Below, piece by piece: positions 1 through 64,000 of a DNA stretch of 64,000 nt (positions within the stretch are counted from its first letter, which is position 1; each line of letters opens with the position of its first letter). The stretch is taken from assembly GCA_902728285.1 (NCBI GenBank), contig CACVBU010000886.1, positions 303,315 through 367,314 of the forward strand, in the 5' to 3' direction. The translations under genes were made by a program, and so were the position numbers. The DNA comes from Clytia hemisphaerica. Lineage: Eukaryota; Cnidaria; Hydrozoa; Leptothecata; Clytiidae. The notes beneath the pieces were generated by a model that worked only from the letters and a program-made list of their open reading frames with translations, had not been told where the DNA came from and searched no databases.

Positions 1-336
1 CTCACTTCTGTGGGGGAGTGTCGTATAATTTGTAACCCGGTATATACTTATGTGAGTTGCCTACTCGGCGCACTTTGTACTTATGCACGTGTTTATACTT
101 GAAAGACCAGTTCATGATTATACTTTATACAACAAGAACCAAACAGTTCTTTTTATCAATGCATGCCATAAAAACTTGAAATTCTTTAATACTTGTCAAG
201 AATATTTTCCTTAACAAAACAAGGGAATTTCAATGTCTTTGATTAAACCAGGTAACCAAAGAGGGATTTTTGTAAAAAATCCCTTGTGTCTCTCTCAATC
301 CTCCACAAAACTGTGTCTTTGACTTTTCAGCATCAA
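1..336. other. left-edge flank, no gene seen
   Basis: I see no credible coding exon or RNA gene in this stretch. It ends at the CAA target-site duplication of the first CACTA-type transposon. Confidence 0.4.
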
Positions 337-1954
337 CACTGGGCGAAATTAGAGCTTTCCATTTTGGAAAGATGTTGGAATGTTTATCTTTAACATCTTT
401 CCTCAATTAGCGAAAGACCATTTTTACAATTTTGTGGAAATTTGTTGAAAGATCTCATTTCTTCATATTTCAAATTTTGGAAATTTCATCTTCACTATCT
501 TTCCAAAAATTTGAAAGATGATATTTCTATGATCGTGGAAACTCGCTGAAAGGCGGTCTTTCTTCACTTTTCCACTTTTCAAAAATATGACTTTTACTAA
601 ATTTCCTAATTTTAGGAAGAGTGAAAATACCAATCTATGGAAAGTTGTTAAAAGTAGATTTTTTCCAATTTTCCAATTTTCGAAAATATGACTTTTACTA
701 AATTTCCTAATTTTAGGAAGAATAGTGGAATTTCCAATCTATGGAAAGTTGTTTTCTTCACTTTCAAATTTTCAAAAATATTTACTATCCCTGGAACCGG
801 ATCAAACGATTCAATTAAGCAACCCTACTTATTCCTAATATCCCTTAATTAAAAGCTTCACTTTTTTGGCATAATCTATTCTAGGCATATCAGAAAATGA
901 AAATTTGTCAACCCACTTTTCAAAGTCTAAATGTGTGCGCGCGCTTTTTTGGTTATGGCGCGTTGGCCATCTTGAATATTAATGAGTAACATAAGATTTC
1001 TGGGGGTCAAGAATAACTTGTAAAAATATCCTTTTTTCAACTACGTTCCATTCATGATTTATTTTCAGAATATATAAAAGTCTAAAATAAATTTAAAATC
1101 TCTATGCACCTAGCAAAGTGTAAAGATTGTGCTAAACGTGCTAAATAATTAAAAACGACTTTAAGTTGTTCGGTTGTAACCCCCGGTTTTCATTTTCGTC
1201 TACAAATTCATAACATTGGATAAAATAAGTCTTTCAAAATTCTGGTTGATGAAAGCAGGAAGCAAGCCAAACCAAGTTGTTGGAAGAAGACTGAAGCAAG
1301 ACCTGATTTCTCCCCTAAGCCTTTGTAAGTACCAAATTTAGCTACTTTTCAGAGTTTAGCCACTTGAATATTAGAACTGAAAATGTCCTTTTTGTCTTAG
1401 CTGGAATAGTTTTTCTGAGACACTCTTTCACATGATGCTTTCTTTCTGGCACTTTTTCAGCAGTCTGTCACTTTTTTCTGAGAGATGCCTCTGGCAATAT
1501 CACATTAATGCCTTTTCAGGGGACTGTGACTAGATATTTTCTTTCTTTGATTGTTGTTTCAAGTGAATGTATTGCAACAATAAATACTGTATTTCTAAAA
1601 TTCTAAAGAAACAGACCGGAGAAAGCCAACAGACCTATACATGTTTTACAAGACTTTTGTAAAGTTTATTCAAATTAAATAAATAGATATAGAAATAGGT
1701 TCAATGGAAACTTGAATAGCCGTCCTTTATTGGGGGGGTTGTACTTTTACGGTGTGACGGGACGGGGTTGGCCATTTTTAAGTCGAAAAAAAAGAAGGGA
1801 AAACGGTATTTTAAAATAAGACGGTGACGGTATTTGGCCTTATTTTTTTGTCATTAGCCGGTATATTTGAACTTGTACAAACCGGTGTGACGGTGTTATT
1901 ATTTTTTTCAATTTTCAAGATTCCGGGATTTAGCAAAAATTTAGACGTGAAAAC

Positions 1955-3062
1955 GGGTTACGACATAAGTTGGCGCCCCAAAATGGTATACCAAATGGCA
2001 CACCAAATGGCATAGCGAATTTATCTATGTATCTACGCATCCATGTATCTATGTATCTATGTATCTATATATCTACATATCCATGTATCTATATATCTAC
2101 GTATCTATGTTTCTACATATCCATGTATCTATCTGTCTATGTACCTATGTATTTATGTATCTATATATCTACATATCTACGCATCCATGTATCTACATAT
2201 CAACGTATCTATGTATCTATGTATCTACATATCTACGCATCTATGTATCTACATATCTACGCATCTATGTATCTACATATCTACGCATCTATGTATCTAC
2301 ATATCCACGTATCTATGTATCTACATATCTACGCATCCATGTATCCTTGTATCTATGTATCTACGCATCTATGTATCTATATATCTACATATCCATGTAT
2401 CTATGTATCTATATATCTACATATCTATGTATCTACATATCTACGCATCCATGTATCTATGTATCTATGTATCTACATATCTACATATCCATGTATCTAT
2501 ATATCTATGGATCAACATATCCACGTATCTATGTATCTACATATCTACGCATTCATGTATCTATGTATCTACATATCTACGCATCCATGTATCTATGTAT
2601 CTATATATGTACATATCCATGTATTTATATATCTATGTATCTACATATCCATGATTGTATCTATGTATCTATGTATCTATATATCTACATATTTATGCAT
2701 CCATGTATCTACATATCCATGTATCTATGTATGTGTAGATAATATAGATACATAGATACATGGATGCGTAGATACATAAATACATAGGTACATAGATACA
2801 TAGATACATAAATACATAGGTACATAGATACATAGATACATAGATACATAGATACATGGATATGTATACATAGATACGTATATATATAGATACGTATATA
2901 TATATAGATATATAGATTTATAGATACATGGATATGTAGATATATAGATACATAGATACATGGATGCGTAGATACATAGATAAATTCGCTATGCCATTTG
3001 GTGTGCCATTTGCGGTGCCATTTTGGTATGCCATTTTGGGGCGCCAACTTATGTCGTAACCC
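1955..3062. mobile_element. nested foldback Mutator-like element
   Basis: The ends are inverted repeats starting GGGTTACGACATAAGTTGGC and extend about 75-95 bp (through the GGCGCCCC and CAAATGGCATAGCGAATTT blocks). They are flanked by a perfect 9-bp direct repeat, CGTGAAAAC, at 1946-1954 and 3063-3071. The second CACTA copy carries the empty site with a single CGTGAAAAC, near 33398-33410 in reverse orientation, which confirms a discrete insertion. A 9-bp duplication and long inverted ends starting with G fit Mutator-like (MULE) foldback elements. The interior is only a simple array that inverts near 2740, so the whole element can fold on itself. No protein is encoded. Confidence 0.8.
2025..2990. 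repeat. inverted simple-sequence array (ATCTATGT / ATCTACAT / ATCTACGC)
   Basis: About 700 bases of roughly 8-bp units built on TATCTATG run to about 2740. They then turn into the reverse-complement form (GATACATA) for about 240 bases. This forms the two unequal arms of the foldback element. The long Tyr/Ile/Ser-rich open frames here exist in several frames at once and come from the repeat. Confidence 0.9.
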
Positions 3063-5613
3063 CGTGAAAACGGTATTTCGAACCCCTACAACCTAATTTT
3101 TCCTTCCAACCTACCCATCTTCAAAATCTAGGGTTTGGGGATTGACAAACCAACCTTTTTTAAGTCCAGCCTGGTCCATTTGTTATGAAAGGGTTGTGCT
3201 CCATATTTTTTTTCAAGATTTACAGAACAGCACAAAGAAGTATGAAATCTATATATTGCATCAAATTGTCTCTTGAAAATTGTAATTAAAACAAATTAGC
3301 TAAACTAAAATGAGAATGAATTAAATTTTTGGTTGTTTTGGTTTTTTCATAATGATAGAAATAATTGTTAACTCTGATTACACAAAATGTTAGGCATTTT
3401 AAATGGGATGGATAAAAGAATAAAAAAGTTTCAGCTTTAAATGCTTTTAGCTTTTTTACAGCTGGGATTAGATAATTCTTTAATTCAAGCTGGTGTGTAA
3501 ATATTCTTTACTCTTCCTCACCTCAGGTCACAACGTTCGACAATGTGTTGTTGTGAACATGGATAAAATCATTGTCATTGTTCTGCAATATATTTTATAT
3601 TGTAAGTATTTATTTTTCTTCAAATTTCTTTTGTATTCAACACAATTAAAATCAGAGAGTATCCTAATTAGTTTAACTAATAAGAGCATTACAAACTGAA
3701 TTCGTACTAGAAACTCTTCTCCTTCAGGCATCAGGGAGATGCAAGCAACAACTTGACTGCTGGTATCATGTACCAAAGTTGATAGTTTCTAAGATTTCTG
3801 GCAGACTTGATAAATTAAATGTTTATGTATTTACTTATTTTGTTCAGGAGAGATGGTCCAATCAAAGTGTTGTAGGATGCTGTGATTTTCAATATCGATT
3901 AAATCGACTTATGAATTTATCCCAGCCATTCAAATGATTGCTGCATACCAATTTTTATAGCTATATAGTGGAAGCTGACTTTTGAACAATTATCAAATGA
4001 ATTTGATGTACTTGGTATCCTCCTTGGAATATATACAGTTTACCATTATTTCTAGTTTTTCATTTAATTTGAAATCAATGGAAATTAGATTATCTTGGCA
4101 AGAGTTTTTTATATTATTTATTTATTAGTTTTTAGATCCTCAAAATGATTCATCATTATACTCTAAAGCTTTTTAAGAGTGTCCAGGCAAGATTGGCAAT
4201 GATTTTTTTTTGCAACCTTAGAGTTTTCTAAACATTTTAGAAAAAATAACCCTCAAGATATGAAGTTAAAATCTGGTTTATGGTAGCTGAATTTAATTTC
4301 TCAAGCTTTCTCCCTCGCCATTATAAGATTCGCAAGACTCAAATATTTGCAAACTTTTAAAAATCATGCTGAGCCTCCGAATATTTTTCAGTTAGAATTT
4401 TCTGTCTTCCATTTTTAAAATAAACAAGGCTTAAAATTATTCTTGGGCTCTTGAAATTTGAAATTATTAGTTCTTGTTTCCTTCGACTCTTTTTCTCACG
4501 TTTGAGACAATACTTGATAGTTGAATAGAGAAAATTTGAGGCTTTCCTGGATTTATGTAATTCTTATGAAAAAAACTGTGTACTCTAGATTTTATTTCCA
4601 TATCACATGCATGATTAAGTGGCTTTTAACTTATCGATGTAAAAGCATATAATTATGAAATATTTTACTCTTAGATTAGTAGCATTAAATGCAAGAAACG
4701 CAACTTGTCACTAATTATATAACTTCTAATTTCTTGTGGGAATTAGAGCTTTCAGCTGTTTGGAAAGAACTTCAGATTTCAAACCTTTGTAACTTTCCAT
4801 TATTGTTGAAAGATCAAATCCCCAATAGCTTGGAAGATTTAGAAATAACGTAAATTCCATGTTTTTACAACCTTTAGAAAAAAGAATTTTCAAATGCTTG
4901 AAGATAGCCTAACTAAATTTCCAATCAATGTGAAAATATAAAATTTTTGAACAGTATGGAAAGATGTGGAAGATTGATATTTCCTCGTATTTCCACTTTT
5001 TCGAAATATGGACTTTCTAATTGTTGGAAAGTTAGAAAGATGATATTGTGGAAAGATAGAAAGGTAACCTTACAAACTTTCCAATCGGTGTGGAAAGATG
5101 AAATTTTTGATCAGTTGAAAGATGTAGAAAGTTGACATTTACGTATTTCCACCATTTTGAAAAGTGAAATTTCTAATAGTTGGAAAGTTGGAGTAATGAT
5201 CTTTCCACTGATTGGAAAGTTAGAAAGATGACCTTGTGGAAAGATAGAAAGGTAACCTTATTAACTTTCCAATGGATGTGGAAAGACCATCATTCCACTC
5301 ATTGGAAAGATGTGGAATTGTCACATTTCCACGCCTTTCCACACATTGGAAATCTCTTTTTTCGCCCAGTGCAATTCTTCAACAATCAACACTTCATTAC
5401 TTCGAAAATTCGACACGTTTACAGCTTGACGATAGTTGAAAGTCGAAAAGCTCGCCCCAATTAGTTCCTGTTGCAAAAATGTTGTTTCAGACTATTTAAT
5501 TTATTTTACAGTAATATATTTCTCAGGTCTATCGACCTCTATGAAATAATCATGCTTAACATTTTACAATTTTACAGTTGTAGGCGCACGGTGGGCCTCT
5601 TAACCAGTCGTCT

Positions 5614-6654
5614 TTACAATATTTCATTTTCAGTAACGGGTTTGTTACAGATCTTCTTAAAGTAGAGTTTTGTCCGAGGACTTCCTCTAACCTTATATAT
5701 CCAGCTGCCATCCTTTTGTAATTCTGTTTTCTCCTTTGCCTTCCTATGCCACTCTTTGATGGTTTCGCGTTCTTTCTTCGAAAAATCGTCGGATACTCTA
5801 AATTCGTCTTTCTCTAATTTGTGGACTGATGCCAGAATATGACGTTTCTCTTCTTCGTTCTTTAGCACGACTTTCAAGGGTCGCCATCTTTTTGTTTTGA
5901 ACATTTCGTCCTTCCGAGCTCCTATTCTTTCTGCGCTGGCGATGTTTACCTTTAATCCCATTTGGTTTTGTACAACTTCTTCAACATAATCCTTATCACC
6001 TACACGTTGTTCTTCTAGGTCTTCATGTTTGTTCTCTCCGAGGTTGTGAACAATGATATTGTACTTTGTTAAGTTTAACCATCTTTCTTCTTCTTTCTCT
6101 TCTTTGATGAAATTCTTGATCGTTACCTCTTGTTTCTTTAGCTCATCTTTAGTAATGCTAGCGTATGTCTGTTGTTGCTTTGATTCTATATCGTGGTCTT
6201 TTTTCTTTAGCTCATCTTTAGCGATGCTAGCGTATGTCTGCTGTTGTTTGGATCCTTTAACGACATCATCTTTGTTTACAAGATCGTCGATCTTCTTCTC
6301 CAGTCTATCCAGTCTAGCGAAAACACATTGCTCATCTTGATCTTTCTCTTTACCTCCAGTATTTGTTGCCTTGTTATTGGTCGTTCTTTGTTTACTTGTT
6401 TTGAACTTCTCTAATAATATTGGCGTGACCGTGATGCATTTCGCACATTCGAATCTCCTTGCTTTGTACTGAAGGCAAATCTGTACTTGGTAGGCTGGAA
6501 GCTCCGAACAGGCATAATGAACAAATCTTTGACACTTCCTACACTGCAAGACATCGTTATCCCGTATTATTTCATTTATAAAGCATTCATTTGGGGTGCA
6601 GGATCCATATTTTGATGAAATTTCCGTGTTAAGATTTTCAGAAGTTTTCGCCAT
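5614..6654 (-). CDS. PHD-finger ORF1-like protein of a CR1-type LINE
   Basis: The uninterrupted frame encodes 346 residues starting MAKTSENL. Residues 19-73 form a C4HC3 zinc finger: C19, C24, C38, C41, H46, C49, C70, C73. The middle (about 85-190) is Lys/Glu/Gln-rich, probably coiled coil, and holds an internal duplication of about 23 codons (two SKQQQTYAS repeats). The last 150 residues (NIIVHNLGE, RIGARK, RPLKVVLKNEEEKRHIL) resemble the nucleic-acid-binding C-terminal half of LINE ORF1 proteins. CR1-clade ORF1 proteins with PHD fingers are known in invertebrates. No reverse transcriptase follows: downstream on this strand the sequence runs within 245 bp into the CACTA element. It is therefore a 5' remnant of a LINE or a co-opted stand-alone gene. 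A chromatin-reader role is less likely because of the C-terminal half. Confidence 0.65.
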   Translation of the reverse strand: MAKTSENLNTEISSKYGSCTPNECFINEIIRDNDVLQCRKCQRFVHYACSELPAYQVQICLQYKARRFECAKCITVTPILLEKFKTSKQRTTNNKATNTGGKEKDQDEQCVFARLDRLEKKIDDLVNKDDVVKGSKQQQTYASIAKDELKKKDHDIESKQQQTYASITKDELKKQEVTIKNFIKEEKEEERWLNLTKYNIIVHNLGENKHEDLEEQRVGDKDYVEEVVQNQMGLKVNIASAERIGARKDEMFKTKRWRPLKVVLKNEEEKRHILASVHKLEKDEFRVSDDFSKKERETIKEWHRKAKEKTELQKDGSWIYKVRGSPRTKLYFKKICNKPVTENEIL

Positions 6655-6931
6655 TTTGTTGCATTGTCACTATTAATGGCTTATAAACCAGTATGCATTT
6701 TCTCATCTATGCATCGAAACAAAAACATCGAAAAGTGTTATCAATCTGATAGAGAAACGCAATAATGAAGAATTTCTTCTCAATCGAAAAATACAATACA
6801 TCTTCTTTTTCTGTGTATAGTAATGTATAATCATTTCACATCTCTGAAAAAGCTGCTGCATTTATTTTGAAGCTTCTGGATGACAAACTTTTTCTTTATT
6901 TTGATGTGCATAATTTCAGCGGGAACTTCAG

Positions 6932-6994
6932 TCGAATGTTTTTGTTCGAATCTTAAATTCGAATCTAACAAGATTTTCGAACAAAAACATTCGA
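6932..6994. repeat. perfect 19-bp hairpin
   Basis: TCGAATGTTTTTGTTCGAA at 6932-6950 is exactly reverse-complemented at 6976-6994, with a 25-base loop. The hairpin lies just left of the MITE at 7001. Confidence 0.7.
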
Positions 6995-7000
6995 AATTAT

Positions 7001-7566
7001 CTAGCCCTATTCGTACTAGGGGGGGGGCTCTTTCTGTTCGGAGGTCAAACTATTGCTAATAGCTCCTGAAATAATAGAGCTTTTGCCGTGAAATTTTCTG
7101 TAAATTCCTAACTTTTATTTAACTTCAAAATAATAAAAAATTTGACACCTAAATATTTTCACACCTTGAGCATGATGACTTTTCTGACAGTAAGGTGTCA
7201 CAAAAATTGACACTTTTCCAATACAAATTTATTTTCATTGTCAAATATATCGTTTAAACCTTAATTTATTGAATATTTAGGATAAAATAAGCATTTTAAA
7301 CTCAGGCAACTTTTTTCTAAAGCCTTTGTTAGAATACAATAGCTATTTATAAGAACAAAGGAAATTTTCGGTTTTTGCTCACTTTGGGCATGATGAGTGA
7401 CGTCATCAAAAAATTTTTTTGTCAAAAGTTACCTTACGTCACAATGATTTTGTGTGCCAAATTTCATCCAAAAAGACCCACTAGATCAAAAGTTAAGGGG
7501 TGGTACAGGAAAAGCCCCCCCCTAGTTCTGAACCGCCCCTAAAAGCCTAGTATGAATAGGGCTAGA
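7001..7566. mobile_element. MITE-like element with ~20-bp inverted ends
   Basis: The left end CTAGCCCTATTCGTACTAGG pairs with the right end CCTAGTATGAATAGGGCTAG, with one mismatch. G-runs on the left and C-runs on the right extend the pairing. The CTAG at each outer edge could be a 4-bp duplication or part of the repeat. No open frame. Confidence 0.55.
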
Positions 7567-9429
7567 GACCCGGAAGTTATTTTTCACTCGATTTTTCATT
7601 TTTTAACTTTGGAATTTTTGCTTTCTTTAGCTTTCCGAGTTATTTTTGATTTTCTAACTCGGGAAATTGTGCTTCCTTTAACTATCCGAGTTATTTTTCT
7701 TTTTTAACTTTCTGTAAATAGACTAAATCTATTAAATTTTACGTTGAATAAAAAGGCTCGCCTCGCTCGTAAATTATTTCTCGTATTGCACTCAAAGTCA
7801 TGCGATAACTATTACTTATTGAGTCTTCATTGGATTGGTAATCATCGATAGATAGAGGGCGCGTTCACACTGGAAAGTTTACTTAATTAAATCTATCAAA
7901 GTTAAACAAAGAGATTTACGATGGATGAATACACTGGTTTATTACAGTTCTTTGTAGGTTCACGAGATCTATTATAACACGGTAATTGATTTTGCTTAAG
8001 GCTTCTCATTGGTTGATTTTTTATTGAGAGTTTCGTATTTCACCTGTGATTGGTTGATATTGGTATCCATACATCACTTGAAATCCGCAAACATATTTGT
8101 TCTAATGGTTTTACTCAATAACTGCATTCATCTTGCACATCAACAACACCGTTTGCACTATTTCTAATTTTTTCCTCAGTTCATTCGTTTTTGAAATCGT
8201 AAAACTTTTTGTTCACTGCGCGCATTCTTTGTTTATGCTTCCTTAATAAAATCTTTTGTTTTAAGGGAAGCCTCTACCCTACCCTTAAGACAATAGAGCT
8301 TACGACTCTTAATTAAGGAAGATCGATTAAAAATTACAATACTACGCGTTCGACTCTTTGTTAAATGCACGTTCTGTATTGTAGTCAACAAAAGATTCTC
8401 CTAACTACATTTTTATTAAGGAAGGTCTGTAGTGTGAACACGACCAGAATCTATCGGATCAATTAGAAACCGATTTTATTTCAGTAAAGTTAAAAATTTA
8501 TTACCCTTTCGCGATGACGACATTTAGGGCTAAAATGACGTCCTCGTCACAAGATTCACAGTATTTTGAGTTTTGATTTGATCCGTTTTAAGTTGTAATT
8601 TTTAGATTTATGAAATTTTGGATTTTCGGAATTTGTTTGGGGTTTGGGATTTTCGGAAAAAGAGTACGTACGATATTCTTTTGAGCAGCGGATTGATAGC
8701 CTTCACCTCTTCTTACATAACTAGTGTGGGCTTGAGGCGTCTATAGAATCATTTCGCTTTGCGAACACGAGACTCGTTCTCCGTGCGTAACCCCTTTTAC
8801 GATTGATTTTTCTTATTGCATTAAAATTGAAAACCTGAAAATTCTTTTTAAGTAGATAGTAAATTTCTTCATTTTTTGCTCAAAAATAAATGTTTTCATT
8901 ACGGCTGAGTGACTATGAAAAAACTCCAACAATTTTATTTCACGGAAAGTGTAAACCGTAGGCATAGTTTCTAGAGGGGTCAAGTAGCAAGCAAGACCCC
9001 CCTTAAGTGGCAACCCCCCCCCTTTACGTAAATCAGGAAAAATATAAATACCCCCCTCTCCCCTTATGAAATATTCCTCCGAGTGTAGGGTTTAAAGTTG
9101 CATTGTAAACAGTGTCCTCCCCGATATATTAGATAAGATTGGTAGAATACAAGTGCAACACTTCAGCATTCATCACTGATAGGAAATTGTGCCGCAGGCA
9201 AAATTTTTTAAATTTTCCATAAAATTACTGAAAATTACCTGTTTGTTTGTTTTTATTTACTTGTAATGTGTGTGATATTATATATTTTATCTGTTCTGTA
9301 TTATACATGGCGCAAACTGCGAAAGGTCGGCAAAACAATATGGTTTAATTTTGACCTTTAAAAATCATCATATCTTGACAAATTACCTTTAGAATGATAT
9401 TTTTGACGATTTTTCAAAGTGCTACATTA
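7567..9429. other. non-coding stretch with dispersed-repeat remnants
   Basis: I find no convincing exon. Bases about 8455-8600 resemble part of the 3.84-kb tandem unit (around 57550-57700): both share the order TTTATTACCCTTTCG, GATGACG, a TTAGGGC block, AAAATGACGTC and GAGTTTTGAT. Bases about 8745-8797 are a diverged third member of the inverted repeat seen at 10940 and 16764 (CGCTTTGCGAA followed by AACCCCTTTTA). Confidence 0.4.
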
Positions 9430-10937
9430 ATATTATTATTCTGATTTACATTGATTATAGTTGACTTGTCATCCTAACCTGTGACCTATAACCTGTAACA
9501 TGTGTTTAACACTAACTGTTCATTTAATGAAACAACATCAAGCGTGTTGAGGTTCTTAAGAAAAGGGAGACTTATTTATATGGATTTTATGGACAGGAAC
9601 CTTGAAACTTTTTTTGATATTTACATTTTTATAGGTGTACCAGTTGATCCAAAACTTTATTAACTGGTTGAAGTAAAAGCCGGTCAATACAAGAAAATGC
9701 GCTATTTTGATTGGTTCTCTAGCGGTCAATATAATACGGTAAAGACAACTTCAGTGCTTTGGTCAAACTGACGATGATTTAGAAAAGGGAAATTTGTTTT
9801 ATAGAAAAGTTTCGTCAGTTTGAACGTGATTTAAAAAACCGACGTTGCAATGACTTCTCATAAGAAAGTGACGTCAGAATAAATCAAAGAAAATATTGCA
9901 TTGGGTAAAAAAAGAAACGAAAAAATCATGGAAAATGAGTGGAAAATGCATTTTTTATGGCGAGAAACACACAAAGAATGTTCGCCAGTTAATAAACACA
10001 ATAATGTAACTGTTTTCTCGGTCAATACATAAAATATTGACCTTATCCTGCGCACAGACCTCGCAAGCTCGGTCTGTACTTCGGCTGCGGTCAATATTTT
10101 ACCGTATTGACCTCCAAACCAGTTATTATTGTATTGAGAAATCTTGAACAAGTTTGTATTTTGCTTAAACATATCGATGAGTTCAATTGTGCTGTTTGCA
10201 GAGTATTGACAAACAAATCAACCAATTTAAGTGGTGCTGAACGTGAATTGTGTCAAGTAAGTGAATTATATACACTCCCAAATGTACTACTTGATTCAAG
10301 ACAATTGCAATACTCTTTTGCTCCAAATTGCAAGAGAGGTCATTTTCCATTTTTTAGGGAAATCTAATTAAAATATTTGAAATTTCTTTGAAAACTCGTT
10401 TTAAAACGTCTTCAGCTAGAGCAACATGTTTAAAATACTTTAATGCACCTCCTACTACCTTGGGACTTTTTTTATCTCTCCCTATTTGATTAGACCGCCT
10501 ACAATTATGCACAAAAGAGTACATCATCACAAACCCTTGCCTAAGGTTTATACCTTGTAGCTTATATATTATACTTTTTAGGGCCTACATTATGAAAAAT
10601 GAGACATATTTTGAAATAAAGTCTTAAATTCGTTGGAAATTTGATTTGACAAGTGACATAACGAAATACCTCCTTACAACCAGTGTTACAAATTTTTTAC
10701 ACTGGCCTAGAAAGCAGCAAAATAATTTTAAGCAACTTGGTTTAGCAAATTAGCCCTGAAACTAAAAGCAATCAGAAATACCTTAAGAGGCGTTTCAAAG
10801 GCTTTATTTGGTAATAAATATAATGTGTACTGTAAAGTATAACCTAATTTGAGGTGAAAAGTCAAAACTAGTTATTTTTGGCTCAAAATTCAAAACCAGC
10901 TTCTAGGCTGACAGCAGCTGAAAGAGCAAAAACTAAC
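9430..10937 (+). repeat. 1.5-kb direct repeat, copy A
   Basis: The block recurs nearly unchanged at 17024-18535 in the same orientation, 7,594 bp away. It differs by a handful of substitutions and small indels (for example near 10339, 10667 and 10790). It encloses a MITE (9661-10125). Small open frames inside it are present in both copies but match nothing I recognise. Confidence 0.9.
9661..10125. mobile_element. MITE with TAACTGGTT ends, TTAT target duplication
   Basis: The left end TAACTGGTT and right end AACCAGTTA are inverse. A second inverse pair lies just inside, GGTCAATAC at 9682 and GTATTGACC at 10104. The outer flanks are TTAT on both sides (9657-9660 and 10126-10129). The same element sits at 17255-17719 in the second copy of the enclosing repeat, so it inserted before the larger block was duplicated. 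No protein is encoded. Confidence 0.6.
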
Positions 10938-10939
10938 AT

Positions 10940-11008
10940 AAAAGGGGTTGCGGAACGACCGTTCCGTTTTCGCAAAGCGAAGAAATTTCGACACTAAACA
11001 AATTATTT
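10940..11008 (-). repeat. inverted-repeat partner 1 (hairpin-rich 60-mer)
   Basis: This segment contains the palindromes CGGAACGACCGTTCCG and TTCGCAAAGCGAA. It is reverse-complementary, nearly perfectly over about 60 bases, to 16764-16825. It abuts the end of the 1.5-kb repeat copy A. It could be a terminal hairpin of a dispersed element; a diverged third copy lies near 8745-8797. Confidence 0.7.
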
Positions 11009-11516
11009 TTATAAGTCAAACTTTTATTGATAATGTTTTCCAACTTAACTCTTTCTTTTTTATAAGAATTTCATAAGAACAATACGAGGCTCAAAAATTA
11101 AATACGCCGGGTTTTGAGCAATTCAAAAACAATTTCAGGCTCAAAGTGCAAAAAAGGACAGCCAAACCTTTAAAAAAATTTACTGGTTCTTATAAAAAAT
11201 AGTGCAAGTGACAAAAAAGAACACACATGTTTCTTGTGCAATGGCTGAATGACCAACAACAAAGATATTACTTTAGGCTTTAGGCTGGTAGTTTATCTGA
11301 ATAAATTGAAAGACTTTTATCCAATCTTTTTGTGACTTTTTGAAACAATTACTTAGCTCTCTATAAAACTTTTACAAAGACAAATTTATCAACAATTCAA
11401 AAATTATATTATACATTTCCCTTCAAAATTTAAAAGAAAATAGTGCGTAGTTTGAAAGATGATCTTGAGCTTTTCAGCCATTAGAACCTAGTATACAATC
11501 TCTCAAAATGTGCTAC

Positions 11517-11650
11517 CTCTTTATGATATCATTCACTTCAAATGTAGTATCAATTTTCCGAAATAGAATCAGCAGCCTAGCAATAATTTCCAGTAACTTA
11601 TCAAGACTAGTGAGATTTTTTGCGTGATGAAATTCTCCTTCACCTGAACC
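11517..11650 (-). CDS. possible orphan exon on the minus strand
   Basis: On the minus strand a good acceptor (CTTCTGGCTTCAG) precedes 134 open bases coding for GSGEGEFHHAKN, LDKLLEIIARLL and FEVNDIIKE. A GTAGCA donor follows. The segment is amphipathic and leucine-rich. I recognise no family and found no partner exon with matching phase, so this may be chance. Confidence 0.22.
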
Positions 11651-12218
11651 CTGAAGCCAGAAGAGATGAAAATAATTATAGTTAGAGTAAAATGAAATAA
11701 ACACACGACCCATATGAATAAAAATAAGCCTGTGGAAAGAAAACATGGCCATGTGATATCCATGAAACACATGGGTCATGGCCGAGAAAAAAACATTTTG
11801 TTTTGTGAGATGAAATCCAATTTATACAAAAAAGTCAACACAAAGAAAAAGTACTAATATAACATTCCAAAGGTAGTTGAAACTATAAATGTGAAAAAAG
11901 ATTTACCTTTCAATGGGCCATAATCAGTCCAAAAGTTAATGCATGCACCTTAAAAACCGAAGAGATTCGTTGGTTTTCAGGGCCATCTTTGTTGTTTTGA
12001 AATTAAAAATTCATTGGTTGATTTTGTCGAAGATCAAAGGACCCAAAATTCTTGATTGAAGCAAGCAAAAGCCCTGGTCATAGGTCATATGAAATAAGTT
12101 TAACCTATCCTATGGATAGATACATAGATGGTAAAACTGTTTGCAGAGATGCAGCTTTATAATTTTGCTAATTTGGAAGCACATTTAGCTAGGCTTAACC
12201 TTTGAAGGAAAGGTCCAA

Positions 12219-12338
12219 GGCTCGAAGTAACGATTTCAAGTGGGTCGGACAAAATGTCCGATCAGGGTGGTTGCTTTAGCTTGAAAATTATGATTTTTGG
12301 GTCGGACAATGTCCGATGTCCGACCGTTATTTCGAGCC
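12219..12338. mobile_element. short MITE (GGCTCGAA ends)
   Basis: The left end GGCTCGAAGTAACG is inverse to the right end CGTTATTTCGAGCC. Copies of GTCGGACA and TGTCCGA inside reinforce the hairpin. It is about 120 bp and non-coding. Confidence 0.6.
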
Positions 12339-12438
12339 CTGAAGGTTCTTCACAGAATCAAGAATTAAGTGTCTTGGGGAGCACATTTTATGTAAAATTT
12401 GAGGCCAAAAAAGTAGTTTTGCACAATCTTTTCAAGAT

Positions 12439-12657
12439 TACCGTAAGTTGGTCTAATCTCGACATCCGTCTTCTAATTTCGACACCCTTCTTTAGAGATA
12501 GGAATAATATGAAAGTCGGAATCTGTGATTGAAAAAAGATTTATCCTCCCTTACCACTAAGCAAATAAAATAATTTCGACCTTTTTTTAATTTTTCAGCT
12601 CTAGAAAAGGGTGTCGAATTTAGAGGAGGGATGTCGACATGAGACCAAGTTACGGTA
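12439..12657. mobile_element. MITE with ~55-bp inverted ends (TACCGTAA)
   Basis: The left end starts TACCGTAAGTTGGTCT and the right end closes AGACCAAGTTACGGTA. Inner blocks TCGACATCC and TTCGACACCCTT also pair with their inverses on the right. The interior of about 100 bp has no frame. Confidence 0.65.
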
Positions 12658-14110
12658 TCAGGGATTTAGAGTTTAGGAAGACATTTTAGCTTGACCCAAT
12701 CTTTGAAGGAAAGGTCAGGAGGTTTAGTTCTTGGTCAAACTTTGCACTATACAAAGGATATATACTTTTCCTGTTCCTAAATCAAGAATCAAATATCTTC
12801 GAGAACTCATTATGTGTAAAAAATTCAGTCAAAATTGTGTTTTAGCCCTCTTAACAAAATTAAGGTGGTCAGCAGAGTTAGAAGTGGTCTTTGAGTGAAT
12901 TTCTAGCCTCTATAAGTTATTTAAATCAAAATTATGTTTTGCTACCTAATTGCTGGGTGCAATGGAATGTCTTCACATCAGCTCTAGTCCAAAAATTGAT
13001 AAAAAAAGCATTTTGGCCCAAAAATGCACCTTCAACAACTTTTTTCACGCAAAATGGGATACATTAAAATTCAATCCCTGAAAAAACTCCAAAATTCCAA
13101 CTTTGGGCTGCCATTTTAAATAATCAGAGGTTGATGTTTACCATTTTTTGTTTTCCAGCAGTACACTGAGACTGATGATACTTTTGATGATACTTTAACA
13201 TGTTTAACAACCTGGTTTTGAGCCATGTTTTTTTAACAACTGGCTATCTGTATGTTATTATTTTTACATTTTCCTGTTAAAAGTTGTGGATTTTTTCAGA
13301 TTATTAAGTTGAAAATATTATTTCTGTTATCATTCAAGCACAATTTGAGGTCATTTGCCTGTTTAGCCAAATTTGTGATTTTTTGTTAGCTGAGACCGTT
13401 CAACTTTGAAATTTCAAACGGCCATAAATTTTAACTACTTGGAGTTAGACTGTAAAAATTTCACAGGATGCTCAGTTCATAAATTGGGACAAAATATATC
13501 AAAATGAGCCAATTTTAAAAAAAATTCCTCACTCTGTCTGATTCTTACAGACAATGGCTCTTAAGTGAAATGAAAACATGGAAAAACTTCCACAGATTAA
13601 ATGAATGAGTTCTTTTGTAAAGAATAAAAATTTTGGATTTTCGAAAACAGTTCTCCTCACCCAGTCTCCAATTTTCTTGAAAAAAATCCCCTTCCCTTTT
13701 GAAAAGAGAGGGGGAGGACAATAAGATATAAATTCTTTATAAGAAGAAGTGCGTATTGTATAAAAAAAATTTTTGACGTTACTTTGAAATTGTCAAAAAG
13801 ATGAGAAATTATTGCATGGTGAAGAGAAAAATCATTTATGTTTGAGTCGGACCTTTATCTTGCCTTTATTTTCTACCTGAAGACAAGAGACTTTGTGAAA
13901 AAACTGGTATCTTGTAATCTGATATTGTTGTATCAAATGAAAAAAAAATCAAAATATGAGACAAGATCATATAAAAACACTTCCAAGACACTTGAGCCCA
14001 ATCTTGAAAATAAACACTTCTTCAAGTAGAGGTTTGCATTTGCAAAGTGTTTGTGTGCGATATTGCTTATTCAATTTCATGGGATACTTGTCATCATCAC
14101 AAGTAAGAAT
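12658..14110. other. non-coding stretch upstream of the CASTOR-like gene
   Basis: I see no supported gene. Short open frames occur only as expected in AT-rich DNA. The start of the CASTOR-like transcript probably lies here or just downstream, but I cannot place a promoter. Confidence 0.35.
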
Positions 14111-14325
14111 TTATGTGTTTAAAAAATATTGACTTTAATTTCATATTTTCGTTAGCAGCCACCGACCAAATAATCATTCCCCATCTGTCAAAAATGCTAA
14201 ACTCTTCAAACATGGCTGGATTTTTCACGAAGAGCATTTCTCAAATCATTGGAAGTAGCTATTATAACAAAGCACCGGAAGCCGGCTCTCAATACATTTT
14301 GGGAACGTCTCCTCCAGATGGTTCA

Positions 14326-16404
14326 ATGGAGTTGTACATTTTGGACAACAAGCTACAAGTTTGTTCATGTCCTAGGGAAAAGATACCACTGCTCTGTCAC
14401 TCAATCATTCAGATGGCCTTATTGCCAGACTCAAGGTGAGTAGGTGTTCTTTACATTTGAATTTAGAAAATAATTTCCTTTTTTTATTATTTTTTATCTT
14501 TTGATACTGAATGTCAAAGTCTCAGTATTGGGATATTCCAGATATAGTCTGTATACCCCCTATGTTGAGAGGGTGTGAAGTCCAGGATGGTCTGGAAAAT
14601 AAAAAATCCAGGTGCGGTTTTTTGAGTGTACAACTCCAGAGTAGTCAGTAAAATGAGGTGGAAAGTCTAGGGTGGTCAGCAAAACGGGGTTTCAAATCCA
14701 GGGTGGCCACCTTTCCAAAGAAAGACCTTAAAACATAGAGGTTACAACTTTTTTCTGAGTAGCCCATCATATGAATATTGTACCTGGATAATTTTTTAAC
14801 ATTCCTTGTGCTAATAATGTAAACATTATTATTTTTTGTTTTCTTTCAGCCCAAGCTTTTTCAGTGTCACAGAAGCAGAGAATATGACTCTGATTTTGAC
14901 TGAAGAGGATTTCAAACGTAAGAAAATGTCTTTTTAATCGAATTCTAAATTGTAGCCAAAAATTGGAACTCTATAACGTTATTTAGAGAAATCTGTTTTT
15001 CAGACATTTTATGGTTGGGTCATTTAAATGTAAAGTTTCACTTTGGTTTTGATAATCTTTTTTGTCTAGACTTGTTCATTCTGATTACATTAACAACTGT
15101 TGTTTGGAAAAACTTTTTAAATTTGATTAACGGTAGACTTTTATGAGGCAACAATGATAATGTGATTAAGTAACAGGTTGTCACATTTGACAACATCTGA
15201 TAACACTTTCATTTGTTTTGATTCAAAGAAACAGCTTTTTTTTAAGTTATTTCATAAAGAAAGCTTTCCTGCCCTATCAAGTCATATTTTTATATGAAAT
15301 TTTATATACATCATCAAAAAAATGATTTTTTTAAGGAAGTGTTCCTTTCATGTCTGTATATAGCCTAGAAGCTAGTACTAAAATTATATCCCAACAAAAT
15401 TATCAACTAAGTAAAATAGCTTTCATATTTACGACTGTTTTGATAAAATAAAGGTGTTTTATTTCAGCTCTTTCAGTTCTTACTTTACCTAACCTAGTTC
15501 ATATCATTCATCACCATCAAAGAACAAAATGAAACCCAATAAAACTTAGCTCTAGTTTAGACGGCCGACTTTCTGCCCTGCCTGTTCCAATTATTAGAGT
15601 AGGCAAAAAAATGGACAAAAAGTTGGTAGTTAAAATCTTTGCTTTAAAAAAGTTGAAAGAAGACATTGCATTGAAGTCAAAAGAGGGCTATGCATTGACT
15701 TTATATAGCCAACTTTCTGTCAACTTTAATTCACAATTAGAATAGTCAGGGCAAAGAGTGGGCCGTCTAAACTAAATCTTTTTGATTTAATCTTTTCCCT
15801 CTGTAGAATTACCGGAAAATGTTGAGCTGGAGACTTCTGGTCAGGTGTGGAGAGTTCTCACTGTTTCTGTTGGTGCTCTTGGCTCCTTCAATGAAATCAT
15901 GGGTGTCAGTAAGATTGCAAAATCCGCCATCGGACCATTAGCTGACCATAATGTTTCTGTACTATGTCTGTCAACCTATCAATCTGACTATATCTTGGTA
16001 ATAATCCAATTTTTCATACTGTTAGTTTTCGGTACCTGAAAATTTTTTTTAGTTATTAGGGTTGACAATTTTTTGCTACTCAAATTGTATAACCTTAAAT
16101 ATCAGGGCTTTCATAGAGTTAATTTCCAACTGCATTGTTTTTACGTTCCATGACTAGAACCTCTATAACTCGAATGAACTGAAATCTGATATCTTCCTAG
16201 TTATAAATACTGACCCTACTGGATCTTAATTTGAAGCTATCATTGGTCATTTTAATATTGATTTAATCCTTTATAATTACTAGGTGCAAGAATCTCAACT
16301 GAACGAAGCCATTCAATGTTTGAGCTCATACTTCAAAATATTCAATGAAGATCATCAACGTGTTAGCGAATCAAAAGCGACCACACCCCTCTCCCCAACA
16401 CCCA
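14326..16404 (+). CDS. CASTOR1/2-like: CASTOR-like cytosolic arginine sensor (TORC1 pathway), N-terminal half
   Basis: Four exons (14326-14435, 14850-14917, 15807-15997, 16284-16404) join in phase with GT-AG borders and encode about 163 residues. The chain starts MELYILDNKLQV, continues through FFSVTEAENMTLILTEEDFK, and reaches KIAKSAIGPLADHNVSVL and LSTYQSDYIL. These match in order the N-terminal ACT domains of animal CASTOR proteins, which bind arginine and restrain GATOR2, an activator of TORC1. The start was chosen at the MEL that aligns with the family start; upstream in-frame Met codons exist at 14113-14215. The usual C-terminal ACT half is not found in the window. Downstream lie a 60-mer inverted repeat, the second 1.5-kb repeat and unrelated exons. 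The gene is therefore truncated, or its remaining exons have diverged beyond recognition. Function is inferred from family only. Confidence 0.75.
14575..14715. repeat. degenerate ~45-bp tandem repeats in a CASTOR intron
   Basis: Three or four imperfect units share GTCCAGGATGGTC, GTCTAGGGTGGTCAGCAAAA and ATCCAGGGTGGCC-like cores. They lie in the first intron of the CASTOR-like gene and do not look coding. Confidence 0.5.
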
Positions 16405-16763
16405 GTAAGGTTTTAGTAGAGTTTATGAAATCTGGTGCTTCATGTTGTAAAAATACTAAAGGAGCGTTTTTTATTTTTATAGGGGGTAAAAAGTTATTCG
16501 AAAATTTCCAGGGGTAAAAGACTGATTTTGGTTTGTCCATCGTCACTTTGAGGTATAAAAATAAGGGTTTTTTTGCAATTTTTGCCATTTTCCTGGGGTA
16601 TCTAAACATTTTCAAGAAATTCTTTTCGACTTGAAAAGGTTCGTCCACCCCTTGTATGGATTTTTAATGGAACAGCCCATTGTGTTGTTCTCTTTGAGAT
16701 CTTGACCATGGGATTAAATCCCATCAACTCAACTCAACATCTTCAATAAAAGTTTGAAAAAAT

Positions 16764-16829
16764 AATTTATTAGTGTCGAAATTTCTTCGCTTTGCGAAAA
16801 CGGAACGGTCGTTCCGCAACTCCTTTCTC
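16764..16829 (+). repeat. inverted-repeat partner 2 (hairpin-rich 60-mer)
   Basis: This is the reverse complement of 10940-11008 and contains TTCGCTTTGCGAA and CGGAACGGTCGTTCCG. A hairpin is followed by about 12 bases and then CTAG, which is reminiscent of a Helitron 3' end, although the base after CTAG is A rather than the expected T. Together with its partner it brackets all visible CASTOR-like exons. Confidence 0.65.
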
Positions 16830-17023
16830 TAGATCTGGGCGTGTGGCGTAAAAAGTTTGTATATGCACGAAATTTTCAAAAAAAATCGTCCGGTGACATA
16901 TCGACTTTGCTTCGTGTTGGATGGGATCAATTTTCTGTAGCACTATTAAAAGTATCTGTTTTGTAAAAGTATTTATTGCAATAGAATATGATTGATATCA
17001 AAAGTATTATAAAGGCTTAATGT

Positions 17024-18535
17024 ATATTATTATTCTGATTTACATTGATTATAGTTGACTTGTCATCCTAACCTGTGACCTATAACCTGTAACCTGTGTT
17101 TAACACTAACTGTTCATTTAATGAAACAACATCAAGCGTGTTGAGGTTCTTAAGAAAAGGGAGACTTATTTATATGGATTTTATGGACAGGAACCTTGAA
17201 ACTTTTTTTGATATTTACATTTTTATAGGTGTACCAGTTGATCCAAAACTTTATTAACTGGTTGAAGTAAAAGCCGGTCAATACAAGAAAATGCGCTATT
17301 TTGATTGGTTCTCTAGCGGTCAATATAATACGGTAAAGACAACTTCAGTGCTTTGGTCAAACTGACGATGATTTTGAAAAGGGAAATTTGTTTTATAGAA
17401 AAGTTTCGTCAGTTTGAACGTGATTTAAAAAACCGACGTTGCAATGACTTCTCATAAGAAAGTGACGTCAGAATAAATCAAAGAAAATATTGCATTGGGT
17501 AAAAAAAGAAACGAAAAAATCATGGAAAATGAGTGGAAAATGCATTTTTTATGGCGAGAAACACACAAAGAATGTTCGCCAGTTAATAAACACAATAATG
17601 TAACTGTTTTCTCGGTCAATACATAAAATATTGACCTTATCCTGCGCACAGACCTCGCAAGCTCGGTCTGTACTTCGGCTGCGGTCAATATTTTACCGTA
17701 TTGACCTCCAAACCAGTTATTATTGTATTGAGAAATCTTGAACAAGTTTGTATTTTGCTTAAACATATCGATGAGTTCAATTGTGCTGTTTGCAGAGTAT
17801 TGACAAACAAATCAACCAATTTAAGTGGTGCTGAACGTGAATTGTGTCAAGTAAGTGAATTATATACACTCCCAAATGTACTACTTGATTCAAGACAATT
17901 GCAATACTCTTTTGCTCCAAATTGCAAGAGAGGTCATCTTCCATTTTTTAGGGAAATCTAATTAAAATATTTGAAATTTCTTTGAAAACTCGTTTTAAAA
18001 CGTCTTCAGCTAGAGCAACATGTTTAAAATACTTTAATGCACCTCCTACTACCTTGGGACTTTTTTTTATCTCTCCCTATTTGATTAGACCGCCTACAAT
18101 TATGCACAAAAGAGTACATCATCACAAACCCTTGCCTAAGGTTTATACCTTGTAGCTTATATATTATACTTTTTAGGGCCTACATTATGAAAAATGAGAC
18201 ATATTTTGAAATAAAGTCTTAAATTCGTTGGAAATTTGATTTGACAAGTGACATAACAAAATACCTCCTTACAACCAGTGTTACAAATTTTTTACACTGG
18301 CCTAGAAAGCAGCAAAATAATTTTAAGCAACTTGGTTTAGCAAATTAGCCCTGAAACTAAAAGCAATCAGAAATACCTTAAGAGGCGTCGTTTAAAAGGC
18401 TTTATTTGGTAATAAATATAATGTGTACTGTAAAGTATAACCTAATTTGAGGTGAAAAGTCAAAACTAGTTATTTTTGGCTCAAAATTCAAAACCAGCTT
18501 CTAGGCTGACAGCAGCTGAAAGAGCAAAAACTAAC
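17024..18535 (+). repeat. 1.5-kb direct repeat, copy B
   Basis: Near-identical to 9430-10937, including the internal MITE (17255-17719). It lies in the long gap after the fourth CASTOR-like exon. The few differences imply a recent duplication or two young members of one family. Confidence 0.9.
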
Positions 18536-18542
18536 TGAATTT

Positions 18543-18925
18543 TCATAGTTCGAACCCTTAAGAAAGGGGGGGGGGTGACACCTCTCGGAAATCCCAGAAA
18601 GGGGGGATCGGAAATTTTCAATTAAAAGGGGGGGGGGTAGCAAGATGGGGGGTATGGACAAATTTCTGATTAGTGAATTAGTTTTTTGTACTTAAGAATT
18701 AAAAAAAAAAAAAAATTACCACCAAAAAACTGAAAATTTTCAACTGCGGCGCTGTTTTGACTCTGATTTTTACATTTTCTTGCTAGTTAATATAATTAAT
18801 TGGGGTGTCAAGTTCAGGTACCTTGGACTTTGTAAAGACGGGCAAAATACTTGGGGGGTTGACCATTTCTAAAAAAGGGGGGAATCATTTAAAAAGGGGG
18901 GGATGAGACCCCTTTCCGAACTATG
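18543..18925. mobile_element. possible MITE, G-rich interior
   Basis: TCATAGTTCGAA on the left pairs with TTCCGAACTATGA on the right. The interior has several runs of 6-9 G. It directly follows the 1.5-kb repeat copy B. The inverted ends are short, so the call is tentative. Confidence 0.4.
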
Positions 18926-19167
18926 ATTTTGTCAATCATTAAAAAGTAAGTCCTTTTTTACGTGTTTTTTTTGGCTTTTCGAAAAACGATTTTTAACTTC
19001 AGTACTAGACCAAATTCAAAAATTTACAACTCAAAATTTAAGTTTTAAACTATCCTCTTTTTAATAGAATTGATTTTAAATTCAAGTAAGAATTTGTTCG
19101 GTATCAATGGGTAGCCAAATGTCCAAAGTTTTCTCTTGAGTCACCTGGTAGATCCTTTTTATTTTAG

Positions 19168-19991
19168 GTTATGCTCATAATTATGGAAGACGAGAATGAC
19201 GACGAAGATGGAAGAAAACTTACAATGGCATTGGATGACCTGTTTGTTGAACTTGAATTGGATGCTTCCAACAGCATAGCTGAAATTTTTCAAAGAATAC
19301 TTGGAACTTTATTAAGTCTGCAACGTGAGGTAATTGCCAGAATTTGATGTGAGACTATTATTGAGAACTTTTGAACCAGAGAAATATATGTGATAGATGT
19401 ATTTGACAAGTGACAAAAATTTTGCTTAATAGAAAAGCTTTACCTTCTTGCAAGGCTTTTCCTTTATTAAAGGTTTGTTAAGGTAGTGGTCTGGTCAATA
19501 AATACCCAACATTTTCAAAGCCTTAGCCCCCTATGGGAAATTTGATTCCATATCAAAATTACTGTTTACAGATATGGCAGGATTGTTTTCTCAAAATCAT
19601 GGATGGAAGTTTGCCGGAGAGGTTTTTTGCTGGAAATTTTAGCAAAGAAAGACAGCTTAAAGGTAAAATTCTCTACTACTTACCTAATTTTTAAGGTTTA
19701 AGGGTACGTAAGGTCACCAATTCAAATTAATCTCACAATCGTAGCCTTACCTTCGAGAAATCTTTCTATCCGGTTTGGCTATTTAAATCTAATACAACTC
19801 TATTGATTAGAATTTTCGGTTATTGATAAAAATGTTAAATCTACTTGATATAGTTTTTTTTATAGATCTTGAGGCTCAATTCTTCAGACCAGACTTAGCT
19901 CGCTGTAGTTCTTTTCAAGATGTTTTTGAAAAATTTGCAAGGAAAAAATTGGTCCCGACACCTGAGTGTTACAAAGAAAATACAACAGAAG
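19168..19991 (+). CDS. three in-phase exons of an unidentified gene
   Basis: Exons 19168-19329, 19572-19662 and 19866-19991 have good acceptors (TTTATTTTAG, CTGTTTACAG, TTTTTTTTATAG) and GT donors, and their phases agree. They encode about 126 residues. These include an acidic start (MEDENDDEDGRKL), ALDDLFVELELDAS, REIWQDCFLKIMDGSLPERF and FFRPDLARCSSFQDVFEKFA. I do not recognise the family. The last exon ends in phase 1, while the following FGFR-like exon needs phase 0, and the sequence is intracellular in character. It is thus probably a separate gene, or the tail of one that began upstream. It cannot be joined in frame to the last CASTOR-like exon, since that join gives a stop after 10 codons. 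Confidence 0.45.
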
Positions 19992-20342
19992 GTAGGTTTG
20001 ATCCTTGTGCGACAGGCAATAAATGTTCAATCTTTTTTGTATGCCATTTCTTAAAAAGAGATGATCATAGTGTCCCCCTTGAGATTTTGAAAAATTCTGG
20101 CCCCCCCCCCTTTTTTAAATCCCCACCCTAGAGTTCGAAAAATTTCTTTGCCTGCCCTTTTCGAAAGATTTTTCGAAGCCTGGGAGTCCCCAATTTCATG
20201 TATTTTTTACCCAAAATTGACATTTTTGGAAAAGAAATTGAGCTTTTTCTTTGAAAAATGTATGTTTTTACAATGTATAAAATATGCTATATTTTACTGA
20301 TTTGAAGCCTTGTTATGCCGTCCGGTGATGTCTTAAAAACAG
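19992..20342. other. interval between the unidentified exons and the FGFR-like exons
   Basis: Holds a run of C (near 20100) and AT-rich sequence. No exon recognised. Confidence 0.3.
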
Positions 20343-23300
20343 GACTGCAAAGCTATCGGTAAAGAACCAATCCGTTACTCCTGGTACAAAGATGGAAAAA
20401 TCCTACTGACGCGTCGCGTTGATTCGTCACTTGTCACCGATCGTCATGATTTGATTCTGAAAGATCTGGTGCCATCAGACTCTGCTACTTATACGTGTAA
20501 AGTTGAAAATAACTTTAAAATTATTCAGCATAATTTTACGCTCACTGTACAAGGTAAGTCGATCATTTAGTTTGTGGTCTGTTCGGAACAAGCAGTTTTA
20601 TGATCTTATTTTTTTTAAAGAATAATGTCTCCAATTTGCCAGATGAAGATACGTATGCAATGATTGCATAAATTTAAAAAAAATCAAGACAATTACGCTT
20701 AGGTTTGCAAACATCCGTGCCTCGTAGTCTTATGAGAAACATTTTCGTAGCATCGTATGCTTTTCTGTGTGAAAGGATACACCTGGTAGGTTAATATTGA
20801 TCAGCTTTATTTGGCTTTATTCTAAATCTTAGTTTTTTGACTCATGCTCGATTTTGTGTTGATTGCTATTCCAAGTGAAACCGAATACGAACTTTTTTTT
20901 TGGGGGGGGTGATATATTTGATGAGAGCAAGGAATTTATGTGAAAAAGCTTCATAAAAAGCAAAGGACTTTAAAATTTGAGCGCTTTAATTAAATCTTCA
21001 TTTTTCCTCTTCCTGGCAATTGTCCAGGTAGGGCCGACCCAATAAAAAACAACGAGTAGAACATAAGAGGCGATTGGTTTTTCGGTTCATTTATTGAATA
21101 GAATGGAATAAGTGTTTCCCTTTAGGATATCACATCGATTAAGTATAACAAAACCTAATGTATCCGGAAAAACTCTTTTTTTCTCTCTTTATCTCATCAA
21201 CGAACGACAAAAAATGAACTAACAAATGACTCTTATACGCGCAATAATACATACATAGTTGTGATACACTGTGACAAATTTCAAAAATAAACTCGTGGTT
21301 ATTATAGAATTGTAGAAGCGAAATGAGGAGAAATTCAACTTTGTTTGTGTGTGAGTGGAAGGGAAAAGACTCTCAAATCGAATATATCCTTTTGTCTTGT
21401 TTTTATTCTTATCAACTATTTCCTATCCGTCGATTGGGCTTTTTTGTTGAAATTGTCACCATACTTTCATTGAATGTTTTTGTTGCGACGGGAATCTTAT
21501 TTTTGATATCGTTTCCAACGGACATATCAAGATTTAGAGACAAAAGCAATGTTCTGTTCATCAAAGGAGAAATTATCACATTATTGACCTGTTTGATTTC
21601 AATGCTACATACAGGAACAGATAATTCAAACTGAGCAACGATTTTGCATTGGAATCAAATTTTAAAGTTATATTATTGGATTCTTGTTGGTTTTGGTGAC
21701 TTCGATGATTTAAGTTTAATCTCAAAACTCATTTTGATTGGATCATTTTGGTGTTTATGAGATATAATGGATTTAATGTTTGTTGTTGTGCTTTTGTTTT
21801 GCTTTCATTCGATCACTTTTGGTATTGAGGATTTAATTTTCGATCGAAGTAAGAACCTTGTTTGGCTCACTTTTACTTGCTACCATGTGAGAACCATACT
21901 CAAGGGAATCAGTCTAATTAGGCTGACATGGTTTTCACACGGTAGCAAAAATCTTTCCTCCATTCCTCTTTCAGAGAAGACGCGCACTAGTCCATACCTT
22001 GAGAAAGGCGAGATAAAACGCCACTATTCCTTGCTACGAATTGATAAGTGATACTCTGCCCGACTTCCGCTGGCTTCGATGGAAAGGGAAGGAAAATCAT
22101 ACGGTCTTAAACACAATCGCTACTGGTACCAGCAAATTCAATAAATCAGTTGTTGAAGTTCTACAAGCTGCAAGATATAAACAAGTCTCCAAGAAATCGC
22201 ATCGTTCAAACGATCAAGCACCACTGTATGGCGTTGAATTTGTATTTTCGAATATTACGGAAGCCGACGAAGGATTCTATACTTGCCTATTAACCAACCA
22301 TATTGGTCATGACTACAAGACTATGTACTTGACATTTAAGAAATCAAGTAGGTTTAGATTTTCACTGTCATGTCTTTACTGTCATGTCTTTTTTACCAGC
22401 CCCGTACTAATAGTACTGATTACTTTAGAAGCTTAACGTAAATATGCAAACTCCTGCTTTTCTCTTCACTAAAAGCTTCCAAATAATTGCTCTGAAGTAA
22501 CATTTCGATCCATGCCAAATATTAAAATTCTAAAGCAAGTTTTAGCCTTTGAGTTGAGACTATATATTTCATATTTTGCAGGTTTTGATATTGTTGTTAT
22601 TCAGTGGTACTGTACAGCCTGTACTCTTTACTTGTTGTAACTTCTCTTATATTCCTTCTTTCTTCAGACACGATAGAGATGACACAACCAGAGATAGAAG
22701 AATCTTCAACAGCTGGCAATGAAACCATGATGATCATCATTGCAGTTCTGGGAATTCTCGTCTTCATCTCATTGCTTGTATTAGCATGGCTTTTCTTCAA
22801 GTCTTACTTTAAAGGCAAGAAAGGAATTTGAACTTTCGATTTGCACATTGAGTGGTAACTTTTATAAAGAATAAACAGAAGATCCTTATCTGTAATTTCA
22901 CTAACATCTTGAAAAATCTTTATACTTATTTTGGCGCACCTGGTAATATATGAAGATCTTTGAAGAATCAATTTCAATCAGTTCCAACTACCAATTCCTA
23001 CTTTTCCTCGTATTATTTTTCTCAAAAGACATACACAACCAACATTTGAAAGTATATTCACACCCTGAAGGAACAATGCTCATCGATAATATATTAACCA
23101 TTACCTCATTCTCCGTAACAGGTGGACACAAGAACGACACACCATTGGGTGACTTGAAAATCAACATTGATCCACCAGACAAGAACCCCAGAGCTTTGAG
23201 ATTAAGGAATTTCTCAAGTGGAGGATCTGGAGCGATGATTCCTTTGTTGAATGGTGTCAGAAGCAACTCAGAATCAAGAGCATTATATGGTGACTTAGAT

Positions 23301-23747
23301 GGTTGGTTTTATTCATTTTCCTATTTTGTTTGGAAAATAAATTCGATATTTAAAGAATTAAGAACATGACAAAGTATATGTGTTACCAAAATATGGATAG
23401 AACTTAAATTAAGTCATAGATCTCCGTACAAGAATTAATTACTGACAAATGGAATATAATATTTGAAAAACATGAACTTTAAACTAGGACTACTATTTGA
23501 GTTAATTAAACTTTTGATTAGTTTTCAACCATACATGTTTCCAATACTTCCAATGAGTATTTGTTTTTCTATTTACCGATGTTTTTGAGATACCTTTCGA
23601 TCCTGAATGGGAAGTGGACAGGAATTTGTTCGTCATCACAGAGACCCTTGGAGAAGGTGCATTTGGTGTCGTTGTGAAGGCTACATCATCTGGTTTTAGT
23701 ACGTGGAGAAGAACAACATACTACAGTTGCCATCAAAATGTTAAAAG
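20343..23747 (+). pseudogene. FGFR-like: FGF-receptor-like gene, lesioned and truncated
   Basis: Five exons follow the FGFR order. 20343-20553 is Ig domain 2 (Cys in DCKAIGKEP, WYKDGK, DSATYTCKVEN). 21975-22347 is Ig domain 3 (PCYELISD, DFRWLRW, ADEGFYTCLLTNHIG). 22668 to about 22831 has a transmembrane helix (about IIIAVLGILVFISLLVLAWL). 23122-23301 is the juxtamembrane region. 23579-23747 is the kinase N-lobe (DPEWEVDRN, glycine loop GEGAFGVV, then VAIKMLK). FGFRs bind FGF outside the cell and signal by a tyrosine kinase. Lesions: a frame break at AAAA 22015-22018; a TGA at 22829 just after the membrane helix; CG where an AG acceptor is needed (23577-23578); and a one-base excess in TTTT 23694-23697 before VAIK. 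No later kinase exons (HRD, DFG) appear, and a Penelope fragment follows. Exon phases otherwise agree. Assembly error is the main alternative to decay. Confidence 0.7.
20554..21974. other. intron between FGFR-like Ig exons
   Basis: The 1.4-kb intron contains frames at 21323-21634 and 21767-22051 that lack family similarity and splice context. I treat them as chance. An outer Ig domain 1 or signal-peptide exon was not found here or upstream. Confidence 0.4.
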
Positions 23748-23803
23748 GTAAGATTTCAAGGTCTACAGGCAGGAACAGGATCATTTGACAATGGGTTTTT
23801 ACC

Positions 23804-24013
23804 TTAGGTTAGAGATTTTTTTTGATTTGTTATTAGTTTGTACAATGTAGATTTCCTGTGGTTCGCATATCGCTTTTTGAAGGTTGTTTCTGTGAGACCG
23901 ATGTAAATTTTTGGTGGTAAATTCTCGTCGTATGTTGTCAGTGTGGCTTCGTAAACAGTGTTTTTAGCTAAGCAGTTACCGTTCATGGGGCATTGATTTT
24001 TGACGATGCACAT
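23804..24013 (-). pseudogene. Penelope-like element, GIY-YIG endonuclease fragment
   Basis: About 69 residues carry a cysteine motif (CPMNGNC), VYEATLTTYDE, then YIGLTETTFKKRYANH. This is the pattern of the C-terminal GIY-YIG endonuclease of Penelope-like retroelements (established family knowledge). Reverse-transcriptase sequence is absent on the upstream side, and the frame stops soon after the RYANH block. It is a truncated 3' remnant. It lies just after the last recognisable FGFR-like exon. Confidence 0.7.
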
Positions 24014-24363
24014 AACTTTTTTAAATAGAAGATAATCTAAAAAATTTCAAGTTTCTTTAACAATATGTCAAAAAATAACAAAATATAAAAATACTGTAAT
24101 AAAATATAAAAATGTCTTTAATAATACCAATATATATTATATATATAGTCTAGAAGTATAAAACCTTCAACTACTCAAAATGGAAACAATAAAGACAAAC
24201 CACAAAACAAAAAGACAATACAAATACAACAAAAATCTAGAATGAACATTCACAGAAAATCAATCAGGTTGGAGTAGAAAAGGAAAATATGATGACATAG
24301 AAATCCGTCAATGTAAAACTAGTGATCTAAAATGACTTTAAGGAAGAAAGTAACTCAATATGA

Positions 24364-25106
24364 CCAGACGATGTCAATCGAACGGAATCGAACGAAAATT
24401 CCAATCGAATCAATCGAACGCAATCGAACGCAATCGAATGATTGCGATTCGATTGCCGAACGCAATCGAATATCAATCGAACGTAAAATTCTGGGTAAAA
24501 TTCGATTGATTCGATTGATATTCGATTACGTTCGATTGATATTCGATTACGTTCGATTGATGTTCGATTACGTTCGACTGCATTCGACGGGTGGTCGATT
24601 AAATTAGATTCCAATTTACCTCAATTCCTTTCAATTTCGAGCGCCTCTTATTAGGGAGGTTAAGTATCGCGCGATACGATAGATAAATCAACGCAACGAA
24701 CGGGCTTTAACACACAACTTGCAGTAAACATGTGGGCCTGCATGATCTGCATTTTCTAGAATCCAGGCTAAAATGATTCATATCATCTCGTTTAACTATT
24801 CAAATGTTGAACGAGAATCAATGTTAATCAACAGAATCAATTAGTCGAACCAGTCGAATGCATAAGCCAACCGAACGTAGTTGAATCAATCGAATCAATC
24901 GAATACATTAGTCAATCGAACGCAATCGAATCAATCGAATCAATCGAATCCAGGCACTAATCGAACGCAATCGAATCAATCGAGAAAATCGCGGTAATAT
25001 TCGATTGGCATTCGATTGCGTTCGGCAATCGAATTTCAATCATTCGATTGCGTTCGATTGCGTTCAATTGATTCGGCGTTCGATTCGTTCGATTGACATC
25101 GTCTGG
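24364..25106. mobile_element. foldback element built of AATCGAACG repeats
   Basis: The left end CCAGACGATGTCAATCGAAC is inverse to the right end at 25087-25106. ATATGA flanks both sides (24358-24363, 25107-25112), suggesting a 6-bp target duplication. The arms are packed with AATCGAACG and its inverse CGTTCGATT in many imperfect units. The centre (24620-24850) holds an unrelated segment with the palindrome GTATCGCGCGATAC. No protein is encoded; overlapping frames with SIERNRI repeats come from the repeat. The superfamily is uncertain. Confidence 0.65.
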
Positions 25107-25263
25107 ATATGAGTTAAGATGGAATGAAGTAACTCAATATGAGTCAAAAATATTTCAAGAAAACACATATATATATATTATAATATATATATATTAAAAA
25201 CTTTACTTATAAATTTATAAAAATTTGGAGTTTAAAAACTCTTTACACCTTTTTAACTTTTAG

Positions 25264-25439
25264 AAATTATAGCCAAAACTTTGTGGAGGCGCCACAATGA
25301 GCCTGGTTTAAAACTTAAGCCACGAGCATCAACGCAAATGCTTGCCCCAAACATTGCAAGCAAACCACGGCCTAGTAATGAAGACATGATGGAGAGACAT
25401 ACTGCTCGAGCAAAACTTACATTCTCCATGAAACAATAA
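25264..25439 (+). CDS. possible exon or fragment, unidentified
   Basis: After the acceptor-like TTTTTAACTTTTAG, 57 open codons read IIAKTLWRRHNEPG, LKPRASTQML, NEDMMERHTARAKL, then TAA. It may belong with the transposon-protein fragment just downstream. No family recognised. Confidence 0.25.
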
Positions 25440-25690
25440 GTAAAAATATTTTTTATAATTTTAAACTCGTCTATTGATAAAAACTTTTTAAAAACGTTCA
25501 AAAATTCAACACAACGTAGCGGAGCAAAAACCTTGTCCCAAAAGTCTTACTAACTAAATAAATTTCTAACATTTGGAAATTTTATCGATCAAATACCTTA
25601 AGGGTACAAATTTTTGCAGGAATTTTTGTGCTGTTTTATAATATAATACTGTTTCTCTACAACAATAAAAGGCCCATAATATCCGCAAAA

Positions 25691-25957
25691 ATGTGTAACC
25701 TAAATAAAGGTAAGCCAAGAAGTCTTGTAAATCACTTCTGGTATTGTGTGGCAAACTGTGATGGTGACGAGTTCAAACTTAAATCAGTTTGGTTGAGAGC
25801 GTTGCATCATATCTGCAATGATCATTTTTATTGTGACCACGGAGAAATTGAGCTCGAAGAGGGAAAAGAATGGCTCGACCCAAACAGCAAGGCATTTGAA
25901 ACCCTCCGTGAAAAGTTGTTTGGGGAAATATGGTCGAAGCAGCTCCATTACTACTAG
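25691..25957 (+). pseudogene. fragment of a transposon-associated protein (NHFWYC/LHHICNDH type)
   Basis: The frame reads LVNHFWYCVANCDGDEFKLK, VWLRALHHICNDHFYC, and EWLDPNSKAFETLREKL, then stops after KQLHYY. I recognise this spacing of His/Cys and Trp from a large class of uncharacterised, repeated proteins in invertebrate and fish genomes that look transposon-derived. I cannot name the superfamily. In those proteins the sequence continues well past this stop, so this copy is truncated. Confidence 0.45.
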
Positions 25958-28900
25958 ACGATGTTATCGTCTGTTACAGTGATAATAAAGGCGGGAAAAA
26001 TGGCGGTATGGCGTTATGGCGGTATACGGAAGAAAATCGGCGGGAGAGTTTCGAAGAAACGGACGATACCAATTTGGCGCACCTTCACTCAAACGATTTT
26101 GCCTGACTGACCTCTGAGAGAGGTCAGCGGGTTTTCGAGATTTTCCGTTTGCGTTTTTTGTTCGAACTGAGTGCAAACAGTGCAAACAGCTAAACGTTTG
26201 AGAAAGATGGCTGATGAAATTTCACTCCAGATTGTTTTTATGAGATTTATTTTCATGGTGGAGAACAATTATTTCTACTTTTATTAGTCTTTTTTATGCA
26301 TGAATTTTTGTGTACAGTATATAAGTCTTTAGTGTGTCAGTAGGGATTAGATTCCTCAAGATTTGCTTTTGGAAAAATCTTTTTGAATATGAACAACAAC
26401 CTGACTGACTTTCCCCTCAAGATTCCATTTAAATCAGGTATGTTTTCCATTCTTTCCATTCCTTAAAATTTTCAGCTTGTGCTTTTATGTGGTTTATGTG
26501 CACGAGCTCTCACTCTATTCTCGACTACTTTATACGATTATACCTCAAACTACTTTTTGATTTTTGATTGAAAATACTTTCCTTCATGATCTTTTACCAG
26601 AGATAGTAAAGAGAGGCGTTTAGGATATTTTATCTAATATTTGTTTCCGTCTTATTTTTTTTTTTTTTTTTAACATTTTGAATATGATAATTTCACTGTT
26701 TTTGGGTACTTTCTCCTTTTCAGAGTTTACACATTGCGTCACACTTTTCAGTATTAATATTCTCAGTCTCGACATACTGTATTAATAGACTTCACATACA
26801 TGTATACTCTTAGTCTTGTTTACATTAATTTTAAGATAACCTTTTGAAGTATCTATCGATCACAGCGTGGTTTTTCTGCGGGTATAACCTTTCATATTTA
26901 GTTTAATATATTCTCTATTAGTTCTATTTTATGTTTGCCTCAGTTATTTTTCATACTGTGTTATGCCTCGTGTTTTTCCTTACTATCATTTACTCATGCC
27001 TTTCCAACATTGGAAAGTACATACACCTCTCAATCAAAACGAGATCTAACATCGTAATTTCTACTTTCATAGCGAATTTAACTCCTCATTCAAATAATTA
27101 ATTTTCAAGTGCTTTTTCATAGCCAAATTCAATACGTTCGTAAACTATGCCAGCATGCCTTTTATTTAACTTATAATTTATTTATTATTTTAGATTTATA
27201 ACAGGACCAAAGGTAATATCAGATACTTGTAACTGTTTGCGTAATCCTGTATAAATATTCAATAAAAACTAAAAAAACTAAAAAACATGTATATTTTTTC
27301 ATGTTTGTTTCTAATCTAGTATTTTATTTTCCCCAGTTTCTAGGAATAGAACCTTTTAGAATTGGTGTTACAAATTCTAATTCTTCTTATTTATTGGGTG
27401 TTCAGATTGCCACTTCAATGGACATGGACAAGCTTCTTTGAGATTTTTCTCGAAAAGTAAAAAGAGGGTGTTCTTAGGTTAGGTAGGGGCAATTAATTGA
27501 ACCAGAACGTAGTTTATATTCAGTTAATTCCAGATGTACGAGTACATGAAAAACAAAACGTTTAAAAGTCATCATAATTTTTTGGCAAATTCACGGTGTG
27601 AAATGTTGAAATTTTTCATGAATTGCACCTATTCACTGCAAATTCATGATATGTGCCATTCCAAGGTCTTCTGACATTACATCATGTATATACCCAATAG
27701 GTGATTCGTTGTAAGTGACGTAAAATAAGTCAATACGTCACTTTCAACCAATCAGCTGTGGACGACAATGGTGCATATCAAGAGTTAACCAAAAATGTTT
27801 TTGTGAAATCACCAAAAAGGTTTTGGTAATAAGTTTCCCTACTGCTTATATACCTTTTTATAAAATTATCTCGTGTTATTTTGTGAAATTTGTGAAATTT
27901 GTGAAATTGAACCAGTAGAACGTGGTTGGGAAATTGTTCTGTACGTTATATGAAGAATAAAACCAGTCAAAACAATCAAAAATGGTACTGCCAAATGCAA
28001 GCTGTAAATACTCATGTTGCTACCCCAAAATGTAAAAATTGTACTTACACATTCTCAAGCAATTGTTATTCCTTTACTATTCTACTACAGGTCAAGACAT
28101 TCAGCGACAAAATTTTTTAGCATAATCTTGGGTTGCGGGAATTAAAATATTTCATATAATTTTTTGACTTATATTTTTTTATAAATAACTTCAGATTGAA
28201 TGAATATCTCAAACAAAATTTGGTGAATTGTGTAGCAAAGGAATGTTTATATCATGTAAAAAAATTCCAGAATTATGCCAATTTTAGCAATTTTTTAACA
28301 AGAAATTTGGCTGTTTGAAAAAAGAAACTGTCTGACTGTCAGGAAAACTTTGCTTCGAATTCCCATGAAGCCCCCGGCTAAGCCCAAGGGAAACATTGCT
28401 TGCTGGGCTCGCCTTCTCGGCTGCCGTAATCTTGGCACGCAGTAAAAATGGTAGAAGTGTAGCGAGTGGAATTCTAGCGAGTGGAAATACAAGCGAATCG
28501 AATAGAATGGACCGAATGGAATGGCAATTTTTTATATATTGCAATTAATTGAAATAAATTAATTGGATATGGATTGATTCCCACAATTAATTTGGCCAAT
28601 TCTAAAGTATTGAGTATTCAAGATTTGATCATTGATTGACTGTTTTTTCTTCATCAATCAATTGGGCCATTCAAGAATTTGTTTGAAACTGCTCTGGGCT
28701 GGGTGGGGCGACATGATATAGGATTTCATTCCGAGGCAAAAGTGTGCAAAATTTCCAAGGTGAGAGAAGGAAATGTATGAATTTCCAAGGCAATTGAATT
28801 AGAAACGGCAAAAAAAAAGTGGAATTTCCGATGCATTTTGCGAAAGTACATGGATTTTCATTGGAATTTCCAACCACCACTGGAAAAAAAATCTGCAGAG

Positions 28901-29040
28901 ACGACCTAGACGGGGGTTCAGTTATCATCAGTTTGGGTTAGGATTGGAGCTCAAGAGTCGCAATATAAGGCCGTAAATTACACGCTATAGGTAAGTATTT
29001 GTGAATGACAACTTTTTGCCGTGTCTCATTGCCATTCATT
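25958..29040. other. unannotated AT-rich stretch
   Basis: No gene is supported. Noted: a palindrome TGACCTCTGAGAGAGGTCA near 26108-26126; a possible first exon starting MNNNLTDFPLKI at 26391 and ending at a GTATG donor; the inverse pair AGTGACGTA and TACGTCACT near 27714-27743; and three GTGAAATTT units at about 27881-27908. The segment 28350-28450 is GC-richer than its surroundings, without a coherent frame. Confidence 0.3.
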
Positions 29041-29120
29041 AATCATTGGCACAAGCGGTTAGGCATAGGGTTTGTAAACCAAGGTTGCTTGCATTTGGTG
29101 GTTCGAGCCGGGTCAGAGAC
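29041..29120 (+). repeat. tRNA-derived SINE head
   Basis: A polymerase III A-box-like segment (CAAGCGGTTAGGC, 29052-29064) and a B box (GGTTCGAGCC, 29100-29109) are spaced as in a tRNA. The acceptor stem does not close, and AT-rich non-tRNA sequence follows, so this is a SINE head rather than a tRNA gene. Confidence 0.5.
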
Positions 29121-30827
29121 CTATTTCACCAGTATATACGGGCAAATTTCAGAAAAATACTTAGAAAACAGTTAGAAACACTACAGAAAGTCAGAAAATC
29201 AGGATAGTAGATAGAAAAGTAGAAAATAGGGTGAAAATAAGAGAGGATCTGGTGGATGATATCGTTTGCCAAACGGTGGTAGGGGCTAAACCATTTTTGC
29301 TTGATTGATTTTTCAAAAAATACTGAGGGCTAGCTTGGGCGGCCAAAAAATGCTCTGTTCGCGTCACAACAGGTGTTAAAAATGAATGCGGGCGAACGGG
29401 CAATTGAAAAAATTACTGGTTTTTTTTAAATCACATCAGTCATTCAGGGTCGGGTGGTGATGCGAGCGTCAGAGCAATTGAGAAAAAAAGCAGAAAAAAG
29501 CTCTACTTTAAAAGAACAAATTGTTTTTCCCGGATTTTTTTCCGCATCTCTGCGCCGGAAAATCAGCGGAAAATATGATGCAGTCGGGTTACGTGAATAG
29601 AACAATTTTTCAATGACCGCCTTGCTAAGGGAGCTAAGTATTGTGTAATAAAACTGAGGGCAGAGATGATAGGTTACATGTATTTTAAAATATGTTTAAA
29701 AATTTTGCTTTTGGGAAGGATTTAGCCCTCTTGAAAATTTCTTTTGCCTGCGCCGCAATAATTTTATTGAAAATTTTCATGAAAAATTTCTTTGATATTT
29801 TGCTTTGTGAAGGTGGGGGCTATGTTTCTAGAATTTAGCCAGGAGCTATTTTCCTTAGCCACCCCTGAAAAATGCTGGGGGCTGGACCCCTCTGCACACT
29901 ATGGCTATCTAGATCGATTGTGATCAATAATATCATTTTTCTGCCCAATAACAATCAATCGATATATCGATAAGCAATCGAGTCTTCTTCCTTGAAATGA
30001 TTAGCAATTGTCAATGGATCATCAACGAGCGAAATCAATTGACATCTATTCTACACTGAACAAAACTGTCAGGTGTTTGTCTGGTGTGTTACCCTGATGT
30101 GAAGTCGGGTAACTTGCATAGCCATTAAAATGACTGACCAATCAAAGCAGCAAAATTTCAAAACAAATTAACTATGCAGCTTCGCTCGTAGCTCTGCTCT
30201 AGCATTTTGTTTTTATTTAACTTTGTATTTTTAATGAGCAGCAGCCAGGTCATTCATTTGAGGGCTATGCATGTTAGCCTCCATTGATGAAAGTTACCCG
30301 ATCTCACAGTATAATGCCAAAAATCTTGACACTAAACTTTTCTTAAGCATTTTGTCACAACCCTCTGACTCTGGGACAATTGATTTACGACCTGTCTAGT
30401 GATTGGATTCACCAGTGGTAGATTGTTTTCTCATTCGACACTAGACATTTCCTGTCAGGGTCCCTTAGTATGGAATGGGATGTATTGGGAAAATGTGGCA
30501 ATAAAGTGTATGAGTGTTTTTTTAATTTTGAAATATTCAGTTCCAAATTAATTGCTCTGAAGACTTGGTGTCTCTAGATTCAGAGGCTTCATCCTAGCTG
30601 TCTCTTTACAGCATTGAGCATGATTACTTTGCCCTTACCCAGTACACACAGGATAAATAATTTGTCTGTAGCTAAATATAGCTGTGGTTGTAAAAGTGAT
30701 TTCCAGCAGAATCCATAAAGCAAGCTAACAATAGATATAATGGTTCAGAATAGACAGACAGCATTTTCACCCCCCCTATGTTTTGGTAGGGGGTGTGTGT
30801 GGTCTTCAAATTCTCATACAACCCAGT
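29121..30827. other. unannotated stretch left of CACTA copy 2
   Basis: No exon recognised. A hairpin of CACCCCCCCTA with TAGGGGGTGTG lies at about 30768-30799, just outside the transposon. Confidence 0.35.
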
Positions 30828-33800
30828 CACTGGGCGAAAAAAGAGATTTCCAGTGTGTGGAAAGGCGTGGAAATGTGACAATTCCACATCTTTCCAATGA
30901 GTGGAATGATGGTCTTTCCACATCCATTGGAAAGTTAATAAGGTTACCTTTCTATCTTTCCACAAGGTCATCTTTCTAACTTTCCAATCAGTGGAAAGAT
31001 CATTACTCCAACTTTCCAACTATTAGAAACTTCACTTTTCAAACTGGTGGAAATACGTAAATGTCAACTTTCTACATCTTTCAACTGATCAAAAATTTCA
31101 TCTTTCCACATCGATTGGAAAGTTTGTAAGGTTACCTTTCTATCTTTCTACAATATCATCTTTCTAACTTTCCAACAATTAGAAAGTCCATATTTCGAAA
31201 AAGTGGAAATACGAGGAAATATCAATCTTCCACATCTTTCCATACTGTTCAAAAATTTCATATTTTCACATTGATTGGAAATTTAGTTAGGCTATCTTCA
31301 AGCATTTGAAAATTCTTTTTTCTAAAGGTTGTAAAAACGTGGAATTTACGTTATTTCTAAATCTTCCAAGCTATTGGGGATTTGATCTTTCAACAATAAT
31401 GGAAAGTTACAAAGGTTTGAAATCTGTAATTCTTTCCAAACAGCTGAAAGCTCTAATTCCCACAAGAAATTAGAAGTTATATAATTAGTGACAAGTTGTG
31501 TTTCTTGCTATTAATGCTACTAATTTGAGAGTAAAATTTTGACTAATAAAATATTTCATAATTATATGCTTTTACATCGATAAGTTAAAAGCCACTTAAT
31601 CATGCATGTGATATGGAAATAAAATCTAAAGTACACAGTTTTCATAAGAATTACATAAATCCGGGAAAGCCTCAAATTTTTCAATTTTTGGAATATCTTT
31701 CATTTAATCATCAAAATTTTCTCTATTCAACTACCAAGTATTGTCTCAAGCGTGAGAAAAAGAGGAAGGAAACAAGAACTAATAATTTCAAATTTCAAAA
31801 GCCCAAGAATAATTTTAAGCCTTGTTTATTTTATAAATGGAAGACAAATAAATTTTAACTGAAAAATATTTTGAGCCTCAGCATGATTTTTAAAAGTTTG
31901 CAAATATTTGAGTCTTGCGATTCTTATAAAAAAATTAATCTAATCACAAATAATAATTTGAAAGAATTAAAAATGGTGAGGAAGAAAGCTTGAGAAATCA
32001 AATTCAGCTACCATAAACCAGATTTTAACTTTATATATTGAGGGTTATTTTTTTCTAAAATGTTTAGAAAACTCTAAGGTTGCAAAAAAAAATCATTGTC
32101 AATCTTGCCTGGACACTCTTAAAAAGCTTTAGAGTATAATGATGAATCATTTTGATGATCTAAAAAACTAATAAATAAATAATAAATAATATAAAAAACT
32201 CTTACCAAGATAATCTAATTTCCATTGATTTCAAATTAAATGAAAAACTAAAAATAATGCTAAACTGTATATATTCCAAAGAGGAAACTTGAATAAAAAC
32301 ATGAAGCACAAGCAAAACCAAGTTTACATCAAATTCATTTGATAATTGTTCAAAAGTCAGCTTCCACTATATAGCTATAAAAATTGGTATGCAGCAATCA
32401 TTTGAATAATGGCTGGGATAAATTCATAAGTCGATTTAATCGATATTGAAAATCACAGCATCCTACAACACTTTGATTGGACCATCTCTCCTGAACAAAA
32501 TAAGAAAATACAAAAGCATTTAATTCATCAAGTCTGCCAGAAGTCTTAGAAACTATCAACTTTGGTACATGATACCAGCAGTCAAGTTGTTGCTTGCATC
32601 TCCCTGATGCCTGAAGGAGAAAAGTTTCTAGTACGAATTCAGTTTGTAATGCTCTTATTAGTTAAACTTAGGATACTCTCTGATTTTAATTGTGTTGAAT
32701 ACAAAAGAAATTTGAAGAAAAATACATACTTACAATATCAAATTTATTGCAGAACAATGACAATGATTTTATCCATGTTCACATCAACACATTGTCGAAC
32801 GTTGTGACCTGAGGTGAGGAAGAGTAAAGCATATTTACACACCAGCTTGAATTAAAGAATTATCTAATCTCAGCTGTAAAAAAGCTAAAAGCATTTAAAG
32901 CTGAAACTTTTTTATTCTTCTATCCATCCCATTTAAAATGCCTAACATTTTGTGTAATCAGAGAACAATTATTTCTATCATTATGAAAAAACCAAAACCA
33001 AAAATTTAATTCATTCTCACTTTAGTTTAGCTAATTTGTTTTAATTACAATTTTCAAGAGACAATTTGATGCAATATAAATATAGATTTGATACTTCTTT
33101 GTGCTGTTCTGTAAATCTTGAAAAAATATATGGAGCACAACCCTTTCATAGCAAATGGACCAGGCTGGACTTAAAAAGGTTGGTTTGTCAATCCCCAAAC
33201 CCTAGATTTTGAAGATGGGTAGGTTGGAAGGAAAAATTATTTTTTTCTCAAGGTTTAGTTCCTAGTTTAGTTGTTCCCTTCTTAGCCTCAATTGGACTGC
33301 ATAATTCCACAAAAATGTTAGAAAACTGCTGAAAATCATATCCTGAATGCAACATATCAAGTGCAAAAAAAGGGGGGTTTGTCAGTTAGTAGGGGTTCGA
33401 AATACCGTTTTCACGTCTAAATTTTTGCTGAATCCCGGAATCTCGAAAATTGAAAAAAATAATAACACCGTCACACCGGTTTGTACAAGTTCAAATACCG
33501 GCTAATGACAAAAAAATAAGGCCAAATATCGTCACCGTCTAATTTTAAAATACCGTTTTCCCTTCTTTTTTTCGACTTAAAAATGGCCAACCCCCGTCAC
33601 ACCGTAAAAATACAACCCCCCCCCCCCAATAAAGGACGGCTATTCAAGTTTCCATTGAACCTATTTCTATATCTATTTATTTAATTTGAATAAACTTTAC
33701 AAAAGTCTCGTAAAACATGTCTAGGTCTGTTTCTTTAGAATTTTAGAAATACAGTATTTATTGTTGCAATACATTCACTAGAAACAACAATCATAGAAAG

Positions 33801-35126
33801 AAAATATCTAGTCACAGTCCCCTGAAAAGGCATTAATGTGATATTGCCAGAGGCATCTCTCAGAAAAAAGTGACAGACTGCTGAAAAAGTGCCAAAGAAA
33901 GCATCATGTGAAAGAGTCTCAGAAAAACTATTCCAGCTAAGACAAAAAGGACATTTTCAGTTCTAATATTCAAGTGGCTAAACTCTGAAAAGTAGCTAAA
34001 TTTGGTACTTACAAAGGCTTAGGGGAGAAATCTCCTCTTCTTCCAACAACTTGGTTTGGCTTGCTTCCTGCTTTCTGCTTTCATCAAACAGAATTTTGAA
34101 AGACTTATTTTTTCCAATGTTTTGAATTTGTAGACGAAAATGAAAACCGGGGGTTACAACCGAACAACTCAAAGTGGTTTTTAATTATTTAGCACATGTT
34201 TAGCACAATCTTTACACTTTGCTAGGTGTATAGATATTTTGAATTTATTTTAGACTTTTATATATTCTGAAAATAAATCATGAATTTAAACGTAGTTGAA
34301 AAAAGGATATTTTTACAAGTTATTCTTGACCCCCAGAAATCTTATGTTTTTCATTAATATTCAAAATGGCCAACGCGCCATAACCAAAAAAGCGCGCGCA
34401 CACATTTAGACTTTGAAAACCGTGGGTTGACAAATTTTGATTTTCTGATATGCCTTAAAAAATGACACTATTTTATACAGAATTAGATTATGCCAAAAAA
34501 GTGATGCTTTTAATTAAGGGATAATAGGAATAAGTAGGGTTGCTTAATTGAATCGTTTGATTCGGTTCCGGGGATAGTAAATATTTTTAAAAATTTGAAA
34601 GTGAAGAAAACAACTTTCCATAGATTGGAAATTCCACTCTTCTTCCTAAAATTGGGAAAGTTAGTAATAGTCATATTTTTGAAAATTGTAAAGATGGAAA
34701 AAATCATCTTTTAACAAATTTCCATAGATTGGAAATCTCATTCTTCTTAAAATTAGGAAATTTAGTAAAAGTCATATTTTCGAAAATTGGAAAATTGGAA
34801 AAAATCTACTTTTAACAACTTTCCATAGATTGGAATTTTCACTCTTCCTAAAATTAGGAAATTTAGTAAAAGTCATATTTTTGAAAATTGGAAAAGTGAA
34901 GAAAGACCGCCTTTCAACGAGTTTCCACGATCATAGAAATATCATCTTTCAAATTTTTGGAAAGATAGTGAAGATGAAATTTCCAAAATTGGAAATATGA
35001 AGAAATGAGATCTTTCAACAAATTTCCACAAAATTGTAAAAATGGTCTTTCGCTAATTGAGGAAAGATGTTAAAGATGAACATTCCAACATCTTTCCAAA
35101 ATGGAAAGCTCTAATTTCGCCCAGTG
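30828..35126 (-). mobile_element. CACTA-type non-autonomous DNA transposon, copy 2 (inverted)
   Basis: It starts CACTGGGCGAAA and ends TTTCGCCCAGTG, flanked by the 3-bp direct repeat AGT (30825-30827, 35127-35129). It is reverse-complementary to 337-5371 along its length. Examples are 32562-32860 with 3493-3776, and 34021-34100 with 1250-1330. It lacks the nested foldback and keeps the empty site, and it has about 150 bp missing from copy 1. It also has extra subterminal TTTCCATAGATTGGAAA-like units (34600-34900). No transposase. Two small frames near 32562 and 31613 have counterparts or shadows in copy 1 and are not taken as genes. Confidence 0.85.
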
Positions 35127-35490
35127 AGTGAAAACTTCAAGCACTTTTTCTTGGCCGTTATACAGTCAAAATAATTGAATTGAGTTTTAAAACTCAATAC
35201 TTGACTGCAACCCTGTAAGAGAAGGGGTTTGAAAAAGTCTAAATTATTAGATGTTTATATAAAATGAATTTGTCAGTGTTTTTTTGTTTGTTCCTTTGGT
35301 TTTTACAATTTTTTTCTTTGAAAAGAAAAATAGATTTCAGCTCGAATAGCTTTCAGTTCAAATAGCATAGCGTGGTTTAAACCACCCAGAAAACTGTGGA
35401 TTGATAGGGGGTGTTCAGAAGTTTGTCAATTCTTCAAACCATTCAATTCTGAATCAGCAAGTCTTTTTGATTTGAAATTTTGGACAAGGG
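35127..35490. other. spacer between CACTA copy 2 and the LTR element
   Basis: No gene. Contains the perfect 14-bp palindrome GTGGTTTAAACCAC at 35372-35385 and the AGGG target duplication of the LTR element (35487-35490). Confidence 0.4.
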
Positions 35491-35587
35491 TATAGGATTT
35501 TATGTCATGTATATATATCTTTCTCTTGTTCTTTAGATTAACATTCATAGTTACTATAAATAAACATATGAATAAGACATTCTTCAT
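35491..35587 (+). repeat. 5' LTR
   Basis: 97 bp starting TATAGGATTTTATGTCATG. It contains ACTATAAATAAACATATG, a possible TATA/poly(A) segment. Confidence 0.85.
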
Positions 35588-35602
35588 GTTAATCTTATTC
35601 TA

Positions 35603-37060
35603 ATGGATGAATTGCAATGTCCAATCCCTGGTTGTAACTACAAGACACCAGCGGGATCATCAGAGAATGTCGCATGCACCCTTCTTTCTGCACACAGCAC
35701 GATTCATAGGGGTGGTCGCACACCTGTCACCCCTGGACCAAAGTTGGATCGGCCCAAAGTGGATAGCGGCCTCAACCAGGAGGATTGGAACTTATTTATT
35801 CACCGCTGGGATGCATTTGTGAATGGATCGGGTCTTGACCCAAATGATTGCTCGACTCAACTGTTCCAATGTGCCAGCCAGGCACTTGGAGATAGTCTTC
35901 TTCGCTCGAATCCGGGAATTATGAATCGTCCCACTAATGAACTTTTGGCGCTAATGAGATCACTTGCCGTTGTTGCTGTTGCCACTTGTGTCACCAGGAC
36001 CGAGCTGATGAACATGACTCAACAGCGTGATGAACAATTTCGTATATTTGCCTCTCGTGTCAGAGAAAAGGCAGTGACTTGTAATTATAAGACGAAATGT
36101 ACCTGCAATAACACTGTTGATTTCACGGATTCTATTATTAGAGATATTTTGATAGCGGGTATTGTAGATTCTGATATTCGTCGAGAGATACTAGGTGTGA
36201 AAGACATACTAGATACACCTATCAATGACATTATCGCACTTGTTGAAAGCAAGGAGATGGCACGCGATGCGCTTCCCCTGCCAGTTGGGAGTGTATCACC
36301 CTCTTCCTATCGTCGCAACAGGTCGAAACAAGTCGAAACACCTCAGACCGACATTCCTGTTCCTTGCCCTGGATGCCAGAAGCCATTTCTGCGTTTCAGT
36401 GAAGGTCGAAATGGTCGCAATAAGAAAGCTCACAAGCTCTGCATCGAATGTTACCGTATCGAACGTCGCCAAGATAAAACCAATTCCAATCTGCCGACCA
36501 AGCCAGACGCATCAAATACTGCCGGTGTTGATACCATGTTTAGTCAAGTATCAGGAATCACCACTGCGAGATCAGATCCCACTTCTGTTGCTGACCAAAA
36601 TGCAATTGCTTCACCTCACAGTATATTTACCAAGGGCCAGTGGCGGAAGTCGAAGTTCAAAAATCACCCTAGGGTAGAACTCTTATTATCTGTTCTGTCA
36701 TCTGATTATAAACAGTTCAGTAAAAGATGCCCTAACGTTGCTCCTACCAAAATCACAGCACTGGCCGATACCGGTACTCAGTCTTGTCTTTGGTCGCTGA
36801 AAGAATTCGAGTCACTTGGCTTCACGAAAAATGATTTGATTCCCGTTAACATCAACCTCATGGCTGCAAACAAGTCACCCATAACCGTTGAAGGAGCTGC
36901 TTGCGTTCGATTAGAGGGTGTCGCATCAGACGGCTCCAATCAGTCCTGCTCCACTATGGTTTATATCAGTCGTCAGGCACAGGGATTCTACCTTTCGCTG
37001 GAGAACATGATGGAACTGGGTATAGTTCCAAGAGACTTTCCTTCCATTAAACTGTTGTAA
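35603..37060 (+). CDS. Gag-like and aspartic protease portion of the LTR element
   Basis: 485 codons. The N-terminus carries a CxxxxC pair (C6, C11), then a helical region resembling retrotransposon capsid (about 55-215). A zinc-binding-like segment follows (CPGCQKPF near residue 255, later CIEC). Near residue 389 lies the protease motif ALADTGTQS, with D389 as the catalytic Asp. The protein assembles the particle and cuts the polyprotein (family knowledge). The frame ends at TAA 37058-37060. It continues open in the same frame directly after that stop, so the stop falls inside what looks like one gag-pol reading frame. The Met at 35603 is the first after the LTR. Confidence 0.85.
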   Translation: MDELQCPIPGCNYKTPAGSSENVACTLLSAHSTIHRGGRTPVTPGPKLDRPKVDSGLNQEDWNLFIHRWDAFVNGSGLDPNDCSTQLFQCASQALGDSLLRSNPGIMNRPTNELLALMRSLAVVAVATCVTRTELMNMTQQRDEQFRIFASRVREKAVTCNYKTKCTCNNTVDFTDSIIRDILIAGIVDSDIRREILGVKDILDTPINDIIALVESKEMARDALPLPVGSVSPSSYRRNRSKQVETPQTDIPVPCPGCQKPFLRFSEGRNGRNKKAHKLCIECYRIERRQDKTNSNLPTKPDASNTAGVDTMFSQVSGITTARSDPTSVADQNAIASPHSIFTKGQWRKSKFKNHPRVELLLSVLSSDYKQFSKRCPNVAPTKITALADTGTQSCLWSLKEFESLGFTKNDLIPVNINLMAANKSPITVEGAACVRLEGVASDGSNQSCSTMVYISRQAQGFYLSLENMMELGIVPRDFPSIKLL

Positions 37061-37156
37061 TCGATCGATCAAGTTGGTCACACCACGAGCACCGTTGATA
37101 TCGATTCCATCAAGGAAAAGAGTTGCTCCTGTCGTACTCGCACACCCGTTCCTGAA

Positions 37157-40100
37157 ATGCCCAAAGAGTTACCGTTCGATTGCGTGCCTGAGAACAATGA
37201 CAAGATGAAAAAGTGGATTCTAGAACATTTCGCTTCTTCCACTTTTAACACCTGCCCTCATCAGACCCTCGAGAAAATAGAGGGGCCACCTGTTGAAATC
37301 CACTTGAAGGAGAACGCAGTTCCTAAAGCCGTTCAAACTCCTGCAAGTATCCCAATCCATTGGCAAGACCAAGTGCACAAGGACCTTTTGAGAGACGAGG
37401 CACTTGGCGTTATCGAAAAAGTGCCATATGGTGAACCAGTGACATGGTGCCACCGCATGGTCGTCACACGAAAACATGACGGCTCCCCCAGGAGGACTGT
37501 TGATTTATCTTCTCTGAACAAACATTGCCAACGAGAAACTTTCCCCACTGCATCTCCATTCCAGGCTGCTAGACGTGTACCACCCAACACCTGGAAGACC
37601 GTAAATGACGCATGGAACGGCTTCCATAGCGTCCCTCTTCGCGAGTCAGACAAGCATCTAACCACGTTCATTACACCCTACGGTCGTTGGAGGTATCGTG
37701 CTACAACCCAAGGGTTCTCCGGGTCCGGTGACGGATACAACCGCCGATTTGATCAGATATTATCGGACTTTGAAAGGAAGGAGTGTGTCACTGACGACGT
37801 TCTTCATCATGACGCATCTCTCAGGGAACATTGGTGGAGAACCTTAGAAATGCTTACCACGTCTGGTAGAGCAGGAATTACGATGAACCCAGACAAGTTT
37901 CAATTTACCCAACGTACTGTGGACTTTGCAGGTTTCCGAATTACAGATACGTCCATTGAACCACTCCCGAAATACACTGATGCAATACGTAATTTTCCGA
38001 CACCGAAGTCAATCACCGACATCCGCAGCTGGTTCGGTCTTGTAAACCAAGTGTCAAATTACGCCCAATTACGTGATTATATGGAACCCTTCAGTCCACG
38101 TGTACAATTTCAGTGGTCTCCCGAGCTCGATCTTGCTTTCCGACAATCCAAGGAGTCAATCATCCAAGCCATAAACGAAGGTGTTACTATTTTCGACCCA
38201 GCCCGCAAGACCTGTATCCGTCCAGACTGGTCCCGTAAAGGTATCGGCTATTTCCTCTATCAACAACATTGTGAATGTCCAACCGATACACCAGATTGCT
38301 GCAAACTAGGATGGCGGATTGTTCTTGCAGGATCTCGTTTCTTGTCAACAACGCAACAACGCTACGCACCTGTCGAAGGTGAGGCATTAGCTGTCGCTTG
38401 GTCGCTCGAACAGTCCAAGTATTTCACACAGGGCTGCCCCTCGCTTATCGTTGTAACCGACCATGAGCCTTTGGTAAAAATCCTCGGAGATCGAACGCTC
38501 GACGAGATTACGAACGATAGAATTTTTCGGCTGAAACAGCGAACACTGCCATGGTCCTTCAAGATTTATCATCTACCAGGGAAAACGAACCTTGCATCCG
38601 ACGCCACGTCACGCTATCCATCGGCTGTCATTGGATTATTGACTTTTGCTGACCAGGTAGAAGATGCCATTAATGCGGCCATTCGTGCTGATACCAACGC
38701 TACCTTCCACATGAGCTGGGACCAGATCATTGTTGAGACAGCTAAAGATCCATCGCTTTCCCTCCTGCTGAAGCACATACAGTCTGGCTTCGGCGAAATC
38801 CAACCTGATGAAATTGCCACAATATCCGAGTACTGGCGATATCGTGAGTCCCTCTACATAATGGATGATGTATTGCTTTATCAAGATCGGGTTGTTGTTC
38901 CACCATCTCTTCGCGAAACCGTCCTTTCGATACTTCACTCAGCACACCAAGGAGTATCTGCCATGTCATCCAGAGCTCAATCCACTGTCTTCTGGCCCGG
39001 TATGTCAAAAGATATCAATGCAACACGTGCCAACTGTACCCAATGCAATCGAAATGCTCCATCCCAAGTGGCCATGCCTGCAGCCCCACCATCGACACCG
39101 TCCACTCCATTCGAGATGATATTCGCTGACTTCTTCTCTTATGCTGGTTCCCACTATTTACTCGCCGGAGATCGACTATCTGGATGGGTTGAAGTTTATC
39201 GTTCGCTACACGGTAGCAATAAATCTGGTGCCAAGGGACTCATCACTGCGTTACGCTCTCTTTTCGCCACATTCGGTGTACCTGAGGAGCTATCGAGTGA
39301 TGGCGGCCCAGAATTCTCCGCACATGAAAATGAATTGTTCTTGAAGAAGTGGGGAGTGAGTCACCGTATTTCATCGGCTTACTTTCCCCAGTCCAACGGT
39401 CGCGCAGAGGTAGCGGTTAAGAAGTGCAAACGTCTTCTCATGGAGAATATCGACCCGAACGGTTCTCTTGACAACGATCGTTTCCTACGTGCTCTCTTTC
39501 AGATGAGGAACACACCCGACACTGACTGCAAGATCAGCCCCGCCGAAATCATCTTTGATAAGCCGTTAGGTGACGCTTTCTCCTTCGTAAATCGTCTCCC
39601 GATGTACACCAACCCCTCCATCCGTCCAACATGGCGCGACGCTTGGAACAAGAAAGAAGAGGCGATGCTCACTCGGTTTTCACGGTCATCAGAACGCTTG
39701 AACCGATTTTCCCGCCAACTACGACCGTTGCTCGTTGGCGACTACGTCCTGATCCAGAATCAGCATGGAAACCATCCTACAAAATGGGATAGATCGGGTG
39801 TCGTCGTCGAGGTTAAAGATCACGACCAATACGTTGTCAAGGTTGATGGTTCCCGTCGTGTCACTCTACGAAACCGTCGATTTCTACGCAAATTTACACC
39901 GATCACTTCGACCATCGCTCGACCCACAACGCCTATGAGGGTCGACGTCCCGCCATTACGTCAACCATTGCATCGAACCTCCGAGGTACCTGTCCCGATC
40001 ACGGCAGGAACCACAACTTCTGACGTACCACTTTCCACGTCTATTGAAGGTGACCAAGATTTATCACCAACGATTGTGAGTGATTCACCACCCTCTAATA

Positions 40101-40225
40101 TTCAAACCGAGGGTGATAGGAGAACTGTAACTCCAACCAACGGGGATTCAGTCGCATTGTCTCGTCCCCGTCGTGCAACAAGACCACCCGCAAGATATGA
40201 ACCAGAGAGTGGAACCTGGTCTTGA
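37157..40225 (+). CDS. Pol portion: reverse transcriptase, RNase H, integrase
   Basis: 1022 codons from the first Met; the open frame actually begins at 37061, right after the gag stop. The reverse transcriptase spans about residues 60-300 (RRTVDLSSLNKH, NDAWNGFHSVPL, TQGFSGSGDG). At the YxDD position (about 210) it reads CVTDDV, so the usual aromatic residue is absent but both Asp remain. RNase H has RPDWS (about 355), EGEALA (408), VTDHEP (434) and ASDATS (481). Integrase has a His/Cys finger (SAHQG, CTQC) and D (IFADFF, about 657), D (SSDGGPEF, 715), E (NGRAEVA, 751). A C-terminal basic/proline-rich tail follows a GPY/F-like module. All core domains are present and uninterrupted. Confidence 0.9.
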   Translation: MPKELPFDCVPENNDKMKKWILEHFASSTFNTCPHQTLEKIEGPPVEIHLKENAVPKAVQTPASIPIHWQDQVHKDLLRDEALGVIEKVPYGEPVTWCHRMVVTRKHDGSPRRTVDLSSLNKHCQRETFPTASPFQAARRVPPNTWKTVNDAWNGFHSVPLRESDKHLTTFITPYGRWRYRATTQGFSGSGDGYNRRFDQILSDFERKECVTDDVLHHDASLREHWWRTLEMLTTSGRAGITMNPDKFQFTQRTVDFAGFRITDTSIEPLPKYTDAIRNFPTPKSITDIRSWFGLVNQVSNYAQLRDYMEPFSPRVQFQWSPELDLAFRQSKESIIQAINEGVTIFDPARKTCIRPDWSRKGIGYFLYQQHCECPTDTPDCCKLGWRIVLAGSRFLSTTQQRYAPVEGEALAVAWSLEQSKYFTQGCPSLIVVTDHEPLVKILGDRTLDEITNDRIFRLKQRTLPWSFKIYHLPGKTNLASDATSRYPSAVIGLLTFADQVEDAINAAIRADTNATFHMSWDQIIVETAKDPSLSLLLKHIQSGFGEIQPDEIATISEYWRYRESLYIMDDVLLYQDRVVVPPSLRETVLSILHSAHQGVSAMSSRAQSTVFWPGMSKDINATRANCTQCNRNAPSQVAMPAAPPSTPSTPFEMIFADFFSYAGSHYLLAGDRLSGWVEVYRSLHGSNKSGAKGLITALRSLFATFGVPEELSSDGGPEFSAHENELFLKKWGVSHRISSAYFPQSNGRAEVAVKKCKRLLMENIDPNGSLDNDRFLRALFQMRNTPDTDCKISPAEIIFDKPLGDAFSFVNRLPMYTNPSIRPTWRDAWNKKEEAMLTRFSRSSERLNRFSRQLRPLLVGDYVLIQNQHGNHPTKWDRSGVVVEVKDHDQYVVKVDGSRRVTLRNRRFLRKFTPITSTIARPTTPMRVDVPPLRQPLHRTSEVPVPITAGTTTSDVPLSTSIEGDQDLSPTIVSDSPPSNIQTEGDRRTVTPTNGDSVALSRPRRATRPPARYEPESGTWS

Positions 40226-40524
40226 ACTATATTGATGTTTTGGTTATTTACGCGAGTTATATTTGTTTGTTATTACGAACGATCCTTTGCGATCTGATAC
40301 GTTAACGTTCATGATTTACTCGCTAGCTTTGTTTCATTTCTAAGGGACACTCCCTGTTGCTTGACATCTTGCACGTCATTACTGACAGTTTGCCTAGTTT
40401 ACCCGGCGAACGGGAGGAACAATGACATGATATGTGTTATTTTTTTTTCTTATGTTGACATCATCTTACATGGTCTCCACGGGTGTTGATCTCATCTTAT
40501 ATGCTTTCAAAATGGGGGGGGGGA

Positions 40525-40621
40525 TATAGGATTTTATGTCATGTATATATATCTTTCTCTTGTTCTTTAGATTAACATTCATAGTTACTATAAATAAACA
40601 TATGAATTAGTCATTCTTCAT
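40525..40621 (+). repeat. 3' LTR
   Basis: 97 bp, two substitutions from the 5' LTR (within the AATAAGAC versus AATTAGTC stretch). Preceded by the G-run polypurine tract. Confidence 0.85.
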
Positions 40622-40625
40622 AGGG

Positions 40626-41637
40626 GATAAGCCATAAAGGGTTTACTTTTTAGAGAGTTTCTAACGTATTATTTTTTCAACTCTAGAACAACCAACTCTC
40701 ATAATTATAAAAACTATGCAGTGTGCTTTTTTTCAAGGTCCACTCACCGTTAAATAATATAATTGTTATGCTACTCTTACAAATATTTTAGATAATACTC
40801 AAAGATGCCAAATTTAACTTATAATCACCATGGAAAAAAGAAGTTGCTAGGTTCTACAAACCTTTTGTACAAACCGACATCAATAAAACCAGTCCAGGAA
40901 GATTGAAAAGAAAAAATCTTTTAATTCTCTTGAAAATGTGTCTATTGTATAGTCAAATAGACTGTTGGCATTGAGTGAATGAATCCAATTAGCATCAAGA
41001 AAAGGAGGATCGTATTATATTTTAAAAATTTTTGTCCACTGATGATGTCACGCAGTTACGCCTCTGGAGACTAATAACATTATCCCAGAAACATTTCTTT
41101 TTGAAGATTGATAGAACGTGTGAATCTGTGTGGATTATATTGTTGCTGTAATGCTACAACAAAATACCAGTATATGAAAAAGAACAGTTCAATGTGGAAT
41201 GTCTGGTTGTTGCCTGATTCACATAATGGAATGATGACAAACATTTGTCTGTCTCTGCCCCTCCATTTATAAATTTACCAACCCTTTACTTTTAGAAAAA
41301 GTTTTTGTGTTATGACAGTACAGTGTACAAAATCTACAGAGAATATTTTTAGGCTACTCAGAATAGTGGGGTTTTCTTTATGAAGAAATAAAATAAATGT
41401 AACAAAACTTTAAAATTTAGATGATAGAAAAACATATCATCCCATGCTTCAATTATATTTGTTCCTAGCATTCACTTTATCTAAATCTAAAACGTTATTT
41501 TTATTCATTTGTATTATTTGTAGTTATTTATTCCTTGTCAATCAATAAATTAGTCTTGATAAAAGCTAACATGTTGTATACATATTATCCAAAGAGTTCT
41601 TTTTGAATCAGATCTAAGATAAAGTCAACAAGGAATT
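40626..41637. other. spacer upstream of the NRF1-like gene
   Basis: AT-rich, no exon seen. It should contain the upstream region of the gene starting at 41638, but no clear core promoter is visible. Confidence 0.35.
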
Positions 41638-44600
41638 ATGGAATCTAGTAATACATCTGCACATGCATCTGTTGTCAAAATTGTGAGAAAAAGAAAAGGT
41701 AGAAATGGACCAGGATGGAAGAAAAATGTAAGCAATTTTTCTGTCTGTTCTTTACTCAAAAAATACTGAATTTGATTAACCCTCTCCATTTTTCAAATAT
41801 CTTTGTGAGAAATTAAAGAATGGTTTAAACAAACTGGCGTTTTCATACAAATTACAAATCATATTTTCTGTATTTTATCATGAGAAATATTTCAGTTCAC
41901 CTTATGTGCGGCTTTTTTAGATCCACAACGTTATTCTCATCTACAGATAGAATACATAGAGGATCCAAACCAACGTCGGGCAAAGGAAATTGCTAAAATC
42001 AACACAATTTCAAGAAATGTACAGTATATATAATTTTTGTATTTACAAGTATTGCTGCTATTAGCACTGACCTTAAGATTCCGAGTAGAATAAGCGATTA
42101 ATCACAAAGGAGATAATACGTTTTTTTATCTTTTTCAGATGAAGGAAGCTGGGACCCTCGCGAAGATGCCAGTTTGCAGTTTTTGGTATTCCGCACACGA
42201 TAGGAAAATAAATGCAGAATGTAAATATCCACAATATTATCATCCGTCAATAATGATCATGAGGAAGTGTTGACTAAATCATGAATTTATGGTTTTCATG
42301 CCAATTTGCCATTTTTTAAATTTGTAGCCAAGAGCAACAACAACATTTTAAGCCTTTAATAATAAGCCTGTTATAATACAAAAATGCATTGGAAAAGCTT
42401 TTTTTGATGTCAGCAATAATCTTCTTGATAGCTAGCAAGTCATGCAAAAATCAGTTTAACACTAAGTTTTTAAATTAGTGTGTTTTTTTCAAATTCTCTT
42501 ACTTATTACGTTGCAGGCTCAGTGAAAGGACTTGAAAGCTTCATCAACGACCCCGTTGTCATTGAAAAGTTCAAAGATGTCGTAAAAGCAATGCCCATTG
42601 AAGAAGGCTAGTTTTTTAACCATTTCATTCATTTTATTTGACTATCTTTATTATTCAGGATTTTGATTATATTTCATTGCAATATCTTACTGAAACATAA
42701 GTAAAGTTTGACTATCATTCCATAGATTTTCCTATTCTCTCATTAGAAGAAGAAACTTGTGAAGATGTTGGGAAAGAATTCGCTCTTGATTTGCCTCTAG
42801 ATTACGAGAGCTTAGGGATGCTCAAGAAAAGATAGCTCGTTCGAGAGATCGTGAAATTCGATTGTGGTATTTATTTGATCTCCTTTATCAATGTGAATTA
42901 TTGATTTGCTTACGAATGTTAATCAGCAACTCTTTCAATATAAACATTTAAGATGAAGTTATTGATCATAGAGAAAATCGAGAATACTTATATGAAGTAG
43001 AATTCTCATAATTTTTAGCTTCAGTAGGACTGGCATTATTATCAAAAAATTCGTATTCATAATTTTATTAAAATTACCAGAATCTACCGCTACACGTTTG
43101 ACATGGTCGGATGATATCAAACCGTCTTGGTGGCCGCTGGACTTGCCCTTTGTTTCGCCAGATGTTGAAAAGAACAAACCCACCGTCCATGATCTGGACA
43201 AGGTACTTCGATAGTTTCATGACGTCGAGGCTAAAGAAACAATGGTTGGTATATTGTCTACTCATAATTTTCAGAAACTCTGTTTAAAAGTTGTTACTCT
43301 TTTTCTCAAATGAAAAGGTGAAAAATTAGCGAAGGTTTTTAAAGGATGAAATGCATTTATTTTCCGTAAAATTGTTTCTTCTGGTGATTACATATTAAAT
43401 GAATGGTCAAATTTATATGAACATTGTATCAACTTGTTACATTTAAATCTATTTCTTCAAAAGGAGGTATTAGCTAAGGAAACAATGCCCAATGCAACCA
43501 TTATTGAATCCCTTGGTCATGTGCGCAAGAAAAAACTATGGTGATGCTGCGCGGTTGGTTCAAGGTCAGATGGAAAGAGCCAATTCTCGCATTAGGAGCC
43601 AAAAATATATCTCTAAGGTAAAATGATTTCCAAACTGATTTCATTACTTTGTTGTCTTTAAAAAAAATTTCTTACATTTGTAGTATGTTTGATGAGTTTC
43701 ATTATTGCATTATATTGCGATGTTGTGATTTATAATACAGTACTTTTATTCAGGACACCCTGTATTCCCTAAACTGCCAAAATTCGAGATTCGCAACATG
43801 CCTAGATGAGAAAACAAATCGTTTTAAATTAACCTAGCTTTATTTTATTTTTTAGGTACAAGAGTCGTTTAACAGAGCTAAAAGAGCTGAGAGAACCCAT
43901 CTATCATGTCAACTTAGTTAAATGGCTCTCTTGGTTGATTTTCGGGTCTGTTGATCAAGAGAAGCTCATTTTAAAGTTGGGTACAATAGCCACTATCTTA
44001 TCAAAGGAGAGGTTGATTGAATATGTAAGACTGCAAGAATTTCTTTTTTCAAACTAATTCAATTCGTTTGCCTCGTTAAAACAAGTTTTTGTTTGAAGAT
44101 TCCAAGTATGTTAGTTAGTCCATCTTTTTTCAGATTGAACACGGTCGTTTACCGATACCGGCGGAAGAGTTCCGGCAGTTATTTAAGAGCTCTTCAAAGG
44201 AGGCTTTGGAGCAAAGAATTGTGGATGATGCATCTGCAAACAAGTTAGGTAAGATCATCGAACAGAGGTTTTTCATAGTAACTTCATAGCAATTGATATG
44301 ACTGGTACTGATATGAAAAAAAGATATTACTTTCAACATTTTCTCCATAAGACAAACCTTCGAAATACACTGACAAAAACGACAAACGTGACACAACATT
44401 GACTTGGACAAAAAATTTATAACATAACAAACACAACAACTGAACGACGCTTTATTGATAATCTGTAAGTAAGTTTAATCTTTCTTTGTTTATAATAATA
44501 TAAATTGGAACCCAAGTGAATTCGGAAAATCGGCCTTCATTGTGAAATTTTTATTTAATCAATCCGAAAAAAATCCAAACTAAAATTTAATGCCTGTAAA

Positions 44601-45813
44601 ACTTTCGATTCAATTTCGATTTTGCTTTTATGTCATTTCGATACTAAGTTTCCCCCTTTTTTAGATATTTTACATGTATGTGCGCTTGGGAGATATTTCG
44701 ATTGGAAAATCAATCTATTCATCGATGGTCAATCTCGCGTTTCCTTTTTCGATGGAAACGAGGAACTGAACTTATGGGTGGACGAAGAAAAGTTTTATGC
44801 ACTTTCACAAACCAAAGGTGATCCCTTTTCTAAAAAGGAAATAAATTAAGTTAGGCTGTCAATACTTTCTAAATTTTGAAGCTACTTAATTACTTTGCAT
44901 GATGCTAAAAATTTAATCTCGCTTTAAATTGAAATAATATTTCCTTTCAAGGGCCTATTGCATTGGATTGCGAACAACACAACCCATTTTGCCTTTTGCA
45001 AGACACAGATATTATCAAATGCCCGCACTGCCTTTCGGAGTACCATTCCGCGTGTCGAACGACTGGCTGACTGCGGTTGCATTCATGCGGATGAAGTAGA
45101 GAAACGGTTAGTTGGAAATAATTCTAAAGTAATTCACGCAATCTTTTTATTTTAACAACTTTTAACCCAGAAAAACACTAAAATGTCAATGTTCGCCTTT
45201 TTATTCTTCCAAATTAATGGTTTTAAATTAATCTCGTATCTTCCATTCATAGAAAATTTGTTTTTTGAAGCATTATCGTTTATCTTCCACCCTGATAAAG
45301 CGTACTTTTATCGTAGGGTCAAGTCGATTCTTAAGGAGAAGAATATACAATCCCTCTGGACAAAATATTTACCAGACATCCAGGTAAAGCCACTGTCTGT
45401 TTTTGTATTTAAACCGGTGTGATCATTTTCACATTACCTACAGGTTATCTTTTTTAAAACTGTGGTGATAATGTCTAACTAAAGGGACATATATTTGGTA
45501 TAAGAGTCTTTGGGAAATAACTATCTTGGCTATTAGATCTAGTTGCAATAGTTTTAATTTATGGAACTATCTAAGTTTAATTTGTTGGTATTGTCGGTCG
45601 AGCAATTGGGGTGTGATGATGTTTCAGCTTTTGCTGAGATTATGTTGAGGGTAGTGTTTTGATCCATGAGAGATTTTCAAACTTTTCTTAGATTTAAAGT
45701 ATTTTTATAACACTTTAATAATGCGATCTGTGAACTTTTTTTCTTGATTGCTTTAGAAACTGGTTAAAAAATCGATGCTCCGACAGATGTGAATAGGAGA
45801 TTGAAAATACTAA

Positions 45814-47445
45814 AGGCCGGCGCAAATGAAGCCAACATTTGATCCAACATTCGAAATTTTCAATGTTGGATCGAATGTTGGCTTCATTTGCGCGCATTGA
45901 AAATTTCCAACTTTTTAAGAAATTTTGAGAATTCTAATGTTGGATGATGTTGGGTGAAGTTTGCTCGCGATCAAACTTTTCTTGCAACATTTTTGACAAA
46001 ATGTTGCCGATAATTAATGTTGGGTCCATTTGCGCGAGTTTTGACCCAACATTTGATTAAAACCTCCGTGATGAGTGCAAAACAACGACTGAGGGATATA
46101 TTCGAACGTTCGAATGTTCGAAATCGAACGTTTATGACAGTTTTCGAACGTTCGAATTTGCGAGAATATTTTGGGTGTGTCATCAAAAATGTTTCAAATC
46201 AGTTCAAAACAAAAAGAGAGAGTTTACAAGAAAAAGCAGCGATGAGTTTGACTGGAGAGCAACCTGCTGAAATAAATGATGCTGGTGAACCTAAGAGAGA
46301 GAGTCTGGAGAAAAAGAAGAAGAAAGCTCTCAAGGAGAAAGAGCGGCTTGCCAAGATGCCAAAAAGATTTTCTGAGATTCGACGGCCTCTACTGTGTCTG
46401 TAATTGTAAATTCGTTTTTCTTCGTTCAACCCTTGCTGGGGAAAAGGCTTCATCACAAATGGCCTTAGTGCAAATGCATCGTCTCCCAAAAAAACGTGCG
46501 GGACACTTTCCCCTGAAGAGCCTAATTTTTCTCCATTAGGAAGATCGACTGTTCCATCTTGAACCCCTTTCATTAGCGAAGTCCGATTCCAAATACCCGA
46601 ATCATTTGCTCTCCCCGGGGTTCCTGCATCTGCATAAAGACATTCGTAATTGGGACCAGCAACAGCCAAAAGAATAATAGAATGGGTATGCTTATAATTA
46701 TAATACCGCTATCCTTTATTTTTTGGTTTTATAATTCGAATGTGTTTTCCGTCCACGGCGCCTAGAGCATGGGGATAGTTCCATCTTTCTTCAAAACATT
46801 TTGCAATCTTGGACCATTGGTCTTTGTTTTCAGGAGGCATCAGGAACTCGGGCTCTAATCGTTCTACGATAGCATTACAGCAGCCCTTGATGATATATGA
46901 AACGGCATTTGCACAGATTCTGAATTGAAAGCTCAGAGACTCTAAGCTTTCTCCAGTGGCCAAATATCGTAGGGTCAAAGAAAGTCGTTCATCAGCGTTG
47001 ATAGGTCTTGTTCCACCAGATCTTTCTCTGGGTGAAGTAAGATCCGAGATCTTACTGAGAACGAACTGAAAGTCACGTACGTCCATCCTAAACATATCTC
47101 TGAACCCTATATGATCCTCCAAAATGAGCTCTTGAACAATGTTACTAAAATAGCCCTTTTCCTTGCGCCGTTTCAACCATTGTCTTGTTTTCCCTCTTCT
47201 TGGTTTCTCATCATCAGAGTCAACCAGCTCACTCAAGAGCACAACTGCCGTGAAGTCTTCCACCGTTGCCGCCATTATGGCAAAGAAAATGAAAATGAAA
47301 ATGAAAGTGAAAATGTTGGACGTTCACCTCAAATGACTTTTCATGCAACATTCCAAAGTTTGTGACGTCATTCGTTCTTTCAACATTTGACGCAACATTT
47401 AACAAAAAATGTTGGTTTGAATGTTGGCTTCATTTGCGCCGGCCT
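45814..47445 (-). mobile_element. Harbinger (PIF) DNA transposon
   Basis: The inverted ends start AGGCCGGCGCAAATGAAGCC on both sides, flanked by TAA (45811-45813, 47446-47448). This is the 3-bp TWA duplication typical of Harbinger. It carries a HARBI1-like transposase on the minus strand. The expected second Harbinger gene (Myb/SANT-like) is not recognised. The left part contains TTCGAACGTTCGAA-type palindromes (46095-46160). It lies in intron 12 of the NRF1-like gene. Confidence 0.85.
46199..47275 (-). pseudogene. HARBI1-like: Harbinger transposase (HARBI1-like), one in-frame stop
   Basis: The protein starts MAATVEDFTAVVLL, which looks like a complete N-terminus. It runs through a helix-turn-helix-like region (RYLATGESLESLSFQFRI) to ALGAVDGKHIRI (first catalytic Asp, D175) and NKG. 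A TAG follows, and the same frame continues RYYNYKHTHSI, then YADAGTPGRANDSGIW (second Asp), FLGDDAF and NYRHSRGRRISENLFGIL (catalytic Glu). All three DDE residues are therefore present. The TAG replaces a residue that is usually Ser in this family. The last 70 or so residues after the Glu diverge (Phe/Ser-rich), so the C-terminus is probably replaced. It is inactive as it stands. Confidence 0.85.
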
Positions 47446-47585
47446 TAACTGATCAATGCGTAAGTAGTGTCTAAAGAATTAAGAAATCATTTAGTTGGCC
47501 TTCCAGTAAGTACGGAGTTAAACGTCTTGCAACATCCTTGTTCTAGTGAGTAAATTTCGCGACTGGCCTTCAAAGAAACAAACTT

Positions 47586-48096
47586 TCACAGTAGAAAATA
47601 AGCCCTGTAAAAATGTTTATCAATAGATTCTTCGAGTTTTAAAAGACTTTTCTCGAGAAAACTAAGTTGTTTTCGAAATTTATTTTCTATCAAGCGTAGT
47701 AAGTCTAGCATTGACTTAGCGAATGAGAGAAGAGAGAGAAGCTGACCCTCTGATATCATCGGACTGCGAGCCTTATCCCGGGATAGTTTTCTACTCCTAG
47801 ATAGGGGAATCACAGCGCGACAGCGCTTACCAGACATTGTACTCTGTGCTCGCGACACATCAGAGTCGTGCTTTATCGATGATGATACTCGCACAGTACG
47901 GGAGAACCTTGCGTTCTCGCAGGTACTGAACATATGAGTACCATCACCACACCACACTCAATGTCCAGCATATCTCCCCATACTCATAGGGTTGACCCTT
48001 TCCAAGTGAATCGCAGCACCAAGTGGGAATCGTACCCTGACCTCCAGCACGGAAGTCAAGAACAATTATCACAACACTACTGCGCCCCTTAGCGAA
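47586..48096 (-). repeat. SINE-like unit with tRNA-like head (minus strand)
   Basis: Read on the minus strand, 48090 to about 48005 has GGGGCGCAGTAGTGTTG (A-box region) and GGTACGATTCC (B-box-like, 48026-48036). The body that follows is richer in G+C than its surroundings. The minus-strand frame 47586-47957 inside the body (Arg/Ser-rich) is not convincing as a gene. Confidence 0.4.
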
Positions 48097-48483
48097 TAGG
48101 GAGAATAAAAGAATTAGTAACACACAACAAAAATAGACCTTAATACATGGGATTCACCCATAACCAGCATTGATTTCTTCAAATTAAATGAAAAAAATAC
48201 TTCTTCTTTTCTTTTGTAGAAAGTGCTTATCATACAGAAGATAAGTTCGATACCGACGATCAAAAGGGGCCAAGAAGAACTTTTTTTGCCTGAGGTAAAT
48301 ATCCAAACAGTTTGATTAATATTGGACGAAAATTCACCATAACGTCGTTCTGGGGTAACAAAGCTAACACGTTGGTAGTTACTACGGTGGTAGTAATACC
48401 CCCTTTACCCCCTTTACTCATTCAAAGTGAACAAAAATGAATTCTTTAATTGCCCTAAAAACTTAAAGATGGCAAAAAGACTA

Positions 48484-48916
48484 CTTTAGGCGTACAAACT
48501 TTCGCGAACACAAACTTTCGCGATTTTCGCGAATTTTGGCCCTTTTCGCAAAAGTTAATGTCTTTAAAAATTCTAGGAAGAGCCATTTGCGAAAGTTTAT
48601 GCTCGAGGAAAATTCTTGATAAAATAAAAAATCTCTAAAACTTCAAATTTTGAATAAAATGTAACTTTTATGGCACTTTTTAGCTTGCTAAAAGACTAGT
48701 AAGTCAAAGGGCAAATGTTTCAAGCCAATCCAAGAAGTATTTGCCCCTCTAAGCCTTTTTTTTCATGTGAAAATTCTCAATTTTACGTCTTGATTCGCGA
48801 AAGTTTATCCTCGCGAAAAATATTTTTCCGTTAAATTCGCGAAAGTAAATGTCGTGAATTTCGCGATTTTTTGTCTTCGCGAAAGTTTCTGCTCGCGAAA
48901 GTTTGTACGCCTAAAG
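48484..48916. mobile_element. MITE with CTTTAGGCGTACAAACTTTC ends, TA duplication
   Basis: The ends are inverse over about 40 bp with few mismatches and are flanked by TA on both sides (48482-48483, 48917-48918). This fits the Tc1/mariner group. The arms repeat the palindrome TTCGCGAA many times. No open frame. Confidence 0.75.
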
Positions 48917-48918
48917 TA

Positions 48919-51130
48919 CAAAACTTTAGTTACAAATGTATATGTGTTTATACACGAGGAGTGTCATATTAATTGCACCGTTTTTTATTTAATTTGTCAG
49001 TACTATTAAACTTCTGCTAAATAAATCAATGTTTTACAGTGAAGTCTATATAACTCAATCACGCACGGGTAACGCAACTTTGTGCCCTACCTACCCTCTA
49101 CGATGCATCTTTTTTGAAGCATGTCGATCACATCCAGATACTTTGAAAATGATAATTAACTTTTCCCATTTACAAAATCCATACAATAGGAACATTTATA
49201 CAATAATTTTTTATTTTATTGGTGCAAACCATGGCTACACGTTCTAAGTACATTGTTCTCCTTTTTTGTATCCCGGCACGCGCAATATTTTTTATCTTAG
49301 GCTAGTAATGTTTTGATTGTGATGATTTTTACCTTTAGTTTTTAACTGTGGAAAATTTCGAGGGCTTCTGCCTTATCATTCCTGTATTGCTAAAACAGAA
49401 CAAAAAGAACAACAAATTTCATAACAAACGATAAATTTCTCGTCTCAGTTTCATAATATTTGATTACTGGAGCACTTGAAGCTCGAGTCGATTATATAAT
49501 CGCTTGAGATGCCTTGGAGCTTTTACAAGATACTTCACTAATTGGTCATTTAAAGTGATAGAGATGACGCGTTCTTTAGAAAAAGTAATAAGATTATTTT
49601 ATTACATCTTAACGACCAACCAAATCAAATAGGAGCATGGCCTTAGAACAAGAAATCCTATTTATCCTCTTAATATTAGTCTACTGTATCAGACCGCTCC
49701 GAGCTTTAGGCTCTTTCTTCTCTTGGTCTATGAGCATTTGTATGGTTTACTAATATTAGTTACCCCGGAAATCAAAATATGGTGTACGCATAAATTTTCA
49801 TAAATTACGTAATTTATTTCATTGCAAAGGCCGTTCTTGCTTTTTAATAATGGTAGATAGGCAGTGCGCAAAAAAAGAAGTGAGAGAAGAAGAAACATGT
49901 GTGATGTTTTGCTGGTTATGTTATGCTTTTGTTTGTTTATACGTTTATTACATTCCTGCATATGTAGTTTATTTATATGTGTTAAGAAGCCAGGGTTTAC
50001 AAAAAAAATAATTTGTGGGCTTTTCTTATTATGAGACAAATACTGCAACCAAAATGCAAGAGGCTGTTTATCCCCTGGTTTGTTTATGCTATGCTCTCTG
50101 TCTGCTGTTGTGTTGTGTGATAACTTTTTAAAGACAGAATATTTTGACAAACAAAAAACATCAGTATTACTTAAAGTATGCTAAAATTAGCGTTCAGTAA
50201 GTATTTCTAATTAATGACACAATTTGGATTTGGTTATTGCTTGTTCACATAAAGATTTTACTGTACATGTTATCTTTATAATAAATTACTCAAATAAAAC
50301 AATAATCAACCCTCAAATCAAACCAGTTTCTATAGGTAAAGTGTCCAGCACGAGCTATGGATCAAATCCTTGCGTGACTGGGCGCACCACTCCTTCAATG
50401 ATTTGCAATTTAAGTGCTAGTATGCCTTTATGGTGGAAAACCTTTAAATTGCGAGAGAAGGAACACAGTCAGATTTATTCACTTCAAAGGAAAATTAGAA
50501 CTGAAATCCAAAGATCCAAACCCAATGCAAAAATTCAATTTTTTAATTTTCCCCCTAAGTTATCAAAAATTGAATATACATGCAAAATATAAATTGTCAT
50601 AGAATGCAGCAGCAGAAAGTCTCTAAAATAGTAATAGCCTTGAATGAATAAAGGAATCAGAAGGAATCAAAGTAATTTTCATGATAAAAAATTTCAATTT
50701 GACAAATTACCGCTAAATAAAGTAAAAACAAAAAGGAAATATTTTGAGGATAAAATGGGTATCTGTCTTTATTGTCCATGAGAGGAAAATTTGAAATATG
50801 CAGTCAAATTACAAAGCAGTTTTACTCAGAGTCTATAATCTGATCAATTAAAATATAAAATATAAAAAATGCAAATATCAGATTATTCTATTCTAGGGTG
50901 TTTTATGGTATATACAACAGAAAGAAAAAAATGAAATAAATTAAGATTTTTAAATTCCCAAGAAACTTAGTTTCTTAAAGGTAGATTTTGGCGATTTTGG
51001 CGGAAGTTTGTTGGAATGGTAAAAATTGACACCCTTGAAAGGTGTGAATATTATATGTACCTATTTAATGATGAATCTCTGTGTTATTTATATATAGCCA
51101 ATAACAATTTCTTTTACATTATTTATTTTA
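48919..51130. other. unannotated stretch
   Basis: No gene supported. Small frames at 49029, 49728 (minus) and 50224 lack splice signals and similarity. The right end must hold an intron or 5' region of the gene at 51139, since a clean acceptor (TTATTTATTTTAG) ends at 51132. Confidence 0.35.
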
Positions 51131-51138
51131 GATGAAAA

Positions 51139-51840
51139 ATGTCCAAAATGTTAAAATCTTGTCACATTTGTCGAAAGAATATTACATCAAAACAAGATTT
51201 CAATTATATAGATTCAGACTCAAAGAAATTCTCGCCACGTGAGGAACTTAATTCTCTGGGAATCAAAATAATCAATTCAAGTCCTTATATCTGCCTAACT
51301 TGCAAAAAATTGCTTCAAAAAAGACAACAATGTAGATTTACACTAGCAGATGCTAACAAAAAACTTGATGAACTCATTAAAGCAAATAGTAAAGTCATCC
51401 CCAATCATCATTTGCCACCAATGCCAGTTTTCCCATCACCATCTAATGTAACATTATCCTCCATAACATCGCCACGACCGATGGAAAATGCAACCAGTGG
51501 AAATGAAACAACCATCTGTTTAATGTCTCCACCATCCACTCCATTATCAAGAATGCATCTCATCTCACCCCCTCCTGAGGTTCCTAATAACAAAAAAGTG
51601 AAATTAGACAATCAAGCATCCACTGAAATCAATTTAAAAGTTTTTTGGCCTTCTGGACAGATAAAGGACCGTAAAATTGACTCTTCTTTGAACCCGATTG
51701 CTCTTGCTTTACTTAAGGAAAATCCCAAATCAATTGCCAAATCAGCTTGGAGCAACAAGAATGTCCGTGAACAACTCATCCCTCATTTTTTAAAAGAAAT
51801 TGAAAAAGAATCTACACATCGCGCAGAATTGATGTTGTAA
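51139..51840 (+). CDS. two-CxxC zinc-binding (ZAD-like) protein, uncharacterised
   Basis: 233 codons in one exon. Residues 8-55 hold two CxxC pairs (C8/C11 and C52/C55) about 40 apart, a treble-clef-like layout resembling ZAD modules. A Pro/Ser-rich linker follows (about 95-155). A C-terminal module (VFWPSGQIKDRKI, ALALLKENPKSIAKSAWSN, REQLIPHFLKEIEKE) is largely helical. An acceptor sits just before the start (51131-51132), so a 5' exon is likely. AATAAA occurs at about 51888, shortly after the stop, so this is probably the last coding exon. I do not know its role; DNA binding is only a guess from the cysteines. Similar proteins may be transposon-associated. Confidence 0.55.
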   Translation: MSKMLKSCHICRKNITSKQDFNYIDSDSKKFSPREELNSLGIKIINSSPYICLTCKKLLQKRQQCRFTLADANKKLDELIKANSKVIPNHHLPPMPVFPSPSNVTLSSITSPRPMENATSGNETTICLMSPPSTPLSRMHLISPPPEVPNNKKVKLDNQASTEINLKVFWPSGQIKDRKIDSSLNPIALALLKENPKSIAKSAWSNKNVREQLIPHFLKEIEKESTHRAELML

Positions 51841-53410
51841 GAATTGACGTTTTTCGAATCCGGGGGTTTGACGTCACTTTTTGACGTCAATAAAAGAGAC
51901 ATTTTGTAAGTTTTGGCTTTTTTCTTCGCATATCATTCCCGGTTTTCAGTAATGTGATGAGGGTTTAGGTCTAGTTTTTGATATTTTTGAATTGCCTGAT
52001 CTTTTTCCTTTCCAGCAGTACTAAACTTGTCTATGTTTTTGATTACCACAAATAGCTTCAAGGTATTTTATAAGAGACAAATTTTTTCAATATTTTAAGA
52101 AAGTTGTCAATGTTTGATAGATCAGAAAAATTTGAGGAATTTACTTTTCAATTATACAACTAAATGGTAAGAAAATTCATTTCAAGCTCTTTTCAAAGAT
52201 GTATAAATATCTATAGGTTGTAACATTTTTTTCACTATGCCATCAGGGCTCAAAGATTGCCGGTGTCAAAAATGCAAAAAAGAGATTGGCTTGAAAAAAA
52301 TTGACGCAGTGAAAAGAAAAGCATGTACATACATACAAAAACCGGGGTTTAATTATACAACTAAACCATGTGAAAGAGAGAAAAAAATGCAAAAATCTGG
52401 TGTGTAATAATCAATAGGTTGTAATTCATTTTATCTATGCTTTTTCATGCTGAAGTACGAGAAGTAGTAGAATCTTTACGTCAGAAATAAAAACGTCAAT
52501 TATACACAAATCTTAAGTACACGCCCTTCCACCGAATCCTCTAAACAACTATCGCACCCAGAAAAAAACGTAGTGTCTTACCTTGAATTTCTTTCTTGAT
52601 TGATATTTAATGATTAAACATAGTAACATACAGTTTATGTAAAGTTCAAATTTACGAAAACAGAAGTTAAATGGCTACCTAAAATACCTAATAACAAAAC
52701 TGTCTTGGCAAGGGCTTATGCTTGCAAACTAAATCTCTCGCTTCGCAATTTTCAAGATAAGCCGAGTTGGCAGATTTGTAATTCAAAGACGATAAGAAAT
52801 TCCAAGCTACACAAAAAATATCACAAAATAGGTTTTATAACCATGAAATCACATAAACAAATAGTCTTTTTGTTATGATCTTACGATCCTTCGTGCTCCG
52901 ACTTCCATGAAAAATGATTTCTTTATTCTAGAAATTGCTTCTCAAAACCGAATGTTTTTCTCATGGAATATTCCGATTGGCTGTTTAAACAATAGAACTA
53001 TTGTTATTGAACGATAGTTGAACAATAGAATTTAGTATAACTAGCCAATCATAACAATAGTTTCGTGTACGCAAAAATGTTGCACACGTGGTGACGTGCT
53101 TACACATAAATAAAGTATCAAACATAAAATTGTTTCATTTTTTTTGGTCATTTTTTTAAAGCTAACAAAGATATAATTACCCTAAATAGTTATTCTTAAA
53201 ACGATATTTTTCCAACCTGTTCAGTTATCTTTAACATTTATAAAACCGAAAATTGCTTTTTTTAGGTACAAATTTTAGGTACAATTTTTTTTTACTTATT
53301 TAATAATTTTTATCACAAAATAAAAACATTTATTTGAAAAAGATTTGTTATTGGATTTGAGAAGAGAACCTACTTGACACGTTCATTATTGCATTTCAAA
53401 GTTTCTATTC
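51841..53410. other. unannotated stretch with weak repeats
   Basis: No gene. Two segments (about 52152-52230 and 52345-52440) share AATTATACAACTAAA and ATAGGTTGTAA blocks, an imperfect tandem repeat of about 200 bp. Near 52990-53060 the inverse motifs AACAATAG and CTATTGTT recur. Confidence 0.35.
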
Positions 53411-53417
53411 ATCTATC

Positions 53418-53425
53418 TATATAAA
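53418..53425 (+). promoter_or_regulatory. candidate TATA box
   Basis: TATATAAA lies 249 bases before the start codon at 53667, followed by a pyrimidine-rich stretch. It is placed reasonably for a transcript leading into the six-exon gene, but in AT-rich DNA such a match may be chance. Confidence 0.3.
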
Positions 53426-53666
53426 CCACCCCTCCCATTTTGTTCTTTACACTTTACACACATGGCTGCCTTTGAAAGTTTTCCCGCCCGCGGGAAACCC
53501 ATTTTCGAATGATTCAGTATGTTTCGAATTTTCGAACGAATTTTCGAACGTGTTCGAAATGTTGCAAAAATCAAAAGGGCATATTTTGAGAAAAGTTTTT
53601 TTGACGGAAGAATTGTGGTATTTTGTGAATATTTTACCCTCGTTTTCGATATCTTTTAATTAAAAC

Positions 53667-55507
53667 ATGGCTGGCAATCTGATTCTTTTGGCTCCCGAAT
53701 CTCCGGAAGATCAATTTCAGTTGAAAATCGACGGAGAAGAGTTAAAAAAATTGGCGAAAATGGACGTCGCCGATGTTAACGAAAGGATAGTCACCTTCCT
53801 CGGAGATTTTGATTTAAAATTACAAGATCCAGACAGAACAACTAAAAGTTTGCGTGTTTTGGGGACTAGGGTCATTTCGGCAATGAGAAACAAAAACTCG
53901 AAGCGACAAGAAGAACTAAGAAGAAAGTGGCACTTCGTGTCTATCCAATATAATTTGGAAGCAGTTGAAAAAACAAAACTGGTACGTGTCTAAAAATAAT
54001 TTTCTTTTTCCATATATATTTCCGTAATATACAACAATTCGAAAAGATCTATTATCGGGTACCTAATAGCAGTCCCCCCCCGCTAATTAATTGCTACATG
54101 CGCTTTCTAAAGTGGAAACACTTCTAAAATAATTGTAACCTAAATAGTGACGAATATTTTGGAAAAACCCCTGTAAAACAGACCCCAGCCCAACTGGAAG
54201 AGGGTGGGAATGTACCCTGGATTCTATTGATAGATTTCTATCCCTACAGTGATTCCCGTAGGAATTTTTATCCCCACTCAGGAAAAGTTCCCGTGGGGCT
54301 ACGAGGCAGTGGTGTTTTGAAACGAGAACGCAAATGTCAGACAGGCCTTATAGGCGTTGTTTTTAAACTTTTTATGTAGACAACCTCCACATCCAAACAA
54401 ATAAGAACGAACCCGAAATCATTTGAAGAAATTGGGAAAAGACAAAAGTACCGAAGGTTAAATCAAATCAGGTATTTTTGTAACTTTGGAAATATCTCTT
54501 TTGGATTATTGTTAGCGGGGAAAGGTTTTTCGTTTTCTCTACTCGTTCGATCTGGATTTTTACTACCCTTGACAACAGCTCAGATCGCAAAAATTTATTC
54601 AATTGAAAATACTATGGTAAGACAGGGAGAATTAAAACATGGAAAAAATATTTCTCTTTTCGAAAAATTAACTTGTTTGAAGGATTATTTTATGCTTATT
54701 CTATAGGAATGGAATAAATGACGTAGTCGGGCAATTTGGATTTTCGGCAAATGAAATCAAATTGACGACTGCTGCTGACACACAATTGACTGTAACCCTC
54801 GATAAAGGTATTGACTGCGTAGTTAAACCCATGGCATTAATTTAATCTTTGAATCGGCAGCCTCCCCCAACCACAGAACTCATATACAATTCTAGAACGC
54901 TGGGTAATGAGTGTATATCTGGTTTGAGACGGGAATTATGAAATTGAATGAATCCAAACTATTCAAATATCTTTTTATTTTGAAAAATTGCAAATTCTTA
55001 TGCCCACCAGATCCACCTTCACAATCGTCACTTTGGACTGAGTCAAGTCAATCGACGGATCAATCCAGCCAGTCCACGGATCAATCCAGCCAGTCCACGG
55101 ATCAATCTAGTCAGCAATCAACATCAACAGGCGACGAATCCTTTGAGTGGAAAACCGGTAAGTTTCGTAAAACAGATGATTTGTCTATATGTTATCGTTT
55201 CTCCAAGCATCATATATTCTTTTAACGTATTCTTTCAATTTCAGGTGACGATTTATCTGAAATAGAGAGGGAGAAAGCTATTTCGTACGTGCTAGACCGA
55301 CACACTGTCTCACTCAAGGCGTACCACGAACTCACGCAATTGGCGGGAGAGTTACCAAGGACGCACAGGGTGGAAAAACGACTACGGGAAATCGGAGACA
55401 CATTTGAGATCCAGAGGACCGAGGGTAAAATCATTGGGGCTCAATGTTCCCTGAAAGATGAGCTGGAAAGAGATGCTAGAATACGTTGTGCAGAGAAAAG
55501 TGTTATG
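53667..55507 (+). CDS. six-exon gene of unknown family, 3' part missing
   Basis: Exons 53667-53981, 54380-54471, 54584-54616, 54707-54807, 55011-55157 and 55245-55507 join in consistent phase without stops, giving about 317 residues. Exon 1 starts MAGNLILLAPESPEDQF and is helical and charged (VNERIVTFLGDFDL, RQEELRRKWHF). Exon 2 has KSFEEIGKRQKYRRLNQIR, a short basic motif. Exon 4 reads VVGQFGFSANEIKLTTA. Exon 5 is low-complexity Ser/Gln/Thr from a 21-bp tandem repeat. Exon 6 is a charged helix (EREKAISYVLDRHTVSLKAY). There is no signal peptide or membrane segment. I do not recognise the family. Seventeen bases after the last donor the 3.84-kb array begins, so the 3' exons lie beyond or inside it. 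Clean phase over six exons argues for a functional gene. Confidence 0.55.
55042..55115 (+). repeat. 21-bp coding tandem repeat
   Basis: Three to four units of CGGATCAATCCAGCCAGTCCA (one register) encode repeated SSQSTDQ inside exon 5 of the six-exon gene. The 21-bp period keeps the frame, so unit-number changes would be tolerated. Confidence 0.8.
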
Positions 55508-56108
55508 GTAAGTTGTCGCTATCATCTATATACTAAAAGTCTAATTTTCTATGAGCCGTGGGGTGGCCATTATGAATTTTTTTCCAAGTCTCTTTTTGAA
55601 TCGAGCTCCGAGCGGGAAAACAGTAGAGAGTCCTTTTTTCGAGGCGGAGTACGTTTCTTTGGAGACACGGCACCGGAAAATAGCCTACGGTTCCTTGCCG
55701 ATCGGGAAACGTCGCGCGGTTCGGAAGCGTATCTCCGTTTTCGAAATTCTACTTTACTGGTAATTTTCGTAAAAGTAAATAGAAAAGCAAGAAGCTCATT
55801 GATTGATCTGGTCTCTCTGCTCTGGTCACTGGTGCCATCGTTTGTACATGGATAGGGAATGGTCTAATGGTCATGGTATCCTGTTTCTTAAATAGAGAAC
55901 ATTTTGTTATGGATTTGTACAGTTGTTCTTCAGAAATTATTATGGGGCTTATCGCAACCAACCATCTTAACAAAATAAACAAAGAACAAAGACCGACCAA
56001 TGGAAACATTTACTTTAGCCCTCTTGAAAATTGAGGGTGGCATATTTTTGCTGCATGGTAATACATCCAAGTAATTTGGTAGTCTTTGTAGGCGGCAATC
56101 ACAAATAT

Positions 56109-56755
56109 GTCCCGACCGACCGCCTCACTTTGTAGACCGACCGACCGCCTCACTTTGTAGTAGACCGACCGACCGCCTCACTTTGTTGACCGACCGACCG
56201 CCTCACTTTGTAGACCGACCGACCACCTCACTTTGTAGACCGACCGCCTCACTTTGTAGACCGACCGACCGCCTCACTTTGTAGACTGACCGACCGCTTC
56301 ACTTTGTAGACCGACCGACCGCCTCACTTTGTAGACTGACCGAGCGCTTCACTTTGTAGACCGACCGACCGCCTCACTTTGTAGACCGACCGACCGCCTC
56401 ACTTTTTAGATTGACCGACCGCCTCACTTTGTAGCCCGACCGACCACCTCACTTTGTAGACCGACCACCTCACTTTTTGTAGACCGACCGCTCAATTTTT
56501 AGACCGACTGACCGCCTCACTTTTTAGATTGACCGACCGCCTCACTTTGTAGCCCGACCGACCGCCTCACTTTGTAGACCGACCGCCTCACTTTTTGTAG
56601 ACCGACCGTCGACTCAATTTTTAGACCGACTGACCGACTCACTTTTTAGACCGACCGACTCACTTTTTTAGACCGACCGATCCGACTCACTTTTAGACCG
56701 ATCGACCGACTCACTTTTTTAGACCGACCGACCGACTCACGTTTTAGACCAACCG
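56109..56755 (+). repeat. ~25-bp minisatellite, unit 1
   Basis: About 25 imperfect units of CCGACCGACCGCC joined to TCACTTTGTAGA. Later units shorten and shift to CGACTCACTTTTTAGA. The same ordered variants recur in the other array units. Confidence 0.85.
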
Positions 56756-59700
56756 ACTCTTTGTTTATAAGAACACTTTATTTTCCATCATTTTTATTAT
56801 GTTGTAAATAGGAAAAGGATATAGTTATTATTGACACCATTATATGATAAAATGAATCATTCTAATTTCATTCAGATTTATATACATTAAATTTATCACT
56901 AGCACCTCTTCAATTAACACTAAACCTCATTATAAAAAATATTGACATTATCCTATCTTCCATTTCTTTGGGTTCCTTTGTAGTATTGAGCGGCTGATAT
57001 TTTCATTTTATACCGTACCAGTTTTTTGTACTCAATAAATTCATGTTGTCTGTGTAGTAAATGGTTTTGGCCTTCAAGCTTAACTTCTTGCTTTTAAAGT
57101 ATTCAGTTGTTAATCATTATGTCTATATAAAAAGTAAAATGGTTAATCGGGAAGGAAAATAGGAAAAAAAACTTTTTCTAATCTGTGACACATTTTTGTT
57201 CCCTGTGTTTTTTGTTTACATTGGGAATCCGCCATTTTTCTTTAAATCCGTTCACATAGCAACGTGATAGACCGTATATTTTATAGCCCGGACTTTTACG
57301 GAAGATAGCTATGAAACTCAATAAGGCGATATCTCGAGATTGGAAAGGAGTTAGGAGATGGTTGACCCCTCATTGGATCGGGAATTTAATAGAGAATAAG
57401 TTGGGAAAGGTAAGAGTGGGTATAAAGAAACTTTAGAAAATATACATATTCAAATTGGGGCATTTTGGGTCCGATGACGTCATCAAAACCTAAAAAATAC
57501 AATATCTCGAGTTTGAGAAAGATTTAAGCAATAGATGACCCCTCATTGGATCGGAAATCATCAAGAGAATCTTTTGGATAAATGACAAATTGATTTCAGT
57601 GAAGTGAAAAGTTTATTACCCTTTCGATGACGTCACTTAGGGCCAAAATGACGTCACAAAACATGAAATATGCGGTTTTCCGAGTTTTGATCATAGAAAA
57701 GTGGTAATATTTCCTTCTTTGGGCTTACAATATACAATTTTTACCTTCCCCCACCATCCAAAGGGCTTTTGATGTGTTCAACAACACTCTACTCGGCGGG
57801 TGCGACGGTAAATTGGAATGAAGATAATCAAATTCTTCTTCACACCTTTAAGGGTAAAAGAACTAAAATTAATTAGAATAACTTTTTACCCCCTGGAAAT
57901 ATTCATCCACTGTATGATACGAAAATGGAACGATCCATTCGTGACAATCTTGTTCCATCGTTTGTATTATTCTCTTGATAAACTGGTTGAAATGGAATCG
58001 CTGTGTTTTGCAGAAGTTGGTAAGACACATAATTCATCCGTCATAATTATCAGAAAATTTATTTAAAACCCCCTCCCCCCACCGGTAGCTACGGCAAGTC
58101 GAGTTACATGTAGAATGTCAATCACCGAATAGTATGAATAGTTGACATAATCTACATCCTCTTGTTGAAATTGGTAATCAAATGAGCAATCTGACAGAGA
58201 AGGAGATGACTTGCGAAAACACTGACGTAGCAGATGAAGAGGGTACTGATGATCTGCCCGATCCAAAACTGGGTAACTATTGGTTAATCGCCCAAAATCT
58301 TTAAAATGAGGCGTGGTTGCCTAGAAAACAATCAAACGGTATTTATTTCAGTCTGAAACCACAATTTTCGTCAGAATACGAATACCTAACTTTTACATTT
58401 ACATTAAATTCTCAACACCCTCTCAGGTTTTCTTTTATTTGTTTTTTATAGTCCAATCAATCGGACTTCAGTGTTATGTCATTAGAAAATTAATTTCTTT
58501 AGAAAAATATGGAGAATTTCAATTATAATACACGACCCATTAATGAAATTTTATCCTTATAAGATACTTTATAGCCCATCTTTCAGCAAGTAAGTAAATA
58601 AAACAAACAATCTAATATAATACAATACAATAAGAAAGAAAATAGTTAGAAAGGGTTTTTATTTTTTTTCGTAGGTATTTTTTTTCTCATGTATTATATA
58701 TATATGCACCGTCTCCTGTTGAATTTTATAATGCACTTTGGGGAAGCCTAGAAAATACCCTTAAAGGCTTTATTTTTACATGACTTTTATTATTGTTGTT
58801 ACTATATACCAAGTTTTTTCTCATTACATATTTCATTACTCGAACCTCTATAACTCGAATGTCTCTTTAACTCGAACAAGTTTTTTCGTCCATTCAGTTA
58901 ACAATGGCTTATAAACCTTAGTCCGTAACTCGAACAGATTTGTTTTTCTCGTTGTTCACAACGACATCTGCGCATGTCAAGTATCGATACAAACGCTCCT
59001 CCACTACCTACAAAATTGGACAATAAACCTCTAAGTAGTTTAACCGAATCCACGGGTATCCGGCGTAATAAAAGTAGCGGTTCTCTGGTTGAAATGATGT
59101 CAAGTAATGCGACTCTTTTGGCAAACGCATGCGCGTAAGCAAAATTTACAAAATTTCAATGATATGCGGGTACTAAAAATGAAAATTCAGTTTTTTTTCA
59201 CGATTTAACAATCGTCATAGATTATATAATACAAAAAATATATATTATATCATTATTCATGTCCCTGTTTCATACACAATGTCAAAGTAGAAGAAGGAAT
59301 AGTAGTTAGTAAGTTATTTTGTCTTCTCCTTCTTTCCTTCTTATAATAATTTATTGTTCATCTATATACTAAAAGTCTAATTTTCTATGAGCCGTGGGGT
59401 GGCCATTATGAATTTTTTTCCAAGTCTCTTTTTGAATCGAGCTCCGAGCGGGAAAACAGTAGAGAGTCCTTTTTTCGAGGCGGAGTACGTTTCTTTGGAG
59501 ACACGGCACCGGAAAATAGCCTACGGTTCCTTGCCGATCGGGAAACGTCGCGCGGTTCGGAAGCGTATCTCCGTTTTCGAAATTCTACTTTACTGGTAAT
59601 TTTCGTAAAAGTAAATAGAAAAGCAAGAAGCTCATTGATTGATCTGGTCTCTCTGCTCTGGTCACTGGTGCCATCGTTTGTACATGGATAGGGAATGGTC

Positions 59701-59944
59701 TAATGGTCATGGTATCCTGTTTCTTAAATAGAGAACATTTTGTTATGGATTTGTACAGTTGTTCTTCAGAAATTATTATGGGGCTTATCGCAACCAACCA
59801 TCTTAACAAAATAAACAAAGAACAAAGACCGACCAATGGAAACATTTACTTTAGCCCTCTTGAAAATTGAGGGTGGCATATTTTTGCTGCATGGTAATAC
59901 ATCCAAGTAATTTGGTAGTCTTTGTAGGCGGCAATCACAAATAT

Positions 59945-60592
59945 GTCCCGACCGACCGCCTCACTTTGTAGACCGACCGACCGCCTCACTTTGTAGTAGA
60001 CCGACCGACCGCCTCACTTTGTTGACCGACCGACCGCCTCACTTTGTAGACCGACCGACCACCTCACTTTGTAGACCGACCGCCTCACTTTGTAGACCGA
60101 CCGACCGCCTCACTTTGTAGACTGACCGACCGCTTCACTTTGTAGACCGACCGACCGCCTCACTTTGTAGACTGACCGAGCGCTTCACTTTGTAGACCGA
60201 CCGACCGCCTCACTTTGTAGACCGACCGACCGCCTCACTTTTTAGATTGACCGACCGCCTCACTTTGTAGCCCGACCGACCACCTCACTTTGTAGACCGA
60301 CCGCCTCACTTTTTGTAGACCGACCGCTCAATTTTTAGACCGACTGACCGCCTCACTTTTTAGATTGACCGACCGCCTCACTTTGTAGCCCGACCGACCG
60401 CCTCACTTTGTAGACCGACCGCCTCACTTTTTGTAGACCGACCGTCGACTCAATTTTTAGACCGACTGACCGACTCACTTTTTAGACCGACCGACTCACT
60501 TTTTTAGACCGACCGATCCGACTCACTTTTAGACCGATCGACCGACTCACTTTTTTAGACCGACCGACCGACTCACGTTTTAGACCAACCGA
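59945..60592 (+). repeat. ~25-bp minisatellite, unit 2
   Basis: Same series of variant units in the same order as in unit 1, with very few base differences. Confidence 0.85.
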
Positions 60593-63500
60593 CTCTTTGT
60601 TTTATAAGAACACTTTATTTTCCATCATTTTTATTATGTTGTAAATAGGAAAAGGATATAGTTATTATTGACACCATTATATGATAAAATGAATCATTCT
60701 AATTTCATTCAGATTTATATACATTAAATTTATCACTAGCACCTCTTCAATTAACACTAAACCTCATTATAAAAAATATTGACATTATCCTATCTTCCAT
60801 TTCTTTGGGTTCCTTTGTAGTATTGAGCGGCTGATATTTTCATTTTATACCGTACCAGTTTTTTGTACTCAATAAATTCATGTTGTCTGTGTAGTAAATG
60901 GTTTTGGCCTTCAAGCTTAACTTCTTGCTTTTAAAGTATTCAGTTGTTAATCATTATGTCTATATAAAAAGTAAAATGGTTAATCGGGAAGGAAAATAGG
61001 AAAAAAAACTTTTTCTAATCTGTGACACATTTTTGTTCCCTGTGTTTTTTGTTTACATTGGGAATCCGCCATTTTTCTTTAAATCCGTTCACATAGCAAC
61101 GTGATAGACCGTATATTTTATAGCCCGGACTTTTACGGAAGATAGCTATGAAACTCAATAAGGCGATATCTCGAGATTGGAAAGGAGTTAGGAGATGGTT
61201 GACCCCTCATTGGATCGGGAATTTAATAGAGAATAAGTTGGGAAAGGTAAGAGTGGGTATAAAGAAACTTTAGAAAATATACATATTCAAATTGGGGCAT
61301 TTTGGGTCCGATGACGTCATCAAAACCTAAAAAATACAATATCTCGAGTTTGAGAAAGATTTAAGCAATAGATGACCCCTCATTGGATCGGAAATCATCA
61401 AGAGAATCTTTTGGATAAATGACAAATTGATTTCAGTGAAGTGAAAAGTTTATTACCCTTTCGATGACGTCACTTAGGGCCAAAATGACGTCACAAAACA
61501 TGAAATATGCGGTTTTCCGAGTTTTGATCATAGAAAAGTGGTAATATTTCCTTCTTTGGGCTTACAATATACAATTTTTACCTTCCCCCACCATCCAAAG
61601 GGCTTTTGATGTGTTCAACAACACTCTACTCGGCGGGTGCGACGGTAAATTGGAATGAAGATAATCAAATTCTTCTTCACACCTTTAAGGGTAAAAGAAC
61701 TAAAATTAATTAGAATAACTTTTTACCCCCTGGAAATATTCATCCACTGTATGATACGAAAATGGAACGATCCATTCGTGACAATCTTGTTCCATCGTTT
61801 GTATTATTCTCTTGATAAACTGGTTGAAATGGAATCGCTGTGTTTTGCAGAAGTTGGTAAGACACATAATTCATCCGTCATAATTATCAGAAAATTTATT
61901 TAAAACCCCCTCCCCCCACCGGTAGCTACGGCAAGTCGAGTTACATGTAGAATGTCAATCACCGAATAGTATGAATAGTTGACATAATCTACATCCTCTT
62001 GTTGAAATTGGTAATCAAATGAGCAATCTGACAGAGAAGGAGATGACTTGCGAAAACACTGACGTAGCAGATGAAGAGGGTACTGATGATCTGCCCGATC
62101 CAAAACTGGGTAACTATTGGTTAATCGCCCAAAATCTTTAAAATGAGGCGTGGTTGCCTAGAAAACAATCAAACGGTATTTATTTCAGTCTGAAACCACA
62201 ATTTTCGTCAGAATACGAATACCTAACTTTTACATTTACATTAAATTCTCAACACCCTCTCAGGTTTTCTTTTATTTGTTTTTTATAGTCCAATCAATCG
62301 GACTTCAGTGTTATGTCATTAGAAAATTAATTTCTTTAGAAAAATATGGAGAATTTCAATTATAATACACGACCCATTAATGAAATTTTATCCTTATAAG
62401 ATACTTTATAGCCCATCTTTCAGCAAGTAAGTAAATAAAACAAACAATCTAATATAATACAATACAATAAGAAAGAAAATAGTTAGAAAGGGTTTTTATT
62501 TTTTTTCGTAGGTATTTTTTTTCTCATGTATTATATATATATGCACCGTCTCCTGTTGAATTTTATAATGCACTTTGGGGAAGCCTAGAAAATACCCTTA
62601 AAGGCTTTATTTTTACATGACTTTTATTATTGTTGTTACTATATACCAAGTTTTTTCTCATTACATATTTCATTACTCGAACCTCTATAACTCGAATGTC
62701 TCTTTAACTCGAACAAGTTTTTTCGTCCATTCAGTTAACAATGGCTTATAAACCTTAGTCCGTAACTCGAACAGATTTGTTTTTCTCGTTGTTCACAACG
62801 ACATCTGCGCATGTCAAGTATCGATACAAACGCTCCTCCACTACCTACAAAATTGGACAATAAACCTCTAAGTAGTTTAACCGAATCCACGGGTATCCGG
62901 CGTAATAAAAGTAGCGGTTCTCTGGTTGAAATGATGTCAAGTAATGCGACTCTTTTGGCAAACGCATGCGCGTAAGCAAAATTTACAAAATTTCAATGAT
63001 ATGCGGGTACTAAAAATGAAAATTCAGTTTTTTTTCACGATTTAACAATCGTCATAGATTATATAATACAAAAAATATATATTATATCATTATTCATGTC
63101 CCTGTTTCATACACAATGTCAAAGTAGAAGAAGGAATAGTAGTTAGTAAGTTATTTTGTCTTCTCCTTCTTTCCTTCTTATAATAATTTATTGTTCATCT
63201 ATATACTAAAAGTCTAATTTTCTATGAGCCGTGGGGTGGCCATTATGAATTTTTTTCCAAGTCTCTTTTTGAATCGAGCTCCGAGCGGGAAAACAGTAGA
63301 GAGTCCTTTTTTCGAGGCGGAGTACGTTTCTTTGGAGACACGGCACCGGAAAATAGCCTACGGTTCCTTGCCGATCGGGAAACGTCGCGCGGTTCGGAAG
63401 CGTATCTCCGTTTTCGAAATTCTACTTTACTGGTAATTTTCGTAAAAGTAAATAGAAAAGCAAGAAGCTCATTGATTGATCTGGTCTCTCTGCTCTGGTC

Positions 63501-63781
63501 ACTGGTGCCATCGTTTGTACATGGATAGGGAATGGTCTAATGGTCATGGTATCCTGTTTCTTAAATAGAGAACATTTTGTTATGGATTTGTACAGTTGTT
63601 CTTCAGAAATTATTATGGGGCTTATCGCAACCAACCATCTTAACAAAATAAACAAAGAACAAAGACCGACCAATGGAAACATTTACTTTAGCCCTCTTGA
63701 AAATTGAGGGTGGCATATTTTTGCTGCATGGTAATACATCCAAGTAATTTGGTAGTCTTTGTAGGCGGCAATCACAAATAT

Positions 63782-64000
63782 GTCCCGACCGACCGCCTCA
63801 CTTTGTAGACCGACCGACCGCCTCACTTTGTAGTAGACCGACCGACCGCCTCACTTTGTTGACCGACCGACCGCCTCACTTTGTAGACCGACCGACCACC
63901 TCACTTTGTAGACCGACCGCCTCACTTTGTAGACCGACCGACCGCCTCACTTTGTAGACTGACCGACCGCTTCACTTTGTAGACCGACCGACCGCCTCAC
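63782..64000 (+). repeat. ~25-bp minisatellite, unit 3 (cut by window edge)
   Basis: The first eight or so units, in the same order as in units 1 and 2; the rest lies outside the window. Confidence 0.85.

Follow-up and report, generated by a model that had tools for sequence, protein, structure and literature searches.

A six-unit tandem array of a terminator-broken Helitron with a patchwork 3′ segment

The 64,000-nucleotide stretch of DNA analyzed here (hereinafter the window; C612:303315-367314 of a 417-Mb assembly) runs at its right end into a tandem array that extends past that end, and the locus raises the question of what the repeated unit is and how it came to be amplified.

The array and its units

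An initial annotation of the window described a near-identical tandem array running off its right edge, and inspection of the assembly, where six units, each about 3,837 bp long, stand head to tail, confirmed this. The sequence that opens the unit, TCTATATACTAAAAGTC, occurs in the window at positions 55525, 59361 and 63198, always on the forward strand, and is absent elsewhere in the window on both strands; allowing up to three mismatches still returned just these three matches, a number reached by none of 100 shuffles. They mark the starts of unit 1 (55525–59360, + strand, 3,836 bp), unit 2 (59361–63197, + strand, 3,837 bp) and the first 803 bp of unit 3 (63198–64000, + strand), which as a whole spans C612:366512-370347. 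The left border of the array reads A|TC, with three bases (TCA) shared there. On the contig the six units start at 358839, 362675, 366512, 370348, 374186 and 391260, the fifth being split by a 13.2-kb insertion (C612:375292-388530) that lies within an internal minisatellite, seen in unit 1 as 26 copies of a 25-bp repeat (56112–56757, + strand).

A single substitution and an extra T distinguish units 1 and 2, and unit 3 matches unit 2 at every one of the 803 bases that fall in the window. A six-unit alignment, from which the insert in unit 5 was removed, showed a single substitution, separating unit 1 from the other five. It also showed 13 columns with a one-base indel, of which units 5 and 6 account for 10, and unit 6 carries a 4-base insertion; many of these indels may be read errors. 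Such likeness supports the proposal that the amplification was very recent, with the qualification that the copy number is taken from the assembly and that polishing, acting on identical repeats, may have made the units look more alike than they are. There are no Ns within the array; a run of them lies beyond it (C612:405910-410147).

Each unit is a Helitron copy cut within its 3′ hairpin

The genome-wide search for relatives and their exact ends that the initial annotation had proposed returned dispersed copies with Helitron-type termini. With the first 1,001 bases of the unit as query, we recovered a dispersed family on at least 26 other contigs (40 of 662 candidates scored), and at least 30 of the listed matches outside the array's own contig begin at unit base 1 (counted by eye, among the same 40 scored of 662). 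The unit's 5′ terminus TCTATATACTAAAAGTC (55525–55541, + strand), which is preceded by A, is thus that of a dispersed family with a fixed 5′ TC start, in support of the Helitron-type 5′ end suggested at the outset. We further fetched 16 family loci from the top of this match list, a sample that is biased to the unit's relatives because it was picked in this way. In these loci the shared part reaches unit base 2283 and continues for 15 more bases ending in CTAG. Their 3′ ends read CTAGT in 49 of 51 cases, with CTGTC and CTATT once each; where an array ends without a recognizable next element, the boundary is CTAG|T in 10 of 11 cases and CTAT|T in the remaining one (assessed by eye), two of the 10 sharing the same downstream sequence. 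Element starts follow CTAG in 38 of 45 cases, A in five, and T and G in one each. The family's 3′ end forms a hairpin with an 8-bp stem and a 7-nt loop, with CTAG next; since its z-score is only −1.03, folding energy alone is no evidence for it. These are canonical Helitron ends, namely a 5′ TC and a 3′ hairpin with a CTRR-type end, as described in PMC4067079.

Compared with this family, the Helitron part of unit 1 (unit bases 1–2283; 55525–57807, + strand), which is common to the dispersed copies, stops within a broken 3′ terminator made up of the left arm of the hairpin, its loop and two right-arm bases (57791–57807, + strand). The array unit lacks the last 15 bases of the family's 3′ end, i.e., the rest of the right arm, the spacer and CTAG, and foreign sequence starts directly after base 2283. 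The units are non-autonomous members of a canonical Helitron family, each cut short within the 3′ hairpin. That the unit is a truncated canonical Helitron is to us nearly beyond doubt, and firmer than either mechanism of amplification discussed below. The truncation, followed by 1,553 bp of patchwork sequence, also agrees with the initial observation that no classical 3′ end is present at the unit junction: when we scanned the two strands of the unit for CTRR ends accompanied by a hairpin, the sole candidate was weak, AT-rich and located in mid-unit (56862), and the unit ends yielded none. The suggestion that this might be a distinct type of element is not supported, given the hairpin and CTAG at the family's ends.

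Scans of 10 of the 20 listed ORFs of the unit recovered no Pfam family at E 1. Searches with Rfam models gave no hit in the window at the gathering thresholds and none at E 1 over 55400–59500, and no tRNA was found in the window. Guessed forms of the family's terminal sequence had no match in published text. We also set aside as chance the 17-mer matches in viral contigs (three stretches) and prokaryote contigs (10), which showed no further similarity to the unit.

The patchwork segment that follows the broken hairpin (57808–59360, + strand; 1,553 bp) was found at full length in the six array units only (40 of 2,803 candidates scored) and at none of the 16 family loci. Nine short stretches of it, five at 100%, match other loci and cover about 996 of its 1,553 bases, leaving about 557 bases with no known source. 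In order along the + strand these are 135 bp at 57830–57964 (100% to C321:85534-85668, − strand), 113 bp at 58157–58269 (100% to C277:626386-626498, − strand, where one frame is open throughout), 119 bp at 58345–58463 (93% to C594:3790635-3790753, + strand), 123 bp at 58488–58610 (92% to C338:104502-104629, − strand), 57 bp at 58639–58695 (100% to C49:46975-47031, + strand), 115 bp at 58838–58952 (97% to C797:1365310-1365424, − strand, apparently a piece of a dispersed repeat), 141 bp at 58968–59108 (100% to C585:1618489-1618629, + strand, inside a 147-aa open frame, and 99% to a second place on C585), 99 bp at 59108–59206 (a dispersed repeat matching at up to 100%, with at least 27 other places at 96–100%), and 95 bp at 59247–59341 (96% to C796:1875760-1875854, + strand). 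Only once do two of these pieces meet directly, with a one-base overlap. The segment was probably copied from the matching loci and not the reverse. We also considered that it is plain intron DNA lying between two Helitrons, a view opposed by its occurrence at full length only in the array and by the short matches elsewhere.

The adjoining Rep/helicase copy and the ordinary arrays of the family

The right end of the array coincides exactly with the 5′ TC of another Helitron of the same family, here called R, which follows unit 6 from C612:395098, measures 10,354 bp from TC to CTAG, and closes with a hairpin and CTAG at C612:405433-405451. R is 94% identical to the unit over the first 257 bp and 81–87% identical further in, the homology pairing unit bases 1–1795 with R bases 1–1478, with gaps; the first difference between R and the units falls at base 40. 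From C612:405452 another diverged element start is joined directly to R as CTAG|TC, and the N run follows. Pieces of R match the Pfam families Helitron_like_N (1e-60) and PIF1 (3.2e-49), and its Rep piece matches Helraiser (phmmer, 3.9e-262). The reading frame of R is interrupted at the Walker A region, and R itself may therefore be inactive or misread. An uninterrupted Rep/helicase frame of 1,494 aa was found at a further locus (L034), within another array; it matches Helraiser with an E-value of 0 (phmmer) and carries LPHAH at 596 and a Walker A motif at 1064, as judged by HUH and Walker A patterns; the patterns used for the Rep tyrosines and Walker B had no match in it. A third Rep/helicase copy (L036) has a split frame. 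Identity between R and L034 is 95% over 5.1 kb, and between R and L036 it is 99.5% over 3.6 kb, from which it follows that the long copies moved or recombined recently. An autonomous-type relative with Rep/helicase, for which the initial annotation had advised a search, thus exists both beside the array, with a broken frame, and at L034, with an uninterrupted one.

Arrays are common in this family: the exact joint GACGGCTAG|TCTATATACTAAAAGTC (CTAG|TC) occurs 123 times in the assembly, the control giving 0. We accordingly compared the last 480 bp of 39 elements from the 16 loci. The 24 adjacent pairs are 82.4% alike and the 690 pairs from different loci 82.3%, and the likeness of adjacent pairs was reached in 869 of 2,000 permutations; of the 37 pairs that are at least 97% alike, none is adjacent. 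Similarly, among 14 short forms, identity is 90.5% within loci (eight pairs) and 90.8% between them (83 pairs). Since neighbors resemble each other no more closely than pairs drawn from different loci do, we rejected a simple concatemer origin of the ordinary arrays; those examined are therefore built from unrelated copies joined together. If new copies inserted at a resident element's A|TC border, unrelated copies would become joined in this way and the same border would be left for the next. The six-unit array differs from these in that it consists of sister copies whose inner joints lack the terminator; of the loci examined, it is therefore only the terminator-less unit that shows local amplification. 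The initial idea that tandem copies simply arise from rolling-circle replication was in this respect too simple.

Amplification of the unit

We lean, if only somewhat, toward a reading in which rolling-circle replication, running from TC to TC, amplified a terminator-broken Helitron; the likelihoods that we attach to this reading and to its rivals overlap and need not sum to one. The unit would have arisen when a Helitron upstream of R lost its 3′ end and repair or template switching filled the break there. With the terminator gone, rolling-circle synthesis would run from the element's TC through the patchwork to the A|TC nick site of R, so that the TC-to-TC stretch would become the new unit, which would then be copied repeatedly, either through a circle joined at TTCA|TC or through renewed replication in situ. 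The predicted outcome is six near-identical copies, with R supplying the first 3′ end downstream of them, and the proposed TC-to-TC copying would explain why every joint lies exactly at TC. Against this reading, the coding frame of R itself is broken, and the right border, and with it the empty site, lies behind an element start and an N gap.

Tandem repeats generally expand by unequal crossing-over, and this offers a possible, though doubtful, alternative in which a truncated Helitron, the patchwork and R stood in a row, recombination between the similar 5′ ends of the two Helitrons duplicated the interval and later exchange raised it to six copies, with no transposase involved. Crossing-over between two copies in the same orientation would duplicate exactly the TC-to-TC interval, the gapped homology of the unit and R and the TCA shared at the left border would provide for it, and once two units were present unequal exchange could make the rest. 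However, the exchange would be confined to the first 39 bp (42 with TCA), because all six units carry the unit-type base at position 40 and beyond, and no unit with R-type bases appears in the six-unit alignment. By tract length, crossing-over in this first identical tract, 6–10% of the available identity, is expected in 6–10% of cases, which still permits the first duplication. Transposition in one step, whereby the six units and R arrived together as a single Helitron reaching from the first TC to the CTAG of R, would fit the A|TC left edge and the hairpin and CTAG at R's end as the termini of one giant element; we regard it as improbable, since the full-length patchwork is found only here, so that no donor is known, and the element start directly after R, followed by the N gap, makes the right border unreadable.

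That the assembly or its polishing has produced the array, with fewer true copies or an inflated identity, would account for the concentration of 10 of the 13 one-base indel columns in units 5 and 6, which resembles residual read errors, and there is an N gap about 10.8 kb past the array; yet three of the copies are individually marked (the first by the left flank and its substitution, the fifth by the 13.2-kb insertion and the last by R), and an artifact is unlikely to join at a transposon's own 5′ end, so that we give this explanation a low probability. The least credible reading, to which we attach hardly any weight, is a Helentron-type element or a satellite unrelated to transposition. The unit does contain a minisatellite and does lack a CTRR end with a good hairpin, and it resembles the Helentron/HINE elements (e.g., oyster Cg_HINE and Drosophila DINE-1) in being non-coding, in its internal tandem repeats and in belonging to the rolling-circle class. 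These elements are, however, described as having subterminal inverted repeats and T-rich or TT insertion sites (PMC4067079; PMC7492417), whereas the family of the array ends in a canonical hairpin and CTAG, and our search of the unit for such repeats, 12–15 bp long in Helentron/HINE elements, found none above background. The longest reverse-complement match between its first 40 bp and last 200 bp is 7, within the random range, a result that is weak alone given that the native 3′ end is missing. The Pfam hits of three ORFs of R did not include an endonuclease domain. Of the Helitron/Helentron resemblance originally proposed, the Helitron part is accordingly supported and the Helentron part is not.

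Taking the rolling-circle reading together with the ordinary arrays, we tentatively suggest that the A|TC 5′ end of a Helitron might act as a self-renewing landing and stop site. Under this joint proposal, which we put forward as a conjecture, Rep would nick resident elements at A|TC, new copies would join at CTAG|TC, and arrays would grow on their 5′ side. By the same speculative scheme, for an element without a terminator the next 5′ end could serve as one, potentially making a TC-to-TC unit together with its foreign DNA amplifiable.

Arrays of this kind are already known, and the present one is an unusually clear example. In experiments with Helraiser the hairpin proved to be the terminator: when it was lost, read-through occurred and new 3′ ends appeared, and circles still formed when the palindrome was not intact (PMC4778049, whose main text does not use the word 'tandem'). 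By the phmmer matches, the bat element Helraiser/Helibat has the same kind of protein. As presented in that paper it ends in a hairpin and CTAG, and its experimental loss of the hairpin corresponds to the break seen in the array unit. Unlike it, the array belongs to another family, in an apparently animal host, and its terminator-less unit carries a patchwork and is present in six near-identical copies. Plant Helitron arrays are reported in which many 5′ ends go with a single 3′ end (Xiong, Dooner and Du 2016, via PMC12628747), and in tandem Helitrons the inner copies are often 3′-truncated (in bats: Pritham and Feschotte 2007, via PMC7492417), both being explained in these citing papers by rolling-circle copying of a terminator-less template. 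The array resembles them in its several 5′ ends, those of the six terminator-less units, and in one 3′ end downstream, that of R, with the qualifier that a further element start follows R directly. It differs from them, as described by the citing papers, in that the copy with the 3′ end is a diverged Rep/helicase copy of the same family and in the patchwork after each broken hairpin.

The locus bears on how Helitrons capture host DNA and how their tandem arrays arise, and it displays the steps assumed for this next to one another with almost no divergence, namely the broken hairpin, the joined short pieces (five of them at 100% to other loci), the local amplification and the adjoining Rep/helicase copy. 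The contrast with the ordinary arrays of unrelated copies makes the role of the terminator testable.

As for its setting, the array probably lies within an intron: the 16 bp between the last exon of the window and the array (55509–55524, + strand), as read from the sequence, form an apparent intron with the donor GTAAGT, the gene and its splice site being predicted. No homologue was found for this predicted gene beside the left edge of the array. The window also contains an immunoglobulin-type exon and an exon similar to receptor tyrosine kinases, i.e., animal-like DNA.

Tandem copies of the Helitron family at other loci

Two further assembly loci, L034 (contig C248) and L036 (contig C594), each contain a tandem array in which non-autonomous copies are followed downstream by one of the Rep/helicase type, an order shared with C612, the contig of the window. 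Short forms of the family, of about 1.05 kb each and with its first 57 bases and roughly its final 490, also occur in tandem (loci L026, L027, L030, L037, and others), and contig C232 displays several exact joints (CTAG|TC between neighboring copies) with a spacing of about 1.05 kb.

An insertion within the fifth array unit

The 13.2-kb insertion in array unit 5 (G000:C612:375292-388530; loci L022-L024) has inverted ends (CCCAGCCGGCAC) and carries a 688-aa ORF, for which no Pfam match was recovered at a threshold of 0.01.

Other repeats and mobile elements in the window

Two 1.5-kb direct repeats (9430-10937 and 17024-18535; 99.4% identity), spaced about 6 kb apart, look like the LTRs of a young element. 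ORFs for a reverse transcriptase, RNase H, and integrase at 35488-40621, presumably Gypsy-type, are flanked by 100-bp direct repeats (97% identity). Stretches of one repeat at 337-5371 and 30828-35126, 88-94% identical and oriented opposite to each other, lie close to either end of the region with the receptor-kinase-like exons and enclose these exons. Adjoining an ORF (46709-47275, minus strand) that returned no match in a Pfam search is a DDE_Tnp_4 transposase piece (46199-46669, minus strand), which we take to be of the Harbinger type.
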